From the NCBI GenBank assembly GCA_029781115.1, contig JAKOXG010000003.1, positions 62,001 to 126,000 of the forward strand: DNA of 64,000 nucleotides. The letters are read 5' to 3'. This DNA comes from Candidatus Cloacimonadota bacterium (GTDB lineage: Bacteria > Cloacimonadota > Cloacimonadia > Cloacimonadales > Cloacimonadaceae). Below, piece by piece: positions 1 to 64,000 of this stretch (the first letter of the stretch is position 1; each line of letters starts with the position of its first letter). A model generated the notes under the pieces. It saw only the letters and a list, made by a program, of their open reading frames with translations, did no database searches and was not told the DNA's origin. A program made the translations under genes and the position numbers.

Positions 1-3000
1 GTAAAAGCCTGGCTTACATCATTCCCATCGTAGACCACATCCTCAAGACCGGCAGCGGCAAAGGCATCAAAGCCATCATCGTCTACCCCATGAACGCCCT
101 GGCCAATAGCCAAGAAAACGAACTGGACAAATTCATCAACCGTGGCCCAAACACCGGCTCCCAGCGCATCACCTTCAAACGCTACACCGGTCAGGAATCT
201 GAAGCGGAAAAGCAGGCTGTCTGCCAAAATCCGCCCGACATCCTCCTCACCAACTACGTGATGCTGGAGCTCATCCTCACCCGCCCCAACGAAGCCCCTC
301 TGGTCGCCGCCTGCCGCCAGCTCAAATTCTTGGTGCTGGACGAACTCCACACCTATCGAGGCAGACAGGGCGCAGACGTCGCCATGCTCATCCGCAGAAC
401 CATCAACGCCACCAAGGCGGAAAATGTGATCCGCGTGGGCACCTCAGCCACCTTATCCAGCGCCCTGGATCCAGTTCAACAGAGCCGGGAAATCGCCCGC
501 GTCGCCTCTCTCCTCTTCGGTAGCGAAGTAAAGCCGGAAAACGTGATCGGCGAAACCCTGCAACGCCTCACCCATGCTTTTGATTTTGACGAGCCAGAGA
601 CCAGAAAACAGCTCCAAGAATCCATCACCAGCATCAAAAACCACTCCCCCAGCTTTGATGAGATCAAAAGCAACGTCTTTTTCTCCTGGATTGAGACCAA
701 CTTCGGCATTGACACCTATCCCAATACAGACCAGTTCAAGCGCGCCGAAGCCAAGAGCATCTCCGGCACTGAAGGCGCAGCGGAAAAGCTCAGCCACCTC
801 ACCGGCCTGGACGCCGATACCTGCAGCGAAGCCATCCAGCACGCCCTCATGCTGGGTTACCAAACCAAAAATCCCGCCAACGGCTTCCCCGCCTTTGCCT
901 TCAAGGTCCACCAGTTCATCAGCCGTGGCGACGCCGTCTATGCCTCTCTGGATGCCACTGAAGATAGATACATCACCGTGCAGGGGCAGGTCTACGTCCC
1001 CGGCAGCAAGAAGGATAGAATCCTGCTCCCTCTGGTCTTTTGCCGCCACTGTGGTCAGGAATATTACATCGTTTTCCGCAAGAAAATCGAGCAATCAAGC
1101 GTCGAATACTTCACCCCCCGGGATCTGAATGATACCATCTCAGATGACTGTTCTGAAGCTGGCTATCTGACTTCTCTGGATGAACAAGAATGGTCAGACA
1201 CAGACTCAGAAAATGCAGACAAACTGCCCGAGGAATGGAAAGACCAAAACGACAAGATTATAAGCACATTCAGCAAACATCTGCCCAAGCCGGTCAATGT
1301 AAACCCCGCCGGCATGATTGATGCTTCTGGCCGCAAAATGCTCTATCTCAAGGCTCCCTTCATCCTTTGCCCCTACTGCCTGGTCTCTTACAACGCCCGG
1401 CAACAAAGTGACTTTGCCAAGCTCACCGCCTTGGGCACAGAGGGCAGAAGCACCGCCACCACCATCCTGTCCCTCTCCGCCATCAGGCATATCCGCAAAA
1501 TGGATTTGCCTGCCGAAGCCCGGAAGCTGTTGAGCTTTACAGACAACCGTCAGGACGCCTCCCTGCAATCCGGCCACTTCAACGACTTTATCCAGGTCAG
1601 TTTGATCAGAGGCGCCCTCTATCAAGCTTTGAAAAGCAAAAAAGCAGCAGGTGCCCGCCACAATGAGCTCACCCAATTGGTCTTTGACAGCCTGGATTTA
1701 TCTTTTGAGGAATACGCCTCCAACCCCGATGCCACCAAAGGTGACGCCAAAACCAGAACTGATAGCGCACTCAAGGACGTGCTCGGCTATCACATTTATC
1801 ACGACCTGCGCAGAGGCTGGCGCGTCACTGCTCCCAACCTGGAACAAACCGGACTCCTGAAGATCGGATATTCTCACCTGGACAAATTGGCTGCCGATGA
1901 ATCTGAATGGCAGAATTGCCATGAAGCCTTGGCCAAAGCGGATCCCGAAACCCGAAAAGAGATATTGGAGACGCTGCTGGATTGGATGCGCCGCGAACTG
2001 GCCATCAAGGTGGACTATCTTGAGCCCAACTATCAACACCAGATATTGCAGCTCAGCAGCCAACGCCTCAGACCTCCCTGGGGATTTGATGAAGATGAAG
2101 CCATCGATTCCCTAACCCATGCCACCGTGCTGTATCCCCGTTCGCGCCCCCAAACAAAAGATAAAGGCAAGATCTTTCTTTCCTGGCGCAGCAGCTTTGG
2201 CCAATATCTCCGCCGTCATAAAGGCATCCTGAAAATCAAACCCAAACCAACAAAGGACGATACCCAGCAGCTCATCCACAACTTGTTGGGAGGCCTAAAC
2301 AGCTATGGCATCATAGAAATCGTGCAAGATGCTGATGCAGACGGAGTTCCAGGCTATCAGATCGTTGCCGACTCCCTGCTCTGGAAAGCCGGAGATGGAA
2401 AAGAGGGCGTGCACGATCCCCTGCGTCAGATCTCAGAATCCAAAGCTGGACAGCCGGTAAACCCCTTTTTCAGCAATTTCTTCCAAAACATAGCCACCAC
2501 CATCAAGGGCCTGCATTCCCGCGAACACACCGCCCAAGTCTCCTATGAAGAAAGGGAGAAAAGAGAGGCATACTTCCGCGAAGCCAAACTGCCCATCCTC
2601 TACTGCTCACCCACCATGGAACTGGGCATCGATATTTCCCAATTGAACATGGTCAACATGCGCAACGCACCGCCCACACCTGCAAACTACGCTCAGCGCA
2701 GCGGACGCGCCGGCCGCAGTGGTCAGCCCGCCCTGGTCTTTACCTATTGCTCCACCGGCAGCCCGCACGATCAGTATTTCTTCAAGCGTCCCCAAAAGAT
2801 GGTCTCCGGCTCCGTCGCCACACCTCAGATCGACCTCGCCAATGAGGACATGTTGCGTGCCCATGTGCATGCCATCTGGCTCTCCGAAGCCGGAACCTCG
2901 CTGGGCAGCAGCTTGGCTGACGTGATAGATATCGACGTCGATCCACCCGCACTTGAGCTCACCCCGGATATCGAGATCGCCCTTTCAGATGAAACTATCC

Positions 3001-4808
3001 GCCAAAATGCCTTTGAACGCGCCAAACAGATCCTGGCCACGCTCCAAACCAATCTGCAAGATTCCGTCTGGTACACTCCGGATTGGCTCAGCGACATCTT
3101 CAAGCAGCTCCCCAATTCTTTCCTCGAAGCCTGCCAGCGCTGGTATGGGCTCTACAGAGCCGCTCTCCACCAGCGAGACCTGTACCACGATATCTCCATC
3201 GAACCCAACCGCACCACCAAGGAAAGAAATCAAGCCCGACGGCTCAGAGCGGAAGCAGAAGCGCAGATAGACCTGCTCACCGCCGCCAGCAGCACCGTGC
3301 ATTCAGATTTCTATAGCTACCGCTATTTTGCCAGTGAAGGCTTTTTGCCCGGCTACAATTTCCCGCGTCTGCCCCTCTCCGCCTTCATTCCCGCACGCAG
3401 ACTGGGCAAAGGCAGAGACGAATACCTCACCCGCCCCCGCTTCCTGGCCATCACCGAATTTGGCCCCAACGCCCTGATCTATCATGAAGGCTCCCGCTAC
3501 AGCATCAATCGCGTCATCATGCCCGCTCAAACCGAAGACGGCTCCGTGCCCACCCACCAAGCCAAGCTTTGCCACGTTTGCGGCTACCTGCACTTTGGCG
3601 ATATGTCTGCTTTTAATGTTTGCGAACACTGTGGCAGCGAATTGGGCGCCCCCATCCCCAACCTTTTCAGGCTGCAAAACGTGATCGCCAAACGCCGTGA
3701 CCAGATCAACTGCGACGAAGAAGAGCGCTTCAGACGCGGCTACCAGATACGCAACGCTGTCCGCTTTACCTCCAGATCGGGAAAAATGGCCAGCATCAAC
3801 ACCCGGATCATGCAGGGCAAATCTTGCCTGGCAACCCTCACCTATGCCGATTCTGCCACCATCTGGCGCATCAATCTGGGCTACAAAAGTGAAGACCCGA
3901 ACGGATTCCAGCTCAATACCGAACGTGGTATGTGGGAAAAGAGCAAGGAAGATCAAACCCAAGACGATGATTCACCACTCCGCGGCGCCAAAATCCGGGT
4001 GCGCCCCTTTGTGAGCGACACCAAAAACTGCCTCCTCTTCGAGCCCAATATCCGGCTGCTCCCCAAGGAAATAGCCACCCTGCAACATGCCCTAAAAAAC
4101 GCCATCCAAAGGGTATTTGAGCTGGAGGACAACGAGCTTGCCGCCGAGCCTTTACCGGATAAAGGCAATCGCAATTCCATCCTCTTCTACGAAGCCACCG
4201 AGGGCGGAGCGGGAGTGCTCAAACGCATCATCAACCAGAAAGAATTTCATGAAGTGATCACCGCAGCCATAGACATCTGCCACTACGATCCCGATACCTG
4301 CCCCGACCTCCAAAAAGCCCCCGGAGCCAAAGAAAACTGCGAAGCCGCCTGCTATGACTGCCTGATGAGCTATTCCAACCAGATGGATCACCTGATGCTG
4401 GACCGCCATTCCGTCATCCCTATCCTGCAGAAATTGCGCTCCGCCACGCTTCAGCGCTCCTCCAGTGAGCTCTCCCGCGGGCAGCACTTCAAAGAGCTGC
4501 TGAGGCTCTGCCAATCCGAATTTGAGAAAAAATGGCTCTCCTACATCTACGAACGAGACTGCATCCTGCCCACCCATGCCCAACAACTGATAGAATCCTG
4601 CAACACCCGCCCCGATTTCCTCTACGAAGGCAAATATGCCGCCATCTATGTAGACGGCCCGCCTCACGACAAACCCGGCCAGCAGGCCAAAGACAAAGAG
4701 ATCACCGATGCCCTTGAAAACGAAGGCTGGCATGTGATCAGATTCAGATACGATGCCGATTGGGACGGGATCATCGAGGCCAACAAAAGCGTCTTTGGAG
4801 ACCACTGA
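1..4808 (+). CDS. DEAD/DEAH helicase with DUF1998-type region and C-terminal Vsr/DUF559-like nuclease (5' partial, DISARM DrmA/DrmB-like)
   Basis: The reading frame is open from base 3 and begins inside the Walker A motif (GKSLAY), so only the N-terminus is missing. The first in-frame ATG at 90 is internal. Visible SF2 motifs are Ia (YPMNALANSQ), II (DELH, nt 339), III (TSAT) and VI (QRSGRAGRSG, nt 2694). Zinc-ribbon pairs occur at CRHC/CPYC (about nt 1040 and 1370) and CHVC/CEHC (about nt 3570-3640). A DUF1998-type end follows: EATEGGAGVL, then a cysteine cluster ending CYDCLMSYSNQ (nt 4270-4383). The last 95 residues read PDFLYEG, AIYVDG, then GWHVIRF, the layout of Vsr/DUF559 PD-(D/E)XK nucleases. 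MrfA/YprA and DrmA/DrmB share the helicase/DUF1998 parts, so a role in DNA translocation and cleavage during defence is inferred. It stops 31 bp before the next gene, consistent with one operon. Confidence 0.85.
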   Translation, partial: KSLAYIIPIVDHILKTGSGKGIKAIIVYPMNALANSQENELDKFINRGPNTGSQRITFKRYTGQESEAEKQAVCQNPPDILLTNYVMLELILTRPNEAPLVAACRQLKFLVLDELHTYRGRQGADVAMLIRRTINATKAENVIRVGTSATLSSALDPVQQSREIARVASLLFGSEVKPENVIGETLQRLTHAFDFDEPETRKQLQESITSIKNHSPSFDEIKSNVFFSWIETNFGIDTYPNTDQFKRAEAKSISGTEGAAEKLSHLTGLDADTCSEAIQHALMLGYQTKNPANGFPAFAFKVHQFISRGDAVYASLDATEDRYITVQGQVYVPGSKKDRILLPLVFCRHCGQEYYIVFRKKIEQSSVEYFTPRDLNDTISDDCSEAGYLTSLDEQEWSDTDSENADKLPEEWKDQNDKIISTFSKHLPKPVNVNPAGMIDASGRKMLYLKAPFILCPYCLVSYNARQQSDFAKLTALGTEGRSTATTILSLSAIRHIRKMDLPAEARKLLSFTDNRQDASLQSGHFNDFIQVSLIRGALYQALKSKKAAGARHNELTQLVFDSLDLSFEEYASNPDATKGDAKTRTDSALKDVLGYHIYHDLRRGWRVTAPNLEQTGLLKIGYSHLDKLAADESEWQNCHEALAKADPETRKEILETLLDWMRRELAIKVDYLEPNYQHQILQLSSQRLRPPWGFDEDEAIDSLTHATVLYPRSRPQTKDKGKIFLSWRSSFGQYLRRHKGILKIKPKPTKDDTQQLIHNLLGGLNSYGIIEIVQDADADGVPGYQIVADSLLWKAGDGKEGVHDPLRQISESKAGQPVNPFFSNFFQNIATTIKGLHSREHTAQVSYEEREKREAYFREAKLPILYCSPTMELGIDISQLNMVNMRNAPPTPANYAQRSGRAGRSGQPALVFTYCSTGSPHDQYFFKRPQKMVSGSVATPQIDLANEDMLRAHVHAIWLSEAGTSLGSSLADVIDIDVDPPALELTPDIEIALSDETIRQNAFERAKQILATLQTNLQDSVWYTPDWLSDIFKQLPNSFLEACQRWYGLYRAALHQRDLYHDISIEPNRTTKERNQARRLRAEAEAQIDLLTAASSTVHSDFYSYRYFASEGFLPGYNFPRLPLSAFIPARRLGKGRDEYLTRPRFLAITEFGPNALIYHEGSRYSINRVIMPAQTEDGSVPTHQAKLCHVCGYLHFGDMSAFNVCEHCGSELGAPIPNLFRLQNVIAKRRDQINCDEEERFRRGYQIRNAVRFTSRSGKMASINTRIMQGKSCLATLTYADSATIWRINLGYKSEDPNGFQLNTERGMWEKSKEDQTQDDDSPLRGAKIRVRPFVSDTKNCLLFEPNIRLLPKEIATLQHALKNAIQRVFELEDNELAAEPLPDKGNRNSILFYEATEGGAGVLKRIINQKEFHEVITAAIDICHYDPDTCPDLQKAPGAKENCEAACYDCLMSYSNQMDHLMLDRHSVIPILQKLRSATLQRSSSELSRGQHFKELLRLCQSEFEKKWLSYIYERDCILPTHAQQLIESCNTRPDFLYEGKYAAIYVDGPPHDKPGQQAKDKEITDALENEGWHVIRFRYDADWDGIIEANKSVFGDH

Positions 4809-4839
4809 ACACTTTTTACAGCGGAGTAAACCAACCACC

Positions 4840-7710
4840 ATGACCAACATCGAAAATGCAGCCAACCAAGACCTGCGCTACCCCGTAGGCTCTCTGGTCA
4901 AGATCCGGGATCGGGAATGGGTAGTTTTGCCCGATTCCACCCCGGAACTGCTCATCGTCAAACCCCTGGCCGGCAGAGATGACGAGATCACCGGCATCCT
5001 CACCGCTTTGGAACCCATCGAGCCCGCCCGCTTCAGCCTGCCCGGCGCAGAGCAATTGGGCGACTTCCAATCCTGCAAATTGCTGCGTGATGCGCTCCGG
5101 CTGGGCTTCCGCAACAGCGCCGGCCCCTTCCGCAGCTTTGGCCGCTTAGCCGTTGACCCCCGCCCCTATCAACTTGTGCCTCTGATGATGGCCTTGAAGC
5201 TGGACACCGTGCGCCTGCTCATCGCCGACGACGTGGGTATCGGTAAGACCATCGAAGCCTGCCTCATCGCCCGTGAGCTCATCGACCGCGGCGAAATCAG
5301 CCGCCTCTGCGTGCTCTGCCCTCCTCACCTGGCCGAGCAGTGGCAATCTGAACTCAAAGACAAGTTTCACATCGAGGCCGAACTGGTCTTGAGCAACACC
5401 GTGGGCAGACTGGAGCGCAATTGCCGCGCCAATGAATCCATCTTTGAAGTCTTTCCCTACACGGTGGCATCCATAGACTACATCAAGAGCGACCGCCGCA
5501 AGGATGAATTTCTGCGCACCGCACCCGAGCTCATCATCGTGGATGAAGCCCACACCGCCAGCTATGACGATTCCATCCGCAGCAACCGTCACCAGCGCCA
5601 TGAACTGATCAAAAGGCTCAGCCAGGACCCCAACCGCCACATGATCCTGGTCACCGCCACCCCACACTCCGGCAAAGAAAAGGCTTTCCGCTCGCTGCTC
5701 ACCATCCTCAAACCTGAATTTGAACACCTGCCCGACGACCTCAGCGGCCCCCAAAACGAGCACCTGCGCCGCAATATCGCCCAACACTTTGTGCAAAGAC
5801 GCCGGCGTGACATCGAGGAATATCTGGATGAAAAGACCCAGTTCCCGATCCAAGACCCACCCAGCCCTGACGAACACCACTATCAACTCTCCGAGCCCTA
5901 CCAAAACCTCTTTGACAAAGCCCTGGATTATGCCCGTGAGATGGTGAGTGACAAAGAGGGCAGCAATCACAGGCAAAGGGTGAACTGGTGGTCTGCCCTG
6001 GCTCTCCTGCGCGCCTTGGCTTCCAGTCCCGCTGCCGCCGCTGCCACCATGCGCAACCGCAGCGCCACCTTGGCCACTGAGACCGAAAGCGAAGCAGATG
6101 AGCTGGGTCGCCGCCTCATCATGGATCTGGATGACAGAGAAGGCATCTATAGCAGCGACGTTCTCCACGGCAGCGATACCACCCCCAGCGGCGATGAAAA
6201 TGCCCGCAGCCGCCGCAAGCTCCTGGCCATGGAAAAGGAAGCCCGAGCCCTCTATGGCGACCGGGATTACAAAATGTTAGGCATCATCGACAAGCTCAAG
6301 CAACTGCTCGATAACGATTTCAGCCCCATCATCTTCTGCCGCTTTATCGAAACCTCAGACTACCTGGCCGACCAGCTCAGAGAGCGCATGCCCAATACCG
6401 AGATCATGTCTGTCACCGGTCTCCTGCCCCCGGAAGAGCGTGAAAGACGCGTAGCTGAGCTCGCCAAATCCCCCCGCCGCATCCTGGTCTGTACCGATTG
6501 CCTCTCTGAAGGCATCAACCTTCAGGACGATTTCAACGCCGTCATCCACTACGACCTCAGCTGGAACCCCACCATCCACGAACAGCGCGAAGGCCGTGTC
6601 AACCGCTTTGGCCAGAAAAGCCGCACCGTCCGCCTGCTCACCTATTATGGCATAGACAACCAGATCGACGGCGTCATTGTACGCGTTCTGATCGAAAAGC
6701 ACAATCAGATCAAAAAAGACCTCCAAATCGCTGTCCCTGTCCCCAGCAATACCGAAGCGCTGATCGAATCAATCCTCAGGGGCCTGCTCCTGCGTGAACA
6801 AGCGGGAAGAAGTGAACAGCTCTATATCGAAGGATTTGGACAGTTGTTGGAGATACATGCCGAATGGGAAAAAGCAAAAGAAAAGGAAAAGCTCAGCCGC
6901 TCCATGTTTGCCCAGATCGGCCTGTCCCGCCGCACTGATGAGATCAAAAAGGAACTCGATGCCATCCGCGACTCCATCGGCTCAAATCTAAACATCAAGG
7001 AGTTTGTGCTCCAAGCTTTTGAGCGCTATCAAGCCACCATCACCCCGAAGCAGGATTCCTACCAGATCGGCCTCAGCGGCGTTCCCACCTTGGTGAGAGA
7101 AAGCTGCGGCTATCTGCCCGATACCATCCGCGTCAGGTTCTCGCTCCCCGCCCCCGAAAAGCAGCTCTACCTCTCGCGCACCCACCCCATCGTGGAAGGC
7201 CTCTCCGACCTGGTGATCAACACCGCTCTGGATACCCAGACCATCGAGCCCATCGCCAAACGTGCCGGCGTGATCCGCACCGATGCAGTAGAGAGCAAAA
7301 CCACCCTCCTGCTCATCCGCCACCGCTTTCACATCAACCAACCTTTTGCAGACCGCTTGCACCGCAGCCTGGCGGAAGATTCCCAAATCCTGGCCTTCAC
7401 CGGCCCGCCTGATAACCCCCACTGGCTTTCTGAAGCTGAAGCCAAGGCTCTGCTGGACGCCAGACCCACAGACAACGTCCTCTCGGAACATGCCCAAAAT
7501 CAGATCCAGCGCACCCTGGACAGCTACGCCGCCCACCTGGAACCCGTTATCAATGACTACGCCCAAAAACGTTCTGAAGAGCTTCTGGATTCACATATCC
7601 GGGTGCGGGAGGCAGTATTGCAAAAAGGACAAAGACCCACCATCAAACCCGAGCTGCCACCCGACCTGTTGGGCGTGTATATTTTGCTGCCGGAGGGAAG
7701 AATATCATGA
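4840..7710 (+). CDS. SNF2-like DEAH helicase (DISARM DrmD-like)
   Basis: A 956-residue superfamily 2 ATPase. An upstream in-frame ATG at 4753 lies inside the preceding gene. ATG 4840 follows GGAG at 4823-4826 and is preferred. Motifs: I DDVGIGKT (about residue 130), II VDEAH (about 235), III TATPHSG, a second RecA domain with IIFCRF and CTDCLSEGINLQ, and motif VI QREGRVNRFGQ (about 582). This is the RapA/SNF2-like layout found in DrmD of class 1 DISARM. The last 350 residues have no motif I recognise. Its neighbours are a DUF1998 helicase upstream and an adenine methyltransferase overlapping by 4 nt downstream (ATGA). That context points to a restriction or defence complex that moves along DNA; the exact role is inferred. 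Confidence 0.85.
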   Translation: MTNIENAANQDLRYPVGSLVKIRDREWVVLPDSTPELLIVKPLAGRDDEITGILTALEPIEPARFSLPGAEQLGDFQSCKLLRDALRLGFRNSAGPFRSFGRLAVDPRPYQLVPLMMALKLDTVRLLIADDVGIGKTIEACLIARELIDRGEISRLCVLCPPHLAEQWQSELKDKFHIEAELVLSNTVGRLERNCRANESIFEVFPYTVASIDYIKSDRRKDEFLRTAPELIIVDEAHTASYDDSIRSNRHQRHELIKRLSQDPNRHMILVTATPHSGKEKAFRSLLTILKPEFEHLPDDLSGPQNEHLRRNIAQHFVQRRRRDIEEYLDEKTQFPIQDPPSPDEHHYQLSEPYQNLFDKALDYAREMVSDKEGSNHRQRVNWWSALALLRALASSPAAAAATMRNRSATLATETESEADELGRRLIMDLDDREGIYSSDVLHGSDTTPSGDENARSRRKLLAMEKEARALYGDRDYKMLGIIDKLKQLLDNDFSPIIFCRFIETSDYLADQLRERMPNTEIMSVTGLLPPEERERRVAELAKSPRRILVCTDCLSEGINLQDDFNAVIHYDLSWNPTIHEQREGRVNRFGQKSRTVRLLTYYGIDNQIDGVIVRVLIEKHNQIKKDLQIAVPVPSNTEALIESILRGLLLREQAGRSEQLYIEGFGQLLEIHAEWEKAKEKEKLSRSMFAQIGLSRRTDEIKKELDAIRDSIGSNLNIKEFVLQAFERYQATITPKQDSYQIGLSGVPTLVRESCGYLPDTIRVRFSLPAPEKQLYLSRTHPIVEGLSDLVINTALDTQTIEPIAKRAGVIRTDAVESKTTLLLIRHRFHINQPFADRLHRSLAEDSQILAFTGPPDNPHWLSEAEAKALLDARPTDNVLSEHAQNQIQRTLDSYAAHLEPVINDYAQKRSEELLDSHIRVREAVLQKGQRPTIKPELPPDLLGVYILLPEGRIS

Positions 7711-10700
7711 CTAACACCCAAAACCACCTCAATCCCCAAAACAAAACAAACGCTTCCCAGAAACCAGCGCAGCGACTCACAACTCACAACTCACAACTCA
7801 CAACTGCCGGCGCAGCCGGCCCCGGCTCCGCCGGCATCCAAATCCAAGGCGCCCTCTTACCCGCAGAACTACTACAGAGAATCGTGAACACCGATTCCGA
7901 ACTGGAAGGACTCAAACCCACAGACTACCACCTCAGCCCCAGCGAACGCCTCAACGAAGCAGCCACCCGCGCTTGGACACGCCTCCTCGGAGTCTGGCAA
8001 ACTTTCAAAAACATCGCAGCCAATCTGCCTGAAGAGGCCATCGGCACCACCGAAACCCGCGAGCGCTGGCTGCTGCCCCTCTTTCAAGAGCTGGGCTATG
8101 GCAGGCCGCAGGTGCAATCTGCCATTGAGATAGACGGCAAAAGCTACCGCATCAGCCACAAAGTCGCCGAACCCATCGCCCTCCACCTGATCAGCTTCAG
8201 ATATGATCTGGACAAGCGCAACCCCGGCGCCAAGGTCTCGCCCCACAGCCTGGTGCAGGAATTTATCAACCGCAGCCCCAATCACCTCTGGGGTTTCCTC
8301 TCCAATGGCTACAAGCTCCGCCTGCTGCGTGACAACCTCTCCCTCACCCGCGCCGCCTACATCGAATTTGATCTCCAGGCCATGCTGGATAATAATATCT
8401 ACAACGACTTCTTCCTGCTCTACCTCCTCTGCCACCAGTCACGCGTGGAAGCTGAAAAGGACGAAAACGGACGCGAACTGCCACCCGAAACCTGCTGGCT
8501 GGAAAAGTGGTACAACACCTCCATCAAAGAAGGCGTGCGTGCTCTGGACGACCTCCGCAACAGCGTCCAAGCAGCCATCGAAGCCTTGGGCGCAGGCTTC
8601 ATCACCCACCCCGCCAACACCACGCTCAAAGACAAGCTCAGAAATGGCACACTCAACAAACAAGACTACTATCACCAGGTGCTGATGCTGGTCTACCGTC
8701 TCCTCTTCATCTTTGTAGCCGAAGATAGAGACCTGCTCATCCCGGAAGCTGTCCCTGAAAATGTGAAACAAACCTACAACAAGTATTATGCCACCCACAG
8801 GATCAGAGAATTGGCCTACAAGCAGAGAGGCAGCTCCCACACCGACCTCTGGCAACAGATAGAAATCCTCTTCAAAGGCCTCTCCGAAGGCAACCAAACC
8901 CTGGGACTCCCTGCTCTCGGCTCCTTCCTCTTCAGATCTTCCTCCACGCCGGATCTGGCCAATTGCCGCATCGCCAACAGCGACCTCCTGCTCGCCTTCC
9001 GCCACCTCTGCTACACCCAGAAGCAAAAGGTCTTTCAACTGATCAACTACCGCAACCTGGGACACGAAGAGCTTGGCTCCGTCTATGAATCTCTGCTGGA
9101 AATGCACCCCGAAATCAACCTGGATGAAGGCTATTTTGCGCTGGACGTGGTCTCAGGCTCAGATCGCAAAACCACCGGCAGCTACTACACCCCCTCTTCC
9201 TTGGTCAACCACCTGCTGGATACCGCCCTGGAACCCGTGATCTCCAACGCCATCAGCACCCTCACCGACCCCAAAGACCGGGAAGCAGCCATCCTCAACC
9301 TCAAAATCTGCGACCCCGCCTGCGGCAGCGGGCACTTCCTCATCTCCGCCGCCCACCGCCTCGCCAAACGCTTGGCCGCCATCCGCTCCGGTGAATCCGA
9401 GCCCGCACCCTCGATCATCAACGGCGCCCTGCGCGACGTGATCGGCAACTGCATCTACGGCGTCGACCTCAACCCCATGGCCGTGGAACTCTGCAAAATC
9501 TCGCTCTGGATGGAAAGCCTGGAACCGGGCAAGCCCCTCACCTTCCTGGATCACCATATCCAATGCGGCAACTCCCTCCTGGGCTGCACACCCGAACTGC
9601 TCAAAGAGGGGATACCTGATGCGGCTTATACTCCACTAACAGGGGACGATTGGGGAGATTGTCTTTTTTATAAAGAGCGTAATAGAAAAGAATACGCTGG
9701 AGAAACCAACTTATTCAGTTATACCTACAGGCGTGTGATCAGAGAAAGAGATCTTCAGGCCAAAATATCTGCCTTTAACGACCTATCTGACAATAACCTG
9801 CAACAATTACGTGCCAAAGAAACGAGCTATCAGGAACTGATCCATTCTGAAACCTATCAAAACAAAAAGCTGGTCTATGACGCTTGGTGTGCTGCCTTCG
9901 TCTGTATAAAGAACAGTTCTTTAAAAGACATCCCTACTCCTGTTTACTATCCAATGATAGAAATATTAAATCTAGAACCCGAATCTTTAGATGAACCCTA
10001 TAAGCAAGAAATAAGGCGTCTGGCAGAGCAATACCGCTTCTTCCACTGGCATATTGCTTTCCAAGATGTCTTCCCCGACCTTGATGATAAGCCAGCCGCC
10101 AATTATGGCTTTGACTGTATCTTAGGCAACCCTCCCTGGGAAAAGGTAAAGCTGCAGGAAAAGGAGTTTTTTGCCACCCGCGATGAGAAAATTGCCAGCG
10201 CTCCCAATGCCGCTATACGCAAGAAGTTGATTAGTGGCATACGCAAATCCAACCCCTCCCTCTATCAGGCCTTCCTGGCTGAAAAACGCAAGTCTGAAGG
10301 CACTTCGCTATTGATCCGGGAAAGCGGCAACTTCCCCCTCTGTGGGAAAGGTGACTTGAATACCTATACTGTATTTGCCGAACTCAACCGCAAGTTGCTT
10401 GCCGACCACGGACGCTGCGGCTTCATTGTCCCCAGTGGCATTGCCACCGATGATAGCACTAAAGAGTTCTTTCAGGACATCATGAATACCGACTCACTGA
10501 TTAGCCTCTATGATTTCGAAAACAAAAAACCCCATTTCCCCGAAGTTGACAGTCGCTATAGGTTCTGTCTAATGACACTGCGTGCGCCCGACAAATCCGA
10601 TTATTTTGCAATCAGATCCGGATATGCACCTGCCGATTTCGTCTTTTTTGCCCATGATATAGATGACTTGAAAGACCACGAACGCCATTTCCAGCTCTCA

Positions 10701-11804
10701 GCCGTAGAAATTGGCCTCATCAACCCCAACACCCGCACCTGCCCTATCTTCAGAAGCAAGCAGGATGCCGAACTCACCAAGTACATCTATTACCGCTTGT
10801 CAATACTCATTGACGATAATGATCCACTGCTGGGTAACCCTTGGGATATCTCATTCATGCGCATGTTTGATATGGCCAATGACTCAAACCTTTTTCAGAC
10901 CAAGCACGAACTAGAAGAGGAAGGCTTTGAGCTTGAGGGCAATCACCTTGTTAAGGGCGAGCAGCATTATCTGCCACTCTATGAAGCCAAGATGATGCAT
11001 CAATTCAACCACCGCTTTGGCGACTTCAGCGACCTGCCCCCAGATTCAAAGTCCACCAAATTGCCAGATATCCCTCTGGCAAAACTACAAAACCCCGATT
11101 ATGAGCCCCTCCCCAGATATTGGATCGAGAGATTTTGGGTATCATGTAAGACATACCATGATAAGGAATACGGGATTGGCTTTAGAGATATTACCAATAC
11201 AACCAATGAGAGAACAGTTATTTGCACCGCCTTCCCCTGGAGTGCCGTAGGACATAATCTTTCAATTTTGCTAACTGATAAAAGAGCCACTGAGGCTGGG
11301 TTGCTTATAGCCTGTCTGAACAGTTTTGCCTGTGATTTTATCGCCCGCTTTAAAGTAGGTGGCATTCACCTGAGTTTCTATATTTTCAAACAGTTGGCTG
11401 TCTTACCTCCGGAAGTCTTTACCGACCCGGATCTTGAGCCGCTGGTCAAGTCCATGAATGAGGCGATTTTGGAGCTGATTTACACCTCCCACAGTATGCA
11501 GCCTTTTGCCAAGGAATGTGGTTATGACGGCCCGCCCTTCATCTGGGATGAGGAGCGCAGATTTGAGCTGCGTTGCAGATTGGATGCCATCTTTTTCCAC
11601 CTCTATCTGGGTTCGCTCTCCGAATGGCAAACCGAAGCATCTCCGGCGCTTTTGTCCTATCTGCCCACACCCCGCCATGCTATAGAATATATCATGAGCA
11701 CCTTCCCCATCGTCAAACGCAAAGATGAGAAGGAATTTGGCGAATACCGCACCCTACGCCGCATCCTGGAGATCTATGATGCTTTGCCTGCGGCAAGGTG
11801 TTAG
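7707..11804 (+). CDS. Eco57I-class N6-adenine DNA methyltransferase, very large (DrmMI/PglX-like)
   Basis: 1365 residues, starting in an ATGA overlap with the helicase stop, so probably translationally coupled. The SAM-binding motif I is DPACGSGHF (about residue 536) and the catalytic motif IV is NPPW (about 808), the order of gamma-class N6-adenine methylases. Long N- and C-terminal flanks resemble Type IIG, PglX and DrmMI proteins. The C-terminal part probably carries target recognition; I saw no convincing nuclease motif. Residues about 18-40 are encoded by a heptamer repeat (four AACTCAC units at 7774-7805) next to a GCCGGC palindrome, so the native N-terminus may have been extended by repeat DNA. 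The last residues (LPAARC) and the stop lie inside another repeat copy. The DNA turns visibly AT-richer at about 9607-10125 and 11130-11400. Confidence 0.87.
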   Translation: MTNTQNHLNPQNKTNASQKPAQRLTTHNSQLTTAGAAGPGSAGIQIQGALLPAELLQRIVNTDSELEGLKPTDYHLSPSERLNEAATRAWTRLLGVWQTFKNIAANLPEEAIGTTETRERWLLPLFQELGYGRPQVQSAIEIDGKSYRISHKVAEPIALHLISFRYDLDKRNPGAKVSPHSLVQEFINRSPNHLWGFLSNGYKLRLLRDNLSLTRAAYIEFDLQAMLDNNIYNDFFLLYLLCHQSRVEAEKDENGRELPPETCWLEKWYNTSIKEGVRALDDLRNSVQAAIEALGAGFITHPANTTLKDKLRNGTLNKQDYYHQVLMLVYRLLFIFVAEDRDLLIPEAVPENVKQTYNKYYATHRIRELAYKQRGSSHTDLWQQIEILFKGLSEGNQTLGLPALGSFLFRSSSTPDLANCRIANSDLLLAFRHLCYTQKQKVFQLINYRNLGHEELGSVYESLLEMHPEINLDEGYFALDVVSGSDRKTTGSYYTPSSLVNHLLDTALEPVISNAISTLTDPKDREAAILNLKICDPACGSGHFLISAAHRLAKRLAAIRSGESEPAPSIINGALRDVIGNCIYGVDLNPMAVELCKISLWMESLEPGKPLTFLDHHIQCGNSLLGCTPELLKEGIPDAAYTPLTGDDWGDCLFYKERNRKEYAGETNLFSYTYRRVIRERDLQAKISAFNDLSDNNLQQLRAKETSYQELIHSETYQNKKLVYDAWCAAFVCIKNSSLKDIPTPVYYPMIEILNLEPESLDEPYKQEIRRLAEQYRFFHWHIAFQDVFPDLDDKPAANYGFDCILGNPPWEKVKLQEKEFFATRDEKIASAPNAAIRKKLISGIRKSNPSLYQAFLAEKRKSEGTSLLIRESGNFPLCGKGDLNTYTVFAELNRKLLADHGRCGFIVPSGIATDDSTKEFFQDIMNTDSLISLYDFENKKPHFPEVDSRYRFCLMTLRAPDKSDYFAIRSGYAPADFVFFAHDIDDLKDHERHFQLSAVEIGLINPNTRTCPIFRSKQDAELTKYIYYRLSILIDDNDPLLGNPWDISFMRMFDMANDSNLFQTKHELEEEGFELEGNHLVKGEQHYLPLYEAKMMHQFNHRFGDFSDLPPDSKSTKLPDIPLAKLQNPDYEPLPRYWIERFWVSCKTYHDKEYGIGFRDITNTTNERTVICTAFPWSAVGHNLSILLTDKRATEAGLLIACLNSFACDFIARFKVGGIHLSFYIFKQLAVLPPEVFTDPDLEPLVKSMNEAILELIYTSHSMQPFAKECGYDGPPFIWDEERRFELRCRLDAIFFHLYLGSLSEWQTEASPALLSYLPTPRHAIEYIMSTFPIVKRKDEKEFGEYRTLRRILEIYDALPAARC
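7759..7834 (+). repeat. Intragenic copy of the heptamer/palindrome repeat
   Basis: Within the methyltransferase 5' coding region, the core CCAGCGCAGC (about 7764-7773) is followed by four AACTCAC-type heptamers (7774-7801) and then GCCGGCGCAGCCGGC-type palindromes. The same core precedes the intergenic heptamer arrays at about 12061, 15738, 15798, 18553 and 24568. The array length keeps the reading frame open. Confidence 0.8.
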
Positions 11805-12098
11805 GGGTTAGGTTTTAGGTGTTAGGGCTGCGCAGGTTTCGGGGATAGACTTGTTAACTTCAGCAATCCGAATGGTTCCGAGCGATGTAAGTATCAAGCT
11901 GCGCTTGATGGCGGCGGTATGGCAACCGCCGGCTACCTCTTTGGTCGCTACAGCGAGCGACCATACATCTCCCATCCGTGATAATCCGTGTGCATCCGTG
12001 GGAAAACAAAGAGCTTCAGAGCCGCGCGTATTCCAGGGAAGAGCATACGTATCTCTGAAACCAGCGCAGCCCTAACACCTAACACCTAAAACCTGGAC
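11785..12098 (+). repeat. Mosaic repeat copy 1 (heptamer ends, hairpin modules, ATCCGTG decamers)
   Basis: It begins with GCCTGCGGCAAGGTGTTAG inside the methyltransferase stop and runs through TGTTAGG-type heptamers. Three perfect hairpins follow: ATCAAGC/GCTTGAT (11893-11909), GGCGGT-ATGGCA-ACCGCC (11913-11930) and GGTCGCT/AGCGACC (11943-11962). Next come three decamers starting ATCCGTG (about 11978-12005), a conserved block near 12008-12060, the core CCAGCGCAGC, and an inverted CCTAACA heptamer array (12071-12094). The arrays at the two ends are reverse complements, as in a MITE-like unit. No protein is encoded. Confidence 0.8.
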
Positions 12099-12305
12099 GA
12101 CGTAGTCGGCCCGGCTCTTACTCCTAACTGCCTCAGTTTCTACTCCTTACTTACTCGAGGAGCAGGAGAGCAGCAGGGAAGGAGTTGGAAGTCCGCATGG
12201 AATGGGCATTTGAGAGGTGTCGATGAGGGCGGTTTTGTGTTGCTGTTTTATATTCAAAGATCAATTATTGATTTTAGGGCGGCGCTAAGGCCGACTGCGT
12301 CGTCC
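12095..12305. mobile_element. 211-bp insertion with 17-bp terminal inverted repeats (MITE-like)
   Basis: The left end GGACGACGTAGTCGGCC (12095-12111) and right end GGCCGACTGCGTCGTCC (12289-12305) are inverted repeats matching at 16 of 17 positions. The unit abuts the heptamer array of mosaic copy 1 and is followed by more repeat sequence. Its core (about 12112-12250) recurs, diverged and inverted, at 49424-49545. No open reading frame is credible. No target-site duplication is obvious by eye. Confidence 0.6.
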
Positions 12306-12311
12306 AGTTGT

Positions 12312-12386
12312 GAGCGGCGGCTTCGCCGCAGGTGTTAGGTGTTAGGTTTTAGGTGTTAGTTTGCGGCGGTTCTGCGACCGCCCGCA
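12312..12386. repeat. Mosaic repeat fragment with heptamers and two hairpins
   Basis: A GCGGCGGCTTCGCCGC palindrome is followed by four TGTTAGG/TTTTAGG heptamers (about 12331-12358) and the hairpin GGCGGT-TCTGCG-ACCGCC (12365-12382). The fragment lies immediately downstream of the Sel1 gene whose stop is at 12389. Together with the two preceding elements it fills the 584-bp stretch 11805-12388, which holds no gene. Confidence 0.75.
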
Positions 12387-12388
12387 CA

Positions 12389-14653
12389 TCATAGATAATA
12401 AAACTCATAATACCTATGGTTTTCCAGCCAATCCTTGGCTTCAGCCTCAATCTCAGCTATTTGCTCGACAGACAGCTCTCTACCTGTTTCATATTTCATG
12501 ACAGTAGCCTCTTTCCAGCCTTTGCCTTCGGCTAAGCAAAACCAAAAGTAAGCTTGATCGGGATGGGGCGGAATGTTCAAGAAGCCGGCATAGTCTAAAC
12601 CGTAGACATAATCTCCCGCCGGGTGTCCCTGCTCTGAAGCTTTGCGTAACCAGTGGTAGGCATCGTATCGATCTCCTTCCTGATAGAGCATTTCTCCCAC
12701 TTGATACTGCGCATCTGCATAGCCTTCTTCTGCCGCTGCATAGATCCACTCTTCGGCCTGCTCATAGTCTTGTTCTACACCCAGCCCCTTTAGATGCAGA
12801 TAGCCCAGCTTGAACTGAGCGGGTGGAAATCCCCGAAAAGCCGCTTTGCTATACCATTTGGCTGCTTCCACATAGCTCTGCTTTACGCCCTTGCCCTGTT
12901 GATAGAGCATACCCATCAGGCACTCTGCTTCTTCTGCCCTTTTCTCAAGTGCTATGTCGATCCATTTTAAAGCCTCCGCGTAGTCCACTTCCACACCCAA
13001 ACCTTTGATATACAAGGTGGCCAACCTGCACTGTGAATCCAGATGGTCTTGTTCAGCTGCCTTGGCAAACCACACTGCCGCCTCACGGTAATTCTTTTTC
13101 ACACCACGTCCGCTATAATAGCATAAGCCCAGGCTATACTGAGCGTCTTTATACCCTTGCATGGCAGCCTTTTGATACCATTCGGCCGATTTGGCATCGT
13201 CGCGTTTTACATGCGCACTGTAACGATATATGCCGCCTGCCTTATATTGGGCCCAAGCATCTCCTTCCTCAGCCATTTGCAACACCTCGGTAATTGTGTA
13301 GGATTTTACTGCCGGCTTTTCGCCCTCGCTCTGCTGTTTGGGACAATTGGCCTCTAACCAGCGATCAGCTACCGCCTGCACCCGCGCTGTTTGCGCTTGG
13401 GACAGTTCTATCAGTGCTTCCTGTTTTATATAGTTGGCATATCTGACGTCATTGGCGGCAGCGATCAGCAGCCAGCAGTAGGCCTGTTCAAAATCCAGGA
13501 GTTTATCCCAGCCTTCCACATCTTTCGGCTCAGGCCGCTTTTTCTCTTGCAGAGCCGCCCGGCGAAACCACGCTTTGGCTGCGGTATAGTCCTGCGCTAA
13601 GCCTTCACCTTGATAGTGCATCAAACCCAGGGAGCACATTGCATTTGTTTCACCTGCTTCTGCGGCTTTGAGAAACCACTCTGTTGCGGCTGTATAATCC
13701 TGCGCTACGCCTTCGCCATCTTGATAAAGCAAGCCCAATTCATACTGTGCATCTGCAAGACCAGCCTCCGCGGCTTTGTGAAACCACTCTGCAGCGGCGG
13801 CATGATCCTTCTTTACACCCTTGCCATGATAATAGCGCATAGCCACGTTACACTGAGCACCCACGTGCCCCTGTTCTGCTGCCCGTTTATACCATTTGAA
13901 TGCTTGCGCCTCGTCCTTGGTAACGCCCAAGCTATAGCTATACATCGGAGCCAGTTTATATTGCGCTTCTGTATGTCCCTGCGCTGCGGCTTTATGAAAC
14001 CATTTTGCCGCAATCTCAAAATCCTGTACCGATCCCTCGCCTTCATAATACATCAGACCCAGGCGATACTGCGCTTCGGCATCGCAAATATCTATATTCT
14101 GCAGCGATTCAGCGGTGGAGTGGCCAGCGTTTTGCGCCCGGGCTTCCTCTTCTCTGGCTTGGTCAGCAGAGCGAGCATCCAACCACCGCTCGGCTACCGC
14201 CTTCGCCCGGTCTCTTTGCTCTTGGGACAGCTTAATGTATACCCCGTATTTGGTGTGCTCAGCGTATTTATTCCCGCTTTCAGCGGCGATCAGCAACCAG
14301 CAGTAGGCCTGTTCAAAATCCAAAAGTGCATCAAAGCCTTCCACATCTTTAGAAGCCGCCTCATACAAGGCCCCTTCATATCCCGAAAGAGCCGCAGTGC
14401 GAAACCAATGTGCCGCTTTTTGATAGTCTCTGTCTACCGCTTCACCCCGATAGCACATCAAACCCAACATACCCTGTGCATCTGTATCACCTGATTCTGC
14501 TGCTTTGCGATACCACTCCAAGGCTTTGGCCATGTCTCTCGCCACTTCTATGCCAAGAGAGTAGATATTGCCCGCCCTGAGCTGGGCATAGGCGTCTCCA
14601 GCCTCTGCTTGCTTCAATATCTGTTCGTTTGTTTGCTTATTGTTTTGATTCAT
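12389..14653 (-). CDS. Sel1-repeat protein, 754 residues, three fused modules
   Basis: About 14 Sel1-like (TPR-related, roughly 36-residue) units can be read from the recurring AQYxLGxMYxxGxGV pattern. There is no signal peptide or membrane segment, so it is probably cytoplasmic. SD AGAGGA precedes the ATG at 14653. Every Sel1 protein in this cluster ends with a distinct helical cap (AYxW, then LSxEQ, then AxxWL). Here that cap appears three times, near residues 103-163, 375-440 and at the end, so the protein reads as three Sel1 proteins joined head to tail. Sel1 proteins act as scaffolds in signalling and protein complexes; no partner can be named. It is the most downstream member of six minus-strand paralogues and faces the methyltransferase convergently. 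Confidence 0.9.
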   Translation of the reverse strand: MNQNNKQTNEQILKQAEAGDAYAQLRAGNIYSLGIEVARDMAKALEWYRKAAESGDTDAQGMLGLMCYRGEAVDRDYQKAAHWFRTAALSGYEGALYEAASKDVEGFDALLDFEQAYCWLLIAAESGNKYAEHTKYGVYIKLSQEQRDRAKAVAERWLDARSADQAREEEARAQNAGHSTAESLQNIDICDAEAQYRLGLMYYEGEGSVQDFEIAAKWFHKAAAQGHTEAQYKLAPMYSYSLGVTKDEAQAFKWYKRAAEQGHVGAQCNVAMRYYHGKGVKKDHAAAAEWFHKAAEAGLADAQYELGLLYQDGEGVAQDYTAATEWFLKAAEAGETNAMCSLGLMHYQGEGLAQDYTAAKAWFRRAALQEKKRPEPKDVEGWDKLLDFEQAYCWLLIAAANDVRYANYIKQEALIELSQAQTARVQAVADRWLEANCPKQQSEGEKPAVKSYTITEVLQMAEEGDAWAQYKAGGIYRYSAHVKRDDAKSAEWYQKAAMQGYKDAQYSLGLCYYSGRGVKKNYREAAVWFAKAAEQDHLDSQCRLATLYIKGLGVEVDYAEALKWIDIALEKRAEEAECLMGMLYQQGKGVKQSYVEAAKWYSKAAFRGFPPAQFKLGYLHLKGLGVEQDYEQAEEWIYAAAEEGYADAQYQVGEMLYQEGDRYDAYHWLRKASEQGHPAGDYVYGLDYAGFLNIPPHPDQAYFWFCLAEGKGWKEATVMKYETGRELSVEQIAEIEAEAKDWLENHRYYEFYYL

Positions 14654-14667
14654 TGTTTCCTCTGTTG

Positions 14668-14900
14668 TTAGCTATTAGGTTTTAGGTGTTAGGTGTTAGG
14701 GCTGCGCTGGTTTCAGAGATATGTATGCTCTTCCCTGGAATACGCGCGGTTCTGAAGCTCTTTGTTTTTCCACGGATGCACACGGATGATCACGGATGGG
14801 AGATGTATGGTCACTTGCCACAGCGACCTTCCCTTGTAGCCGGCGTTTGCCAAACCGCCGCAAATTAACACCTAAAACCTAAAACCTAACACCTTGCCGC
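14668..14900 (-). repeat. Mosaic repeat copy 2 (inverted relative to copy 1)
   Basis: Read on the minus strand it matches copy 1 from the hairpin modules through the ATCCGTG decamers and CCAGCGCAGC core. On the + strand TGTTAGG heptamers stand at the left end (about 14670-14697) and CCTAAAA/CCTAACA heptamers at the right end (about 14868-14893). A degenerate hairpin with a TGCC loop lies near 14838-14863. It separates two Sel1 genes and overlaps the last codons of the gene ending at 14879. Confidence 0.8.
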
Positions 14901-15577
14901 AGGCGCATCCATTCCTCCGCCTCCGCTCTGATCTCCTCCATTTGCTCTTCGGTCAGAAATTCGGAAACCTCATCCATGAACATTTCGGCAAATTCATCTT
15001 CATTTTTATCAGCGATCACAAGCCAGAAATAGGCTTTTTGATAATCTTGCTCAACATCCCCACCTTCCAAATAATACACTCCCAGGCTGCACTGTGCTTG
15101 TGCATGTCCCTGCAGAGCTGCTTTGTGGAGCAATTCCATCGCTTTTGCCTGGTCCTCATCCACACCCCAGCCCATACTATAGAGCAGACCCAAGTGATAT
15201 TGCGCATTCATATCACCGGCCTCTGCGGCTTTCTGATACCACCCTGCCGCTTCATAGTGGTCTATGCCCACACCATCGCCTTTTTCATACATCAAACCTA
15301 GGTTAAACTGCGCTTCAACCATTCCTTGTTCTGCGGCTTTGCGAAACCAGGTGGCGGCATCAAGGTAATTATCTGACTTCAGATACAAAACCCCCAACAT
15401 AAATTGTGATTTTGCATCACCTTGATCTGCAACTTTACGATACCATTTTGCTGCCTCAACGCGATCCTGCTCCACACCTTCACCATAATAATACATCACG
15501 GCCAAGTTAAACTGCGCTTCCATATCGCCGGCTTCTGCATTTCTCAATAAATCCTCAAAGCTATTGTCTTTTTCCAT
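14879..15577 (-). CDS. Sel1-repeat protein, 232 residues
   Basis: About five Sel1 units followed by the cluster's C-terminal cap (AYFWLVIAD, LTEEQ, EEWM). There is no signal peptide. AGGAG lies 8 nt before ATG 15577. The last residues, LRQGVRF, and the TAG stop are read from the mosaic repeat (GCCTGCGGCAAGGTGTTAG plus a heptamer), so the native C-terminus may have been altered by the repeat. Its first 60 coding bases and about 95 bp upstream are nearly identical to those of the 821-residue paralogue starting at 18331, which marks a recent duplication. The function is unknown beyond a probable scaffold role. Confidence 0.88.
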   Translation of the reverse strand: MEKDNSFEDLLRNAEAGDMEAQFNLAVMYYYGEGVEQDRVEAAKWYRKVADQGDAKSQFMLGVLYLKSDNYLDAATWFRKAAEQGMVEAQFNLGLMYEKGDGVGIDHYEAAGWYQKAAEAGDMNAQYHLGLLYSMGWGVDEDQAKAMELLHKAALQGHAQAQCSLGVYYLEGGDVEQDYQKAYFWLVIADKNEDEFAEMFMDEVSEFLTEEQMEEIRAEAEEWMRLRQGVRF

Positions 15578-15672
15578 TAGGACGACTCCTATTTGTTTTT
15601 TGCAAGAAAAGAAGGGTTTAGTTTTTTGTCAATAAAGATTTGATTTTCCCTGATTTAACTTACCCATTCGTG
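15578..15672 (-). promoter_or_regulatory. Duplicated upstream region of Sel1 genes
   Basis: These 95 bp match 18332-18424 with only about three substitutions. Read on the minus strand both carry TTGACA (near 15635 here), an A/T-rich spacer and AGGAG before the ATG. No strong -10 hexamer is seen at the expected spacing. The matching copies suggest the two genes are controlled alike. Confidence 0.5.
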
Positions 15673-15862
15673 TAATTCGTGGAAATGCCCTTTCTATAGC
15701 TGATCTCGCTTTTGCTCAGAGTACGCTTATCTCTGAAACCAGCGCAGCGACTGAAGACTGAAGACTGACGACTTACGACTTGCCGAAGGCATCCCCAAAA
15801 CCAGCGCAGCTCCTAACACCTAACACCTAGTACCTAACACCTTGCCGCAGGCACCGCAGCCG
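15660..15862 (+). repeat. Mosaic repeat copy 3 with two kinds of heptamer
   Basis: A CATTCGTG/ATTCGTG decamer fragment (about 15666-15685) is followed by ATCTCTGAAACCAGCGCAGC (about 15731-15749) and heptamers of GACTGAA/GACTTAC type (15750-15780). A GCCGAAGGC palindrome comes next, then a second CCAGCGCAGC with CCTAACA heptamers (about 15808-15843), ending GCCGCAGGC. One locus thus carries two different heptamer sequences behind the same core. It ends a few bases from the stop of the next Sel1 gene. Confidence 0.8.
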
Positions 15863-15865
15863 CCC

Positions 15866-18331
15866 CTACAGCCCACTGAACAGTAATTCTATTATTCTCT
15901 TATTCTTCAACTGCTCCGCAAGCTTTTCATCTATGGCTTCCTTTTGTTGTGGGGTGATTTTTCCTGCTGCCTCATCCCGCGCAGCCGCAGCTTTTTCCAA
16001 TCCGCTCTCGTGCGCTCTTGCAAACCAGTAATATGATTCTTCAAAATCCTGTTCTGTCCCTTCGCCGTCCCCATACATCGTGGCCAAAGTATACTGTGCA
16101 TCTGTATGCCCTTTATGTGAAGCTCTGAGCAGCCATTTCACCGTCTCGGCTTTGTCCTCATCAACGCCTTGGGCTTTATAATACATAAAAGCCAGTCTAT
16201 ACTGTGCTTCTTCGCTCCCCTGTTCTGCAGCGGCGAGCATCCATTTATGAGCCTCAGCATAATCCTGCTTCACGCCTTCACCAAATCTGTACATGCGTCC
16301 CAACCGGTACTGCGCTCTTACATCTCCTTGGTCTGCAGCTTTAAGGAACCACTTTTTGGCCTCTTTATAATCCTGGTCTACCCCCTCGCCTTTAAAATAC
16401 ATATCAGCCAACAGGTATTGTGCAAATGCAACTCCCTTGAGGGCAGATTTTTTGTACCATTTACGGGCCTCCACAAAATCCTGATCTACACCATGGCCAT
16501 AATAATAAAAGGCACCTATGGCCAGGCATGCATTTTCATCTCCTTGAAGAGCTGCTTCCCGATACCACTTCATGGCTTCAATATAGTCCTTGTCGACACC
16601 CACACCATACTCACACATGGCGGCCAAACTGAATTGGGCAAGTCTGATTCCCTGGTGGGCAGCTTTGCGATACCACTCTGCCGCAGCAGTGCGGTCCAGC
16701 TCTACACCGTAGCCGCCATAATACAATGCACCCAATTCATATTGAGCTTGGGCATATCCCTGCTCTGCCGCTTTACGAATCCACTCCGCGGCAAACCTAC
16801 CGTTCTTTTCCACACCATTTCCCTTGAAATACAATGCGGCCAGATCAAGCTGCGCCTGAGCATCTCCCTGATTTGCCGCTTCCCAGATCGCTTCGATCGC
16901 ATCGGCTTCGGCATCATCATAATCCTCCGGTGTGTCATCGTAGTCCATTTTTGCATCCGTCTGTACGGCGAGAACTGCCTTGTCCCTTGCAGGCTGTATG
17001 GGAATGGGGTTGGGGTCAGGAACGCCGCGGCTTTTCCAAAATTCTTTGAAGAAAGCCTGAGCGCGTCTGTTTGCCTGTTCCAACAAGGCAGCCAAAGACC
17101 AGGCATCCTTCCTCTGCTGAACTCTTTGATCCACCTTTTCTCTTTGCGATTCCGAGAGTTCCCCGTCCAACTTCTTTCTCAGTATATCTCCTTCATAGAA
17201 CTCTTCATATTCCTCCGCAAACGAAAGCCAGTAGTAGGCCTCTTCATAGTCAGGTTCCACACCTTTACCATACGCATACATTTGTGCCAACAAACGCAGC
17301 CCGTGTTCGCTGTTTTCATCTGCTGCTTTGCGAAGCCACTTGAAAGCTTTCTTGAGGTCCCTGTCCCCATTGTGTGCAGTATGATACTCCCACCCCAATT
17401 CGTATTGTGCTCCTTTATGCCCCTGTTCTGCTGCCTTATGAAGCCATCTCAGCATTGGTTTCAACAACCGTGGTCCTGTTATTAAGCCGCCCCGACAATT
17501 GTGGGCATGCTGATATTGTGCTTCGGCATGTCCCTGAAGTGCAGCTTTTTTAAACCACCGCGCGGCTTCGGCTTCGTCACGCTGCTTATACAGGGGATTA
17601 TCATAGATGCAGGCCAATTTGTATTGTGCCTGGGCATCTCCCTGAAGAGCGGCCTCACGATAGCGCTTTAGCTCTTTTGAACCATCCAGGGGCTTGTGAT
17701 AACGCCCGGCTTCGCCATATCTCAAACTAATCTCTGCATTTTCACATCCCTGGCGAGCGGCTTCACGATACCAAAACGCGGCCTTTTTAAAATCCTGATC
17801 CACCCATTCGCCACTGTCATACATCCTCCCCAATCTGTATTGTGCTTCGGCATGTCCCTGATCAGCGGCATCGCTAAACATCTGGTAAGCTGTGGCATGA
17901 TTCTTCATTTCACCTTCATGATGCAGGGTACCAAACACATACTGCGCCTCGGCATCGCCGTCCAATGCAGCTCCGCAAAACCACGAAGCCGCCTTGTTAA
18001 GATCACGCTCCACGCCATAGCCTCTTTGGTAAATGATGCCCATGAAATGCTTCGCCGCAACATCGCCCTGCTTGCACGCCCGAAGTAAATACTTTATCCC
18101 CTCGTCACGATCCTGCTTTACACCCCTGCCAAACAAATATAACAGTCCCAACAGCCGCTCTCCCCCGGCCAAGCCCTGCTGAGCTGCCTTGCGAAACCAT
18201 TTGGCTGCCTCTTTATCATCCTGCTCTGCGCCTTCACCATAATAATACATCAAGCCTACTATCGACTGCGCTTCGGCATCGCCAGCTTTTGCACTTCTCA
18301 ATAAATCTTCAAAGCTATCGTCTTTTTCCAT
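15866..18331 (-). CDS. Sel1-repeat protein, 821 residues, two fused modules
   Basis: More than 15 Sel1 units occur in two blocks. The first block ends in a cap (EEAYYWLSFAEE, LSESQ) followed by a non-repeat linker that is acidic in part (MDYDDTPEDYDDAEADAIE). A second block then ends in a cap (ESYYWFARAHE, ITPQQ). There is no export signal. SD AGGAG is 8 nt before the ATG. The N-terminus (MEKDDSFEDLLR) and upstream DNA match the 232-residue paralogue, so the two share an ancestor by duplication and the larger appears to have gained a second Sel1 protein by fusion. Long + strand frames opposite this gene are shadows of the repeat periodicity. Confidence 0.9.
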   Translation of the reverse strand: MEKDDSFEDLLRSAKAGDAEAQSIVGLMYYYGEGAEQDDKEAAKWFRKAAQQGLAGGERLLGLLYLFGRGVKQDRDEGIKYLLRACKQGDVAAKHFMGIIYQRGYGVERDLNKAASWFCGAALDGDAEAQYVFGTLHHEGEMKNHATAYQMFSDAADQGHAEAQYRLGRMYDSGEWVDQDFKKAAFWYREAARQGCENAEISLRYGEAGRYHKPLDGSKELKRYREAALQGDAQAQYKLACIYDNPLYKQRDEAEAARWFKKAALQGHAEAQYQHAHNCRGGLITGPRLLKPMLRWLHKAAEQGHKGAQYELGWEYHTAHNGDRDLKKAFKWLRKAADENSEHGLRLLAQMYAYGKGVEPDYEEAYYWLSFAEEYEEFYEGDILRKKLDGELSESQREKVDQRVQQRKDAWSLAALLEQANRRAQAFFKEFWKSRGVPDPNPIPIQPARDKAVLAVQTDAKMDYDDTPEDYDDAEADAIEAIWEAANQGDAQAQLDLAALYFKGNGVEKNGRFAAEWIRKAAEQGYAQAQYELGALYYGGYGVELDRTAAAEWYRKAAHQGIRLAQFSLAAMCEYGVGVDKDYIEAMKWYREAALQGDENACLAIGAFYYYGHGVDQDFVEARKWYKKSALKGVAFAQYLLADMYFKGEGVDQDYKEAKKWFLKAADQGDVRAQYRLGRMYRFGEGVKQDYAEAHKWMLAAAEQGSEEAQYRLAFMYYKAQGVDEDKAETVKWLLRASHKGHTDAQYTLATMYGDGEGTEQDFEESYYWFARAHESGLEKAAAARDEAAGKITPQQKEAIDEKLAEQLKNKRIIELLFSGL

Positions 18332-18620
18332 TAGGACGACTCCTATTTGTTTTTTGCAAGAAAAGAAAGGTTTAGCTTTTTGTCAATAAGGATTTGATTT
18401 TCCCTGATTTAACTTACCCATTCGTGTTAATCCGTGTAATTCGTGGAAAAGCACAAGAGGCGGCGGTTCGGCGACCGCCGGCTACAAGATAAGGTCGCTA
18501 TGGGCAAGCGACCATACTTATGCAGTCAAGAGCACACGAATCTCTGAAACCAGCGCAGCTCCTAACACATAAAACCTAAAACCTAACACCTAATACCTAA
18601 TAAAACCAATCAGACTGGCT
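18332..18620. repeat. Mosaic repeat copy 4 plus duplicated Sel1 upstream region
   Basis: Bases 18332-18424 repeat the upstream region of the 232-residue Sel1 gene. The rest holds ATTCGTG/ATCCGTG decamers (18419-18448), hairpins GGCGGT-TCGGCG-ACCGCC (18462-18479) and GGTCGCT-ATGGGCA-AGCGACC (18493-18513), the core CCAGCGCAGC (about 18551-18560) and CCTAAAA/CCTAACA/CCTAATA heptamers (18561-18600). There is no gene here. Confidence 0.8.
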
Positions 18621-19505
18621 TTATTCACGTCTCTTGAGCCATGCCTCCGCTCTGGCTTCCAGCTTATCTACCTGCTCTGGGGAAAGATGCTCAACTACAT
18701 CGTCTTTATTGAAGTCTGAGTAACCGGCTCCCATCCCATTTTCCTCTGCGATATACAGCCAGAAATAGGCCTCCTCATGATTGACGGGTGCACCCTTGCC
18801 GCGGGCATAACAAAAGCCCAATTGCCACTGAGCGTAAACGTTATCCTGTTCAGCTGCCAGACGATAGAGCCTCAAGGCTTCAGCGGCATTTTCTTCTACG
18901 CCGGTGGCAGTCTCATAAAGCAGACCCAGCCAATACTGAGCATCCGGATGGCCTTTGTCGGCGGCGATGCGATACCATTTGGCGGCTTCGGTGGGATCGT
19001 CCTCAATCTCGGCATAATAGTAGCCCACCTGAGCATTCCCTTCGGCACTTCCCTGAGCGGCGGCTTTCTTATACCATCTCAGCGATTCCTGATGATCTGT
19101 TTCAACGCCGATGCCCCAGCTATACATGCGCCCCAAGCCGCACTGCCCATCTGCATCCCCTTGGTCTGCGGCTAAGCGATACCACTTTTGAGCTTCGTAG
19201 CTATCTTCAGATACTCCCCTGCCAAAGAAATAGATGTCACCCAGCATGCTTTGCGCTTTGGCATGGCCTTGATCGGCGGCTCTACGGAACCATTTGACGG
19301 CTTCGGTATAGTCCTGATCCACACCCTTGCCGTCATGATAGGCTTTGCCCTTCAAATACAGTGATTGCGCATCATCTGCTGCTGGTGCCTGGGGTGCTGG
19401 TGGTGCTTCAGGCGCCTTGGACGCTGGCTTCTTGCCGTTGGCGGCGCAGGCGGTTGAAAAGATCAGGCTGCAGAGCAGCAAGGTAATAATCGGTATCTTT
19501 TTCAT
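18621..19505 (-). CDS. Exported Sel1-repeat protein, 294 residues
   Basis: The start at 19505 is chosen because AAGGAGA lies just upstream and the protein then opens with a clear signal peptide (MKKIPIITLLLCSLIFSTAC). An upstream in-frame ATG at 19538 has no such support. The signal ends STACAAN, which could be a lipobox with unusual -3 residue or a signal peptidase I site, so the protein is either a lipoprotein or periplasmic. About six Sel1 units follow a short Ala/Pro-rich linker, then the cluster cap (EEAYFWLYIAEE, LSPEQ, EAWL). The same TACAAN signal occurs in the next two genes. The overall form resembles Hcp-like secreted Sel1 proteins; the function is unknown. Confidence 0.9.
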   Translation of the reverse strand: MKKIPIITLLLCSLIFSTACAANGKKPASKAPEAPPAPQAPAADDAQSLYLKGKAYHDGKGVDQDYTEAVKWFRRAADQGHAKAQSMLGDIYFFGRGVSEDSYEAQKWYRLAADQGDADGQCGLGRMYSWGIGVETDHQESLRWYKKAAAQGSAEGNAQVGYYYAEIEDDPTEAAKWYRIAADKGHPDAQYWLGLLYETATGVEENAAEALRLYRLAAEQDNVYAQWQLGFCYARGKGAPVNHEEAYFWLYIAEENGMGAGYSDFNKDDVVEHLSPEQVDKLEARAEAWLKRRE

Positions 19506-19538
19506 CTGGTTCTCCTTTTTAGTTTTCCACGGATGCAA

Positions 19539-21755
19539 TTACTGGTGAAGCTCCTTCGCCCTATTCCAAACCCGCGCTCTTTGTTCAATGGTCAGTTTCT
19601 GTGCCAGCTCGTGCAATTCATCTGCCACCCACATGGTGTCAGAAGCGAGCAGCAGCCAGTAATATGCCTCTTCATTGTTTTGAGTGACGCCCAAGCCTTG
19701 GCGATACATCTCACTCAGGCGATGCTGTGGAGCCGGAACTCCTTGCAGGGCAGCCATCTGATACCACTTTGCCGCCTCAGCATAATCCTGCGTCACGCCG
19801 TCGCCTTCATCATACATGACTCCCAGGTCGAGCTGCGCATAAGCGTGCCCCTGTTCAGCGGCTCTACGCAGCCATTTCAGCGCCTCGTAAACATCTTCCG
19901 AGCCTTCCCATCTGTAGTATCCGCCCAGCCAATACTGTGCAATATCCAAACCCTGGTCTGCGGCTTTGCGGCACCAGGTCAATGCTTCAGAGCTGTTTGC
20001 GGCCACGCCGGTACCACTGTGATACATGGTGGCCAGGCGATACTGGGCATAGGCATTTCCTTGCAGGGCGGCATCTTGAAACCAACTTAAAGCTTCCGCT
20101 TCATTGCGCTGGATGCCCACACCCTCGTAATAGATATAGCCCAGATAGTATTGGGCAAGTGGCAATCTGTTGTTAGCGGCCTTGCGATACCACTTCAGGG
20201 CTTGGGCGTCATCCTGCTCCACGCCAATGCCCCATTTGTAGATGGCGCCCAGATCACACTGTGCCTGCGCATGTTCTTGAGCGGCGGCTTTCAGATACCA
20301 CTTCAGGGCTTCAGCATCGTCCTGCTTCACGCCCTGGCCGAGGTGATAGCTCGCAGCCAGGTTGTATTGCGCTTGCGCATCGCCCTGATCCGCCAGCTTA
20401 CGATAGCGATTCAATTCTTGGGCTGCATCTGCGCTTGACTCCAAGCTGCGCCGCGATCTGACATAACCTTCATCGGTAGCCAAACGAAACAGGGTTGCTG
20501 CCTCAGAGCGATTCCGCTCCACGCCTATGCCGGCGTCATACATCAAGGCCAACATGTGCTGTGCAGGTGCAAACCCTTTGATGGAGGCCTGTTCAAACCA
20601 TTTGGCTGCCTCGGGATAATCACGCTTCATACCTTGCCCATGAAAATGCATCAAGCCCAGATAGTAGTCCACGGCTGCATCTTTGGCAGCTGAAGCTTTG
20701 AGGAGCCATTTGTGAGCTTGGGCAAAGTCCTGCTTTACTCCCTCACCGCGATAATACATCAAACCCAGCGTATACTGTGCATCAGATGAGCCCGCCTCTG
20801 CAGCTTGGCGGTAAAGTCTGACTGCCTCGGCGTCATCACGCTGAACGCCCTCACCATGGCGATACATCCCGGCCAAGCAAAGCTGCGCTTCTGCCAAGCC
20901 TCGAGCAGCGGCTTTGCGATACCACTGCAAAGCCTCATCACGATCCTGATACACTGCCTGTCCATAAAAATACATCTCACCCAAGATAATTTCAGCAAAA
21001 GCCGAACCCTTATCAGACATATCGCTCAGTATCTGCACCGCTTCTTCAGGATAGGCCTGCCGGAGTTCTTCATCCTGATACACCGTTTCCCAGAGCAGTT
21101 CCCGACCCAGGTTTTCCACAGCCACTGCTTTCTGATACCATCTGAATGCTTCGGCAAAATTACGCTTTACGCCCACGCCGTTGTGATACATTGTCACCAA
21201 TCTGAGCTGTGCCGCAACCGCTCCCTGCAAAGCGGATCTGTGGAACCATTGGAAGGCCTGAGCATAGTCCCTTTCCACGCCGGCGCCCTCAAAATAGATG
21301 TAGCCCAGCCAATACTGCGCTTCCGCATCGCCCTGCGCTGCAGCTTGGCGATACCAGTTGAGCGCCTCAGCATAATCAGGCTCGATATCTTCACTAAAGA
21401 GATAGATCTCGCCCAAGGCGCGCTGGGCTTCCACTTGCCCCTTGGCTGCGGCTTTGCGATACCAGCTGATGGCCTGAGGAACATCCGGTACCACACCGTA
21501 GCCCCAGTGATACATCTTGCCCAGCTCGTACTCTGCTTCGGTGTGCCCCTGCAGAGCGGCTTGACGATACCACTTCATCGCTTCATAATAATCCGGAGCT
21601 GAGACGTCCTTGCCCTCGTCATACTTTTTGCCCAGCAGATACTGAGATTGGGCGTCAGTGGCTGATGCCTTGGGTGCTGGCTGCTTGCTGTTGGCAGCAC
21701 AGGCGGTCGTTAAGGCGATGCTGCAGATCAGCATTGCTATGAGTATCTTTTTCAT
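19539..21755 (-). CDS. Exported Sel1-repeat protein, 738 residues
   Basis: The start at 21755 follows AAGGAAC and gives the signal peptide MKKILIAMLICSIALTTAC; the frame extends upstream to 21869 without support. About 18 Sel1 units can be counted, with an irregular stretch near the middle (EEAVQILSDMSDKGSAF) and another (DAAQELNRYRKLADQGD) that look like worn or non-Sel1 insertions. It closes with the cap EEAYYWLLLASD and LTIEQ. It is one of three consecutive exported Sel1 paralogues, the gap to the gene downstream being 33 bp. Envelope location is inferred; partners are unknown. Confidence 0.9.
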   Translation of the reverse strand: MKKILIAMLICSIALTTACAANSKQPAPKASATDAQSQYLLGKKYDEGKDVSAPDYYEAMKWYRQAALQGHTEAEYELGKMYHWGYGVVPDVPQAISWYRKAAAKGQVEAQRALGEIYLFSEDIEPDYAEALNWYRQAAAQGDAEAQYWLGYIYFEGAGVERDYAQAFQWFHRSALQGAVAAQLRLVTMYHNGVGVKRNFAEAFRWYQKAVAVENLGRELLWETVYQDEELRQAYPEEAVQILSDMSDKGSAFAEIILGEMYFYGQAVYQDRDEALQWYRKAAARGLAEAQLCLAGMYRHGEGVQRDDAEAVRLYRQAAEAGSSDAQYTLGLMYYRGEGVKQDFAQAHKWLLKASAAKDAAVDYYLGLMHFHGQGMKRDYPEAAKWFEQASIKGFAPAQHMLALMYDAGIGVERNRSEAATLFRLATDEGYVRSRRSLESSADAAQELNRYRKLADQGDAQAQYNLAASYHLGQGVKQDDAEALKWYLKAAAQEHAQAQCDLGAIYKWGIGVEQDDAQALKWYRKAANNRLPLAQYYLGYIYYEGVGIQRNEAEALSWFQDAALQGNAYAQYRLATMYHSGTGVAANSSEALTWCRKAADQGLDIAQYWLGGYYRWEGSEDVYEALKWLRRAAEQGHAYAQLDLGVMYDEGDGVTQDYAEAAKWYQMAALQGVPAPQHRLSEMYRQGLGVTQNNEEAYYWLLLASDTMWVADELHELAQKLTIEQRARVWNRAKELHQ

Positions 21756-21770
21756 AAGTAGTTCCTTTTT

Positions 21771-21865
21771 AGCTTTTCCACGGATATTCACGGATAAACA
21801 CGGACGGAAGGTTCGCAATCGTTGACTGATAAAGCCAGCGGAGCTGGCCGCTCTCACTCTCTCCC
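21771..21865. repeat. Short repeat fragment between Sel1 genes
   Basis: CCACGGAT-type decamers (21779-21808: units beginning CACGGAT/CACGGAC) are followed by a CCAGCGGAGCTGG palindrome and a CTCACTCTCTCCCT-type direct repeat that runs into the 3' end of the upstream Sel1 gene. Similar single CCACGGATGCA pieces lie at 19520-19533 and 23401-23420. Confidence 0.6.
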
Positions 21866-23281
21866 TCACTCACTCTCTCCCTCTTCGTAGGCTTCTATCC
21901 ATTTTTCGACTCTTTGGTCGATCTCAGACCTTTTTGCCGGTGAAAGCTGCTGTGACAGCTCTTCCAGTTGTTCCCAGACGTAGGCGGTGGAATCTGCTAC
22001 CTTGATCCAGAAATAGGCTTCTTCAAGGTCTTTGGTCACGCCCAGTCCTTGCGCATAGCATTGGCTCAGATAAATCTGTGCTTCAGAATATCCGCCTTCT
22101 GCGCCCATGCGGAGCCATTTTACAGCCTCGGCGTAGTCCTGCTTTACCTCTGTGCCATTGAAGTAGAGCTCGCCCAAGGCAAGTTGCGCCTCAGTCCAGC
22201 CTTGAAGGGCAGATTTGCGATACCATTGCAGTGCTGTGTTGATGTCTCGCTCCACACCTTGGCCATTTTGATACATGCGCCCCAACCAGCACTGCGCATC
22301 TGCATCTCCCTGATCAGCGGCTTTGCGATACCATTTCAGCGCCTCAGTATTGCTCTCCTTCACACCTGCTCCCCATCTGTATTTGAAGCCCAAACGCAGC
22401 TGTGCCTGGGTGTGCCCCTGGTCGGCAGCCCGGCGCAACAACCACAAGGCCTCATCATTATCCACGATGCCACCCAGACCCGCCTCAAGCCAAGTCCCCA
22501 GCTCATACTGAGCGGGCGCATAGTTTTGCTCTACCGCTTGATACATCCACTTTAATATGTCAGAGATGTCATCATCCGGACCCAAGCGTTTGTAATAGGT
22601 GACACCCAAGATAAACTGTGCGGGTGCGCTGCCCGAATTTGCAGACCTGAGCCACCATTTTTCTGCCTCCTGGGTGTTTTGCGGCAGCTTGGGATCGTGA
22701 AAATAGAGCAAACCCAGATAATACTGCGCATTGGCGTGGCCTTGGTCGGCGGCTTTGCGCAGCCATTGGAACGCCTCGGCAAAATCCTGAGTTACGCCCT
22801 GGCCGTCATGATACATCAGCCCCAGATGAAACTGAGCATCCGCATCGCCCTGAGCGGCAGCTTGGCGATACTCTTTGAGCTTTTTGACGTCGTAAGCCAA
22901 ACTGGTTTTGACTCTTGCGTAACCCCTATCAGCGGCTCTGGCAAACCATTTTGCCGCCTCATTGGGATCAGTTTTCACGCCCTGGCCATGCTGATACATC
23001 AAGCCCAGCCAATAATGTGCTCTGGCATCTCCCATCTTGGCAGCTTTATGGAGCCATTTCCCGGCTTCTGCATAATCCTGCTTCACACCTTGGCTATTAT
23101 AATACATGAGACCCAATTGGAACTGAGCGGCTTTATCTCCCTGAACAGCAGCGATGCGATACCGCTCCAAATCTTCAGAGTAGCCCTGCTTCACGCCTGC
23201 CTGAGGCGTCTTGCTGTTGGCGGCGCAGGCGGTCGAAAACACCAAACCGCAAAGCAGAGTGACTATGAGTAGCTTCTTCAT
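21866..23281 (-). CDS. Exported Sel1-repeat protein, 471 residues
   Basis: A strong GGAGG precedes ATG 23281. The signal peptide is MKKLLIVTLLCGLVFSTAC followed by AANSK, nearly identical to the two downstream paralogues. About 11 Sel1 units follow, interrupted by a region (KVKTSLAYDVKKLKEYR-like) joining two blocks, and the protein ends with the cap EEAYFWIKVADS, LSPAKR and EKWIEAYEEGESE. This is the promoter-proximal member of the Sel1 run: TTGACA occurs about 55 bp upstream on the minus strand, without a clean -10. A scaffold or envelope role is possible; nothing in the sequence fixes it. Confidence 0.9.
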   Translation of the reverse strand: MKKLLIVTLLCGLVFSTACAANSKTPQAGVKQGYSEDLERYRIAAVQGDKAAQFQLGLMYYNSQGVKQDYAEAGKWLHKAAKMGDARAHYWLGLMYQHGQGVKTDPNEAAKWFARAADRGYARVKTSLAYDVKKLKEYRQAAAQGDADAQFHLGLMYHDGQGVTQDFAEAFQWLRKAADQGHANAQYYLGLLYFHDPKLPQNTQEAEKWWLRSANSGSAPAQFILGVTYYKRLGPDDDISDILKWMYQAVEQNYAPAQYELGTWLEAGLGGIVDNDEALWLLRRAADQGHTQAQLRLGFKYRWGAGVKESNTEALKWYRKAADQGDADAQCWLGRMYQNGQGVERDINTALQWYRKSALQGWTEAQLALGELYFNGTEVKQDYAEAVKWLRMGAEGGYSEAQIYLSQCYAQGLGVTKDLEEAYFWIKVADSTAYVWEQLEELSQQLSPAKRSEIDQRVEKWIEAYEEGESE

Positions 23282-23708
23282 ATTTGTACCTCCAAATTCT
23301 TCACTCTTCGCAAGTAGATATTTGTTGAGCTTTTTGTCAAGTCTGATTATCCTGCAGAAGGCGGAATGATGGAGAGAGCCGGACTGTCACACTGCCCCTG
23401 ATCCATGTGCATCCGTGAAAACAAGAAAAAGCTTGACCGTGAGACTCAGCGCAAAATGATGTGATCCAAGATAAAAGAGTGAGGCTCAAGTTCATTTATG
23501 GTGGGTTAAATGATTGCCAACTACCGGCATTACCAAACCAGAATAATGCAATGTTCCTTACCTACCTCTTCCTTACTGAGCCTCCCGGATATTACCCGGA
23601 GCCTCCCGGGAAAAACCCGAGTATCTCCACGGCATCTCCGGGCGGGTAAGTAAGGGCCAGGTCAGTGATGAGCTTCGACTCACTAAAACTGAACATGAGC
23701 CAAGAGTA
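23282..23708. other. Gene-free region with multi-hairpin element
   Basis: This 427-bp stretch holds the divergent upstream regions of a Sel1 gene (minus) and the HhH glycosylase gene (plus). A fragment of the ATCCGTG repeat lies at 23401-23425 and the structured element at 23571-23655. I see no gene; short frames here lack start signals. Confidence 0.7.
23571..23655 (+). repeat. Structured multi-hairpin repeat, copy 1
   Basis: A closing stem CCTTACT/AGTAAGG (23571-23577 with 23649-23655) encloses a CCGG-loop-CCGG hairpin, a CTC(CC)GGG-AAAAA-CCCGAG bulged hairpin and a third arm. A stretch of about 40 nt at the centre is identical to the copy at 36633-36720. The closing stem differs there by a compensating pair change, which supports a folded form. 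Confidence 0.75.
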
Positions 23709-24368
23709 ATGAGCATGACACTATTAGAGATATATCAGAGCTTGCGTGACCTCTACGGTCACAGAGGCGGGTGGCCGGGTGAGACCACCGATGAGATCAT
23801 AATCGGCGCAATCCTCACCCAAAATGTCACTTGGAAAAACGTGGAAAAAGCACTCCACAAGCTCAAAGAAAACGGGCTGATCTCGATGGTGGAGATCTAT
23901 CATACACCGGCAGAGCGCATCGCACCACTCATCATCCCCACGCGCTACTACAACATGAAAGCGCAAAGGCTGAAGAACTTTGCCAGCTTCTTTCATGACG
24001 AATATTCCTTCTCATATCCTAAGATGTTCAACGTGGATACGGCGACCTTGAGGAACCAACTGCTGCAGATCAAGGGAATCGGACGCGAAACTGCGGATTC
24101 AATCCTGCTTTACGCCGGCGGGAAGCTGCAATTCGTCACGGATGCCTATACTGCCAGACTGTTGGGCCGACTGGGCTTTTTTACCGAGAAACTCACCTAT
24201 GACGAACAGGTCGCCCGGATCGTGGAACAAATCCCCGCAGATGTAGACCTCTATCAAGATATGCACGCCCAGATCGTGCACTTTTCGGCGACCGTGTGTA
24301 AAGCCAAGCCACTGTGTGGAGAGTGTGTTTTGAGGCGAAGCTGCGCTTCGCCTTCGGCAAGGTGTTAG
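23709..24368 (+). CDS. HhH-GPD DNA glycosylase, endonuclease III/MagIII-like
   Basis: A 219-residue base-excision-repair protein. It has the ILTQNVTWKNVEKA motif typical of endonuclease III-related enzymes, the helix-hairpin-helix LLQIKGIGRETADSIL and the catalytic Asp in FVTDAY. The lysine of bifunctional endonuclease III (GRKTA) is Glu here (GRETA), so a monofunctional glycosylase such as a 3-methyladenine (MagIII-type) enzyme is more likely than an AP lyase. Four cysteines spaced C-X5-C-X2-C-X5-C at the C-terminus fit a [4Fe-4S] cluster. The last 12 codons, including the fourth cysteine and the stop, lie inside repeat DNA (a 21-nt palindrome at 24333-24353 and a heptamer array). Confidence 0.88.
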   Translation: MSMTLLEIYQSLRDLYGHRGGWPGETTDEIIIGAILTQNVTWKNVEKALHKLKENGLISMVEIYHTPAERIAPLIIPTRYYNMKAQRLKNFASFFHDEYSFSYPKMFNVDTATLRNQLLQIKGIGRETADSILLYAGGKLQFVTDAYTARLLGRLGFFTEKLTYDEQVARIVEQIPADVDLYQDMHAQIVHFSATVCKAKPLCGECVLRRSCASPSARC

Positions 24369-24644
24369 GTGTTAGCGGCCGGCGGGGTCGGCCAGGTGTT
24401 AGGTACTAGGTGTTAGGTGTTAGGAGCTGACGCACGCGTGTACGGGCGGTCGCTATGGCAAGCAACCATACATCTCCCATCCGTGATCATCCGTGTGCAT
24501 CCGTGGAAAAACAAAGAGCTTCAGAGCTGCGCGTATTCCAGTGAAGAGCACACGTGTCTCTGAAACCAGCGCAGCCCTAACCCCTAACACCTAAAACCTA
24601 AAACCTGGCGGCTAAGCCGTAGCGGCTAAGCCGCCCGCAAAAAA
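24333..24644 (+). repeat. Mosaic repeat copy 5
   Basis: It starts inside the glycosylase 3' end with a perfect 9-bp stem (AGGCGAAGC) around a TGC loop. GCCTTCGGCAAGGTGTTAG and TGTTAGG heptamers (24361-24421, split by a CGGCCGGCGGGGTCGGCC segment) follow. Then come the hairpin GGTCGCT-ATGGCA-AGCAACC (24448-24467, one mismatch), ATCCGTG decamers (about 24479-24508), the CCAGCGCAGC core, CCTAACA heptamers (about 24573-24605) and a tandem GCGGCTAAGCCG palindrome (24607-24635). It fills the gap before the TatD-family gene; no other gene is visible in 24369-24712. Confidence 0.8.
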
Positions 24645-24712
24645 ACTCTTTGACAAGATACAGCCCTTGGATTTTCGTTGTCCGATATCAAATAATGGGA
24701 AAAAGTATAGAT

Positions 24713-25534
24713 ATGAAACTGTTTGAAACTCACGCTCATCTGGATTTGCCAGATTTTAACAAGGACAGGGAAGCCCTTATCACTAAGTGCTTTAGCAGCG
24801 GCATTGAGTATATTATCAACATTGGTTTCAACAAGGAGACCTCACTGAACTCCTTGGAACTGGCCAATAAGCATAGCCATATATTTGCCACTGCGGGCTA
24901 TCATCCGCACGATGCGACGGATTTTGATGCCGAGCTGATCAAGCGTTTGGCTCGGGAGAAAAAGATAGTTGCTATCGGTGAGATTGGTCTGGATTTCTTC
25001 CGCAACCTCTCGCCTTACACTGTGCAACGCGAAGTCTTTGCCAATCAGGCACATCTGGCTGTGGCATACGATCTTCCCGTGGTGGTGCACAACCGTGATG
25101 CGCATCAGGAATGCTATAAAATCCTCAAAGATGAGGAGGTGAAAGAGGCTGTCTTCCATTGCTTTACGGGAGACATCATCTTTGCCGAGCAGGTCTTGGA
25201 AGCGGGCTGGATGCTTTCCTTCACCGGCGCCATCACCTATGCAAATTCCAAGCTGGACGATGTGATCCGCATGGTGCCCATGGACAGGTTTATGATCGAG
25301 ACGGATTGCCCCTATCTGCCGCCGGTTCCGCATCGTGGCAAGCGCAATAGCCCTCTGTTTCTGCATTTGGTGGCGGAGAAAATCGCCGAGATCAAGGAGA
25401 TCACACCTTTGGAGGTGGCGCAACACTCCTTTGATAACGCCTATAAGTTCTTCAGGATACCCGAAGAGCCGGTGAAGCCTGTAGGGAAATCCAAATCTCA
25501 AAAAAAGACGCGTGAGCGCAAAACCAAAAAATGA
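24713..25534 (+). CDS. TatD-family metal-dependent DNase/hydrolase
   Basis: 274 residues if started at 24713 (MKLFETHAHLD), the usual TatD N-terminus; in-frame ATGs at 24650 and 24695 are possible but unsupported. Metal ligands are visible as THAHLD, GEIGLDFFR, VVHNRDAH, FHCFTG and ETDCPYL, and the C-terminal PVPHRGKRNSP motif is complete. TatD enzymes are cytoplasmic 3'-5' exonucleases acting in DNA repair and RNA turnover. A basic tail (SKSQKKTRERKTKK) is an addition to the family core. It starts right after mosaic repeat copy 5, whose TTGACA at 24650-24655 lacks a matching -10. It is the first gene of a co-directional stretch to 38.1 kb. Confidence 0.9.
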   Translation: MKLFETHAHLDLPDFNKDREALITKCFSSGIEYIINIGFNKETSLNSLELANKHSHIFATAGYHPHDATDFDAELIKRLAREKKIVAIGEIGLDFFRNLSPYTVQREVFANQAHLAVAYDLPVVVHNRDAHQECYKILKDEEVKEAVFHCFTGDIIFAEQVLEAGWMLSFTGAITYANSKLDDVIRMVPMDRFMIETDCPYLPPVPHRGKRNSPLFLHLVAEKIAEIKEITPLEVAQHSFDNAYKFFRIPEEPVKPVGKSKSQKKTRERKTKK

Positions 25535-25587
25535 TCTGCCATGAAAGACACCTGTAAATGAGCAGAATCTTTATGTAAGGACTATAA

Positions 25588-26868
25588 ATGAAAAGACTGA
25601 TTTTACTGATCTTGATCATAGTGATGGCTTGCAGTGCTGTCTGGGGCGGCAATTCCATCTTATCATTTCACGGGATGCCGGTTCGCTATTATGGAAACGA
25701 CATCTATGGACTGAGCATGGGAGATACCGGCATGGCGGATAACTTCCGCTATAACTCCGGCTTTGGCAATCCCGCTCTGCACAACGCTTCAAACCGCACA
25801 CTGCTGGCTACCGGACTGCTCTTTGGCTTTACCAAATACGCCTCCGGAAATGGCGAGAAATTTGTGGATGATGCGCTGGATTTGCCCTATCTCAGCCTCA
25901 GCATGCCGATCAAAAAGCACCGCATCGGCTTTCAGGTCAATTCGCACTCATCCGGACTGGTGAAGAATTTCAGGAGCTTTACCACTGCCGACAGCCTCAA
26001 CATCAAAGAAAGGCACATCATGGACAGATACATCTACAAAGGAGATCTGATCTATAGTTACAGGATGGGCAGATTCAGCGCAGGAGCCAGCCTCAACTAC
26101 TATTTTGGGCATGATGTGCGGACATTTGATCAGATAGTCAAAAAAGCATCCCAGAGATTCTATTCCCCGGGGGAAGGGATAGCACGCAGCTATAAAGGCC
26201 CTTCTTTCACCCTCGGAGCTATGGCAAATTATGACAGATTCAGCGCTGCGATGTATTATCGACCCAATGTCACTCTCAAGGGCTTCAGCAGAAGGCATGT
26301 GATTTATTCGACGGCAGACAATATGAATAACCGTGATCCTGACTATGTCCCCAGCCGTGATGTCTATGAAGAACCGGAAGCGGACTATGAATACGAACTG
26401 CCCTGGGAAGTGGGATTGGGCACTTCCATCCTGCCCTTCAAAGAGCACAAACTGAATGTGGACTTGCATTATGAGGCTTGGAATCAGCTCGACAGCAAGC
26501 TGCAGGATGGCATCAAGCTGGGAGTGGGCTGGGCTTATGAGCCCGTGGCGGAAACGCGGGATAGTTACCTGAGCAAATTGCCGCTCAGAGCCGGCTTTTC
26601 CTGGCGGGCACTTCCCTTCAAAGTGAACGATGAACCCGTTGCCGAATATGCAGTTAGCTGCGGCGTCAGCTTTCCACTCAAGCGCGATATCAACCGCCTG
26701 GACCTGGGATTCCAGATGTTGAAAAGAGGCAATCTCGACACCAACAAACTCTCGGATACCTCCTTCATGTTTATGCTGGGCTTCACCGGTTTTGACATCA
26801 TCGGCAAAGCAGGCGATAGAACCGCACCCAGAGAGATCCCGGTCAAAGAGGAGATGAATCAATGGTGA
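25588..26868 (+). CDS. Predicted outer-membrane beta-barrel protein
   Basis: 426 residues with an N-terminal signal peptide (MKRLILLILIIVMACSAVWG). The mature part alternates hydrophobic and polar residues with many Tyr, Phe and Gly, and the motif GLSMGDTGMADNFRYNSGFGNPAL resembles the start of PorV/FadL-like barrels of FCB bacteria, but I cannot assign a family firmly. AAGGA precedes the ATG. The stop overlaps the start of the DHH exonuclease gene by 7 nt, so the two are likely cotranscribed although their functions look unrelated. Confidence 0.7.
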   Translation: MKRLILLILIIVMACSAVWGGNSILSFHGMPVRYYGNDIYGLSMGDTGMADNFRYNSGFGNPALHNASNRTLLATGLLFGFTKYASGNGEKFVDDALDLPYLSLSMPIKKHRIGFQVNSHSSGLVKNFRSFTTADSLNIKERHIMDRYIYKGDLIYSYRMGRFSAGASLNYYFGHDVRTFDQIVKKASQRFYSPGEGIARSYKGPSFTLGAMANYDRFSAAMYYRPNVTLKGFSRRHVIYSTADNMNNRDPDYVPSRDVYEEPEADYEYELPWEVGLGTSILPFKEHKLNVDLHYEAWNQLDSKLQDGIKLGVGWAYEPVAETRDSYLSKLPLRAGFSWRALPFKVNDEPVAEYAVSCGVSFPLKRDINRLDLGFQMLKRGNLDTNKLSDTSFMFMLGFTGFDIIGKAGDRTAPREIPVKEEMNQW

Positions 26869-28418
26869 GATGGAAGCTGCCGGACGATGAACAGGCAGAC
26901 TTTTTAACGCAACTACAGAAGAGCCGTCCGAAGATAGACCTGGACCTCACCCTCACGCTGGATGACCTGCCCGATGAAGGCCTCTTTGCCAATATCGGGA
27001 TTCTTGCGGATAGAATCCAGAGAGCGATGTATACCAACGAGCCGCTGGTGATCTTTGGTCACGACGATCCGGATGGGCTGACGGGAACCTATATCCTGCA
27101 TCAGTTCTTCGATTCCATCGGCTATCAGAAGCACGAGTTTTACATCCCCAATCGCACGCTCTATCCGCATGGCATCCAGGACGACTTTGTGGAATATGTG
27201 CGCCAAAACGCCTTTACCCTGGCTATTGTGGTGGATAACGGCATCTCCTCTCGCGAAGGTGTGGAGCGGCTGAAAGAGCTGGGTTGCGATACACTCATCG
27301 TGGATCATCACCTGATCCAGCCGGATCTGTTGCCAGACGCCTACGGCATCATGAATCCACGCCTGGCGGATTGTCGCTACCCCTTCAAAGACCTTGCCGG
27401 AGTGGGCGTGGCCTTGATGTTGATCCGCTATCTGGGCAGGCTTTTGGAGCATGAAGTGGATGAAAGTGCCTACTTTTGGACGGCGGTGGGCAGCATTGCG
27501 GACAAAGTGCCCATGGTGGGTCTGAATCGCCTCATCCTGCGACATGTGATCGACAATTGGCCGCGGATGCGGGACGCCAGCATCGAGTTTCTGATGCGCA
27601 ATTTCAAGCGCGTGAGCGACGACATGGACGTCTTTGACTTTATCACCAATACTTCCAGATTGATCGCCAACGGACGTGAAGAAGGCGGGCAGCATCTGGC
27701 CATGCGCTTTCTGCTGCAGATGGGAGATGAGAAAGCTGAGCTTTTTCAGGAGCTGGAGAGGGAAAAGAAGCAGTGGGAATCCGAGCTGAACCGCATCTTT
27801 GGCTACTTGGATACTATTCTGGCGGATTTTGAGGCGCGGGCTTTCATCTACTTTGACGACGAAGATGTGATCCCCTACAACTTTCTGGGCACCGCATCCA
27901 CCTATGTGGTCTCCAGCTTGAATATCCCCGCCATCATGATCAAGTATCACAACGGCAATATGGTCTGCGAGGGACGCTGCCCCGAAGGTATGAACATGGT
28001 GGACGCCTTTGCCCATTGCAAAGAACACCTCATCCAATATGGAGGCCACGCCAAGGCGGCGGGTTTCTCCATGCGTCCGGAAAATTATGACGACTTTTTG
28101 AGCTGTTACAACGACTATCTGGACCACAATCTGCAGGAAATTGAGCCGGTGCCGCGCTTTGAAGTGGATGCCGTCATCCGACTCGAAGAGCTACACCATG
28201 CAAATTGGCTTTTCATGCAAATGCTGCTGCCCTTCGGCATGCAAAACCCAGAGCCGCTGCTGCTGGCCAGGAATGTGGACGTCAATACCCTGATGGCAAA
28301 ATTCACGCTGGAATACAACAATATCAGCCTGCCGCGGGGTGAGAAGATAGATATGGTGTTCTATTGGAGAAGCCGTCAAAGCGTGCGCGTGATGGACTTT
28401 GTGCGCTCTCGGGCTTAG
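26862..28418 (+). CDS. RecJ-like DHH/DHHA1 phosphoesterase
   Basis: 518 residues. DHH-family metal-binding motifs are present in order: GHDDPDG (about residue 67), VVDNGISS, VDHH and, in the C-terminal DHHA1 part, YGGHAKAAGFSM. This matches RecJ-type single-strand-specific 5'-3' exonucleases, slightly shorter than usual RecJ. The insert between DHH and DHHA1 contains a charged helical stretch (KAELFQELEREKKQWE). The start ATG 26862 lies inside the upstream stop region after GAGGAG. A role in recombination or repair is inferred from the family; a different DHH enzyme (NrnA-like) is encoded at 60605-61588. Confidence 0.82.
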   Translation: MVRWKLPDDEQADFLTQLQKSRPKIDLDLTLTLDDLPDEGLFANIGILADRIQRAMYTNEPLVIFGHDDPDGLTGTYILHQFFDSIGYQKHEFYIPNRTLYPHGIQDDFVEYVRQNAFTLAIVVDNGISSREGVERLKELGCDTLIVDHHLIQPDLLPDAYGIMNPRLADCRYPFKDLAGVGVALMLIRYLGRLLEHEVDESAYFWTAVGSIADKVPMVGLNRLILRHVIDNWPRMRDASIEFLMRNFKRVSDDMDVFDFITNTSRLIANGREEGGQHLAMRFLLQMGDEKAELFQELEREKKQWESELNRIFGYLDTILADFEARAFIYFDDEDVIPYNFLGTASTYVVSSLNIPAIMIKYHNGNMVCEGRCPEGMNMVDAFAHCKEHLIQYGGHAKAAGFSMRPENYDDFLSCYNDYLDHNLQEIEPVPRFEVDAVIRLEELHHANWLFMQMLLPFGMQNPEPLLLARNVDVNTLMAKFTLEYNNISLPRGEKIDMVFYWRSRQSVRVMDFVRSRA

Positions 28419-28449
28419 TGCGTGCGTTTTTGGGACAGGTGAAGATAAG

Positions 28450-29040
28450 ATGCAAGAAAAGAAGTTGAAGGAATACCTGCGCAAGGCGATCCATCTCAGT
28501 TCGCTGGTCATCCCCTTTGGCTACAAATATCTGCTGGGATTCAACCGTCGGCTGGGCTTTTCCATCCTCTTGGCAGCCTTCTGCATCAGCTTCGTCATTG
28601 AGTTTTACCGTCTCTGGCAAAAGAGCTTCCGTCACACCTTTTACCGCTTCTTTGGCCGCATCTTGAGGAGGCATGAGCTAAGGGACTTCACCGGAGCTAC
28701 TTACATGCTCTTTACCGCCATGGTCTGTGTGGCCGTCTTTAAACCCACCATCGCTTTCTGCGCTACTGCATATCTCTCTATCGGAGACACATTTGCCGCA
28801 CTGGTGGGCATGAGTTTTGGCAAGCGCAAGATCCTGGGAACGGATAAGACCTTGGAAGGCAGCCTGGCTTGCTTTATCAGCACCCTCATCTTTGGGCTTT
28901 TCTACCTGCCATATCCTTTGGCTATCGTGGGAGCTTTGGCCGCAACCTTTGCCGAACTCAGCATCGTGCCCGTGGATGACAACATCAAAATCCCCATCAT
29001 CTCTGGACTTGCGCTCAGCTTGGCCAGCGTATTTGTATAA
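28450..29040 (+). CDS. CTP-dependent diacylglycerol/polyprenol kinase family membrane protein
   Basis: 196 residues, rich in transmembrane helices. The diagnostic segment GDTFAALVGMSFGKRK followed by KTLEGSLACF is the nucleotide-binding signature of the SEC59/DGK1/VTE5 family, whose members phosphorylate dolichol, phytol or diacylglycerol with CTP. The start at 28450 follows AGGTGAAG; an upstream in-frame ATG at 28399 lies in the preceding gene. The next gene is a polyprenyl-phosphate-type glycosyltransferase, so a polyprenol or lipid-phosphate recycling role is attractive but inferred. Confidence 0.82.
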   Translation: MQEKKLKEYLRKAIHLSSLVIPFGYKYLLGFNRRLGFSILLAAFCISFVIEFYRLWQKSFRHTFYRFFGRILRRHELRDFTGATYMLFTAMVCVAVFKPTIAFCATAYLSIGDTFAALVGMSFGKRKILGTDKTLEGSLACFISTLIFGLFYLPYPLAIVGALAATFAELSIVPVDDNIKIPIISGLALSLASVFV

Positions 29041-29052
29041 GAGAGCAAAAAC

Positions 29053-29994
29053 ATGCGTATCTCATTTGTGATCCCCGCTTTGAATGAACAAGACTCCCTC
29101 AGGCAGCTCACGCAAGAGATCCAGGCTCATTGCCCCATGGAAGACCATGAGATCATCTACATCGATGATGGCTCCACGGATGCGAGCTTTGAGATCATGA
29201 GCAGTCTGGCAGCGGAAGATTCAAGGATCAAGGTGGTGCGCTTCCGGCGCAACTTTGGCAAAGCAGCCGCCCTGCAAAAAGGCTTCAGCATCGCCTCGGG
29301 AGAGGTGGTCTTCACTTTGGATGCAGACCTGCAGGATGACCCGGCCGAGATTCCCGCCTTTCTGGCCAAACTGGATGAAGGCTTTGACCTGGTAAGTGGC
29401 TGGAAACAAAAACGTAAAGACCCCTGGCACAAGAGGTGGCCCTCCAAACTCTATAACTGGGTGACGGCACGCACCTTTGGACTCAAGCTAAAGGACTACA
29501 ATTGCGGCTTTAAGGCCTATCGCCAGAGCTTGGTGAAGGAGCTCACCCTCTATGGTGAGATGCACCGCTATATCCCGGTGCTGGCGCATGCTTTGGGCTA
29601 CAAAGTGGGACAAATCGCCGTGCATCACCGCGCCCGCAAATTTGGCAAATCCAAGTATGGCATGGAACGCTACTTGAGAGGGCTCTTTGACCTGCTCACC
29701 GTCAGGATGGTGACTCACTACAACAAAAGCCCGCTCTATCTCTTTGGCAGGTGGGGGCTTGTCTCCACGCTGTTGGGGCTCATCATCTCCGGCTATCTGG
29801 CTGCACTCAAGATCTTTTGGGGCGTGCCTCTCTCCAACCGTCCCCTGCTCTTTTTGGGCATGCTGCTCATTCTGGGTGGCTTGCAGTTTCTCTCCATGGG
29901 GCTCCTCTCAGAGCTGATCGTAAGCAAATTTAACTCTCGAAACAAGTATAACATATCCGTCCAAGAAAGCATCAATATCGACGATGCAGGGTAG
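29053..29994 (+). CDS. Family 2 glycosyltransferase, DPM1/GtrB-like
   Basis: 313 residues: a GT-A domain (ISFVIPALNEQDSL, DDGSTD, LDADLQDDP as the DXD region) and two C-terminal transmembrane segments (about residues 230-290). This is the layout of polyprenyl-phosphate sugar transferases such as DPM1, GtrB and ArnC, which transfer a sugar from a nucleotide donor to undecaprenyl phosphate at the inner membrane. It ends 3 bp before the next start. The sugar cannot be told from sequence. Confidence 0.9.
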   Translation: MRISFVIPALNEQDSLRQLTQEIQAHCPMEDHEIIYIDDGSTDASFEIMSSLAAEDSRIKVVRFRRNFGKAAALQKGFSIASGEVVFTLDADLQDDPAEIPAFLAKLDEGFDLVSGWKQKRKDPWHKRWPSKLYNWVTARTFGLKLKDYNCGFKAYRQSLVKELTLYGEMHRYIPVLAHALGYKVGQIAVHHRARKFGKSKYGMERYLRGLFDLLTVRMVTHYNKSPLYLFGRWGLVSTLLGLIISGYLAALKIFWGVPLSNRPLLFLGMLLILGGLQFLSMGLLSELIVSKFNSRNKYNISVQESINIDDAG

Positions 29995-29997
29995 GCA

Positions 29998-31215
29998 GTG
30001 AAGAGCATCGAGAGGTTTTATCTGTTGCGCTACATCAAGAGTCCCAAACGGATGTTGATGCGCTTCAGCTTTGTCTTCATGGTGTTGGGCATCGTGATCT
30101 CGGTGAGTATACTCAGCGCGGGGTTGAACCTCTTTGAAGGCTATGAAAGAGCACTGAAGACGGTGCTGCTGGATAGCTTTGCGCACATCAAGATCGAGAG
30201 CGGAAACGGACGCTTCCTGAACCAGGAACAGCTGGACAGAATCTACGACACGCTGGGGAAGCGGCCTGAGATCAGCGCCCTCATCCCCTACATCGGCATC
30301 AACCTCATGGCAATTGACAGCGAAAACACCCGCGGCTGCATCTTCAATGCCTATCACACACCGGAAGGCGAGGACTTGCACTACGGCAAATTCGTGGTGG
30401 AAGGAAGGCCGCAAGTGAATGATGGAGAGGTGGTTATCGGCCACTATCTGGCAGAGGAGTTTGGGCTCAAAGTGGGAGACGAAATCAGTCTGCTCTATCC
30501 GCAGCTCCGGCGCGTCACGCCTCTGGGAGTGAGCTCTGATACCCGCAGGTTCAAGGTGGTAGGCCTTTATAGATCAGGATATTATGAGTTTGACCGCTCG
30601 CTGATAATCGGCACTTTGACCGATGCGCGCAACATCCTCTATACCAACGACCCCTTCGCCGCCGTGGAGATCAAGCTGGACAGCAAGCATGTGGATAAAG
30701 CCAAAGAGCTGGCCAGCAGCTATCGCTATGCACTGGGCAGCGACCTCATCGCCTATCCACCCATCAGCGGCGACCTGCTGCGCATCGTAGCCATGCAAAA
30801 GTGGCTCATCTTCATCGTCTTTAGCTTTTTGGTGCTCATCGCCGGCATCAATGTGATCAGTGCGGTTTCTACCATGATCTTGGATCGGAAAAACCAGATC
30901 GCCATCCTCCGCACCCTGGGTGCTACCGCTGCAACCGTACGTAAGGTAATCAATTACCAGATACTGCTTGTCTGCCTTATTGCCATCATCATCGGTCAGG
31001 CAGTGGGTGCCTTGCTCTCGCTATTTGTAGTGAAACAGGGCTTTTACCGCCTCAAAGGTGATGTGTATTTTATCGACAAGTTAGAGCACCACATCAGCTT
31101 TTTCAACCTGGTCACCGTGTTTGTCGTAGCCTCTATTTTGGTGATCATCTGCGTGTGGATCCCGTCCAGGCAGATCAACCGTCTCAAGATCATTGACCTC
31201 ATTCGCAACCCCTAA
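29998..31215 (+). CDS. Lipoprotein-releasing (LolC/LolE-type) ABC transporter permease
   Basis: 405 residues with a GTG start at 29998, 3 bp after the glycosyltransferase stop. One N-terminal membrane helix (about residues 20-45) is followed by a periplasmic MacB-like domain and three C-terminal helices (FtsX-type), ending SRQINRLKIIDLIRNP, the LolC/E family form. The cognate ATPase follows 12 bp later. The pair would extract outer-membrane lipoproteins from the inner membrane. A single permease suggests a homodimer or LolF-like arrangement. Confidence 0.9.
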   Translation: MKSIERFYLLRYIKSPKRMLMRFSFVFMVLGIVISVSILSAGLNLFEGYERALKTVLLDSFAHIKIESGNGRFLNQEQLDRIYDTLGKRPEISALIPYIGINLMAIDSENTRGCIFNAYHTPEGEDLHYGKFVVEGRPQVNDGEVVIGHYLAEEFGLKVGDEISLLYPQLRRVTPLGVSSDTRRFKVVGLYRSGYYEFDRSLIIGTLTDARNILYTNDPFAAVEIKLDSKHVDKAKELASSYRYALGSDLIAYPPISGDLLRIVAMQKWLIFIVFSFLVLIAGINVISAVSTMILDRKNQIAILRTLGATAATVRKVINYQILLVCLIAIIIGQAVGALLSLFVVKQGFYRLKGDVYFIDKLEHHISFFNLVTVFVVASILVIICVWIPSRQINRLKIIDLIRNP

Positions 31216-31227
31216 GGAAGCCATCAG

Positions 31228-31896
31228 ATGATACTTTCAGCACAGAATATTTGCAAAGCATATCAGGATTCGCACCGCACCATCACCGTCCTGGATGGTG
31301 CAAACCTGCAGGTGCAGGCCGGTGAACTGGTCAGCATCACGGGACAGAGTGGCTGCGGTAAAAGCACGCTGCTGCATATCTTGGGTCTCTTGGATGATAG
31401 CGATAGCGGCACCATTGAGATCGGAGGCGTGCAGGTGAATTCCCGCCATCCGGATGCGCCCTTTATCCGCAATTCCAAGATCGGATTTGTCTTTCAATTT
31501 CACTACCTGGTGGAAGACCTCACCGCCATGGAAAACGTTGCCTTGCCGCTACTTATCGCCGGCAAAAAGATAAGCACATCTATGGACGAAGCCAAGGCTA
31601 TCTTGGGCAAGCTGGGTCTGCAAGAAAGAATCACCCACTTCCCAAACCAGCTCAGCGGTGGTGAACAGCAACGCGTGGCTTTTGCCCGAGCTTTGGCCAA
31701 TAAACCCTCCATCGTGCTGGCAGATGAACCAACCGGTAACCTTGATCCCGCCAACAGCTTGGAGCTCTGGAAGCTGATGCGTCAGCTCAATCAAGACTTG
31801 GGGCAGACCTTTGTGGTGGTGACCCACGATCGCGAACTGGCCAAGTTGGCAGACAAGAGCTATGAACTCGTCCAAGGAAAGCTAAACCCACTTTGA
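31228..31896 (+). CDS. lolD: Lipoprotein-releasing system ATP-binding protein LolD
   Basis: 222 residues. Walker [11 protein letters not shown]-loop FVFQFH, ABC signature LSGGEQQR, Walker [14 protein letters not shown] and the H-loop VVTHDREL are all intact. AAGGA precedes the ATG. It is encoded directly after the LolC/E-like permease and before a TamB-like protein, a grouping devoted to outer-membrane biogenesis. MacB-type ATPases are similar, but the LolC/E neighbour favours LolD. Confidence 0.9.
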
Positions 31897-31912
31897 TCCG
31901 GTAATTACACCC

Positions 31913-34900
31913 ATGAAACGCCCTCGCTTCTTCCTGCTATTAGTGTTGATCCTGCTGATCATCAACGCCCTCTTCTTTGCCGCCTGGTATGGCCTTGGAG
32001 GCAAAGAACGGGCTAAAGGGCTGATGGAGAAGCTGGGGAGCAAGGCTTTGGATGGCAAGCTCACCATCGGAAGTTTCAATCTGGGCGAGCGGCAGGCCTA
32101 TCTGGAAAACGTCAGCTTTGCCGCTTCCGACAGCAGTCTCGGCTTCGATGTGCGCAAGGTGAGGGTGCGATACGATCTCTTTAAGTTTATCTTTAGCGGG
32201 TTCAAGCTCAAGCACATCTTCAGGCACGTGGAGATCAGCTCTCCGGTGGTAAATGTCAGGGTCGTGCCCTCGGAAGAGGAAAAGCCACCTCCACCGCCCT
32301 TCAAGATGCCGGATCTCAGCAACTACTTCAAGAAAGTGGAGCTCACGGACGGCACGGTAAACCTGGATTTGGGCATCGCACTGGAGTTTGGCGGCGGCGA
32401 GCTTTTACACATCAAGCAAAGCCTCAACAATATCAATATCAGCGCCGTAAACACAGATAAGATCAGGGTAGAGCTGAGCGCCAACCTGCCCGGCGAAGGC
32501 AGGCTCAACGTGCAAGGCAGCCTCATCAGGGACAGACTGGAGCTGGCAACTGCTCAAATAGCAGGCTTTAAGCCTCAATACATCCATCACACCGCCTTGG
32601 GTTATCCACGCAGCATGATAGGGCTGCAGGTGGAAGCGACGCAAGCTTCCGCAGATGAGCCTATCTTGTTCAATGGCAAGCTGATGGCTTGGGATACTTC
32701 CGCGCTTCTCTTGCAAGAATACACCGTGTCTCTGCCTTTCTTGAGCGCAGAAATGCAGGACAACCACCTCAGCGTGGCGCTCTCATCCTCAAGCCTGGGC
32801 AGCAGCAGGTTGGGCGGGCATTTTGAGATTCATGATCCACTGGGAAAGCTGCATCTGGATAGCGGTGCGCTCAATGTAAACTTCGACCTTTCCATGATCA
32901 GCAGCTCGCTTTCGGGTTTTGTGGATGCCAAAGTGCAGGCACAAGGCACCATCAAGCAGCCTGAAGCCAGCATCACAGCACGCTCTTCCGGCATCAGCAT
33001 CGCCGGTATCCAGTTTAACAATATCGACCTCAAAGGCAGCTTCCGTGACGACCTGCTGGAGTTTGAAGATCTTCGCCTCCAAGTGATGGATCACAAGGTG
33101 AATGCCAAGGGCAATCTCGATCCCTTTGCTTTGAGCATCAAGACCGACCTCAATATCGTTCCGCAGAGCGCATCCCAAGACCTGGCTCTCAATCTGGCAG
33201 CCAAGGTAGACGTGGATTTGTATGAAGCCCTGCCTCAGATAGGCGCAGAGTTTCAATCCCTGAGCGTGAAGAAAGGTGGCTCAAACCTCAATGATTTCAG
33301 CGGTTACGTAAATCTCATCCCGGGACCTGAGGGAACAAGCTACTATCTGGATTGCGAGCTCAACAGCCCCGATGGACAGCTAATCAGCGCCGTGGGCGAC
33401 ATCTTAGACCGCAGCCTGGTGGTGGATATTGACATCGATCCCATCGCTCTGGCAGACATCTACCCGCATGAGCTGCTGACGCGCTTCGCACCCTCGGTGG
33501 GCGGCATCATCAGCGGCTTTATGCACCAAGACCAGATCGTGGCGCAGACCGCTCTTTCTATCTCCACCGCAAATGAGGAGCTGAACTATTCCACGCAGCT
33601 CAACCTCAGCGGTTCTTACAATCTAACCACCTCTCGGGCAGGCCTTTATGCCTGCACCACCGAGGGCAGTCTCAACGGTGAAGAACTCAATTTTGAAGTG
33701 ACAGCCACGCTGGAAGACATGGTGCTGAACCTGGGCTCTCTCAGAATAAACGAGATGGTGCGAGCCACCGCTAAAGTGCCATTGGACAGCCTGTTGGCCT
33801 CTACCGCAAGCTTCTTTATCAAAGACATTTCCACGCAGCAGATTCAACGCTACCTGCCGCAATACACCTCCTTTTTGCCGGACATCACAGGCGTGCAGCT
33901 CAGCGGCACATTCGATCAGCAGTTGGATGCCATCCTCAATGTGGGCGAGCTGCAGATCGAAGGCCTGAAGCCGATGTCCGCCAATCTCACGCTGCGCGGC
34001 CCACCGGACGAAGTAGCCATCATGGGCAAGCTCAAATCCGGCAATAAAGAGCTGCCACTCAAGGATTCCTCGCTGGACTTAATCAACGGCTTTAGCTTGA
34101 CTGCGACAGGCATTGCGCAAAACTTCCCCATCTCGGAAGTGTTGGTCGATATCCCCTTGCAGGTGAGCCTCAGCGGCGAGGTGGGTTTTGACTTTGGAAC
34201 CGAAACTTCGCGCCGTCCCGGCATGACTATTTCTGCCGATGTGAGCGCACCCAAGCTGAGCTTTGAAGGCGTGCCGGAGCTGCAAAACCTGCGCCTGGTT
34301 GCCTCTCAGTCGGATCGACTCCTGCAGGTGGATACCCTCTATGTGGCTTCAAGCGACTTGGGCGAGCTAAGAGGTTCCGGTGCACTCGATTACAACCTCG
34401 TCAGCGGCAGCTTTTTCGAGAGCAAAAACCGGCTCAACCTCCAGGCAGACCTCTCACTCTTTGAATTCCTCAAGTCGCAGGTGCCGATGATCCTGGACGC
34501 CTCAGGACGCAGCTATATGAGCGCATCCATAGGCGTAAATGAAGATAAGTTTGTGATCAGCAGCGGCAATATCGACCTGCGCAACGGTTATCTGCAGATT
34601 AAAGACCAGACCGAGCCCATCACCGCCTTCAATCTGGCCGCCTCCATCAAGGATAACAGGCTCAGCATCGACCGCGCCAACCTCCTCATGGGCAAAGGCA
34701 GGCTACGCTTCTTTAACGAATTTGAAGAAGACCCGACCAACCATTTCTTTGTGGGCTTCCTGGATCTTGGCATCCTCAAGCTGGGCACCGATGAGCCCGG
34801 ACTGTTGGTGAATATCCCCGAATTTACCGCTCCCAGGACCCTCTCCAAAGTGATGCTCAAAGGACGCAACGACCAGTGGTTTACGGTCAGCGGGCCCTTC

Positions 34901-35992
34901 GATGATATGCGCATCATCGGCGACGTCTATGTGAGTGATGCACATGCACTTTACCCGCCCAAGACGGATAACCTGCTCAATCTCGTCTACAGCTTCCGCG
35001 GTGCTTTGACCAAGCCGGACAACAACACCCAAACGCCGCAAGAGGCTATGCCGCTACCCTTTAACCTCGATCTCATCATCCACTTGGAAGACAACATCCG
35101 CTATGTGACCTACCCCGCCAACATGGATATCAAACCCGGCGGATTCCTGCATCTGGTCTATGACGGGCACGATTTTGCCGCCAAGGAAGCGGTGTTCAAT
35201 TCTGAAAAAGGCAAGATAGACTTCCTGGGCACCGTCTTCGAGGCAGAATATCTAAACATCAACATCGTGGATGCCCAAGACCTCTTTATCATTGATGGTT
35301 CCTTCACCAAACGCAGCCCCGACGGCACCATCATCATCCTGAGCGTGACCACGGATCGAGACCTCTCAAAACCACTGATGGAGCGACTACAGTTCAATCT
35401 CTCCAGCGATAACCCCCAAGACCAATCCATCACAGATATCCTGGCCAGGTTGCGTTACACCGGCACCTCGGAAGGCATGAAGACGGGGCAAGAGACGCTT
35501 GACCTGCAGGATGAAGCCCTGATGCTGCTTTCAGACAATATCAACACCTCCATCCTCTCACCCATGCTCTACCCTTTGGAAAACGAAATCAGAAGAGCGC
35601 TGAAGCTCGATGGATTCAGCATCAAAGCCGGTTTCATCCAAAACCTGTTTAGCCAATACTCATCCAATCCCGGCCAATTTGCAGATAATCGAGATTCAGA
35701 CCACTTCCTGGATGACGTCAACCACTTTGGCGCCTCAATCTTGCTTAACAACCTCTCCATCTCTGCAAGCAAATACTTGGGACGCAAGACTTTCCTGGAT
35801 TATACCCTCACCCTCCAGGAAGCCACAGACCTGCAGCAGCGCACCCGCATCCAAGTCTCACATGAAACGGCACTCAGATGGATCATGCCGCACCAATTCA
35901 GGCTGGAATACACCCTCAAATACCTTCCCCGGGAAACCGACTTCAGTCACGAACTGATGCTGTCACGTTCCTTCAGATTCTGGGGGCTGTAA
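31913..35992 (+). CDS. TamB/AsmA-like envelope protein (DUF490)
   Basis: 1359 residues: a single N-terminal signal anchor (FFLLLVLILLIINALFFAAW), then a very long beta-rich region of repeated short strands with SLSG/DAKV patterns, and a C-terminal TamB domain (SVTTDRDLSKPLMERLQFNL, SITDILARLRY) ending in aromatic Phe-Trp-Gly-Leu like an outer-membrane-facing strand. TamB proteins span the periplasm and act in outer-membrane protein assembly or phospholipid transport. The Shine-Dalgarno is weak, suggesting coupling to lolD 16 bp upstream. It is similar in size to E. coli TamB. Confidence 0.88.
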   Translation: MKRPRFFLLLVLILLIINALFFAAWYGLGGKERAKGLMEKLGSKALDGKLTIGSFNLGERQAYLENVSFAASDSSLGFDVRKVRVRYDLFKFIFSGFKLKHIFRHVEISSPVVNVRVVPSEEEKPPPPPFKMPDLSNYFKKVELTDGTVNLDLGIALEFGGGELLHIKQSLNNINISAVNTDKIRVELSANLPGEGRLNVQGSLIRDRLELATAQIAGFKPQYIHHTALGYPRSMIGLQVEATQASADEPILFNGKLMAWDTSALLLQEYTVSLPFLSAEMQDNHLSVALSSSSLGSSRLGGHFEIHDPLGKLHLDSGALNVNFDLSMISSSLSGFVDAKVQAQGTIKQPEASITARSSGISIAGIQFNNIDLKGSFRDDLLEFEDLRLQVMDHKVNAKGNLDPFALSIKTDLNIVPQSASQDLALNLAAKVDVDLYEALPQIGAEFQSLSVKKGGSNLNDFSGYVNLIPGPEGTSYYLDCELNSPDGQLISAVGDILDRSLVVDIDIDPIALADIYPHELLTRFAPSVGGIISGFMHQDQIVAQTALSISTANEELNYSTQLNLSGSYNLTTSRAGLYACTTEGSLNGEELNFEVTATLEDMVLNLGSLRINEMVRATAKVPLDSLLASTASFFIKDISTQQIQRYLPQYTSFLPDITGVQLSGTFDQQLDAILNVGELQIEGLKPMSANLTLRGPPDEVAIMGKLKSGNKELPLKDSSLDLINGFSLTATGIAQNFPISEVLVDIPLQVSLSGEVGFDFGTETSRRPGMTISADVSAPKLSFEGVPELQNLRLVASQSDRLLQVDTLYVASSDLGELRGSGALDYNLVSGSFFESKNRLNLQADLSLFEFLKSQVPMILDASGRSYMSASIGVNEDKFVISSGNIDLRNGYLQIKDQTEPITAFNLAASIKDNRLSIDRANLLMGKGRLRFFNEFEEDPTNHFFVGFLDLGILKLGTDEPGLLVNIPEFTAPRTLSKVMLKGRNDQWFTVSGPFDDMRIIGDVYVSDAHALYPPKTDNLLNLVYSFRGALTKPDNNTQTPQEAMPLPFNLDLIIHLEDNIRYVTYPANMDIKPGGFLHLVYDGHDFAAKEAVFNSEKGKIDFLGTVFEAEYLNINIVDAQDLFIIDGSFTKRSPDGTIIILSVTTDRDLSKPLMERLQFNLSSDNPQDQSITDILARLRYTGTSEGMKTGQETLDLQDEALMLLSDNINTSILSPMLYPLENEIRRALKLDGFSIKAGFIQNLFSQYSSNPGQFADNRDSDHFLDDVNHFGASILLNNLSISASKYLGRKTFLDYTLTLQEATDLQQRTRIQVSHETALRWIMPHQFRLEYTLKYLPRETDFSHELMLSRSFRFWGL

Positions 35993-36000
35993 CAAATCCT

Positions 36001-36028
36001 TTGACAAAATATGCCATCTCAGAATAAT
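36001..36028 (+). promoter_or_regulatory. Promoter of the 163-residue membrane protein gene
   Basis: TTGACA at 36001-36006, 16-bp spacer, AATAAT at 36023-36028, 32 bp upstream of the chosen ATG at 36060. Confidence 0.65.
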
Positions 36029-36059
36029 GAACCAAATGACGATTCCCATGGAGGATAAA

Positions 36060-36551
36060 ATGGCTGATACAAAAGCTACGCCGACCATAAACCCGCAAGA
36101 CAACGCCACTTTGAATGCCAGAGAGGCAGACCCGTTCCGCAAGGTAACCCTTGTAGAAATGATCATGATCCTCATGCTCACAGGCCTCATTCTGGTCTTT
36201 ATCTTCGGATTGCAACAGATGAAAATAGACAAACAAAAAGAGGCTGAAGCCCAACAAAAGTTTGAAGCAGTCGTACCCATCCTGACAGACATCATCCAAA
36301 AGATGGAAGATTATAAGAAAGCCGACGAATTTGGGGACTATCCCATTGACCTTGGAGAAATTGGCACGTTCAAAGATGAGAACTTTGAATTTAAATATGA
36401 CCCTGAGAATCACTTCGTGCAGGCCGTCTCCAAAGAAAGCTTCGGCAAAGCCGGAGTTATCGTAAACTATAGCCTGACAAACTCCGTGTATGAAGTGATA
36501 GACGACAAACCGGGTGAAAAACCCACCGTCAAGGACGATTGGCTTCCCTAA
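36060..36551 (+). CDS. Single-pass membrane protein with pilin-like N-terminal helix
   Basis: 163 residues. ATG 36060 follows GGAGG (36050-36054); an upstream ATG at 36027 overlaps the -10 box and is rejected. A short polar N-terminus leads to a hydrophobic helix (residues about 27-52) that opens KVTLVEMIMIL. This recalls the TLVEM start of type IV pilins and pseudopilins, but there is no Gly before it for prepilin peptidase. The rest is a soluble domain with a coiled-coil-like stretch and acidic character. It has its own promoter and terminator. The function is unknown. Confidence 0.75.
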   Translation: MADTKATPTINPQDNATLNAREADPFRKVTLVEMIMILMLTGLILVFIFGLQQMKIDKQKEAEAQQKFEAVVPILTDIIQKMEDYKKADEFGDYPIDLGEIGTFKDENFEFKYDPENHFVQAVSKESFGKAGVIVNYSLTNSVYEVIDDKPGEKPTVKDDWLP

Positions 36552-36579
36552 GCTAAAGACTTAACACGCTTTACAATAG

Positions 36580-36614
36580 AGCCTGCTGGAACTCACTCCG
36601 GCAGGCTTTTTTTT
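36580..36614 (+). terminator. Rho-independent terminator
   Basis: The stem AGCCTGCTGG/CCGGCAGGCT with a short loop is followed by eight Ts, 28 bp after the stop of the 163-residue protein. Confidence 0.9.
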
Positions 36615-36632
36615 GTGTCTTCATTCCGGCTC

Positions 36633-36720
36633 CTTGCTTGCTCAGCCGCCCGGTGATACGCCGGAGCCTCCCGGGAAAAACCCGAGTATCTCCACGGCAT
36701 CTCCCCGTGGGTAAGCAAGA
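36633..36720 (+). repeat. Structured multi-hairpin repeat, copy 2
   Basis: It shares about 40 identical bases with 23571-23655 through the centre. Closing stem CTTGCT/AGCAAG, CCGG-loop-CCGG arm, bulged GGG-AAAAA-CCC arm, and a perfect CCACGG/CCGTGG third arm near 36692-36710. The rest of the 374-bp gap 36552-36925 holds the terminator, a CCGCTTT/AAAGCGG hairpin near 36822-36840 and the kbl promoter; no gene. Confidence 0.75.
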
Positions 36721-36858
36721 GCGGAGCAGGTTTCCTCTGTGAACCGAGTCAGCAGCCAGAGCTCCCATCCGCACAACCGGGGACTTTCCTATAGCTTCAG
36801 CACCTGCATTCTATCAAGCACCGCTTTAATCAAAAGCGGCTGCTTTCTCACTTTGCAA

Positions 36859-36886
36859 TTGACAAATGCGGGGCTTCAAATATAGT
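36859..36886 (+). promoter_or_regulatory. kbl promoter
   Basis: TTGACA (36859-36864), 16-bp spacer, TATAGT (36881-36886), followed by a 39-bp leader with GAGGT before ATG 36926. Confidence 0.75.
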
Positions 36887-36925
36887 GGCGTGTAGATAAT
36901 AAAATATGATTTTACGAGGTAAGCA

Positions 36926-38116
36926 ATGTCCAAAAAGATCACAGACTATCTCAGCCAAGAGCTGACCAACATCAAAGAATCCGGCATGTATAAGACCGAG
37001 CGCGTGCTGGCTTCCTCCCAAAGCGCTCAGATCATGCTTTCCGACGGCAGCGAAGTGATAAACTTCTGCGCCAACAACTACTTAGGCCTTTCAAACAACC
37101 CCGAGATCATCAAGGCTGCCCAAGCAGCGATGGAAAAATGGGGCTTCGGCCTTGCCAGCGTGCGTTTTATCTGCGGCACGCAAGAGCTTCACAAAGAGCT
37201 GGAAGCTGAAGTGAGTGAATTTCTGGGCATGGAAGACACCATCCTGTATTCCTCCTGCTTCGATGCCAATGGTGGCGTTTTTGAGCCACTTTTGGGTGAA
37301 GACAGCGCCATCATTTCGGATGCCCTCAACCACGCTTCCATCATCGACGGAGTGCGCCTCTGCAAGGCTCAACGCTTCCGCTATGCCCACTCGGATATGA
37401 ACGAGCTGGAGCAAGCCCTGAAACAGAGCCAAAACGCCAAATTCCGCATGATCGTGACCGATGGCGTGTTTTCCATGGATGGAGACATCGCCAAGCTGCC
37501 AGAAATATGCGACTTAGCAGAGAAATACGACGCCCTGGTGATGGTGGACGACTCCCACGCCACCGGTTACATCGGCGCCACAGGCAGAGGCACGCATGAA
37601 CACTGCAAGGTGGAAGGCCGCATAGACCTGATCAGCACTACCTTTGGCAAGGCTTTAGGTGGAGCCAGCGGCGGTTGCCTGAGCGGCAGGAAAGAGATCA
37701 TCCAGTTTATGCGCCAGAAGTCCAGACCCTATCTCTTCTCCAACACACTTGCGCCCGCAGTGGCTGGTGGCACGCTCAAAACGCTTCAGATGCTCAAGAA
37801 AACCAATCCCTTCCGTGATAAAGTGGTAGAAAATGCCAAATACTTCCGCAAAGCCATGACGGAAGCGGGATTTGATATCCTGCCCGGCAACACAGCCATC
37901 GTGCCTGTGATGATCTACAAAGAGCCTTTGGCCGTGAAAATGGCTGATCGCCTGCTTCATGAAGGCATCTACGTGATCGGATTTACCTATCCTGTGGTCC
38001 CGATCGATCAGGCTCGCATCAGAGTGCAGCTCTCTGCCGCACACACCACCCAGCATCTGGATAAAGCTATTGCCGCTTTCATCAAGGTGGGTAAGGACTT
38101 AGGTATCGTCAAATAG
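36926..38116 (+). CDS. kbl: Glycine C-acetyltransferase (2-amino-3-ketobutyrate CoA ligase)
   Basis: 396 residues, the normal length. The alpha-oxoamine synthase features are NFCANNYLGLS, GFGLASVRFICGTQ, VDDSHATGYIG and the PLP lysine in TTFGKALGGASGG (Lys242). It converts 2-amino-3-ketobutyrate and CoA to glycine and acetyl-CoA in threonine breakdown. The STTFGKALGG region and the Thr/Gly-rich substrate pocket favour Kbl over BioF or HemA. No threonine dehydrogenase gene is nearby. It has its own promoter and converges on the lpxB operon. Confidence 0.93.
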   Translation: MSKKITDYLSQELTNIKESGMYKTERVLASSQSAQIMLSDGSEVINFCANNYLGLSNNPEIIKAAQAAMEKWGFGLASVRFICGTQELHKELEAEVSEFLGMEDTILYSSCFDANGGVFEPLLGEDSAIISDALNHASIIDGVRLCKAQRFRYAHSDMNELEQALKQSQNAKFRMIVTDGVFSMDGDIAKLPEICDLAEKYDALVMVDDSHATGYIGATGRGTHEHCKVEGRIDLISTTFGKALGGASGGCLSGRKEIIQFMRQKSRPYLFSNTLAPAVAGGTLKTLQMLKKTNPFRDKVVENAKYFRKAMTEAGFDILPGNTAIVPVMIYKEPLAVKMADRLLHEGIYVIGFTYPVVPIDQARIRVQLSAAHTTQHLDKAIAAFIKVGKDLGIVK

Positions 38117-38129
38117 AGCCCGCTCGAGC

Positions 38130-38732
38130 TTACTCTTCTGCGGGAGCCGGGACTTTGGTAAACTCCCGGATAGCCCTCTCTACCTCGGCGATATCCTCCC
38201 TGGATTTGAGGTAAAGAGGCTGGGAATAGTGCACGCGCACGCGTGAGAAAGGCTTGGGTATCCTGAGGCCGTCCCAGGTATTCAACACCCAAGCTTTGGG
38301 TGTGTCCACCGCCAGGGCTACGATGGGAATCTTGGCCAGCATGGCGATCTCAAAGACACCGGCGTGTATGGTTCCCGCAGGACCCTTGGGCCCGTCCGGC
38401 GTGATCGCCAAAGCATGCTCCCTGGAGATGCGCACCATTCCCCTGAGAGCTTGGGCGCCTTGACGGCTGCTGGAGCCGCGCACCGTGTGATAGCCCAGCT
38501 TCAAGAGCGGGCCCGCAATCAGCTCTCCATCTTTGGAGCCGGAGACCAGCACGGCTATGCCTGAATCCACCCGCTGCATTGTCATGATCAGCAAGTCTTT
38601 GTGCCACAAAGAGAAGATGCAGCGAAAGTCGTCCGCAGGCTGGCCTATTATTTCCCACTTGATGGTCTTTCTGAGGAGGCGGATCAGCCACGCACCCAAG
38701 CGCGCTTCTATCTTAAAAAGTAGGCCGGGCAT
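38130..38732 (-). CDS. DUF374 lysophospholipid acyltransferase family protein
   Basis: 200 residues. FSLWHKDLL, VSGSKDGELIA, RGSSSRQGAQALR and ITPDGPKGPA are the signature blocks of DUF374, a branch of the PlsC/LpxL acyltransferase fold. The start overlaps the lpxB stop by 20 nt, so it is cotranscribed with lipid A synthesis. Transfer of an acyl chain to lipid A precursor or a related lipid is inferred from that context. It is convergent with kbl across a 13-bp gap. Confidence 0.85.
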   Translation of the reverse strand: MPGLLFKIEARLGAWLIRLLRKTIKWEIIGQPADDFRCIFSLWHKDLLIMTMQRVDSGIAVLVSGSKDGELIAGPLLKLGYHTVRGSSSRQGAQALRGMVRISREHALAITPDGPKGPAGTIHAGVFEIAMLAKIPIVALAVDTPKAWVLNTWDGLRIPKPFSRVRVHYSQPLYLKSREDIAEVERAIREFTKVPAPAEE

Positions 38733-39873
38733 AGCGTTGCAATAGCTCCACGATGAGCTTGGGCATCACTTGAGAAGGCTTGGGCTCGCTCAGCATCCCT
38801 CTCAGTTGCGCAAGCTGGCTCTTGATCCCGTTCATCCTCTCCTCATCGGCCAAATGCTGGCTCACCACCTGATGCACCTTTTTGGCGGTGAGGTCATGCT
38901 GCACCAATTCCGGCAGCAGGTCTTGGTCTAAGATGATATTTGGCAAGCCGATACGCTTGATCCGCACAAAGTATCTGCCCAACAGATAGGAGAGGAAATT
39001 GGCCTTGTAGCAGATGACAACCGGAGTGCCGATGTAGGCGCATTCCAGCGTGGCCGTGCCGGAAGTGCTGATGGCAAAGCTCGCATATTTCATCATTTCA
39101 TAGGTATAGCCGTCGATCACATGGATCTTGAGCTTGGGATGCCTGGCGATGATGTCCATATAATAATTGTGATCTATGCTGCGCGCCCTCGAAAACAGGA
39201 ATTCATACTCATCAGGATCAAATAAAGCGGCAGCATCCAGGAAGATATCCAGCATGCGCTTCACCTCGTTTTCGCGGCTGCCGGGGAAGAAAGCCAGCCA
39301 CTTTTTCTCTTTATCCAAACGCCAAAATGAGGCGAAAGCGTCCCTGTCCAGCTCAAATTTCACCTCTTCACTGATGGGATGACCCACGTAGCTGCAATTG
39401 ATGCTGTGGATATTGAGCATCTCCTCCTCAAAGGGCAAGATGCAGGCCACATGCCGCGTCATGGCTTTGAGCTTGAAAACCCGATTGTGCTTCCAAGCCC
39501 AAAACTGCGGGCAGATATAATACAAAACCGGAACCCGGGCATGATCTGCGATATTGGCGATGCGCAAGTTGAGGCCGGGATAATCCACCAAGATGCAGAG
39601 ATCGGGCTTTTCCTTGTACATAAAAGACTTAACACCGCGCTCCACCTTCCAGAAAAAGAAGAGATGCTTGATCACCTCCACAAAACCCATCACCGCAAAT
39701 CGCTTGAAAGGATAAAGCGGCTTCAAGCCCTCAGCCTGCATCCTGGGCCCGCCAATGCCCACGTGACGCGCATGGGGCAAAACATCTTTGAGAGCCTTCA
39801 TCACCAATGCGGCATGCAGATCGCCAGAGCTCTCTCCAGCCAACCAAAAGATAAGAGGACTCAAGCGGTTCAT
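38713..39873 (-). CDS. lpxB: Lipid-A-disaccharide synthase
   Basis: 386 residues from ATG 39873 (MNRLSPLIFWLAGESSGD); the frame runs upstream to 40008 inside the next gene and that part is not used. The GESSGD motif, GIGGPRM, the YYICPQFWAWK block and the C-terminal SGTATLE/P nucleotide-sugar site are typical of LpxB (GT19), which joins UDP-diacylglucosamine and lipid X. GGTGAG precedes the ATG, which overlaps the upstream stop (TGATG). This shows the organism makes lipid A. Confidence 0.93.
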   Translation of the reverse strand: MNRLSPLIFWLAGESSGDLHAALVMKALKDVLPHARHVGIGGPRMQAEGLKPLYPFKRFAVMGFVEVIKHLFFFWKVERGVKSFMYKEKPDLCILVDYPGLNLRIANIADHARVPVLYYICPQFWAWKHNRVFKLKAMTRHVACILPFEEEMLNIHSINCSYVGHPISEEVKFELDRDAFASFWRLDKEKKWLAFFPGSRENEVKRMLDIFLDAAALFDPDEYEFLFSRARSIDHNYYMDIIARHPKLKIHVIDGYTYEMMKYASFAISTSGTATLECAYIGTPVVICYKANFLSYLLGRYFVRIKRIGLPNIILDQDLLPELVQHDLTAKKVHQVVSQHLADEERMNGIKSQLAQLRGMLSEPKPSQVMPKLIVELLQRYARPTF

Positions 39874-40439
39874 CAGCTCACCGCCATCAAGCCTGCCAGT
39901 GATAGAGCGGTCACGATCGCCGCAGCCATCACCACACCTAAGAATATGTAGAGCATAGCATTCCAAAAGCGGATACCGAAGATTTTGGCCGCCAATGAGC
40001 CCGTCCACCCTCCGGTTCCGGGCAGCGGAATCCCCACAAATACAGTTAAGCCAATAGCCTGAAACCGCTCTATTACCTTACCTTTACGCCGTGTGCGGGC
40101 ATAGAGCCAGGTGGTGAAACGCTTGCCCCACTTAAACCGCTCCAGGATGGCGAAAGCAGAATCCAACAGCAGGAGTAGAAAAGGGATAGGTATCATATTG
40201 CCGATAATGCTGAGGATAACTACTTTGGGCCAAGGCATGCCAAAGAGGAAGATGCCCACAGGGATAGCTCCCCTGAGCTCGATGATGGGAAACGCAGAAA
40301 TAAGCAGCAAAATCAGCACTGGATCCAAGCCACGCTCCTCCAAGAACGCCACTGTTTTGGTGGTCGTCGAAGCATGCAACTGTGCAAACAGCGGCAAGAC
40401 CAGTAACAATAGGATGATAAGACTCTTTTTATTCAACAC
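39873..40439 (-). CDS. COG2426 small multidrug-export family membrane protein
   Basis: 188 residues with about four transmembrane helices after a signal-like N-terminus. The blocks FPIIELRGAIPVGI and PLPGTGGWTGSLAA are hallmarks of the Sm_multidrug_ex (PF06695) family; its transport role is poorly established. Its stop overlaps the lpxB start by one base, so it heads the lpxB operon. A TTGCCA-17-TATCAG promoter-like pair lies upstream (about 40455-40490). Confidence 0.8.
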   Translation of the reverse strand: MLNKKSLIILLLLVLPLFAQLHASTTTKTVAFLEERGLDPVLILLLISAFPIIELRGAIPVGIFLFGMPWPKVVILSIIGNMIPIPFLLLLLDSAFAILERFKWGKRFTTWLYARTRRKGKVIERFQAIGLTVFVGIPLPGTGGWTGSLAAKIFGIRFWNAMLYIFLGVVMAAAIVTALSLAGLMAVS

Positions 40440-40549
40440 GTAGATTCCTCATTATTTCTTGTGTGAATGCCTGATAGCAAAAGATGCGTTTTTTGGCAAG
40501 GCTTATTTTCTACTGAGAGCCCCCAAACAACACACAACGGCCATAAAAA

Positions 40550-40639
40550 TGGCGGAGAGTCAGGGATTCGAACCCTGGGTACCCGCAAGGATACAACGGT
40601 TTTCGAGACCGCCCCGATCAACCGCTCCGGCAACTCTCC
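40550..40639 (-). tRNA. tRNA-Ser(CGA)
   Basis: Read on the minus strand, a 7-bp acceptor stem (GGAGAGT/ACTCTCC), D arm, anticodon loop CTCGAAA (anticodon CGA), a long variable arm, T arm with GGTTCGAATCC and an encoded CCA give a complete class II serine tRNA of 90 nt. It lies 8 bp downstream of tadA, on the same strand. Confidence 0.95.
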
Positions 40640-40647
40640 GCATGCAA

Positions 40648-41100
40648 TTATACGCGCTTTTGTGCAAAAAAACCTTTGAGTAAGCTTGAACACTCCTCCT
40701 CGAGAACACCCCGCGTGACCTGAGGATGATGGTTGAAGCTCTTGTCTCTCAATACATTGTATATGGAACCCACCACACCAGTTTTAGGATCCCGTGCTCC
40801 CAAGACCAAGTGCCCCAAGCGGCTGAGCATAATGCTGCCCGCACACATCAGGCACGGCTCAAGAGTCACATACAAGGTATAGTCGTAGAGATACTTAATT
40901 TTGGTGGCCAGGATTTTGTCAATGATCAACTTCTCGGCATGAGCCAAAGGGTTGTCATAGCTGCGGGTGCGATTGTGCTCCCTCAAGATCAGGCTACCGT
41001 TTTTGACCAAGACCGCACCCACGGGGATCTCATCCTCCAAAGCCGCTTGCTGTGCTTCCTCAAGCGCAAGGCGCATCCAATATTCGTGGGTGTGTGTCAT
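40648..41100 (-). CDS. tadA: tRNA-specific adenosine deaminase
   Basis: 150 residues. The zinc/catalytic motifs are HAE (PLAHAEKL) and PCLMCAG, and VTLEPCLMCAGSIMLSRL is the usual TadA block. It deaminates A34 to inosine in tRNA-Arg(ACG). TTGACA with a poorly matched -10 sits about 30 bp upstream on the minus strand. The C-terminus (KGFFAQKRV) is normal for the family. Confidence 0.94.
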   Translation of the reverse strand: MTHTHEYWMRLALEEAQQAALEDEIPVGAVLVKNGSLILREHNRTRSYDNPLAHAEKLIIDKILATKIKYLYDYTLYVTLEPCLMCAGSIMLSRLGHLVLGARDPKTGVVGSIYNVLRDKSFNHHPQVTRGVLEEECSSLLKGFFAQKRV

Positions 41101-41173
41101 GAGGACAATCTTTTAAAACGCCATCGCTTTGTCAATAGCAGAACCAAAGAAACACTCCCAACACGCTACGGCA

Positions 41174-41206
41174 CAAAGAAAAAGCCACCCCTTTGCGGGA
41201 TGGCTC
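41174..41206 (-). terminator. Rho-independent terminator of the coiled-coil gene
   Basis: On the minus strand, AGCCATCCC and GGGTGGCT form a stem around GCAAAG, followed by TTTTTCTTT; 26 bp downstream of the stop at 41232. Confidence 0.85.
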
Positions 41207-41231
41207 TTGTATAATTTTCCAAGCTTAAAGC

Positions 41232-42104
41232 TTAGCGTTTTTCCAGCACCAAAAACTTCTGTTTGCGGAAGTTTTCCGGGTCTTTAACAGTCAGCACCCA
41301 GCCTTCAGAATCTCTGGTGAGCGTGTAGGATGCGGCTACGTGGTTGGAAAGCACCACATATCCCTTATTGGAGGCAGGAAACCTGATCTCCTGGGTATCC
41401 AACAGGTTGGTGGTTTGGAACTTATCAGTGTCGATATTTCTCCTCACGGTGGTAACTCTACCGATGCCCAGCAGGCCACCTTTACGGTCTACAATGCCGG
41501 CTGCCATCAGCTCTTTGCGCGTCCCGGAGATGTAATAGATCTGGTTCAGGTCACGGCTCTGATTGTCGATAATGCCTTGTTTCTCTTGGATTTGGCCATC
41601 ACGTTGGGTGATCTCAGCTTGTGCTCTCTGTTGCACATCTTCGATCTCGCCGGTCATTCTGTTGAGCCTGTTTTCCAATTCGGCCAGGATCGTCTCCTTC
41701 TCTTCCAATGAGGCTTTGAGCTTGTTCAAGGCTCTCAAATGACCATCTCTCTGGCCTTTTACCTGCGTGAGTTGACGCTCCAGATCGGCGATCTTCTTCT
41801 TGTCTGCCTCAATCTGTGAGCGCATATTTGATATGTTTCCGATCAATCTTGCTCTACGGTCTTCAGGAGTGCTGCCAGGGATTTCATCACCACCGATGAT
41901 TTCGCCTAACAAGTCTGATCCCATAGCGTCAAGACTGCTTTGAATTTCTTCTAAGGTCGAGGATGCATTTTCATAGAGTTTTTGGGCATCTATGGCTTTT
42001 TGCTCGGCACCGCTTACTTTTTTGGAAGCATTCATCCACATGATCCCAAAAATCACTGCCAAGACTGCCAATACAGCCACTATTATCCAATTTGCAGTTT
42101 TCAT
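41232..42104 (-). CDS. Coiled-coil protein with N-terminal membrane anchor
   Basis: 290 residues. The N-terminal helix (residues 6-23, WIIVAVLAVLAVIFGIMW) anchors it in the membrane. A long heptad-rich region follows (about residues 85-190). The C-terminal domain begins YYISGTRKELMAAGIVDRKG and recalls the C-terminus of Bacteroidota Cbp1-like coiled-coil proteins; that likeness is from memory and not strong. AAGGAG precedes the ATG. It stands alone with its own strong promoter and terminator. The function is unknown. Confidence 0.75.
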   Translation of the reverse strand: MKTANWIIVAVLAVLAVIFGIMWMNASKKVSGAEQKAIDAQKLYENASSTLEEIQSSLDAMGSDLLGEIIGGDEIPGSTPEDRRARLIGNISNMRSQIEADKKKIADLERQLTQVKGQRDGHLRALNKLKASLEEKETILAELENRLNRMTGEIEDVQQRAQAEITQRDGQIQEKQGIIDNQSRDLNQIYYISGTRKELMAAGIVDRKGGLLGIGRVTTVRRNIDTDKFQTTNLLDTQEIRFPASNKGYVVLSNHVAASYTLTRDSEGWVLTVKDPENFRKQKFLVLEKR

Positions 42105-42140
42105 GCTTGACTCCTTGAGGTATTATTTTATTGTTGTTCA

Positions 42141-42168
42141 ATTATAGAATACGCAGGATTGCTGTCAA
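42141..42168 (-). promoter_or_regulatory. Promoter of the coiled-coil gene
   Basis: Minus-strand TTGACA (42163-42168), 16-bp spacer, TATAAT (42141-42146), 37 bp before the ATG at 42104. It is the closest match to the sigma-70-type consensus in the window. Confidence 0.85.
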
Positions 42169-42195
42169 TACAAATGTTTATTTGGAGACCGATTA

Positions 42196-43626
42196 GTGGA
42201 CTATTCAATACTCAAAAAGTGGTGTGAACAAAGCGATGCTCACGACCTAACGATCGATTCCATCAGCCATTACGGCAACCAGGTGGCTATCTCTTTCAGA
42301 GGTGGCAAACAGTTGAGAATTGTGCTGGATTCCAAGGACGCCTTTGTCTACTCGCAAATGGCACCTGGAAGACGATGTGACCGAATTTGGCCATATCTGA
42401 AGCACGCCCTGCTGAAGAAACCTGTGCTTGCACCCAAGGATCGGATCATCACCTGGGATCTCCATCACATAGACATCTACAACCAATTGAGAAGGTATGT
42501 GTTGGTAGCTGAACTCATACCGCCCAAACCCAACCTCATCCTCTGCGAGATAAAGGATTTCAAGGGCATAGTGGTGGATGCCATTCATAAATATAGCCTT
42601 GCGGACAACCCATCGCGGCAGATGCTGCCCAATTTTGAGTATATGTCGCCGTTCACCAGGTGGAAACCCGTGGTAAAAAATCTCAAACCACCCTATATCC
42701 TCACCGACCCCCAAAGCCAGGAAACCTATCAATATGAAGATGTTAACTCCTATTTGGCAGCCTACCATCAGAAGGTCATCATCGCTCAGCAGGAGCTGGG
42801 CTATCGCAAGAGAATGTTAGCCGGTTGGGACAAACTGATAGTCAAACAAGAGAAAAAGCTGGAAAAGCAGAGACAGGAGCTCGCAACTGCCCAAGAAATA
42901 GACACTTGGAAACTCTATGCCGAGGTGATAAAATACAATCTCGATAAGATAAAACAGGGGCAGGACACCCTGGAAGCCATCAATTACTACGACGAGGCTA
43001 TGCCCACCATCCACATCCCCTTGAAGCCGGAACTCAGTCCTCAAGCCAATCTCAACATGTATCTCAAACGCTATCAAAAGGCTAAAAACGGTCTCAAAGT
43101 GATCCAAGAAAACATCCGTCAGGGTGAACAGAATCTCCAGCAACTTAAAAGCGCCAAAGCCAGAGTGGAAGCGGGCGAAGAGCTGGACCCCGGTCTGGGA
43201 CAGGATAAACACCAAAAGGGACAGGATAAGCTGAGCCTGCTGGATAAATTGCTCAAGATCAAGGTCAGCGATGAATTTGAGATCGTCATCGGCAGAAAAG
43301 CCAAGGAAAACGATTTCATCAGCACCAAGCTGGGACGCCCTCATGATTGGTGGTTTCACACCCGCGTGTTCAGAGGCGCACACGTCCTGCTGAGATGTCA
43401 CCAAAAGACCGATCCACCCGAAGAGCTCAAGCGCATCTGTTGCAGCTTGGCAGCCTGGTTTTCCAAGGCACGCTTCTCCACAAACGTGCCCATAGACTAC
43501 ACGCAGGTGAGATTCTTGCGCAAACCACGTGGCAGCGCACCCGGATTTGTGACCTACACAAACCAGCAAACCGCCTACGTCGACCCACTCGATCCCCGCC
43601 AGGCAAGAGAGATTTTGGGGCTATGA
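42196..43626 (+). CDS. rqcH: NFACT protein, RqcH-like
   Basis: 476 residues from GTG 42196 (preceded by GGAG). An NFACT-N-type region is followed by a long coiled coil (about residues 200-330) and a C-terminal NFACT-R domain (VIGRKAKENDF, DWWFHTRVFRGAHVLL). RqcH/Rqc2 proteins bind stalled 50S subunits and add alanine tails. It is shorter than typical RqcH (about 570), the N-terminal part being reduced, so activity is less certain. It overlaps recO by 4 nt (ATGA). Confidence 0.82.
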   Translation: MDYSILKKWCEQSDAHDLTIDSISHYGNQVAISFRGGKQLRIVLDSKDAFVYSQMAPGRRCDRIWPYLKHALLKKPVLAPKDRIITWDLHHIDIYNQLRRYVLVAELIPPKPNLILCEIKDFKGIVVDAIHKYSLADNPSRQMLPNFEYMSPFTRWKPVVKNLKPPYILTDPQSQETYQYEDVNSYLAAYHQKVIIAQQELGYRKRMLAGWDKLIVKQEKKLEKQRQELATAQEIDTWKLYAEVIKYNLDKIKQGQDTLEAINYYDEAMPTIHIPLKPELSPQANLNMYLKRYQKAKNGLKVIQENIRQGEQNLQQLKSAKARVEAGEELDPGLGQDKHQKGQDKLSLLDKLLKIKVSDEFEIVIGRKAKENDFISTKLGRPHDWWFHTRVFRGAHVLLRCHQKTDPPEELKRICCSLAAWFSKARFSTNVPIDYTQVRFLRKPRGSAPGFVTYTNQQTAYVDPLDPRQAREILGL

Positions 43627-44375
43627 ACAAGCTGATCAAAGACACTGTAACCATCCTGAATACATATCCTTACAGCGACAGCAGCCTAATTGTCAAAGCA
43701 ATTGCCAAAGAGAACGGCCTCATAGACATCATCGCCAAAGGCATCCGCAAAAAGAGCGACAGCTTCATCCTGCAAGCTTTAAACGACTACGAACTCACAC
43801 TTTACCCACCCAGAGAAGGAGAGCTGCACCTGCTCAAGGAAAGCAGCCTGCTCAAGGAACGCCACTACGAAGGAGCCAAAAACTGGGCAACCGCCCTCTG
43901 TGGAGCGGAGCTGATGCAAAAGCAGATAATCTCAAACGATGAGCATCTGCTATATTTTGAGCTACTTGGCAGCTTCCTGGACTTTCTGCTCAGCCTGGAT
44001 GCTGAGCCCTTGCCCGTGTTTTGGCGACTGCTAAACCGCATCATCCACCTCCAGGGCTTGGCGCTAACTACCTGCATCTGCTCAGGTTGCAAAGAGCAAA
44101 AACCGGAATATGCCTACACTAAGCACGACGCCCAGCTCTACTGCCGGGAATGCACACACAATCTTACCCTCCCCAAGGACTTACACATCTTCAGCGAGGA
44201 AGCATCCCGCATCTTCTATCATCTGGACCACATCGGAAATCACCTGAGCGAGATCCGGCTCGCCAAAAGCACCATCCAAGAGATAAACGACTTTTACAGC
44301 GACTATTATCTTGCCCACAACCGCAAAACGCTCAAGCTGAAGAGCCTGAGCGTTTTGGAACAGTTTTATCTCTGA
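43623..44375 (+). CDS. recO: DNA repair protein RecO
   Basis: 250 residues from ATG 43623, overlapping the NFACT stop. An OB-fold N-terminus (TVTILNTYPYSDSSLIVKAI), a helical middle and a C4 zinc site (CSGC and CREC) match RecO, the RecFOR mediator that loads RecA on SSB-coated DNA. The frame extends upstream to 43347 only as a shadow of the NFACT gene. A weak terminator hairpin follows at 44388-44416. Confidence 0.88.
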   Translation: MNKLIKDTVTILNTYPYSDSSLIVKAIAKENGLIDIIAKGIRKKSDSFILQALNDYELTLYPPREGELHLLKESSLLKERHYEGAKNWATALCGAELMQKQIISNDEHLLYFELLGSFLDFLLSLDAEPLPVFWRLLNRIIHLQGLALTTCICSGCKEQKPEYAYTKHDAQLYCRECTHNLTLPKDLHIFSEEASRIFYHLDHIGNHLSEIRLAKSTIQEINDFYSDYYLAHNRKTLKLKSLSVLEQFYL

Positions 44376-44387
44376 TTTTAGAGCATC

Positions 44388-44416
44388 ATCACCTATTTGA
44401 TGAGGGTGATCTTTTT
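44388..44416 (+). terminator. Possible recO terminator
   Basis: ATCACC (44388-44393) pairs with GGTGAT (44405-44410), followed by CTTTTT. It overlaps the 3' end of the convergent adhesin gene. Confidence 0.4.
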
Positions 44417-47400
44417 GCTCATCGTATAACCTTTGCTTTCCATGCGGATCAGATAGATGCCGCTGCCCACCTCTTTACCCTGATCATCCTTGCCATTCCA
44501 GACCACCTTGTGCAAGCCGCTGACCATGTGTTCATCGATCAGGCTTCTCACTTTTTGACCTCTGAGGTTGTAGATGCTCAGGCTCGTCTTACCGGGGTTC
44601 TTGATGCTGAACTCTATGGTCGTGCTGGGGTTAAAGGGATTGGGATAGTTGCCTCTGAGGTGGTTCAGATGGGGCACGGCAACCTCATCGCTATTGGACG
44701 TGGGCTCCACTCCAAACCAATCCATCAGATCGGAAAACAGCTCCCGGCTCTCCTCTTCAACGTCCAACTGCGAGAAGTCGAAGCTCAGATAGAAAGCCTT
44801 GAAGATCGGAAGGTCCACTGAGGTAGCGCACACGCCATTATACATGTAAGCCTCGCCGTTTATCGGGCCTTGGGCAAAGGTAAAGGCGTTTGTAGCCCCA
44901 ATTTCCGGATAAGGCACGTCCTCTTTATACCAATCCGGCACGGCATCGTAGGTGAAGATACAGTCCGGGCTATTGGCATAGACGCTGTATTCTGTGCCGA
45001 CTGTGCCGATGGGTGAATTGTTGCGACAAAGGATGGTGCCACTCTCATAGTCATACACATTCGGTCCGGCCAAGCCGTTGGTGCCGCCTCCTGATCCGGT
45101 AGGCACGAAAAATGTGCGCAAATAACCATCAAAGAGCAGGCTCAAGGGATGATAATTGGGCGTGATATGAGAAGCAGCAGCCCAGTTATCTGAGGAGATA
45201 AACAGGTTGACTGGCCTTTCCACCGTGCCGGAATCCAGGTGGCCAATCAGCTTATCGACAAAATCCACGTTTTGGGGATTTGCGCTTCCCGAGCTGGCAT
45301 AGGCCAAAATGGTGCTGTATACATGAGGAATCTCATACTCATCATACTCTTCCCAATCATAGATGTCGTAAGCGATCTTGAGCTCATCCAGCCTGGCTTG
45401 ATAGACGGGCAGCTCCACATTCTGATAGTCCTGAGAGCCGCTGTAGGCCAGCAAAACATCCACATTTGCGGAAGGCAGGATCTTGAAGCAGAAGTCATCC
45501 TCATCCGCGGAAGCCGGAAGCCTGCCACTATTACCATGAATATCGCTGGCTTCGATGTAATACTTAATCTCTTGTCCCTGGGAAAGATCATTGAAGGTAA
45601 AGACATAGTCTGCATTGCCACCTGCCACTCCATCGATACTAACATAACCCGCATCGGTCTGATAGTATAGCTTCACAGATTCCAGCGGGGAAAGATCTGC
45701 CACGCGCGCAGTTACGCTGGGTGTGAGATTAAAGGTATTGCCGATTGGCTCGTGAGTGATGACAGGTGCCTGCTCATCTTGTCCACTGTAAAAGCGGATC
45801 GCCAAGCCATCAAAAAGCAGGTTTCCTGCAGGCTCTACACCTTGATAATTGCCGCTCTGCATCAGCTCTCTCAGGAAGCAAAGCCCGACGTTGGCATCCT
45901 CGTTTTGGATTGCCACGGTGCTGCTTCTGCCATTATCGCGCGGATAATTCGACTGTGCTTGTCCTGTAGCAGTGCTGTTATATTGCATCACGATCTCGCC
46001 ATTCTCGTGCAGAATGACCTCAAAATCCAGGAGCGAAACAGGGTCGCCTCCTGAGTAGAACTGCAATTGATGCCATTGGATCACGGTGTAACGGTCAGGT
46101 TCCACACCAAAGGTCTGAAAATACACGTCTCCCGTTCCCTGCACAGCTATCAGGTCATCCCAGTAAACTGCGATCAAACCCGGCATAGCTGTATATCCGG
46201 GGATGGGGTGGACATAGTTGAAGATATTGCCGTCGCTATTCCAGCCGTCTTCAGGATACTCATCGTACCAGGTGTTTTCTGCCAGCAGGATCTCACCATT
46301 CACATCCACATAAGCAGTGGTGTAGTTATTGCCATAAAAAGGAAAGGTAAAGCCCAGCGGAATCGGCTCTGAGAAGTTATCATCGCCACCCCAGCTATCC
46401 ACACCATACATGATAGTGGAAGTTCCAGTTTGGCTAATATCGATCCAGTTAAATTCCGGCCCACCTAAAGCAGTGCTGTCAATGAACCTGTAACCCAAGG
46501 TATCGGGGCCGCCCACATTGATGCGTGTGCGGACTTCAAACCCGCGGCTGATGCTGTCATTGCCGGGATTTGCATCTGCTTCACTCAGCCAAAAAGAGGC
46601 TGAATAACTCCCTTCAGCACTCAAGGTAAAGGGGTCAAAACTCACCACAGCATCTTCCTCAGGTTCCAGAGCTCCCGAATAGTAAGTGTTATCGCTATAA
46701 AGCTCATCGCCGGCCGCATTATAGCAGGCAAAGCAGATTTCCACCTGGTTGTTCCAGTCGTTCAAACCACCATTCTTGATCCTCACTTGCGGAACGATAT
46801 CTGCATTTACAAATTCCATCTCCCAGGGCGACACCACTTCCACAAGTCCCATATCTATTGCGGGAATAGGAGTTACCACGATAGAAACAGTATCCGTTGC
46901 CGTGAGCCCATTGTAGGGATCCAGGATGCTGAATGTCACCGCTTCCTCTCCAGACCAATCCAGTGAGCTGAAGTTTACCATAAGCCCTGTGGCACTGACA
47001 GTTACATGCTCAGTTGGCTGCCAGCTGAGGGTCACGTTTTCCTCATCAGTTGCGGTCACATACTGGGTAAAATCCACCTCCAGGCTTTCCCCCTGCATGA
47101 AGGTAAAGGAATCGGGCAGATTGAGCTCTGGTTCTACCACGACCGGCTGTCCGATCTTGACGTCATCGATCAAAATACCGTAGTTTTCACAGTTCCACAA
47201 AAAGCCGATGTAGATGTTTTGTCCAGCGTAAGCTGTCAGGTCATAACTCACTTGTTGATAGCTGTTTCCAAGGTTTTGCAGGTTTAGAATCTGCTGACTG
47301 AAGTTCGTGATAGCCGTCCCCGTGGTGGAGACGTAAACCTTCAGATTTTCAGTGGAATACCAGCTGCGGGTGTAAAATATCAGGGAATCCCCGGCGGCGA

Positions 47401-47653
47401 TCGTCACCTGAGGCGTGATCAACCAGTCTGCATTTTGGTTGGGCATAAAGTTTTCACAAAAGGCAACATAGTTGCCGGAATGTGAATAGTCGGGCCTGTT
47501 TATTACACCCCAAACATTGCCGTCTCCATCGTCATGATAGGTCCAGCCTGTGGGCAGGGTGGTGCCTCCTTCAAAGCCCTCATTCACATGCCACTGCGCC
47601 AAGAGCGGCATGGCGCAAAGCAAGACCAGGAGCAAAGTTGTGATGTGTTTCAT
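44393..47653 (-). CDS. Large secreted protein, cleaved-adhesin/choice-of-anchor-J N-terminus and FlgD/T9SS-like C-terminal sorting domain
   Basis: 1086 residues from ATG 47653 (GAGGAG upstream); the frame to 47755 lies in the preceding gene. Signal peptide MKHITTLLLVLLCAMPLLA. Residues about 20-180 (NEGFEGGTTLPTGWTYHDDG, SGNYVAF, DWLITPQ) match cleaved-adhesin/MAM-like beta-sandwiches. Further Ig-like and beta-rich segments follow. The last 85 residues (GNYPNPFNPSTTIEFSI, GQKVRSL, GSGIYLIRM) are a FlgD-like domain used as a Por/T9SS-type sorting signal in FCB bacteria. It is probably surface-exposed or released and binds a polymer or cell; no catalytic motif is seen. Confidence 0.85.
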   Translation of the reverse strand: MKHITTLLLVLLCAMPLLAQWHVNEGFEGGTTLPTGWTYHDDGDGNVWGVINRPDYSHSGNYVAFCENFMPNQNADWLITPQVTIAAGDSLIFYTRSWYSTENLKVYVSTTGTAITNFSQQILNLQNLGNSYQQVSYDLTAYAGQNIYIGFLWNCENYGILIDDVKIGQPVVVEPELNLPDSFTFMQGESLEVDFTQYVTATDEENVTLSWQPTEHVTVSATGLMVNFSSLDWSGEEAVTFSILDPYNGLTATDTVSIVVTPIPAIDMGLVEVVSPWEMEFVNADIVPQVRIKNGGLNDWNNQVEICFACYNAAGDELYSDNTYYSGALEPEEDAVVSFDPFTLSAEGSYSASFWLSEADANPGNDSISRGFEVRTRINVGGPDTLGYRFIDSTALGGPEFNWIDISQTGTSTIMYGVDSWGGDDNFSEPIPLGFTFPFYGNNYTTAYVDVNGEILLAENTWYDEYPEDGWNSDGNIFNYVHPIPGYTAMPGLIAVYWDDLIAVQGTGDVYFQTFGVEPDRYTVIQWHQLQFYSGGDPVSLLDFEVILHENGEIVMQYNSTATGQAQSNYPRDNGRSSTVAIQNEDANVGLCFLRELMQSGNYQGVEPAGNLLFDGLAIRFYSGQDEQAPVITHEPIGNTFNLTPSVTARVADLSPLESVKLYYQTDAGYVSIDGVAGGNADYVFTFNDLSQGQEIKYYIEASDIHGNSGRLPASADEDDFCFKILPSANVDVLLAYSGSQDYQNVELPVYQARLDELKIAYDIYDWEEYDEYEIPHVYSTILAYASSGSANPQNVDFVDKLIGHLDSGTVERPVNLFISSDNWAAASHITPNYHPLSLLFDGYLRTFFVPTGSGGGTNGLAGPNVYDYESGTILCRNNSPIGTVGTEYSVYANSPDCIFTYDAVPDWYKEDVPYPEIGATNAFTFAQGPINGEAYMYNGVCATSVDLPIFKAFYLSFDFSQLDVEEESRELFSDLMDWFGVEPTSNSDEVAVPHLNHLRGNYPNPFNPSTTIEFSIKNPGKTSLSIYNLRGQKVRSLIDEHMVSGLHKVVWNGKDDQGKEVGSGIYLIRMESKGYTMSKKITLIK

Positions 47654-47664
47654 GGTGTTTCTCC

Positions 47665-49035
47665 TCAAATATAGTTTAAAATAGGTTTTTCGATCTGGAC
47701 AATCCACTCTTGGTCTCCCCTTACCGTTCCACCCAGAGCCTGATTGTTCCCCCAAAAGAAGCTCAAGAAACCATCGCTCTTATGCTGTAAAGCATTGTCG
47801 ATATTGCCTCTTAAGATGTTGGTATTGGTGCCTAAACAGACGAGGGCTATTTCCCTGCCATCAACGCCACCGGCATCGATAGCTCGCTGTAAGACATCTT
47901 CGTTTTCCTGTGCTGTAAAACTCTGTATTTCATTTGCTTGGATCACCAAACGCGGCTTGATGATCTCCTTTCCAAAGGCAAAAGCCCTATCCCCCACGAT
48001 AGTCCCGTTGATGCTGCCCGGCTTGGGCACCATCATCACCTCTCCGCCGGGAAGGTTGATGATATGCGTCTGAAACTCGCTCTCTCCAAAGCTGCCGCTT
48101 TCCGCCCAAACTCTATCGATTGCAAAACTGATCTCCTCACCTCCGGAAAGCAGGTTAACGCTTTGTATGGCAGCGATTTGACGGCAGATATCCATCGTAT
48201 ATTCGTCGAGCTTGCCATAATCGATATCCAAAGCGCGCCAAAACTGCAACTCGCTCTGTATCGCATGATCCGAGAGGGTGTCGTTCATGAGGCTGGGCAT
48301 GGAAGCAAGCTTGATCTTCTTACTGGCGATGATCTTGCGTCCCTTTGCCAAAAGACGGTTGCGCAAGCGCAGCTTGTCCCTGTCTTTGAGCTCGGTAAAA
48401 CGCGCCTCACCATTGAGATTGAGATACATGTCGCTGTTCTTCAGCAAGCGGTTAAATTCCTCATAATCAGCACGATACGCTGCCAGGGAATAATCCTCGT
48501 TGCGGGCTTTGATCAGATCCAAATCCTGATAAAGCAGCGAAGTGTGAATGCCGCGTTTACCCGCCTCAAGCAGGAGCTTTTCCACCAAGGGAAAGTTGAA
48601 TTTACCCGTGGTAATCAACAGCCTGTCACCGCGAGTGAGCTTGAATGATTCATCGATCAACTTTGCCGCAACTGCTTGCAAACTAATGCGATGATCATGC
48701 TCCAAAATCCCGCCGATGATGGCCTGGCTATCCAATACCCCCTCCCCCGCCTCCAAGCCAATGGCAAAATCCAAGACAAAGTTCTTGGCCGCCGCCTGGT
48801 AATAGACCTCCTTGTGGTTGCCATTGTTGCCCTGTGTGAGCTCCAAAAGACCCTGCTCCACCATCTGATTGAGGGTGTAATGGATCTTCTGCTTGCTGTG
48901 ATTGAACAAAGTGGCAAGCTGCTGACAGGTGGCCGGCTCCTTGATCAACTCCTTAAGAATGCTATACTTAAGCGGGTTGCCCAGCTCCTTGAGCTGAGAA
49001 TGATTTTGGATAAGCTTGAGGCTTTTATTCATCAT
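47665..49035 (-). CDS. Winged-helix HTH fused to M29 aminopeptidase-like domain
   Basis: 456 residues from ATG 49035 (tandem ATGATG after AAAGGAAGG); the frame reaches 49119 upstream of the promoter and is not used. Residues about 15-90 are an ArsR-like winged helix (NPLKYSILKELI, TCQQLATLFNHSKQKIHY). The rest resembles M29/aminopeptidase T: LPGGEVMMVPKPGSINGT, then NTNILRGNIDNALQHK and a Gly-rich end. The usual final His-X-Asp metal pair reads RGD here, so catalysis may be lost and the domain may sense a ligand. It ends 11 bp before the secreted adhesin start, so it may regulate or be cotranscribed with it. Confidence 0.72.
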   Translation of the reverse strand: MMNKSLKLIQNHSQLKELGNPLKYSILKELIKEPATCQQLATLFNHSKQKIHYTLNQMVEQGLLELTQGNNGNHKEVYYQAAAKNFVLDFAIGLEAGEGVLDSQAIIGGILEHDHRISLQAVAAKLIDESFKLTRGDRLLITTGKFNFPLVEKLLLEAGKRGIHTSLLYQDLDLIKARNEDYSLAAYRADYEEFNRLLKNSDMYLNLNGEARFTELKDRDKLRLRNRLLAKGRKIIASKKIKLASMPSLMNDTLSDHAIQSELQFWRALDIDYGKLDEYTMDICRQIAAIQSVNLLSGGEEISFAIDRVWAESGSFGESEFQTHIINLPGGEVMMVPKPGSINGTIVGDRAFAFGKEIIKPRLVIQANEIQSFTAQENEDVLQRAIDAGGVDGREIALVCLGTNTNILRGNIDNALQHKSDGFLSFFWGNNQALGGTVRGDQEWIVQIEKPILNYI

Positions 49036-49062
49036 CCTTCCTTTAATATCGATCTTGTGAAC

Positions 49063-49091
49063 ACCATATCTAAGAGCGGGATTATTGTCAA
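49063..49091 (-). promoter_or_regulatory. Promoter of the HTH-M29 gene
   Basis: Minus-strand TTGACA (49086-49091), 17-bp spacer, TATGGT (49063-49068), 27 bp upstream of ATG 49035. It fixes the start downstream of 49063. Confidence 0.65.
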
Positions 49092-49423
49092 TAATTTTTT
49101 GACCATTTATGCGAAACACAGGGATCCATTGGCGATATAACCGACAACACTTACTTCACTATCTAACAATATACCATTATGTTAGCGACTATCAGCGTCA
49201 CGTTTTAGTCCAAAAACATTTTGACAAAATCTCAAGCTTGCCAAAACAGATAGTCAAAACATTCTTGCCTGATTTCTCTACCCTCAAACCCAAAACGAGA
49301 ACAGCCCAATATTGCCTGCAAAACACCTACCATTTTCATGGGAGATCATTGCTGAACTGCCGAGCCTGAAAAAGTCAGCCATTTTGAAATATTTGCTTCC
49401 AAGATATGATAGAGTAATATAAA

Positions 49424-49545
49424 ACGGCCTCATTCGACACCCCGCAAACGCTGATTCCATGCGGACACCCAACCCCTTCCCTGCTGCTCTCCTGCTCCTT
49501 GAGTAGCTAACGAGTAAGAAAGCAGGCAGTTAGGAGGAAGAGCCA
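49424..49545 (-). repeat. Dispersed repeat related to the 12.1-kb insertion
   Basis: Its reverse complement aligns with about 12112-12235: the shared words include CTCCTAACTGCC, GGAGCAGGAGAGCAGCAGG, GTCCGCATGGAAT and GGTGTCGA. Identity drops in the CTTACTTACTCG segment between them. The 17-bp inverted ends of the 12.1-kb copy are not obvious here. Confidence 0.75.
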
Positions 49546-49663
49546 AGCGGGCGCCGAGGCACCTTTCGCAGGGCTGCCAACCGAAGCCAAAAGTCAAATG
49601 TTTTGCCAACCTCTACTATTAGTCAAACATATTATGCCTCATAACTGCACAGAATCTAAAGCC

Positions 49664-49691
49664 AAAAAAAGGCTGACAACCTGTGTCAGCC
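49664..49691 (-). terminator. Terminator of the gyrB-gyrA-lipoprotein operon
   Basis: Minus-strand perfect 8-bp stem GGCTGACA/TGTCAGCC followed by seven Ts, 79 bp after the last stop. A second perfect hairpin, GATAGCC/GGCTATC (49716-49736), lies just before it in the transcript. Confidence 0.92.
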
Positions 49692-49769
49692 CGGAGGGTG
49701 TATATGAATCCTCACGATAGCCTTCGCTTGGCTATCTTATTGAGGCAGCTAAGTTAGCATCATTATCTC

Positions 49770-50366
49770 CTACTTTTGAAACTCCACCATCACGTCGCCC
49801 AGCTCGATCATCAGGTGTTTCTTTGAGTTAATGGCGCGGTCATAAAAGAGATAGCCTTCTTTTGTGCCGCCGGGCAGCAACTTGGAAGCATTGAAGTAGG
49901 AATTGAGGATAGAGAAATAGGCATCGTCATATTTCTCAGTTTCGCTTGGGTCTTGGTCAAAGACAATGGTATCAAAGATGTCCACCGATTGGTAGAGAGC
50001 CTGGTTCATCCTGAGACTCCCCAACACGTGCTCCAGTGAAATGGGGTCGTATTGCCGACCGTCTGAGATGATGGAATAGCCGTAATCCCAAAGGCTTATG
50101 CTTCTCTGGCTGAGGTTGCGCACCTTGAGATAGATGCTGAAGAAGCGGTTATCCAAATCCACGTCGGAATCCTTGAACCTGGTTGGGCTGACAGCGATTA
50201 CCAGTGAATCGTTAGCCAAAACCGCCCATTTCTTATCCACACTATAATCTTCCTTGCTCACAGGATGCCATCTATTTGCGGAGCAAGCCGTTAGCAGCAG
50301 TAATAGCAGGAGCACCCCAGAGCTAATGAGCTTCTGGGGTGTGAGATTAATCTGTCTATTCTTCAT
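49770..50366 (-). CDS. Small lipoprotein of unknown function
   Basis: 198 residues from ATG 50366, which lies inside the last codons of gyrA (11-nt overlap). In-frame ATGs further upstream are within gyrA. The N-terminus is basic, then a hydrophobic run with lipobox LTAC (residues about 22-25), so a type II signal is well supported. The mature part looks like a beta-sandwich domain ([22 protein letters not shown]) as in DUF4352/telokin-like proteins. No clear SD, so translation is probably coupled to gyrA. The cause of this odd pairing is unknown. Confidence 0.75.
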
Positions 50367-52959
50367 CTTCTGCGTCGATGTTTTCATCTTCCATGTCCTC
50401 GTCTTCGAGCTCTTCCAAGTCGTCGTATTCCACTTCGTCGACAACGGGTTTATTCTTCCTTGGCTGATTCATCTTCGCCACGCCTTTTTCGATGATTTCA
50501 TCATCTTCTTCGCTGGGAACGTTGGTGATGTCTCTCACCTTATCGCCTTCCTTGAGGTTGATCAAGCGCACGCCTTGCGTATTGCGGCTGATCACGGAAA
50601 TATCTGCAATGGCTTGGCGGATGATCATGCCTTCCTGCGTGATGATGAGCAGTTCTTCATTTTTGTCCACTATCATCAGTCCGGCAAGATAGCCGTTGCG
50701 GGTAGTGGTTTTAAGGGTGATCACGCCCATGGAGCCGCGTCTGGTGGTGGAATAGGCACTGATTGCGGTTCGTTTCCCATAGCCATTTTCGCTTACGGCC
50801 AGGATGGTTCTGGCGTTTTCGCTGCCGTTTTCCAGCATGTCTTCCTGCGAGATCACACCCATGGAAATCACGTAGTCTCCGGGTCTTAGGCGGATGCCAC
50901 GCACTCCCTTGGTAAAGCGGGCGGTAGTGCGCACGTCTTTCTCGCTGAATCGGTTGCAATAACCATTGCGGGTGGCGAGGATGATGTCATCGGCACCTTC
51001 AGTGATGCGGGCATCGACGAGTCCGTCGCCATCTTCCAGGTTGATGGCCAGGATGCCGTTGGTTCTGGGGCGTGAGTAGGCTTCCAGAGAGGTTTTCTTG
51101 ACCAAGCCGTTGCGCGTGCACATCAAGATGTATTGATCCGGATCAAAATCTCTCACGGTTACATAGGCCTTAATCTTTTCGCCAGGATCAAATTGCACCA
51201 GGTTCACCACGGCTTTACCGCGGGCGGTGCGGCCGGCTTCCGGAATCTGATAGACCTTGAGCCAATAGCAGCGTCCATGATCCGTGAAGAGCAGGATGTA
51301 GGAGTGCGTATTGGCCACGAATACATGCTGAATGTAGTCGTCCTCTTTGAGGTTGCTGGTATTCAGGCCTTTGCCGCCCCGACTTTGCAATCTGTAAGTG
51401 TCAACAGGCAAGCGCTTTACATAGCCAGCATTTGTGATGGTAACCACCACCATTTCTTCGGCGATCAGGTCTTCCATCTCCAAGCCGCCGGTGTAGTTTT
51501 CCAAGATAACGCTGCGACGCTCGTCTGCGTATTTGTCGATGATTTCTTGAGTTTCCTCTTTGATGAGAGCCATGCGCAGTTCGCGGTGTTCCACCAGCTC
51601 TTTGAGGCGGGCGATGGTGAGGAGCAGCTCGTTGTATTCCGTTTCGATCTTCTCCCTTTCCAAGCCGGTCAAGCGCTGCAAACGCATATCCAGGATAGCT
51701 TTGGCTTGGATCTCAGTGAGGCCAAACTTGAGCTGCAATTGCTCATTTGCTTCCGGAGGAGTTTGCGAGGCGCGGATGGTGGCGATCACTTCGTCCAAGT
51801 TGTCCAGCGCAATGCGCAGACCTTCCAGGATGTGCATGCGTTCTTCGGCGATCCTGAGCTCATGCAGGGTGCGACGCAGCACGACGTCATGACGGAACTC
51901 TATGAAATTCAGGAGCATATCCTTCATGCTCACCACTTGCGGGACGCCGTCTATGAGGCAAAGGCTGATCACGCCGAAGGTGCTCTGCAACTGTGTGTGT
52001 TTGTAAAGCAGGTTGCGCACCACAGTGGCATCATGATTGCGTTTGACGTGAATCACAAGGCGCATGCCGTCGCGGCCGGATTCGTCACGGATATCGCTGA
52101 TGCCCTCAATTCTCTTTTCTTTGACCAAGTCTACGATGCGTTCAATGAGGGTGGTCTTGGTCACTTGGTAAGGAATGGAGCTGATGATGATGGATTCCTG
52201 CTCGTTTTTGCCCACTTCGATCTCGGCTTCGCCACGGATGAGGATGCGGCCTCTACCCGTCTCGAAATAGTCCTTAATCCCTTGTGTTCCAAGGATAAAG
52301 CCACCTGTAGGGAAGTCCGGCCCTTTGATATATTGTCTGAGGTCTGTATTATCGAGCTCAGGATCGTCAATCAGGGCGATCATGGCGCGGCAAACTTCGC
52401 CGAGGTTGTGGGGCGCCATATTGGTGGCCATTCCCACGGCGATACCTGAGGAACCGTTGACCAACAGGTTGGGGACGCGGGTGGGGAAAACTTCCGGTTC
52501 TTTGCGGGTTTCGTCGTAGTTTGACTTGTAATCTACCGTGTCCTTATCCAACTCGCTCAACATCTCGGTGGTGACTCTCTGCAGGCGTGCTTCGGTGTAA
52601 CGCATTGCCGCAGGTGGGTCTCCGTCGATGGAGCCAAAGTTTCCCTGTCCATCCACCAAAGGATAGCGCATGATCCACGGTTGCGCCATGCGAACGAGGG
52701 TGGGATAGACCACCTGCTCACCGTGGGGGTGATAGTTACCGCTGGTGTCGCCGGCGATTTTTGCGCACTTTCTAAACTGGCCGCCGGGGCTGAGATTGAG
52801 CTCGTGCATTGCGTAAATAATGCGTCTTTGAGAGGGTTTGAGACCATCGCGGATATCGGGCAGCGCACGGCTCACGATCACGCTCATCGAGTAATCAAGA
52901 TAAGCCTGCTTGAGGTGTTCTTCTATCTGTACATTTATGATTTTGGTATTGTCTTCCAC
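50356..52959 (-). CDS. gyrA: DNA gyrase subunit A
   Basis: 867 residues with a GTG start at 52959 (AGGAG upstream, overlapping the gyrB end region). The catalytic tyrosine is Tyr121 (AMRYTEARL). The quinolone-pocket helix reads [19 protein letters not shown], with Gln and Pro where E. coli has Ser83 and Asp87. Six beta-pinwheel blades follow, with a GyrA box (QSRGGKG). The tail is strongly acidic ([16 protein letters not shown]). It forms A2B2 gyrase with the gyrB product encoded 9 bp upstream. Confidence 0.96.
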
Positions 52960-52968
52960 TGTAATCTC

Positions 52969-55194
<2,226 letters not shown>

Positions 55195-55980
55195 TTAGAT
55201 ATTGATCAGAGGGGTGTGTTTATACTGTCCGGCGATGATCAGATTCAGCTCTCTTCTCAGGGTGGAGAGATATTCGTTCATCACTCTGTAGGCCAGTTCG
55301 GGGCAGTTATTCTCCTCCGAGAGGTGAGCCAGGATGATGTTGTCCAAGTTGTGATGCATAATCTGCTTGACCAGTTCCAGAGCTTGAGCGTTTGAGAGGT
55401 GTCCCAGCTTGCTTTTCACCCTTTGTTTCAGAGCCCAGTCATAGGGGCCGTTCAGCAGCATATCCTCGTCGTGATTGCTCTCCAAAACCAGGGTGGTGCA
55501 GCCCTTCAGCCTCTGCACGGTTAGGCGGGTGGCATAGCCCAAGTCCGTGGCTATTCCCAGTTTACGCTCCTCATCTTCACCTTTGCGGATGGTGAAATTG
55601 CTGCTGTCTATGGTGTCATGAGAAGAGGTAAAGGAGTGCACGACGAGGTCTCGGATCTCAAAGGTGCTACCCGTCTCGAAGAAGATGGGTGCCTGGGGCA
55701 GTTTGCCCAGCTTTTCGGCGCAACCTTCATAGGTGCCTTCACTGATGTAAACCGGGATTCGGAGGGCGCGGGCGATGATTCCAACACCTTTGCTATGGTC
55801 GCTGTGCTCGTGGCTCACCAGCACGGCTTTGATGCTTTCTTTGGGCACTTTTAGTGATTCCAAAGCTTGCAAAATGGTCTTGCCGGCTAAACCGGCATCA
55901 ACGAGGATGGCCGTTTCATCGCTTCTTACCAGGACAGAATTGCCCTTTGACCCGCTGGCCAATACTGAGGTTTGGAACAT
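55195..55980 (-). CDS. MBL-fold metallohydrolase, WalJ/YycJ-like
   Basis: 261 residues. The metal-binding HEHSDHSKG and the early LASGSKGNS are the marks of the YycJ/WalJ branch of metallo-beta-lactamase-fold nucleases, which act in DNA repair or cell-wall-linked signalling in Firmicutes. AAGGTAG precedes the ATG, 5 bp after the previous stop. It is the last gene of the infB-ribF operon. No WalRK-type genes are nearby. Confidence 0.87.
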   Translation of the reverse strand: MFQTSVLASGSKGNSVLVRSDETAILVDAGLAGKTILQALESLKVPKESIKAVLVSHEHSDHSKGVGIIARALRIPVYISEGTYEGCAEKLGKLPQAPIFFETGSTFEIRDLVVHSFTSSHDTIDSSNFTIRKGEDEERKLGIATDLGYATRLTVQRLKGCTTLVLESNHDEDMLLNGPYDWALKQRVKSKLGHLSNAQALELVKQIMHHNLDNIILAHLSEENNCPELAYRVMNEYLSTLRRELNLIIAGQYKHTPLINI

Positions 55981-55985
55981 CTACC

Positions 55986-56936
55986 TTATAGCTTGGTGAG
56001 CTTGTAATAGCGGTTGTTAAGCCTGTCGTATTCCGTCCAGTCTGCATCCTTGGGCGAGGCTTCGATGATCTGAGCTACGCCAATGCTCTGGGCGTCCAGG
56101 TTGTCACAATGATGTAATACTACAGCTTCCAGGGTCTGGGGAAGCCGCACGGAGGCATTTTCATAGATGCCGTGGTGCGAGAGGATCAAGTGGCGCAGAT
56201 GCAGGAGCAGTTCATCCGGGAAACCGGCGATGCTGCGTGCTTTCTCGCAGATCAGCTGATCCGCCAAAGTGAGATGACCCACCAATCGACCCACATCCGT
56301 GAAGTCGTAGGGAGCCTTGGTGGTATATTCCATCACCTTGCCCATGTCGTGCATAAGTGCGCCGGTGATGAGCAGATCTTGATTTACGGGGTAGATGGTG
56401 CTCACAAATTCACAGATGGAAGCCACGCTCACCGTGTGCTCGATCAATCCATGGATGTAGTTGTGATGCCAGCTCTTGGCTGCGGGTGCATGCAAGAAGG
56501 CATGGAAGAAGTCTTTATCATCGAAGATGTCTTTGAGCAGCTGCTTCAAAAAGGTGTTTTGGACTTTGTCTATATAGCCGAAAAACCGCTCGCTGAGGAG
56601 CTCGGGCGGATATTTGCTGTGCGCCAGATAGATCTCCATATCGTATTCTGATACATCCGCAAAGCGCAGTTGTGAGATGTTGAGCTGCACCTGGCCTTTG
56701 AAGTTTTGCACCATGGCTTTGACTTTGACGATGTCGCCCTGGTCAAATTGCTCGGCTGCCTTTTGGAAGTCTTTCCACACGTAGCCTGCGAGGGAACCGC
56801 TGCGGTCTGCCAGTCTCAGCCTCATAAACAGGCCGTTCTTACCCTCACGGATTTCCTTTTCTTCCACCATGTAAAAGTCTACAATTTCCTTGCCCTGCCG
56901 GTCTTGAAGTTCGTTTACATATATATGTTCGTTCAT
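55986..56936 (-). CDS. YhaM-like 3'-5' exoribonuclease (OB fold + HD domain)
   Basis: 316 residues. The N-terminal OB fold (about residues 15-90, FMRLRLADRSGSLAGYVW) is followed by an HD domain with HHNYIHGLIEHT, LMHDMGKV and the later H (LSHHG). This is the architecture of B. subtilis YhaM and S. aureus Cbf1, which degrade RNA 3' to 5'. It lies between a secreted protein and WalJ-like genes with gaps of 9 and 5 bp. Confidence 0.88.
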   Translation of the reverse strand: MNEHIYVNELQDRQGKEIVDFYMVEEKEIREGKNGLFMRLRLADRSGSLAGYVWKDFQKAAEQFDQGDIVKVKAMVQNFKGQVQLNISQLRFADVSEYDMEIYLAHSKYPPELLSERFFGYIDKVQNTFLKQLLKDIFDDKDFFHAFLHAPAAKSWHHNYIHGLIEHTVSVASICEFVSTIYPVNQDLLITGALMHDMGKVMEYTTKAPYDFTDVGRLVGHLTLADQLICEKARSIAGFPDELLLHLRHLILSHHGIYENASVRLPQTLEAVVLHHCDNLDAQSIGVAQIIEASPKDADWTEYDRLNNRYYKLTKL

Positions 56937-56945
56937 TGCTTTATC

Positions 56946-58832
56946 CTATTTGATTATACTGATTTTGGCTGTGTGTTGCTTGGTTTTATCCTGTAATGAG
57001 CGGATGCTGACGAGGTAGATCCCGCTTTGGGGGAAGATAGCCGCATCCAGCTGTGTGTTTTGTGGGGTGATCAATTGCTCGTGAATAAGCTGGCCTTTGA
57101 TGTTGTAAACCTTGAGGATGCCAGAGCTTTTGCCCATGTCCACCGTCAGGGGTCTGTTGCCTTTGAGGGGATTGGGCGAGAGCGAGAAGGTGGCGGGTGC
57201 TTGCACCTGTGCATCGTTGCTCACGGGAATCTCCAAGTCTATCACATTGGCATAATAGATGCTGCCGCCTCTTTTTTCCTGGAGCCAGTAGTAGAGACGG
57301 AAGTTGTCGTTGGGATCAAGCCCCAGGGTGGACATTTCCGCTTGTATTTCCAAGCGTTCCCCCATGTTTATACCTTCGGTGATGGGCAGCGCATGAACGA
57401 CCCACTTTTGCAGGTTCCAAAACTGCTGTCCCAAGATATTTTCCTCTTTGAAGAGGCCGGCAAATAGCACGCTATTGCGCACCAGATCATAGTTTCCACC
57501 GCTACTGAATAGGAGGGTGTTGTCGTTTGAAAACTGGAAGTCCATCGCCATGGTTTCAGCCACTGTTTCCACATCAACCCTGGCAGAGCTGATGAAGCTG
57601 CTCTTTTGGCTCAGGGTGTCACATTTGGCGGCAAAGTCGTCCTCAAAGTCGTAGCGCAAACCTATGATGCGACTCTCACCTCCCAAAACCACACGGGGCA
57701 GGGTGTTAAAGCCATACCAGCTGAAGTGGTTGAGTGCGGCAGTCGAAGAGAGTGTATCCGCCAAGATGGGCAAGTAGTTGAGCAGATGTATATCTTCCAG
57801 GTGTGCTCCCGCTATGGCAGCATGCTCCTGATGCAGGATGGCAGAGGCGTTTGAGCTGCGGAAGAAGTTTTCCACTATGTGGATAGGCATCTCTTCGCCA
57901 AAGCCGTAATAGTATCTGTCTATCGTGTTATTGGGAGCATAGTTGTCGGTGTTTTCAGGTGGAACGATGGTGCCGCGGAACCTTGCCTGCATGGGCTCTC
58001 TGGGAATGGTCATGCCATAATCATGATAGTCCGGCTGTGTGGAATCCCACACGAAATCTCCCTGAGGCGGAATGCCCGGAGTGATATTTATGCTTTGGGT
58101 GATGTTATCTGAGGACTCCGGAAAGGTCAGGCTGAGGTTGATGTTGAAGCTGTTGATATACTGATCCGAATGGTTGTGGATCACAAAGCTGGGGTAGACG
58201 GTCGCAGCAGGCTTGTAGCCTCCCTCAAGGCTCAGGCTCACCAACCTCAAATCTGAGACAGCGGAAAACTCGCCACTCACGCCAAAGAGCAGTTCGGCAT
58301 TGTAACCCGCATGCGCCAGATTTTGATAGAAGGGAGTGCCCATTGAGGTATTGAGGTAGTAGCTGTGACTGCCATCTCCGCTGGAGGCAGATACATAGGG
58401 GCCATTGAAGAAGGTCGGATAATCCACTATCATCCACATGCACTGCACACTGATGGGCGCACTCAAGGGGATGGTGAGGTCGTTGGTATCAATAAATGCA
58501 TCCAGGGAGGCAAGTTCCGGCAAGACGGGTTGACCTTCGTCATCGCTGAGCAACCTCACTCGCACCGAGTCGCCGGTCTGAGGAAACCACAACCTCAGAG
58601 CGTTGATGGTGAAGCTAAGGTCTTGCAGATTGGGATAATAGTAGTTTGCAAAGTCAAAGCGCACCGCCCAGGAATTGCTGCCGTAAAAGCGGAGGTCATC
58701 CACGTGGCGGTGATATGCCAGATGGTAGTCCCGGGTGCTCTGCTCAATGCTCCGCCCACTGCCGGGTAGGCAGTCTATCGCCATCAGAGGCACAAGCGCA
58801 ACAAGCATGAGCAAAGTGAGCAGCCGCTTCAT
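56946..58832 (-). CDS. Secreted protein with T9SS-type C-terminal sorting domain
   Basis: 628 residues from ATG 58832; GAGGAG is 10 nt upstream, and two earlier in-frame ATGs at 58841 and 58850 are less well spaced. Signal peptide MKRLLTLLMLVALVPLMA. The body is beta-rich with many aromatic residues and shows no catalytic motif. The last 80 residues (FSLSPNPLKGNRPLTVDM, LKVYNIKGQL, GIYLVSI) are a short Por/T9SS-type sorting domain. It lies inside an operon of RNA and flavin genes, its start overlapping the ribF stop region. The role is unknown. Confidence 0.8.
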   Translation of the reverse strand: MKRLLTLLMLVALVPLMAIDCLPGSGRSIEQSTRDYHLAYHRHVDDLRFYGSNSWAVRFDFANYYYPNLQDLSFTINALRLWFPQTGDSVRVRLLSDDEGQPVLPELASLDAFIDTNDLTIPLSAPISVQCMWMIVDYPTFFNGPYVSASSGDGSHSYYLNTSMGTPFYQNLAHAGYNAELLFGVSGEFSAVSDLRLVSLSLEGGYKPAATVYPSFVIHNHSDQYINSFNINLSLTFPESSDNITQSINITPGIPPQGDFVWDSTQPDYHDYGMTIPREPMQARFRGTIVPPENTDNYAPNNTIDRYYYGFGEEMPIHIVENFFRSSNASAILHQEHAAIAGAHLEDIHLLNYLPILADTLSSTAALNHFSWYGFNTLPRVVLGGESRIIGLRYDFEDDFAAKCDTLSQKSSFISSARVDVETVAETMAMDFQFSNDNTLLFSSGGNYDLVRNSVLFAGLFKEENILGQQFWNLQKWVVHALPITEGINMGERLEIQAEMSTLGLDPNDNFRLYYWLQEKRGGSIYYANVIDLEIPVSNDAQVQAPATFSLSPNPLKGNRPLTVDMGKSSGILKVYNIKGQLIHEQLITPQNTQLDAAIFPQSGIYLVSIRSLQDKTKQHTAKISIIK

Positions 58833-58833
58833 C

Positions 58834-59730
58834 TTAAGCATACTCCTCAAAGAGCGTTTTGGCCTTAGCGAGATCAGCCTGCATGGCCTGGATCAGCTCA
58901 GCGCGGGAGGCAAAACAAAGCTCGGGCCGCATGAAATGCAAGAGTTCCAGCTTCATCCTGGCTCCATAAAGATCGGCATTGTATTCTGGCATATATGTCT
59001 CCACCGTGGTTTTTCTATCTTGTTTCACGCTTGGTGCTGTGCCGATATTTGTCAATCCAAAAAACACATCTTCAGCCAAAAACACTCTCGAAATATACAC
59101 TCCGGAGCGGGGAATAAGCTGTTGAGCTTCGTCCAGAGCAAGGTTAGCCGTGGGAAAGCCCATGCCCTTGCCCAAGCCTTTTCCCCTCACCACTTCGCCA
59201 TACATGGAGTAGGGACTGCCCAAAAGACGGTTAGCTTCGTCTATCCTGCCCTCTTGGAGCAAAGCACGGATGCGGCTGCTGCTGATGACGCCCTCTTCAT
59301 CCTCCAGGGCTGGCACGTAAAGACACTGATAGCCAAAGCCTTGCGCATGCTTTTGTAAAAACTGATAGTTGCCCTCCCGCCTGTGTCCAAAATGGGAATC
59401 GTAACCCACCACAATGACAGCGGGATCAAGCTCTTCTATGACGTAAGTCTTGAGAAAGTCCAGCGCCGAAAGCTGCGACAGCTCCCTGGTGAAGGGTAGA
59501 CACTTGATTTCATCCACTCCCAAGTCTTTGATCATCTGGATCTTGTGCTCGCAAGGGATGAGCAGTTGGAAGTTGTGGGGCTTGTTCAGCACCAGGGCAG
59601 GATGATCCTTGAAAGTGATGATCACGCTCTTTAGGGATTGCTCCTTGGCCAAGTCCACCATGGTCTTGATCAATTTGCGATGCCCCAGATGCAGACCATC
59701 GAAGTTGCCCATGCTCACTATGCTTTTCAT
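58834..59730 (-). CDS. ribF: Bifunctional riboflavin kinase/FMN adenylyltransferase
   Basis: 298 residues. The adenylyltransferase part has GNFDGLHLGHRKL and ISSSRIRALL; the flavokinase part has GKGLGKGMGFPTANL and TNIGTAPSV. Both halves look complete, so it should make FMN and FAD. The gap to truB is 2 bp, a common bacterial order. Confidence 0.95.
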   Translation of the reverse strand: MKSIVSMGNFDGLHLGHRKLIKTMVDLAKEQSLKSVIITFKDHPALVLNKPHNFQLLIPCEHKIQMIKDLGVDEIKCLPFTRELSQLSALDFLKTYVIEELDPAVIVVGYDSHFGHRREGNYQFLQKHAQGFGYQCLYVPALEDEEGVISSSRIRALLQEGRIDEANRLLGSPYSMYGEVVRGKGLGKGMGFPTANLALDEAQQLIPRSGVYISRVFLAEDVFFGLTNIGTAPSVKQDRKTTVETYMPEYNADLYGARMKLELLHFMRPELCFASRAELIQAMQADLAKAKTLFEEYA

Positions 59731-59732
59731 CT

Positions 59733-60593
59733 TCAGAAATTCACCTTTGGATGCAAGTTGCCATCCTTGATATACCCCAGGGTCTCAATCTCGCCCATGT
59801 CATTGAGCACCATGATTCGCTCTGCATCCGCCATGTCCACCGCTACGCTTTGTCCGTGCTGCAGCACCTTTCTCTGCTCTGCATCCAGACGTTTGGAGGG
59901 GATATGCCCAAAGAGCTTTTCACAGGGCACCAAAGCAGACTGCCAGTCTGTCATTTCGTCCAGTCTAACAGCAGCGTCCACAGATATATCCCCGATGGCG
60001 GTGCGTCTGAGGCTCACGGTATGCGCCACTGTCTGCATTTGAGCTGCGATCCAGATGCTGAGGCTGCGGATATAGGTTCCTTTGGAGACGGTGCAAGCAT
60101 AGCTGAGATAGGGGTTTTGTTCGCTTAGCTCTTCGGGATTCAGAAACTGGAAGGAGTGCACCTGCACGGCCCTGGGAGCGATCTCCACCTCCACGCCTTG
60201 CCGCATCAGTTTATAAGCCCTTTGTCCCTGAATCTTCACCGCAGAATACTTGGGAACGGGCAGCTCTTGCAGAGCCAAAGCGGCAGCAGTGATGGCAGAA
60301 GCATCAAAGCGTTCGATATTTGGCGAGGCAGTCTCCTCTACCTCTCCCTCGGGATCGCCGGTAGTGGTGCTTTGTCCCAGACGCAGGGTAGCTTGGTAGC
60401 TCTTCTCCCGGGCTTCCAAAAGTGAATTGAGGCGGGTGTAAGAACCCAGCGCACAGATCAGCAGCCCCGTGGCAAAGGGATCCAGGGTGCCGCAGTGTCC
60501 GATGCGCTTGATGCCTGTGATCTTGCGCAACTGCCGGATCACGTCAAAGGAGCTGATCCCCGCAACCTTGTCTATGAGCAAAAAACCACGCAT
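59733..60593 (-). CDS. truB: tRNA pseudouridine(55) synthase
   Basis: 286 residues from ATG 60593 (MRGFLLIDKVAGISSFDV). The catalytic Asp is in HCGTLDPFATGLL. TruB makes pseudouridine 55 in the T loop of tRNAs. A longer version from TTG 60608 is possible but not family-like. It lies 11 bp after the DHH phosphatase gene. Confidence 0.95.
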   Translation of the reverse strand: MRGFLLIDKVAGISSFDVIRQLRKITGIKRIGHCGTLDPFATGLLICALGSYTRLNSLLEAREKSYQATLRLGQSTTTGDPEGEVEETASPNIERFDASAITAAALALQELPVPKYSAVKIQGQRAYKLMRQGVEVEIAPRAVQVHSFQFLNPEELSEQNPYLSYACTVSKGTYIRSLSIWIAAQMQTVAHTVSLRRTAIGDISVDAAVRLDEMTDWQSALVPCEKLFGHIPSKRLDAEQRKVLQHGQSVAVDMADAERIMVLNDMGEIETLGYIKDGNLHPKVNF

Positions 60594-60604
60594 GGCTACA
60601 GCTT

Positions 60605-61588
60605 TCAAGCTTGGGTCAGAACCTCACCCATCTGCGAGATCATCATGCTTTTGACCTCATTCAAATCACCGGTGAGACTGCATCCAGCGGCACTGCGATG
60701 TCCCCCACCGCCAAAGCGGGCGGCAAAACTACTCACATCCACCTTGCCGGAGCGGAAACTGAGCTTAAAATCACCCGGTGCATCTTCACGGATAAAGATG
60801 ATGACTTCTATGCCCTTGGCACCTTGCACCCAGCGTGTGATATTGAGAACATCCTCAGGGTTGATGCCATTTTCCACTGCAAAATCATAGTGTGCCACCA
60901 TCACCAGCAGCCTACCCTCATGATGCAGCTCGATAGTGGAAAGCACCTGCCCAATATAGCGAATCTCGGCCGCACTCTGGTTTTGAAAGTATTGTTGATA
61001 GAGGAGGTGAGGCTGGATGCCGTGAGTCGCCATGCGTCCTGCTTGGTTCAGCACCCTGGAATTGGTGTTGCTGTTTGTGAAGTTGTTGGTATCGTTCAAG
61101 ATGGTGGTGTAGAGGCAGGCTGCCATTCTGCTGCGGAGCTCCGGCGGCATTTGCGCCAACTGTGGCTCCATAGCGTCAAACAGGATAGCACCCACACTGG
61201 CAAAAGATTGATCTATAAAGCTATAGTCTGCCTGGATGGTATCGCTTTCCACCTGATGGTGATCCACCAAGATCATCTTCTGCGCTTTATCCAGCAGGGC
61301 AGCTCTATCGCCCAGACGGCCACTATTGTTGCAATCCAGGATCACCAAGGTATCGTAAGCCATATCTTCGGTATAGCTTTTGATGATCTCGTCATCCATC
61401 AGATGCGCAAAGCGATCCAGATTGTCACCATCGGTGATGATGTGCGCTTCTCTGCCGTTGAAAGCCAGCCAGCCTGCGATGAACAAGCTGGCGCAAAAGC
61501 CGTCACCATCCGGGTTTACGTGTGAAAGCACTGCGATGGGCTGGGGTCGAGCCAGCAGCTGTATCAGTTCATAACTTAGATTCTGCAT
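60605..61588 (-). CDS. nrnA: NrnA-like nanoRNase/pAp phosphatase (DHH/DHHA1)
   Basis: 327 residues from ATG 61588 (AAGGT upstream). DHH motifs SHVNPDGDG, ILDCNNSGR, VDHHQ and, in DHHA1, FGGGGHRSAAG. NrnA-type enzymes degrade RNA dinucleotides to pentanucleotides and dephosphorylate pAp. Its place between rbfA and truB is conserved in many bacteria. A hairpin with a T-rich tail stands just upstream. Confidence 0.9.
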   Translation of the reverse strand: MQNLSYELIQLLARPQPIAVLSHVNPDGDGFCASLFIAGWLAFNGREAHIITDGDNLDRFAHLMDDEIIKSYTEDMAYDTLVILDCNNSGRLGDRAALLDKAQKMILVDHHQVESDTIQADYSFIDQSFASVGAILFDAMEPQLAQMPPELRSRMAACLYTTILNDTNNFTNSNTNSRVLNQAGRMATHGIQPHLLYQQYFQNQSAAEIRYIGQVLSTIELHHEGRLLVMVAHYDFAVENGINPEDVLNITRWVQGAKGIEVIIFIREDAPGDFKLSFRSGKVDVSSFAARFGGGGHRSAAGCSLTGDLNEVKSMMISQMGEVLTQA

Positions 61589-61599
61589 AAAATACCTTA

Positions 61600-61631
61600 A
61601 AATAAAGGAAATCGCCGCGAGCGACGATTTC
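61600..61631 (-). terminator. Hairpin with T-rich tail upstream of nrnA
   Basis: The minus strand carries an 11-bp stem, GAAATCGTCGC/GCGGCGATTTC with one G-U pair, at 61608-61631 and then TTTATTTT. Its place inside the operon suggests partial termination or an mRNA processing or stabilising site. Confidence 0.5.
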
Positions 61632-61672
61632 ATAAGTGTCGATTTTAGTGGTTTAGACTCGTTATAACCAGA

Positions 61673-62164
61673 TTAATAGTCGTCCTCGTCTTCATCCTCA
61701 TCATCAAAGAAGTCTTCATAGTCGTCTTCGTCCTCGTCGTCGAAGTAGTCATCAAAGTCGTCTTCTTCCAAGAGGTCATCAAGGTCGATATCCGGATCAT
61801 AGTGGTCGTCATCATCGTCGTATCTGTCTTTGATCCTTGCCAGTAGAGCATCCACTTTGGCAGCGCGCTCTTCTGTGTTGTCGTGGTGGAATGAGAGTTC
61901 TGGAATGGTTCTCATGAGTTTTGCTCCTGCTATTTGTTTTTTGAAAAACCCGGAGGTTTTGTATAGCAAATCCCGTATTTCCTCGGTTCCAGCGGGATTG
62001 TTATAGTGGGTAAAATAGACCTTTGCATAGCGAAGGTCTTTGGAGAGCTTCACGTGACTCACCTGCACCCAGGCCAATTGCGGGTTTCTCACCTTTTGGC
62101 TCAGGGTGATGTTGAGCAGCTTATTCAGCTCGGTTTGCAATCTCGGGATTCGGTATGAATTCAT
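61673..62164 (-). CDS. rbfA: Ribosome-binding factor A with acidic tail
   Basis: 163 residues from ATG 62164, overlapping the infB stop (ATGA). Residues 1-115 match RbfA (a KH-like domain with VSHVKLSKDLRYAKVYF and IPELSFHHD), a 30S maturation factor. The last 45 residues are almost all Asp, Glu, Phe and Tyr (YDDDDDHYDPDIDLDD), an extension not typical of RbfA. Confidence 0.9.
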   Translation of the reverse strand: MNSYRIPRLQTELNKLLNITLSQKVRNPQLAWVQVSHVKLSKDLRYAKVYFTHYNNPAGTEEIRDLLYKTSGFFKKQIAGAKLMRTIPELSFHHDNTEERAAKVDALLARIKDRYDDDDDHYDPDIDLDDLLEEDDFDDYFDDEDEDDYEDFFDDEDEDEDDY

Positions 62165-64000
62165 GAAAGTTTCTGTGCAATCTCTTTGATCACAAAGCAT
62201 TCCAGCACGTCACCTTCCTTGATGTCGGTAAAGGACTTCAGCGAAAGGCCGCAATCTGTGCCGGCTCTCACTTCTTCCACCTCGTCGGCATAGTGTTGCA
62301 GTGAAGAGAGGTCATCTTCGGCGATCAGCACATCGTTTCGATACAATCTAACCTTGCAATTCTTGCGGATGGCGCCTCTATCCACCTGGCAACCGGCCAC
62401 GATGCCCACTTTCTTGATCTTGAAGACCTGTTTCACGGTGGCAGCACCGATCACCTCTTCCTCGAGTATGGGTGACAGCATGCCTTCCAGGGCAGCGCGC
62501 AGGTCTTCGATAGCGTCGTAGATCACGGAATAAATCTTGATCTGCACGCCTTCTTCTTCGGCCAATCTACGTGCCTGTTGGTTGGCTCTCACATGGAAGC
62601 CGATGATTACGGCGTCAGATGCAGAAGCCAGGTTCACGTCCACTTCGTTGATGCCACCCACGCTCTTGTGGATGATATCCACCTGCACTTCTGGGTTGGA
62701 TAGCTTGAGGAATGAATCTGCCAGAGCTTCGGAAGAGCCGTCTGTATCGGTCTTGAGGATGATATTGAGTGTGTTTGTCTCTTCTTTTTTGATGCGATCA
62801 AAGATGTTTTGCAAGGATGCCTTGTTTTGGTATCTCTCACGCTCAGCGCGGATGTGTGAACGTTCCGAACTGATGTTGCGTGCCATCCTTTCGCTTTCCA
62901 CCTCGTTGAGGGTGTCGCCCGCTTTGGGTGCATCGTTGAGGCCAAACATACGCGCCACGTCTGAGGGATGCAGCTCCAGGATCTCATTGCCTCGTTCGTC
63001 TTCCATGCGACGCACATTTCCATAGGTAGCACCACAAACCACGGTGTTGCCTTTCTTGAGTGTGCCCCTTTGCATGAGGATAGTAGCCACAGAGCCCACT
63101 CTGGTATCTTTTTGAGATTCGATCACCACGGCTTCTGCGGGCACTTTCACCTGTGCGGTGAGCTCCATCATTTCAGCTTGCAGGATGATCAGTTCAATCA
63201 GATTGAGGATACCCTCTCCGGTCACCACCGAGGTTTTGCACCAGGGCACGTCGCCACCGTATTGCTCCAGGTAAACCCCATAATCCAAGAGTTGCGCCAC
63301 CACTCTATCCACGTTGGCTTCCTGCAGGTCGATCTTATTGATCGCCACGATGAGCTGCACGCCTGCGGCTTTGGCGTGGTCAATCGCTTCCTTGGTTTGC
63401 GGCTTCATGCCTTCCACTGCGGAAACCACGATCACGGCGATATCTGTGACGTTGGCTCCACGTGAACGCATGGCGGTAAAGGCCTCGTGACCCGGAGTAT
63501 CCAGGAAAGTGATCTTATGTTTATTGACCTCAATCTGATAGGCACCGATATGTTGCGTGATACCGCCCGATTCTCCAGCCACTATATTTTCATTGCGGAT
63601 GTAGTCCAGGATGGAGGTCTTGCCGTGGTCCACGTGACCCATAATCGTCACCACCGGTGGGCGTGGCTCAAATTCTACATCTTCATATTCCTTTTGTTCT
63701 TCATCGATGATGTCCATACCATATTCATCGGCAAATTGGACATCCACCTTAAATTCATCACAGACCAGCTCCAGTGAATCGCGGTCCAGACGCTGGTTAA
63801 TGGTCACCAACTGCCCCAGCATAAAGAATTTGGAGATGATCTCCGCTGCGGGAACGTTGATGATCTTGGCCAGCTCGCTCACTGAGGTAAATTCACGCAC
63901 CACGATCTGGGGTTCCACCTTGGGCACATGTTGCACTTCACGCTGGTATTTCTTGCGTTTGGAGCTCTTCTGCATCACCCGCTTGATGTTTCTGGAGATA
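62161..64000 (-). CDS. infB: Translation initiation factor IF-2 (5' partial)
   Basis: The frame stays open to the window edge: the codons upstream of the ATG at 63978 (residues ISRNIKRV) continue the same protein, so the gene begins outside. G1 [10 protein letters not shown]3 DTPGHEA and G4 NKID are clear, followed by the IF2 domains II, III and IV. IF2 places initiator tRNA on the 30S subunit. It is followed by rbfA, as in most bacteria. Confidence 0.96.

Follow-up and report, generated by a model that had tools for sequence, protein, structure and literature searches.

Heptamer arrays in a Cloacimonadota genome and their probable kinship with IVP/S23p cassettes bounded by inverted tandem-repeat arms

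Arrays of tandem heptamers scattered through a Cloacimonadota genome probably form one system with a mobile cassette that carries IVP/S23p as its only gene, the arrays being gene-less relatives of the cassette and the whole a set of IVS-like elements outside rRNA; we give this reading a probability of roughly 0.6. IVP/S23p (PF05635) is a four-helix-bundle protein, the 23S rRNA intervening-sequence protein. To our knowledge, heptamer repeats in bacterial genomes have been unexplained since about 1990, and two puzzles may share one answer, namely what these repeats are and what S23p/IVP does outside and inside rRNA.

Heptamer arrays in the window and across the genome

The window, that is, the whole 64-kb stretch of DNA that was analysed, contains ten strict period-7 runs (at 7772, 12070, 12329, 14673, 14865, 15748, 15812, 18567, 24400 and 24575), to which a relaxed scan adds one at 11796, giving about 11 arrays as compared to none in ten Markov shuffles. 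The mosaic repeat family proposed in a first-pass annotation of this DNA, a core followed by 7-mers that change from locus to locus, is thus real. The core, CCAGCGCAGC, is present in seven copies, on the plus strand at 7764, 12061, 15739, 15801, 18550 and 24566 and on the minus strand at 14701, and the heptamer units are CCTAACA/CCTAAAA, AACTCAC and GACTGAA. The same annotation had listed ATCCGTG 10-mers, which we find at 14771 and 24478, palindromes, of which there are three (GCCGNAGGC), and three composites with inverted arrays at both ends, which lie at 11796/12068, 14668/14863 and 24399/24573; the AACTCAC array (7771-7809) falls outside the interval that it had given. A 230-bp copy of composite 2, 95% identical, is found elsewhere in the genome (C1:60903-61132). 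Two ORFs terminate within arrays (Table 1), and the Sel1 genes near the arrays appear to be incidental. No Rfam match up to E = 1 was found between positions 11000 and 25000. A stop-codon function, by which a period of 7, being coprime with 3, would place stops in all frames, was discarded because AACTCAC and GACTGAC have no stops on one strand.

Table 1. Coordinates of arrays, cores and hairpins in the window
Feature	Position	Strand	Remark
Core CCAGCGCAGC and AACTCAC array	7764..7809	+	translated in frame close to where ORF 7707-11804 begins
Inverted heptamer array at the left end of composite 1	11796..11826	-	provides the stop codon of ORF 7707-11804
Core, CCTAACA array and hairpin GGACGACGTAGTCGGCC, right end of composite 1	12061..12112	+	
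Dispersed repeat family C, adjoining composite 1	12113..12275	+	
Inverted CCTAACA array and outer hairpin GCGGCGGCTTCGCCGC	12313..12361	-	
Composite 2	14668..14905	no strand	arrays 14668-14703 (-) and 14863-14897 (+) around 10-mers 14770-14798
Chain of core, GACTGAA array, hairpin GCCGAAGGC, core, CCTAACA array, hairpin GCCGCAGGC	15739..15853	+	
Core and CCTAACA/CCTAAAA array	18550..18603	+	
Left inverted arrays of composite 3, GC palindrome between them	24363..24426	-	endonuclease III-like ORF 23709-24368 stops inside
ATCCGTG 10-mer array, middle of composite 3	24478..24505	+	
Core, CCTAACA array and double hairpin (GGCGGCTAAGCCG...), right end of composite 3	24566..24634	+	

A genome-wide search showed that the arrays are not limited to this locus. 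The source genome (G000) comprises 2.25 Mb in 22 contigs, and a search for core plus array across all of it, allowing up to three mismatches, gave 56 matches, versus none for the reversed control. A census of 791 kb (35% of the genome) found 93 period-7 arrays by strict and 119 by relaxed calling, a number that should not be scaled up blindly, since the contigs were partly picked because they had matches; the other periods from 3 to 13 gave between 0 and 9 arrays each. Nearly all units fit the degenerate frame NMCTNAM (ACCTAAC 69, GACTGAC 14, CCCTAAC 11, AACTCAC 8, plus others). The parts always come in one order: ~22-nt dyads together with CCAGCGCAGC form an inner module, next comes the array, and then often a GC hairpin with arms that differ in sequence yet remain paired. 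The core lies on the inner side of 99 of the 119 arrays, and a hairpin with an arm of at least 5 bp stands just outside 48 of them, as compared to 15% of random intergenic positions. Where arrays are neighbours, 15 pairs point outward and one inward. Only 4 of the 119 arrays lie inside coding sequences, the remainder being dispersed over intergenic positions.

Among 125 Cloacimonadota genomes, the core followed by three generic heptamers is found in four, three of one genus (G000, G002 and G005) and one (G031) from another genus of the same family, and three further members of the first genus have no core with array, such that the occurrence is patchy across the phylum. Empty sites in relatives, which the first-pass annotation had suggested looking for, are present: a 1.1-kb composite with four arrays in G000 corresponds to ~48 bp in G005, and a second composite to ~90 unrelated bp, while at a third locus G005 carries a composite with other heptamers (AACTCAC, GACTGAC) than G000. 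Of the features of MITEs, inverted outer arrays are present; no clear target-site duplication is seen at the empty sites of arrays between G000 and G005. Two breaks in gene order between these genomes fall at arrays (C3:35.6k with C1:80.6k, and C1:86.3k with C22:30.7k), which is suggestive at most. The arrays are not an assembly artefact, a possibility that had been raised at the outset, as their architecture recurs in the independent assemblies G002, G005 and G031, and complete plasmid records, too, contain heptamer arms in matched inverted pairs. In IMG/VR, the core with array gave no match; the bare array pattern matched many viral contigs.

The close outer neighbours of arrays are gene 3′ ends in 25 of 31 cases and something else in the other 6 (p=0.0005), and arrays occupy 14 of 29 convergent versus 5 of 31 divergent intergenic regions (p=0.01). 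This could be taken to mean that the arrays are selected regulatory sites, be it binding sites, translational signals or terminators, as has been proposed for the TAACTGA heptamer arrays of Beggiatoaceae (PMC4679880) and considered for the GGGAATC repeats of Xanthomonas (PMC4692102). We regard this as very unlikely for the arrays described here. Their presence varies among close relatives, the unit differs at the same locus between relatives, and arrays at gene ends are found in either strand orientation. Furthermore, a bias toward 3′ ends and convergent regions is what is expected from insertion combined with selection against promoter damage.

IVP/S23p genes and their inverted arms

All three IVP genes of the source genome, which lie on contig C4, are framed by heptamer arrays and situated within longer array tracts; the first-pass annotation had not linked arrays to such genes. 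The orthologous sites of G002 appear to lack both C4 insertions, and the first appears to be missing from G005 as well. When the IVP genes of roughly 30 further genomes in this family were scored for matched inverted flanks (score of at least 14), these were found at 51 of 54 scored Cloacimonadota genes and at all six further copies in G031, hence at 57/60. Control rates were far lower (1% for random positions, 3/202 for matched ORFs, 1/64 for coding sequences of Nostoc plasmids). The flanks of different IVP copies match each other only 5-9% of the time, so that each copy has a repeat unit of its own. The arms are mostly arrays of 7-, 8- or 9-mers, with the unit the same within a copy and different between copies; among 66 arms from Cloacimonadota and plasmids, periods of 7 (or 14), 8 and 9 predominate, lengths have a median of 34 nt, and a purine-rich 5′ arm is present in 60/66. 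The cassettes measure about 430-510 bp. In the predicted RNA folds, which are stable (z of -5.6 and -4.3), it is the arms that close the structure around the ORF. A single-sequence AlphaFold model of IVP reached a mean pLDDT of 49 and was set aside.

Such arms are not confined to Cloacimonadota. Using tblastn, the IVP protein of the source genome found homologs on 45 plasmids, mostly from Nostoc, Calothrix and other cyanobacteria, but also from Gemmatirosa, Azospirillum and Riemerella, and matched inverted arms are present at 15 of 21 plasmid loci (Cyanobacteria, Gemmatimonadota, Alphaproteobacteria, Bacteroidota), for example AGTAGGG/CCCTACT, GGGAACA/TGTTCCC and GGGTGTA/TACACCC. The annotated plasmid cassettes sit between protein-coding genes, not in a 23S rRNA gene. 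In relatives, seven cassette-free sites (L366, L367, L368, L369, L370, L371 and L372) were found, among them nrdB|nrdA, integrase|hypothetical, TraM|hypothetical and cas6|cas4. Their junctions were read directly from the sequence rather than from a global alignment; no target-site duplication is visible at them, and at the TraM site the cassette stands in place of about 40 bp. The arrangement cas6-IVP-cas4 looks like an insertion that is missing in a close relative, which would offer an alternative reason for the reported link of IVP to CRISPR loci. Neither phages nor IMG/VR contained an IVP match. In sum, a PF05635 ORF within terminal inverted repeats, as in the IVS/S23p element, is present at 57/60 Cloacimonadota and 15/21 plasmid loci.

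Having inverted flanks does not by itself set IVP apart, because several RAYT genes show them (5/12 by a rough call, where the gene calls are rough too and RAYT genes carry inverted repeats of their own). This bears on the possibility that the composites are REP/REPIN-like elements mobilised by RAYT (Y1_Tnp) transposases. REPs are likewise small intergenic hairpin repeats, RAYT genes are present in G000 and G002, two of those in G000 are flanked by GGTCGCTATGGCAAGCGACC hairpins that are also found in composites, and the window has hairpins headed by GTAG/GTAT. However, heptamer arrays are absent from REPs, the array-bearing G005 (99% completeness) has no PF01797 match, and many relatives carry RAYT but no arrays. 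We therefore consider this explanation quite improbable; RAYT as the sole mover was rejected, as its presence is uncorrelated with that of arrays.

From cassettes to solo arrays

The connection between solo arrays and IVP cassettes is seen in their units. In all four array-rich genomes, a main unit of the solo arrays recurs as the arm unit of an IVP gene resident there: CCTAACA and GACTGAC in G000, GACTGAC in G005, AACTCAC in G002, and all three main types in G031 (CCTAACA, AATGAATG-type and AATGTAG-type). Not matched by any resident IVP arm are the AACTCAC arrays of G000 and the AACTCAC/AACTAAC arrays of G005. Gene-less composites and IVP cassettes also have their outward polarity in common. 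From this we infer that solo arrays are derived from IVP cassettes. No IVP gene or remnant was found in the 791 kb of the source genome outside the three C4 genes, and thus none in gene-less composites, so that a descent of the latter by internal deletion stays conjectural. At the IVP genes of other genera, the composite core and the 9/10-mer modules were not seen.

The solo arrays could instead be an independent STRR- or microsatellite-like family that grows by slippage, with IVP cassettes preferring to insert into arrays where a genome is rich in them. The position of the G000 IVP genes inside longer array tracts, two cassettes with arrays in direct orientation (L073 and L288) and the lack of IVP remnants in gene-less composites would fit such a scenario, but insertion into one array should leave the same orientation on both sides, whereas the arms are inverted. 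Moreover, IVP arms are inverted and copy-specific even in genomes that have almost no other period-7 arrays. An independent slippage family is therefore unlikely in our judgement.

Under the preferred reading, in which arrays and cassettes are one system, the arms would pair in RNA (or in single-stranded DNA) and form a long stem around the gene that tolerates shifts in register. RNase III could then excise the cassette from host transcripts, as in rRNA IVSs, which would make insertions in operons tolerable. The arms might be homogenised by way of a fold-back intermediate, in which one serves as template for the other, with changes in length by slippage. In a few genomes, including G000, gene-less DNA bearing arms may have multiplied in the manner of MITEs, giving rise to solo arrays and outward-pointing composites. 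This reading predicts arms at every IVP gene, matching of units within genomes, and RNase III processing.

IVP itself, being related to Avd, a partner of reverse transcriptases (RTs), may promote the spread of its own RNA or cDNA. Avd of diversity-generating retroelements is homologous to IVP (PMC10053308), and we obtain an E of 1e-8 between IVP and bAvd; in contrast to these retroelements, IVP cassettes have no RT and no template or variable repeats. The source genome does harbor a DGR-like locus with an RT, an Avd-like protein and an FGE-sulfatase-like target, recognised from translations alone, which is a possible RT partner for IVP. An RT as a required partner was ruled out: armed IVP genes are present in G008, G017 and G026, where no RT (PF00078) was detected, hence RTs are not required to keep such genes.

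In a wider form, for which we see about even odds, IVP/S23p genes are minimal mobile cassettes found across phyla, with no recognisable transposase and with self-complementary tandem-repeat arms, the unit being renewed in every copy; the dispersed heptamer repeats of bacteria, STRRs and their kin, would be their gene-less footprints, and rRNA IVSs the case that landed in rRNA.

Relation to known repeats and intervening sequences

As far as the searched literature shows, IVSs with S23p and inverted ends, as well as heptamer arrays, were already known, and the link between them is new; no paper joining the two was found in a literature search that had most subscription papers outside its scope.

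The heptanucleotide short tandemly repeated repetitive sequences (STRRs) of cyanobacteria, and small dispersed repeats, were reportedly described by Mazel in 1990 and Elhai in 2008. The resemblance to STRRs suggested by the first-pass annotation is borne out by the period of 7, the dispersed intergenic positions, the units specific to species or lineage and the small hairpins intermixed. Unlike them, the arrays described here are in a non-cyanobacterial host, and their units ACCTAAC, GACTGAC and AACTCAC are not known to be among the originally described cyanobacterial classes. The resemblance is probably more than superficial, because the link to IVP/S23p holds in Cloacimonadota and on cyanobacterial plasmids alike. 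A gene association of STRRs was not reported in the literature searched.

With the 23S rRNA IVSs of Coxiella and Leptospira, the cassettes share the PF05635 ORF within terminal inverted repeats. They differ in lying between genes or in operons outside rRNA and in having arms made of tandem-repeat arrays with copy-specific units, and the composites of the window differ further in having no S23p ORF. The Coxiella IVS, suspected to be a remnant of transposition, has terminal inverted repeats and, before S23p, three tandem heptamers whose copy number varies between strains (PMC4990558).

Heptamer arrays are also known from Geobacter. The TAACTGA repeats (PMC4679880) and the GGGAATC repeats of Xanthomonas/Nostoc (PMC4692102) are likewise heptamer arrays with a patchy distribution across phyla, but the two papers do not mention an S23p or four-helix protein. 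Both kinds have been discussed there in terms of regulation or G4 formation, and in Xcc the GGGAATC repeats include 70 inverted pairs (PMC4692102). In this context, it may be added that the IVP homolog of known structure, 2gsc (XCC0516), is from Xcc.

Arrays at gene-order breakpoints and beyond the genome

When the genome holding the window (G000) is compared with its array-bearing relative of the same genus (G005), gene-order breakpoints fall on arrays at both ends, as would be expected for recombination between arrays. After the CAGCGCAGC core, the heptamers are sometimes replaced by an array of CTCTCCCT octamers. Generic CTNACNN heptamer arrays are also found in at least 120 stretches of IMG/VR contigs (L158-L277).

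Features located in G000
Feature	Position	Details
Array-coincident breakpoints, G000 vs G005	C3:35.6k, C1:80.6k, C1:86.3k, C22:30.7k
L055, composite	C10:237.4k	CAGCGCAGC core, CTCTCCCT octamers
L056, composite	C10:246.8k	CAGCGCAGC core, CTCTCCCT octamers
Family C repeat	window 12113-12275	~160 bp, adjoins composite 1
Six large Sel1-repeat genes, clustered	window 12389-23281	minus strand
CCTCCCGG-rich repeat	window 23483-23701	core ~100 bp
L118, RAYT-like Y1_Tnp gene	C20:42.2k	221 aa
L119, RAYT-like Y1_Tnp gene	C19:0.9k	221 aa
L374, DGR-like locus	C7:43000-48000	FGE-sulfatase-like target, Avd-like protein (128 aa), RT (354 aa)

Other dispersed repeats

The CCTCCCGG-rich family, with dozens of copies in both G000 and G005, and the heptamer arrays are independent of each other; family C has about 20 copies in G000.

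Genes of probable mobile elements

Both RAYT-like genes are flanked by tandem GGTCGCTATGGCAAGCGACC-type hairpins, with which they likely constitute a REP/RAYT system; hairpins of this type also occur within the composites. L374 appears to be a diversity-generating retroelement (DGR).

The gene for the 23S rRNA intervening-sequence protein (IVP) sits between cas6 and cas4 at L343 and L345, both of them CRISPR loci of type I-D. A close relative (L372) lacks it there, and the reported association of IVP with CRISPR may therefore be an effect of insertion.
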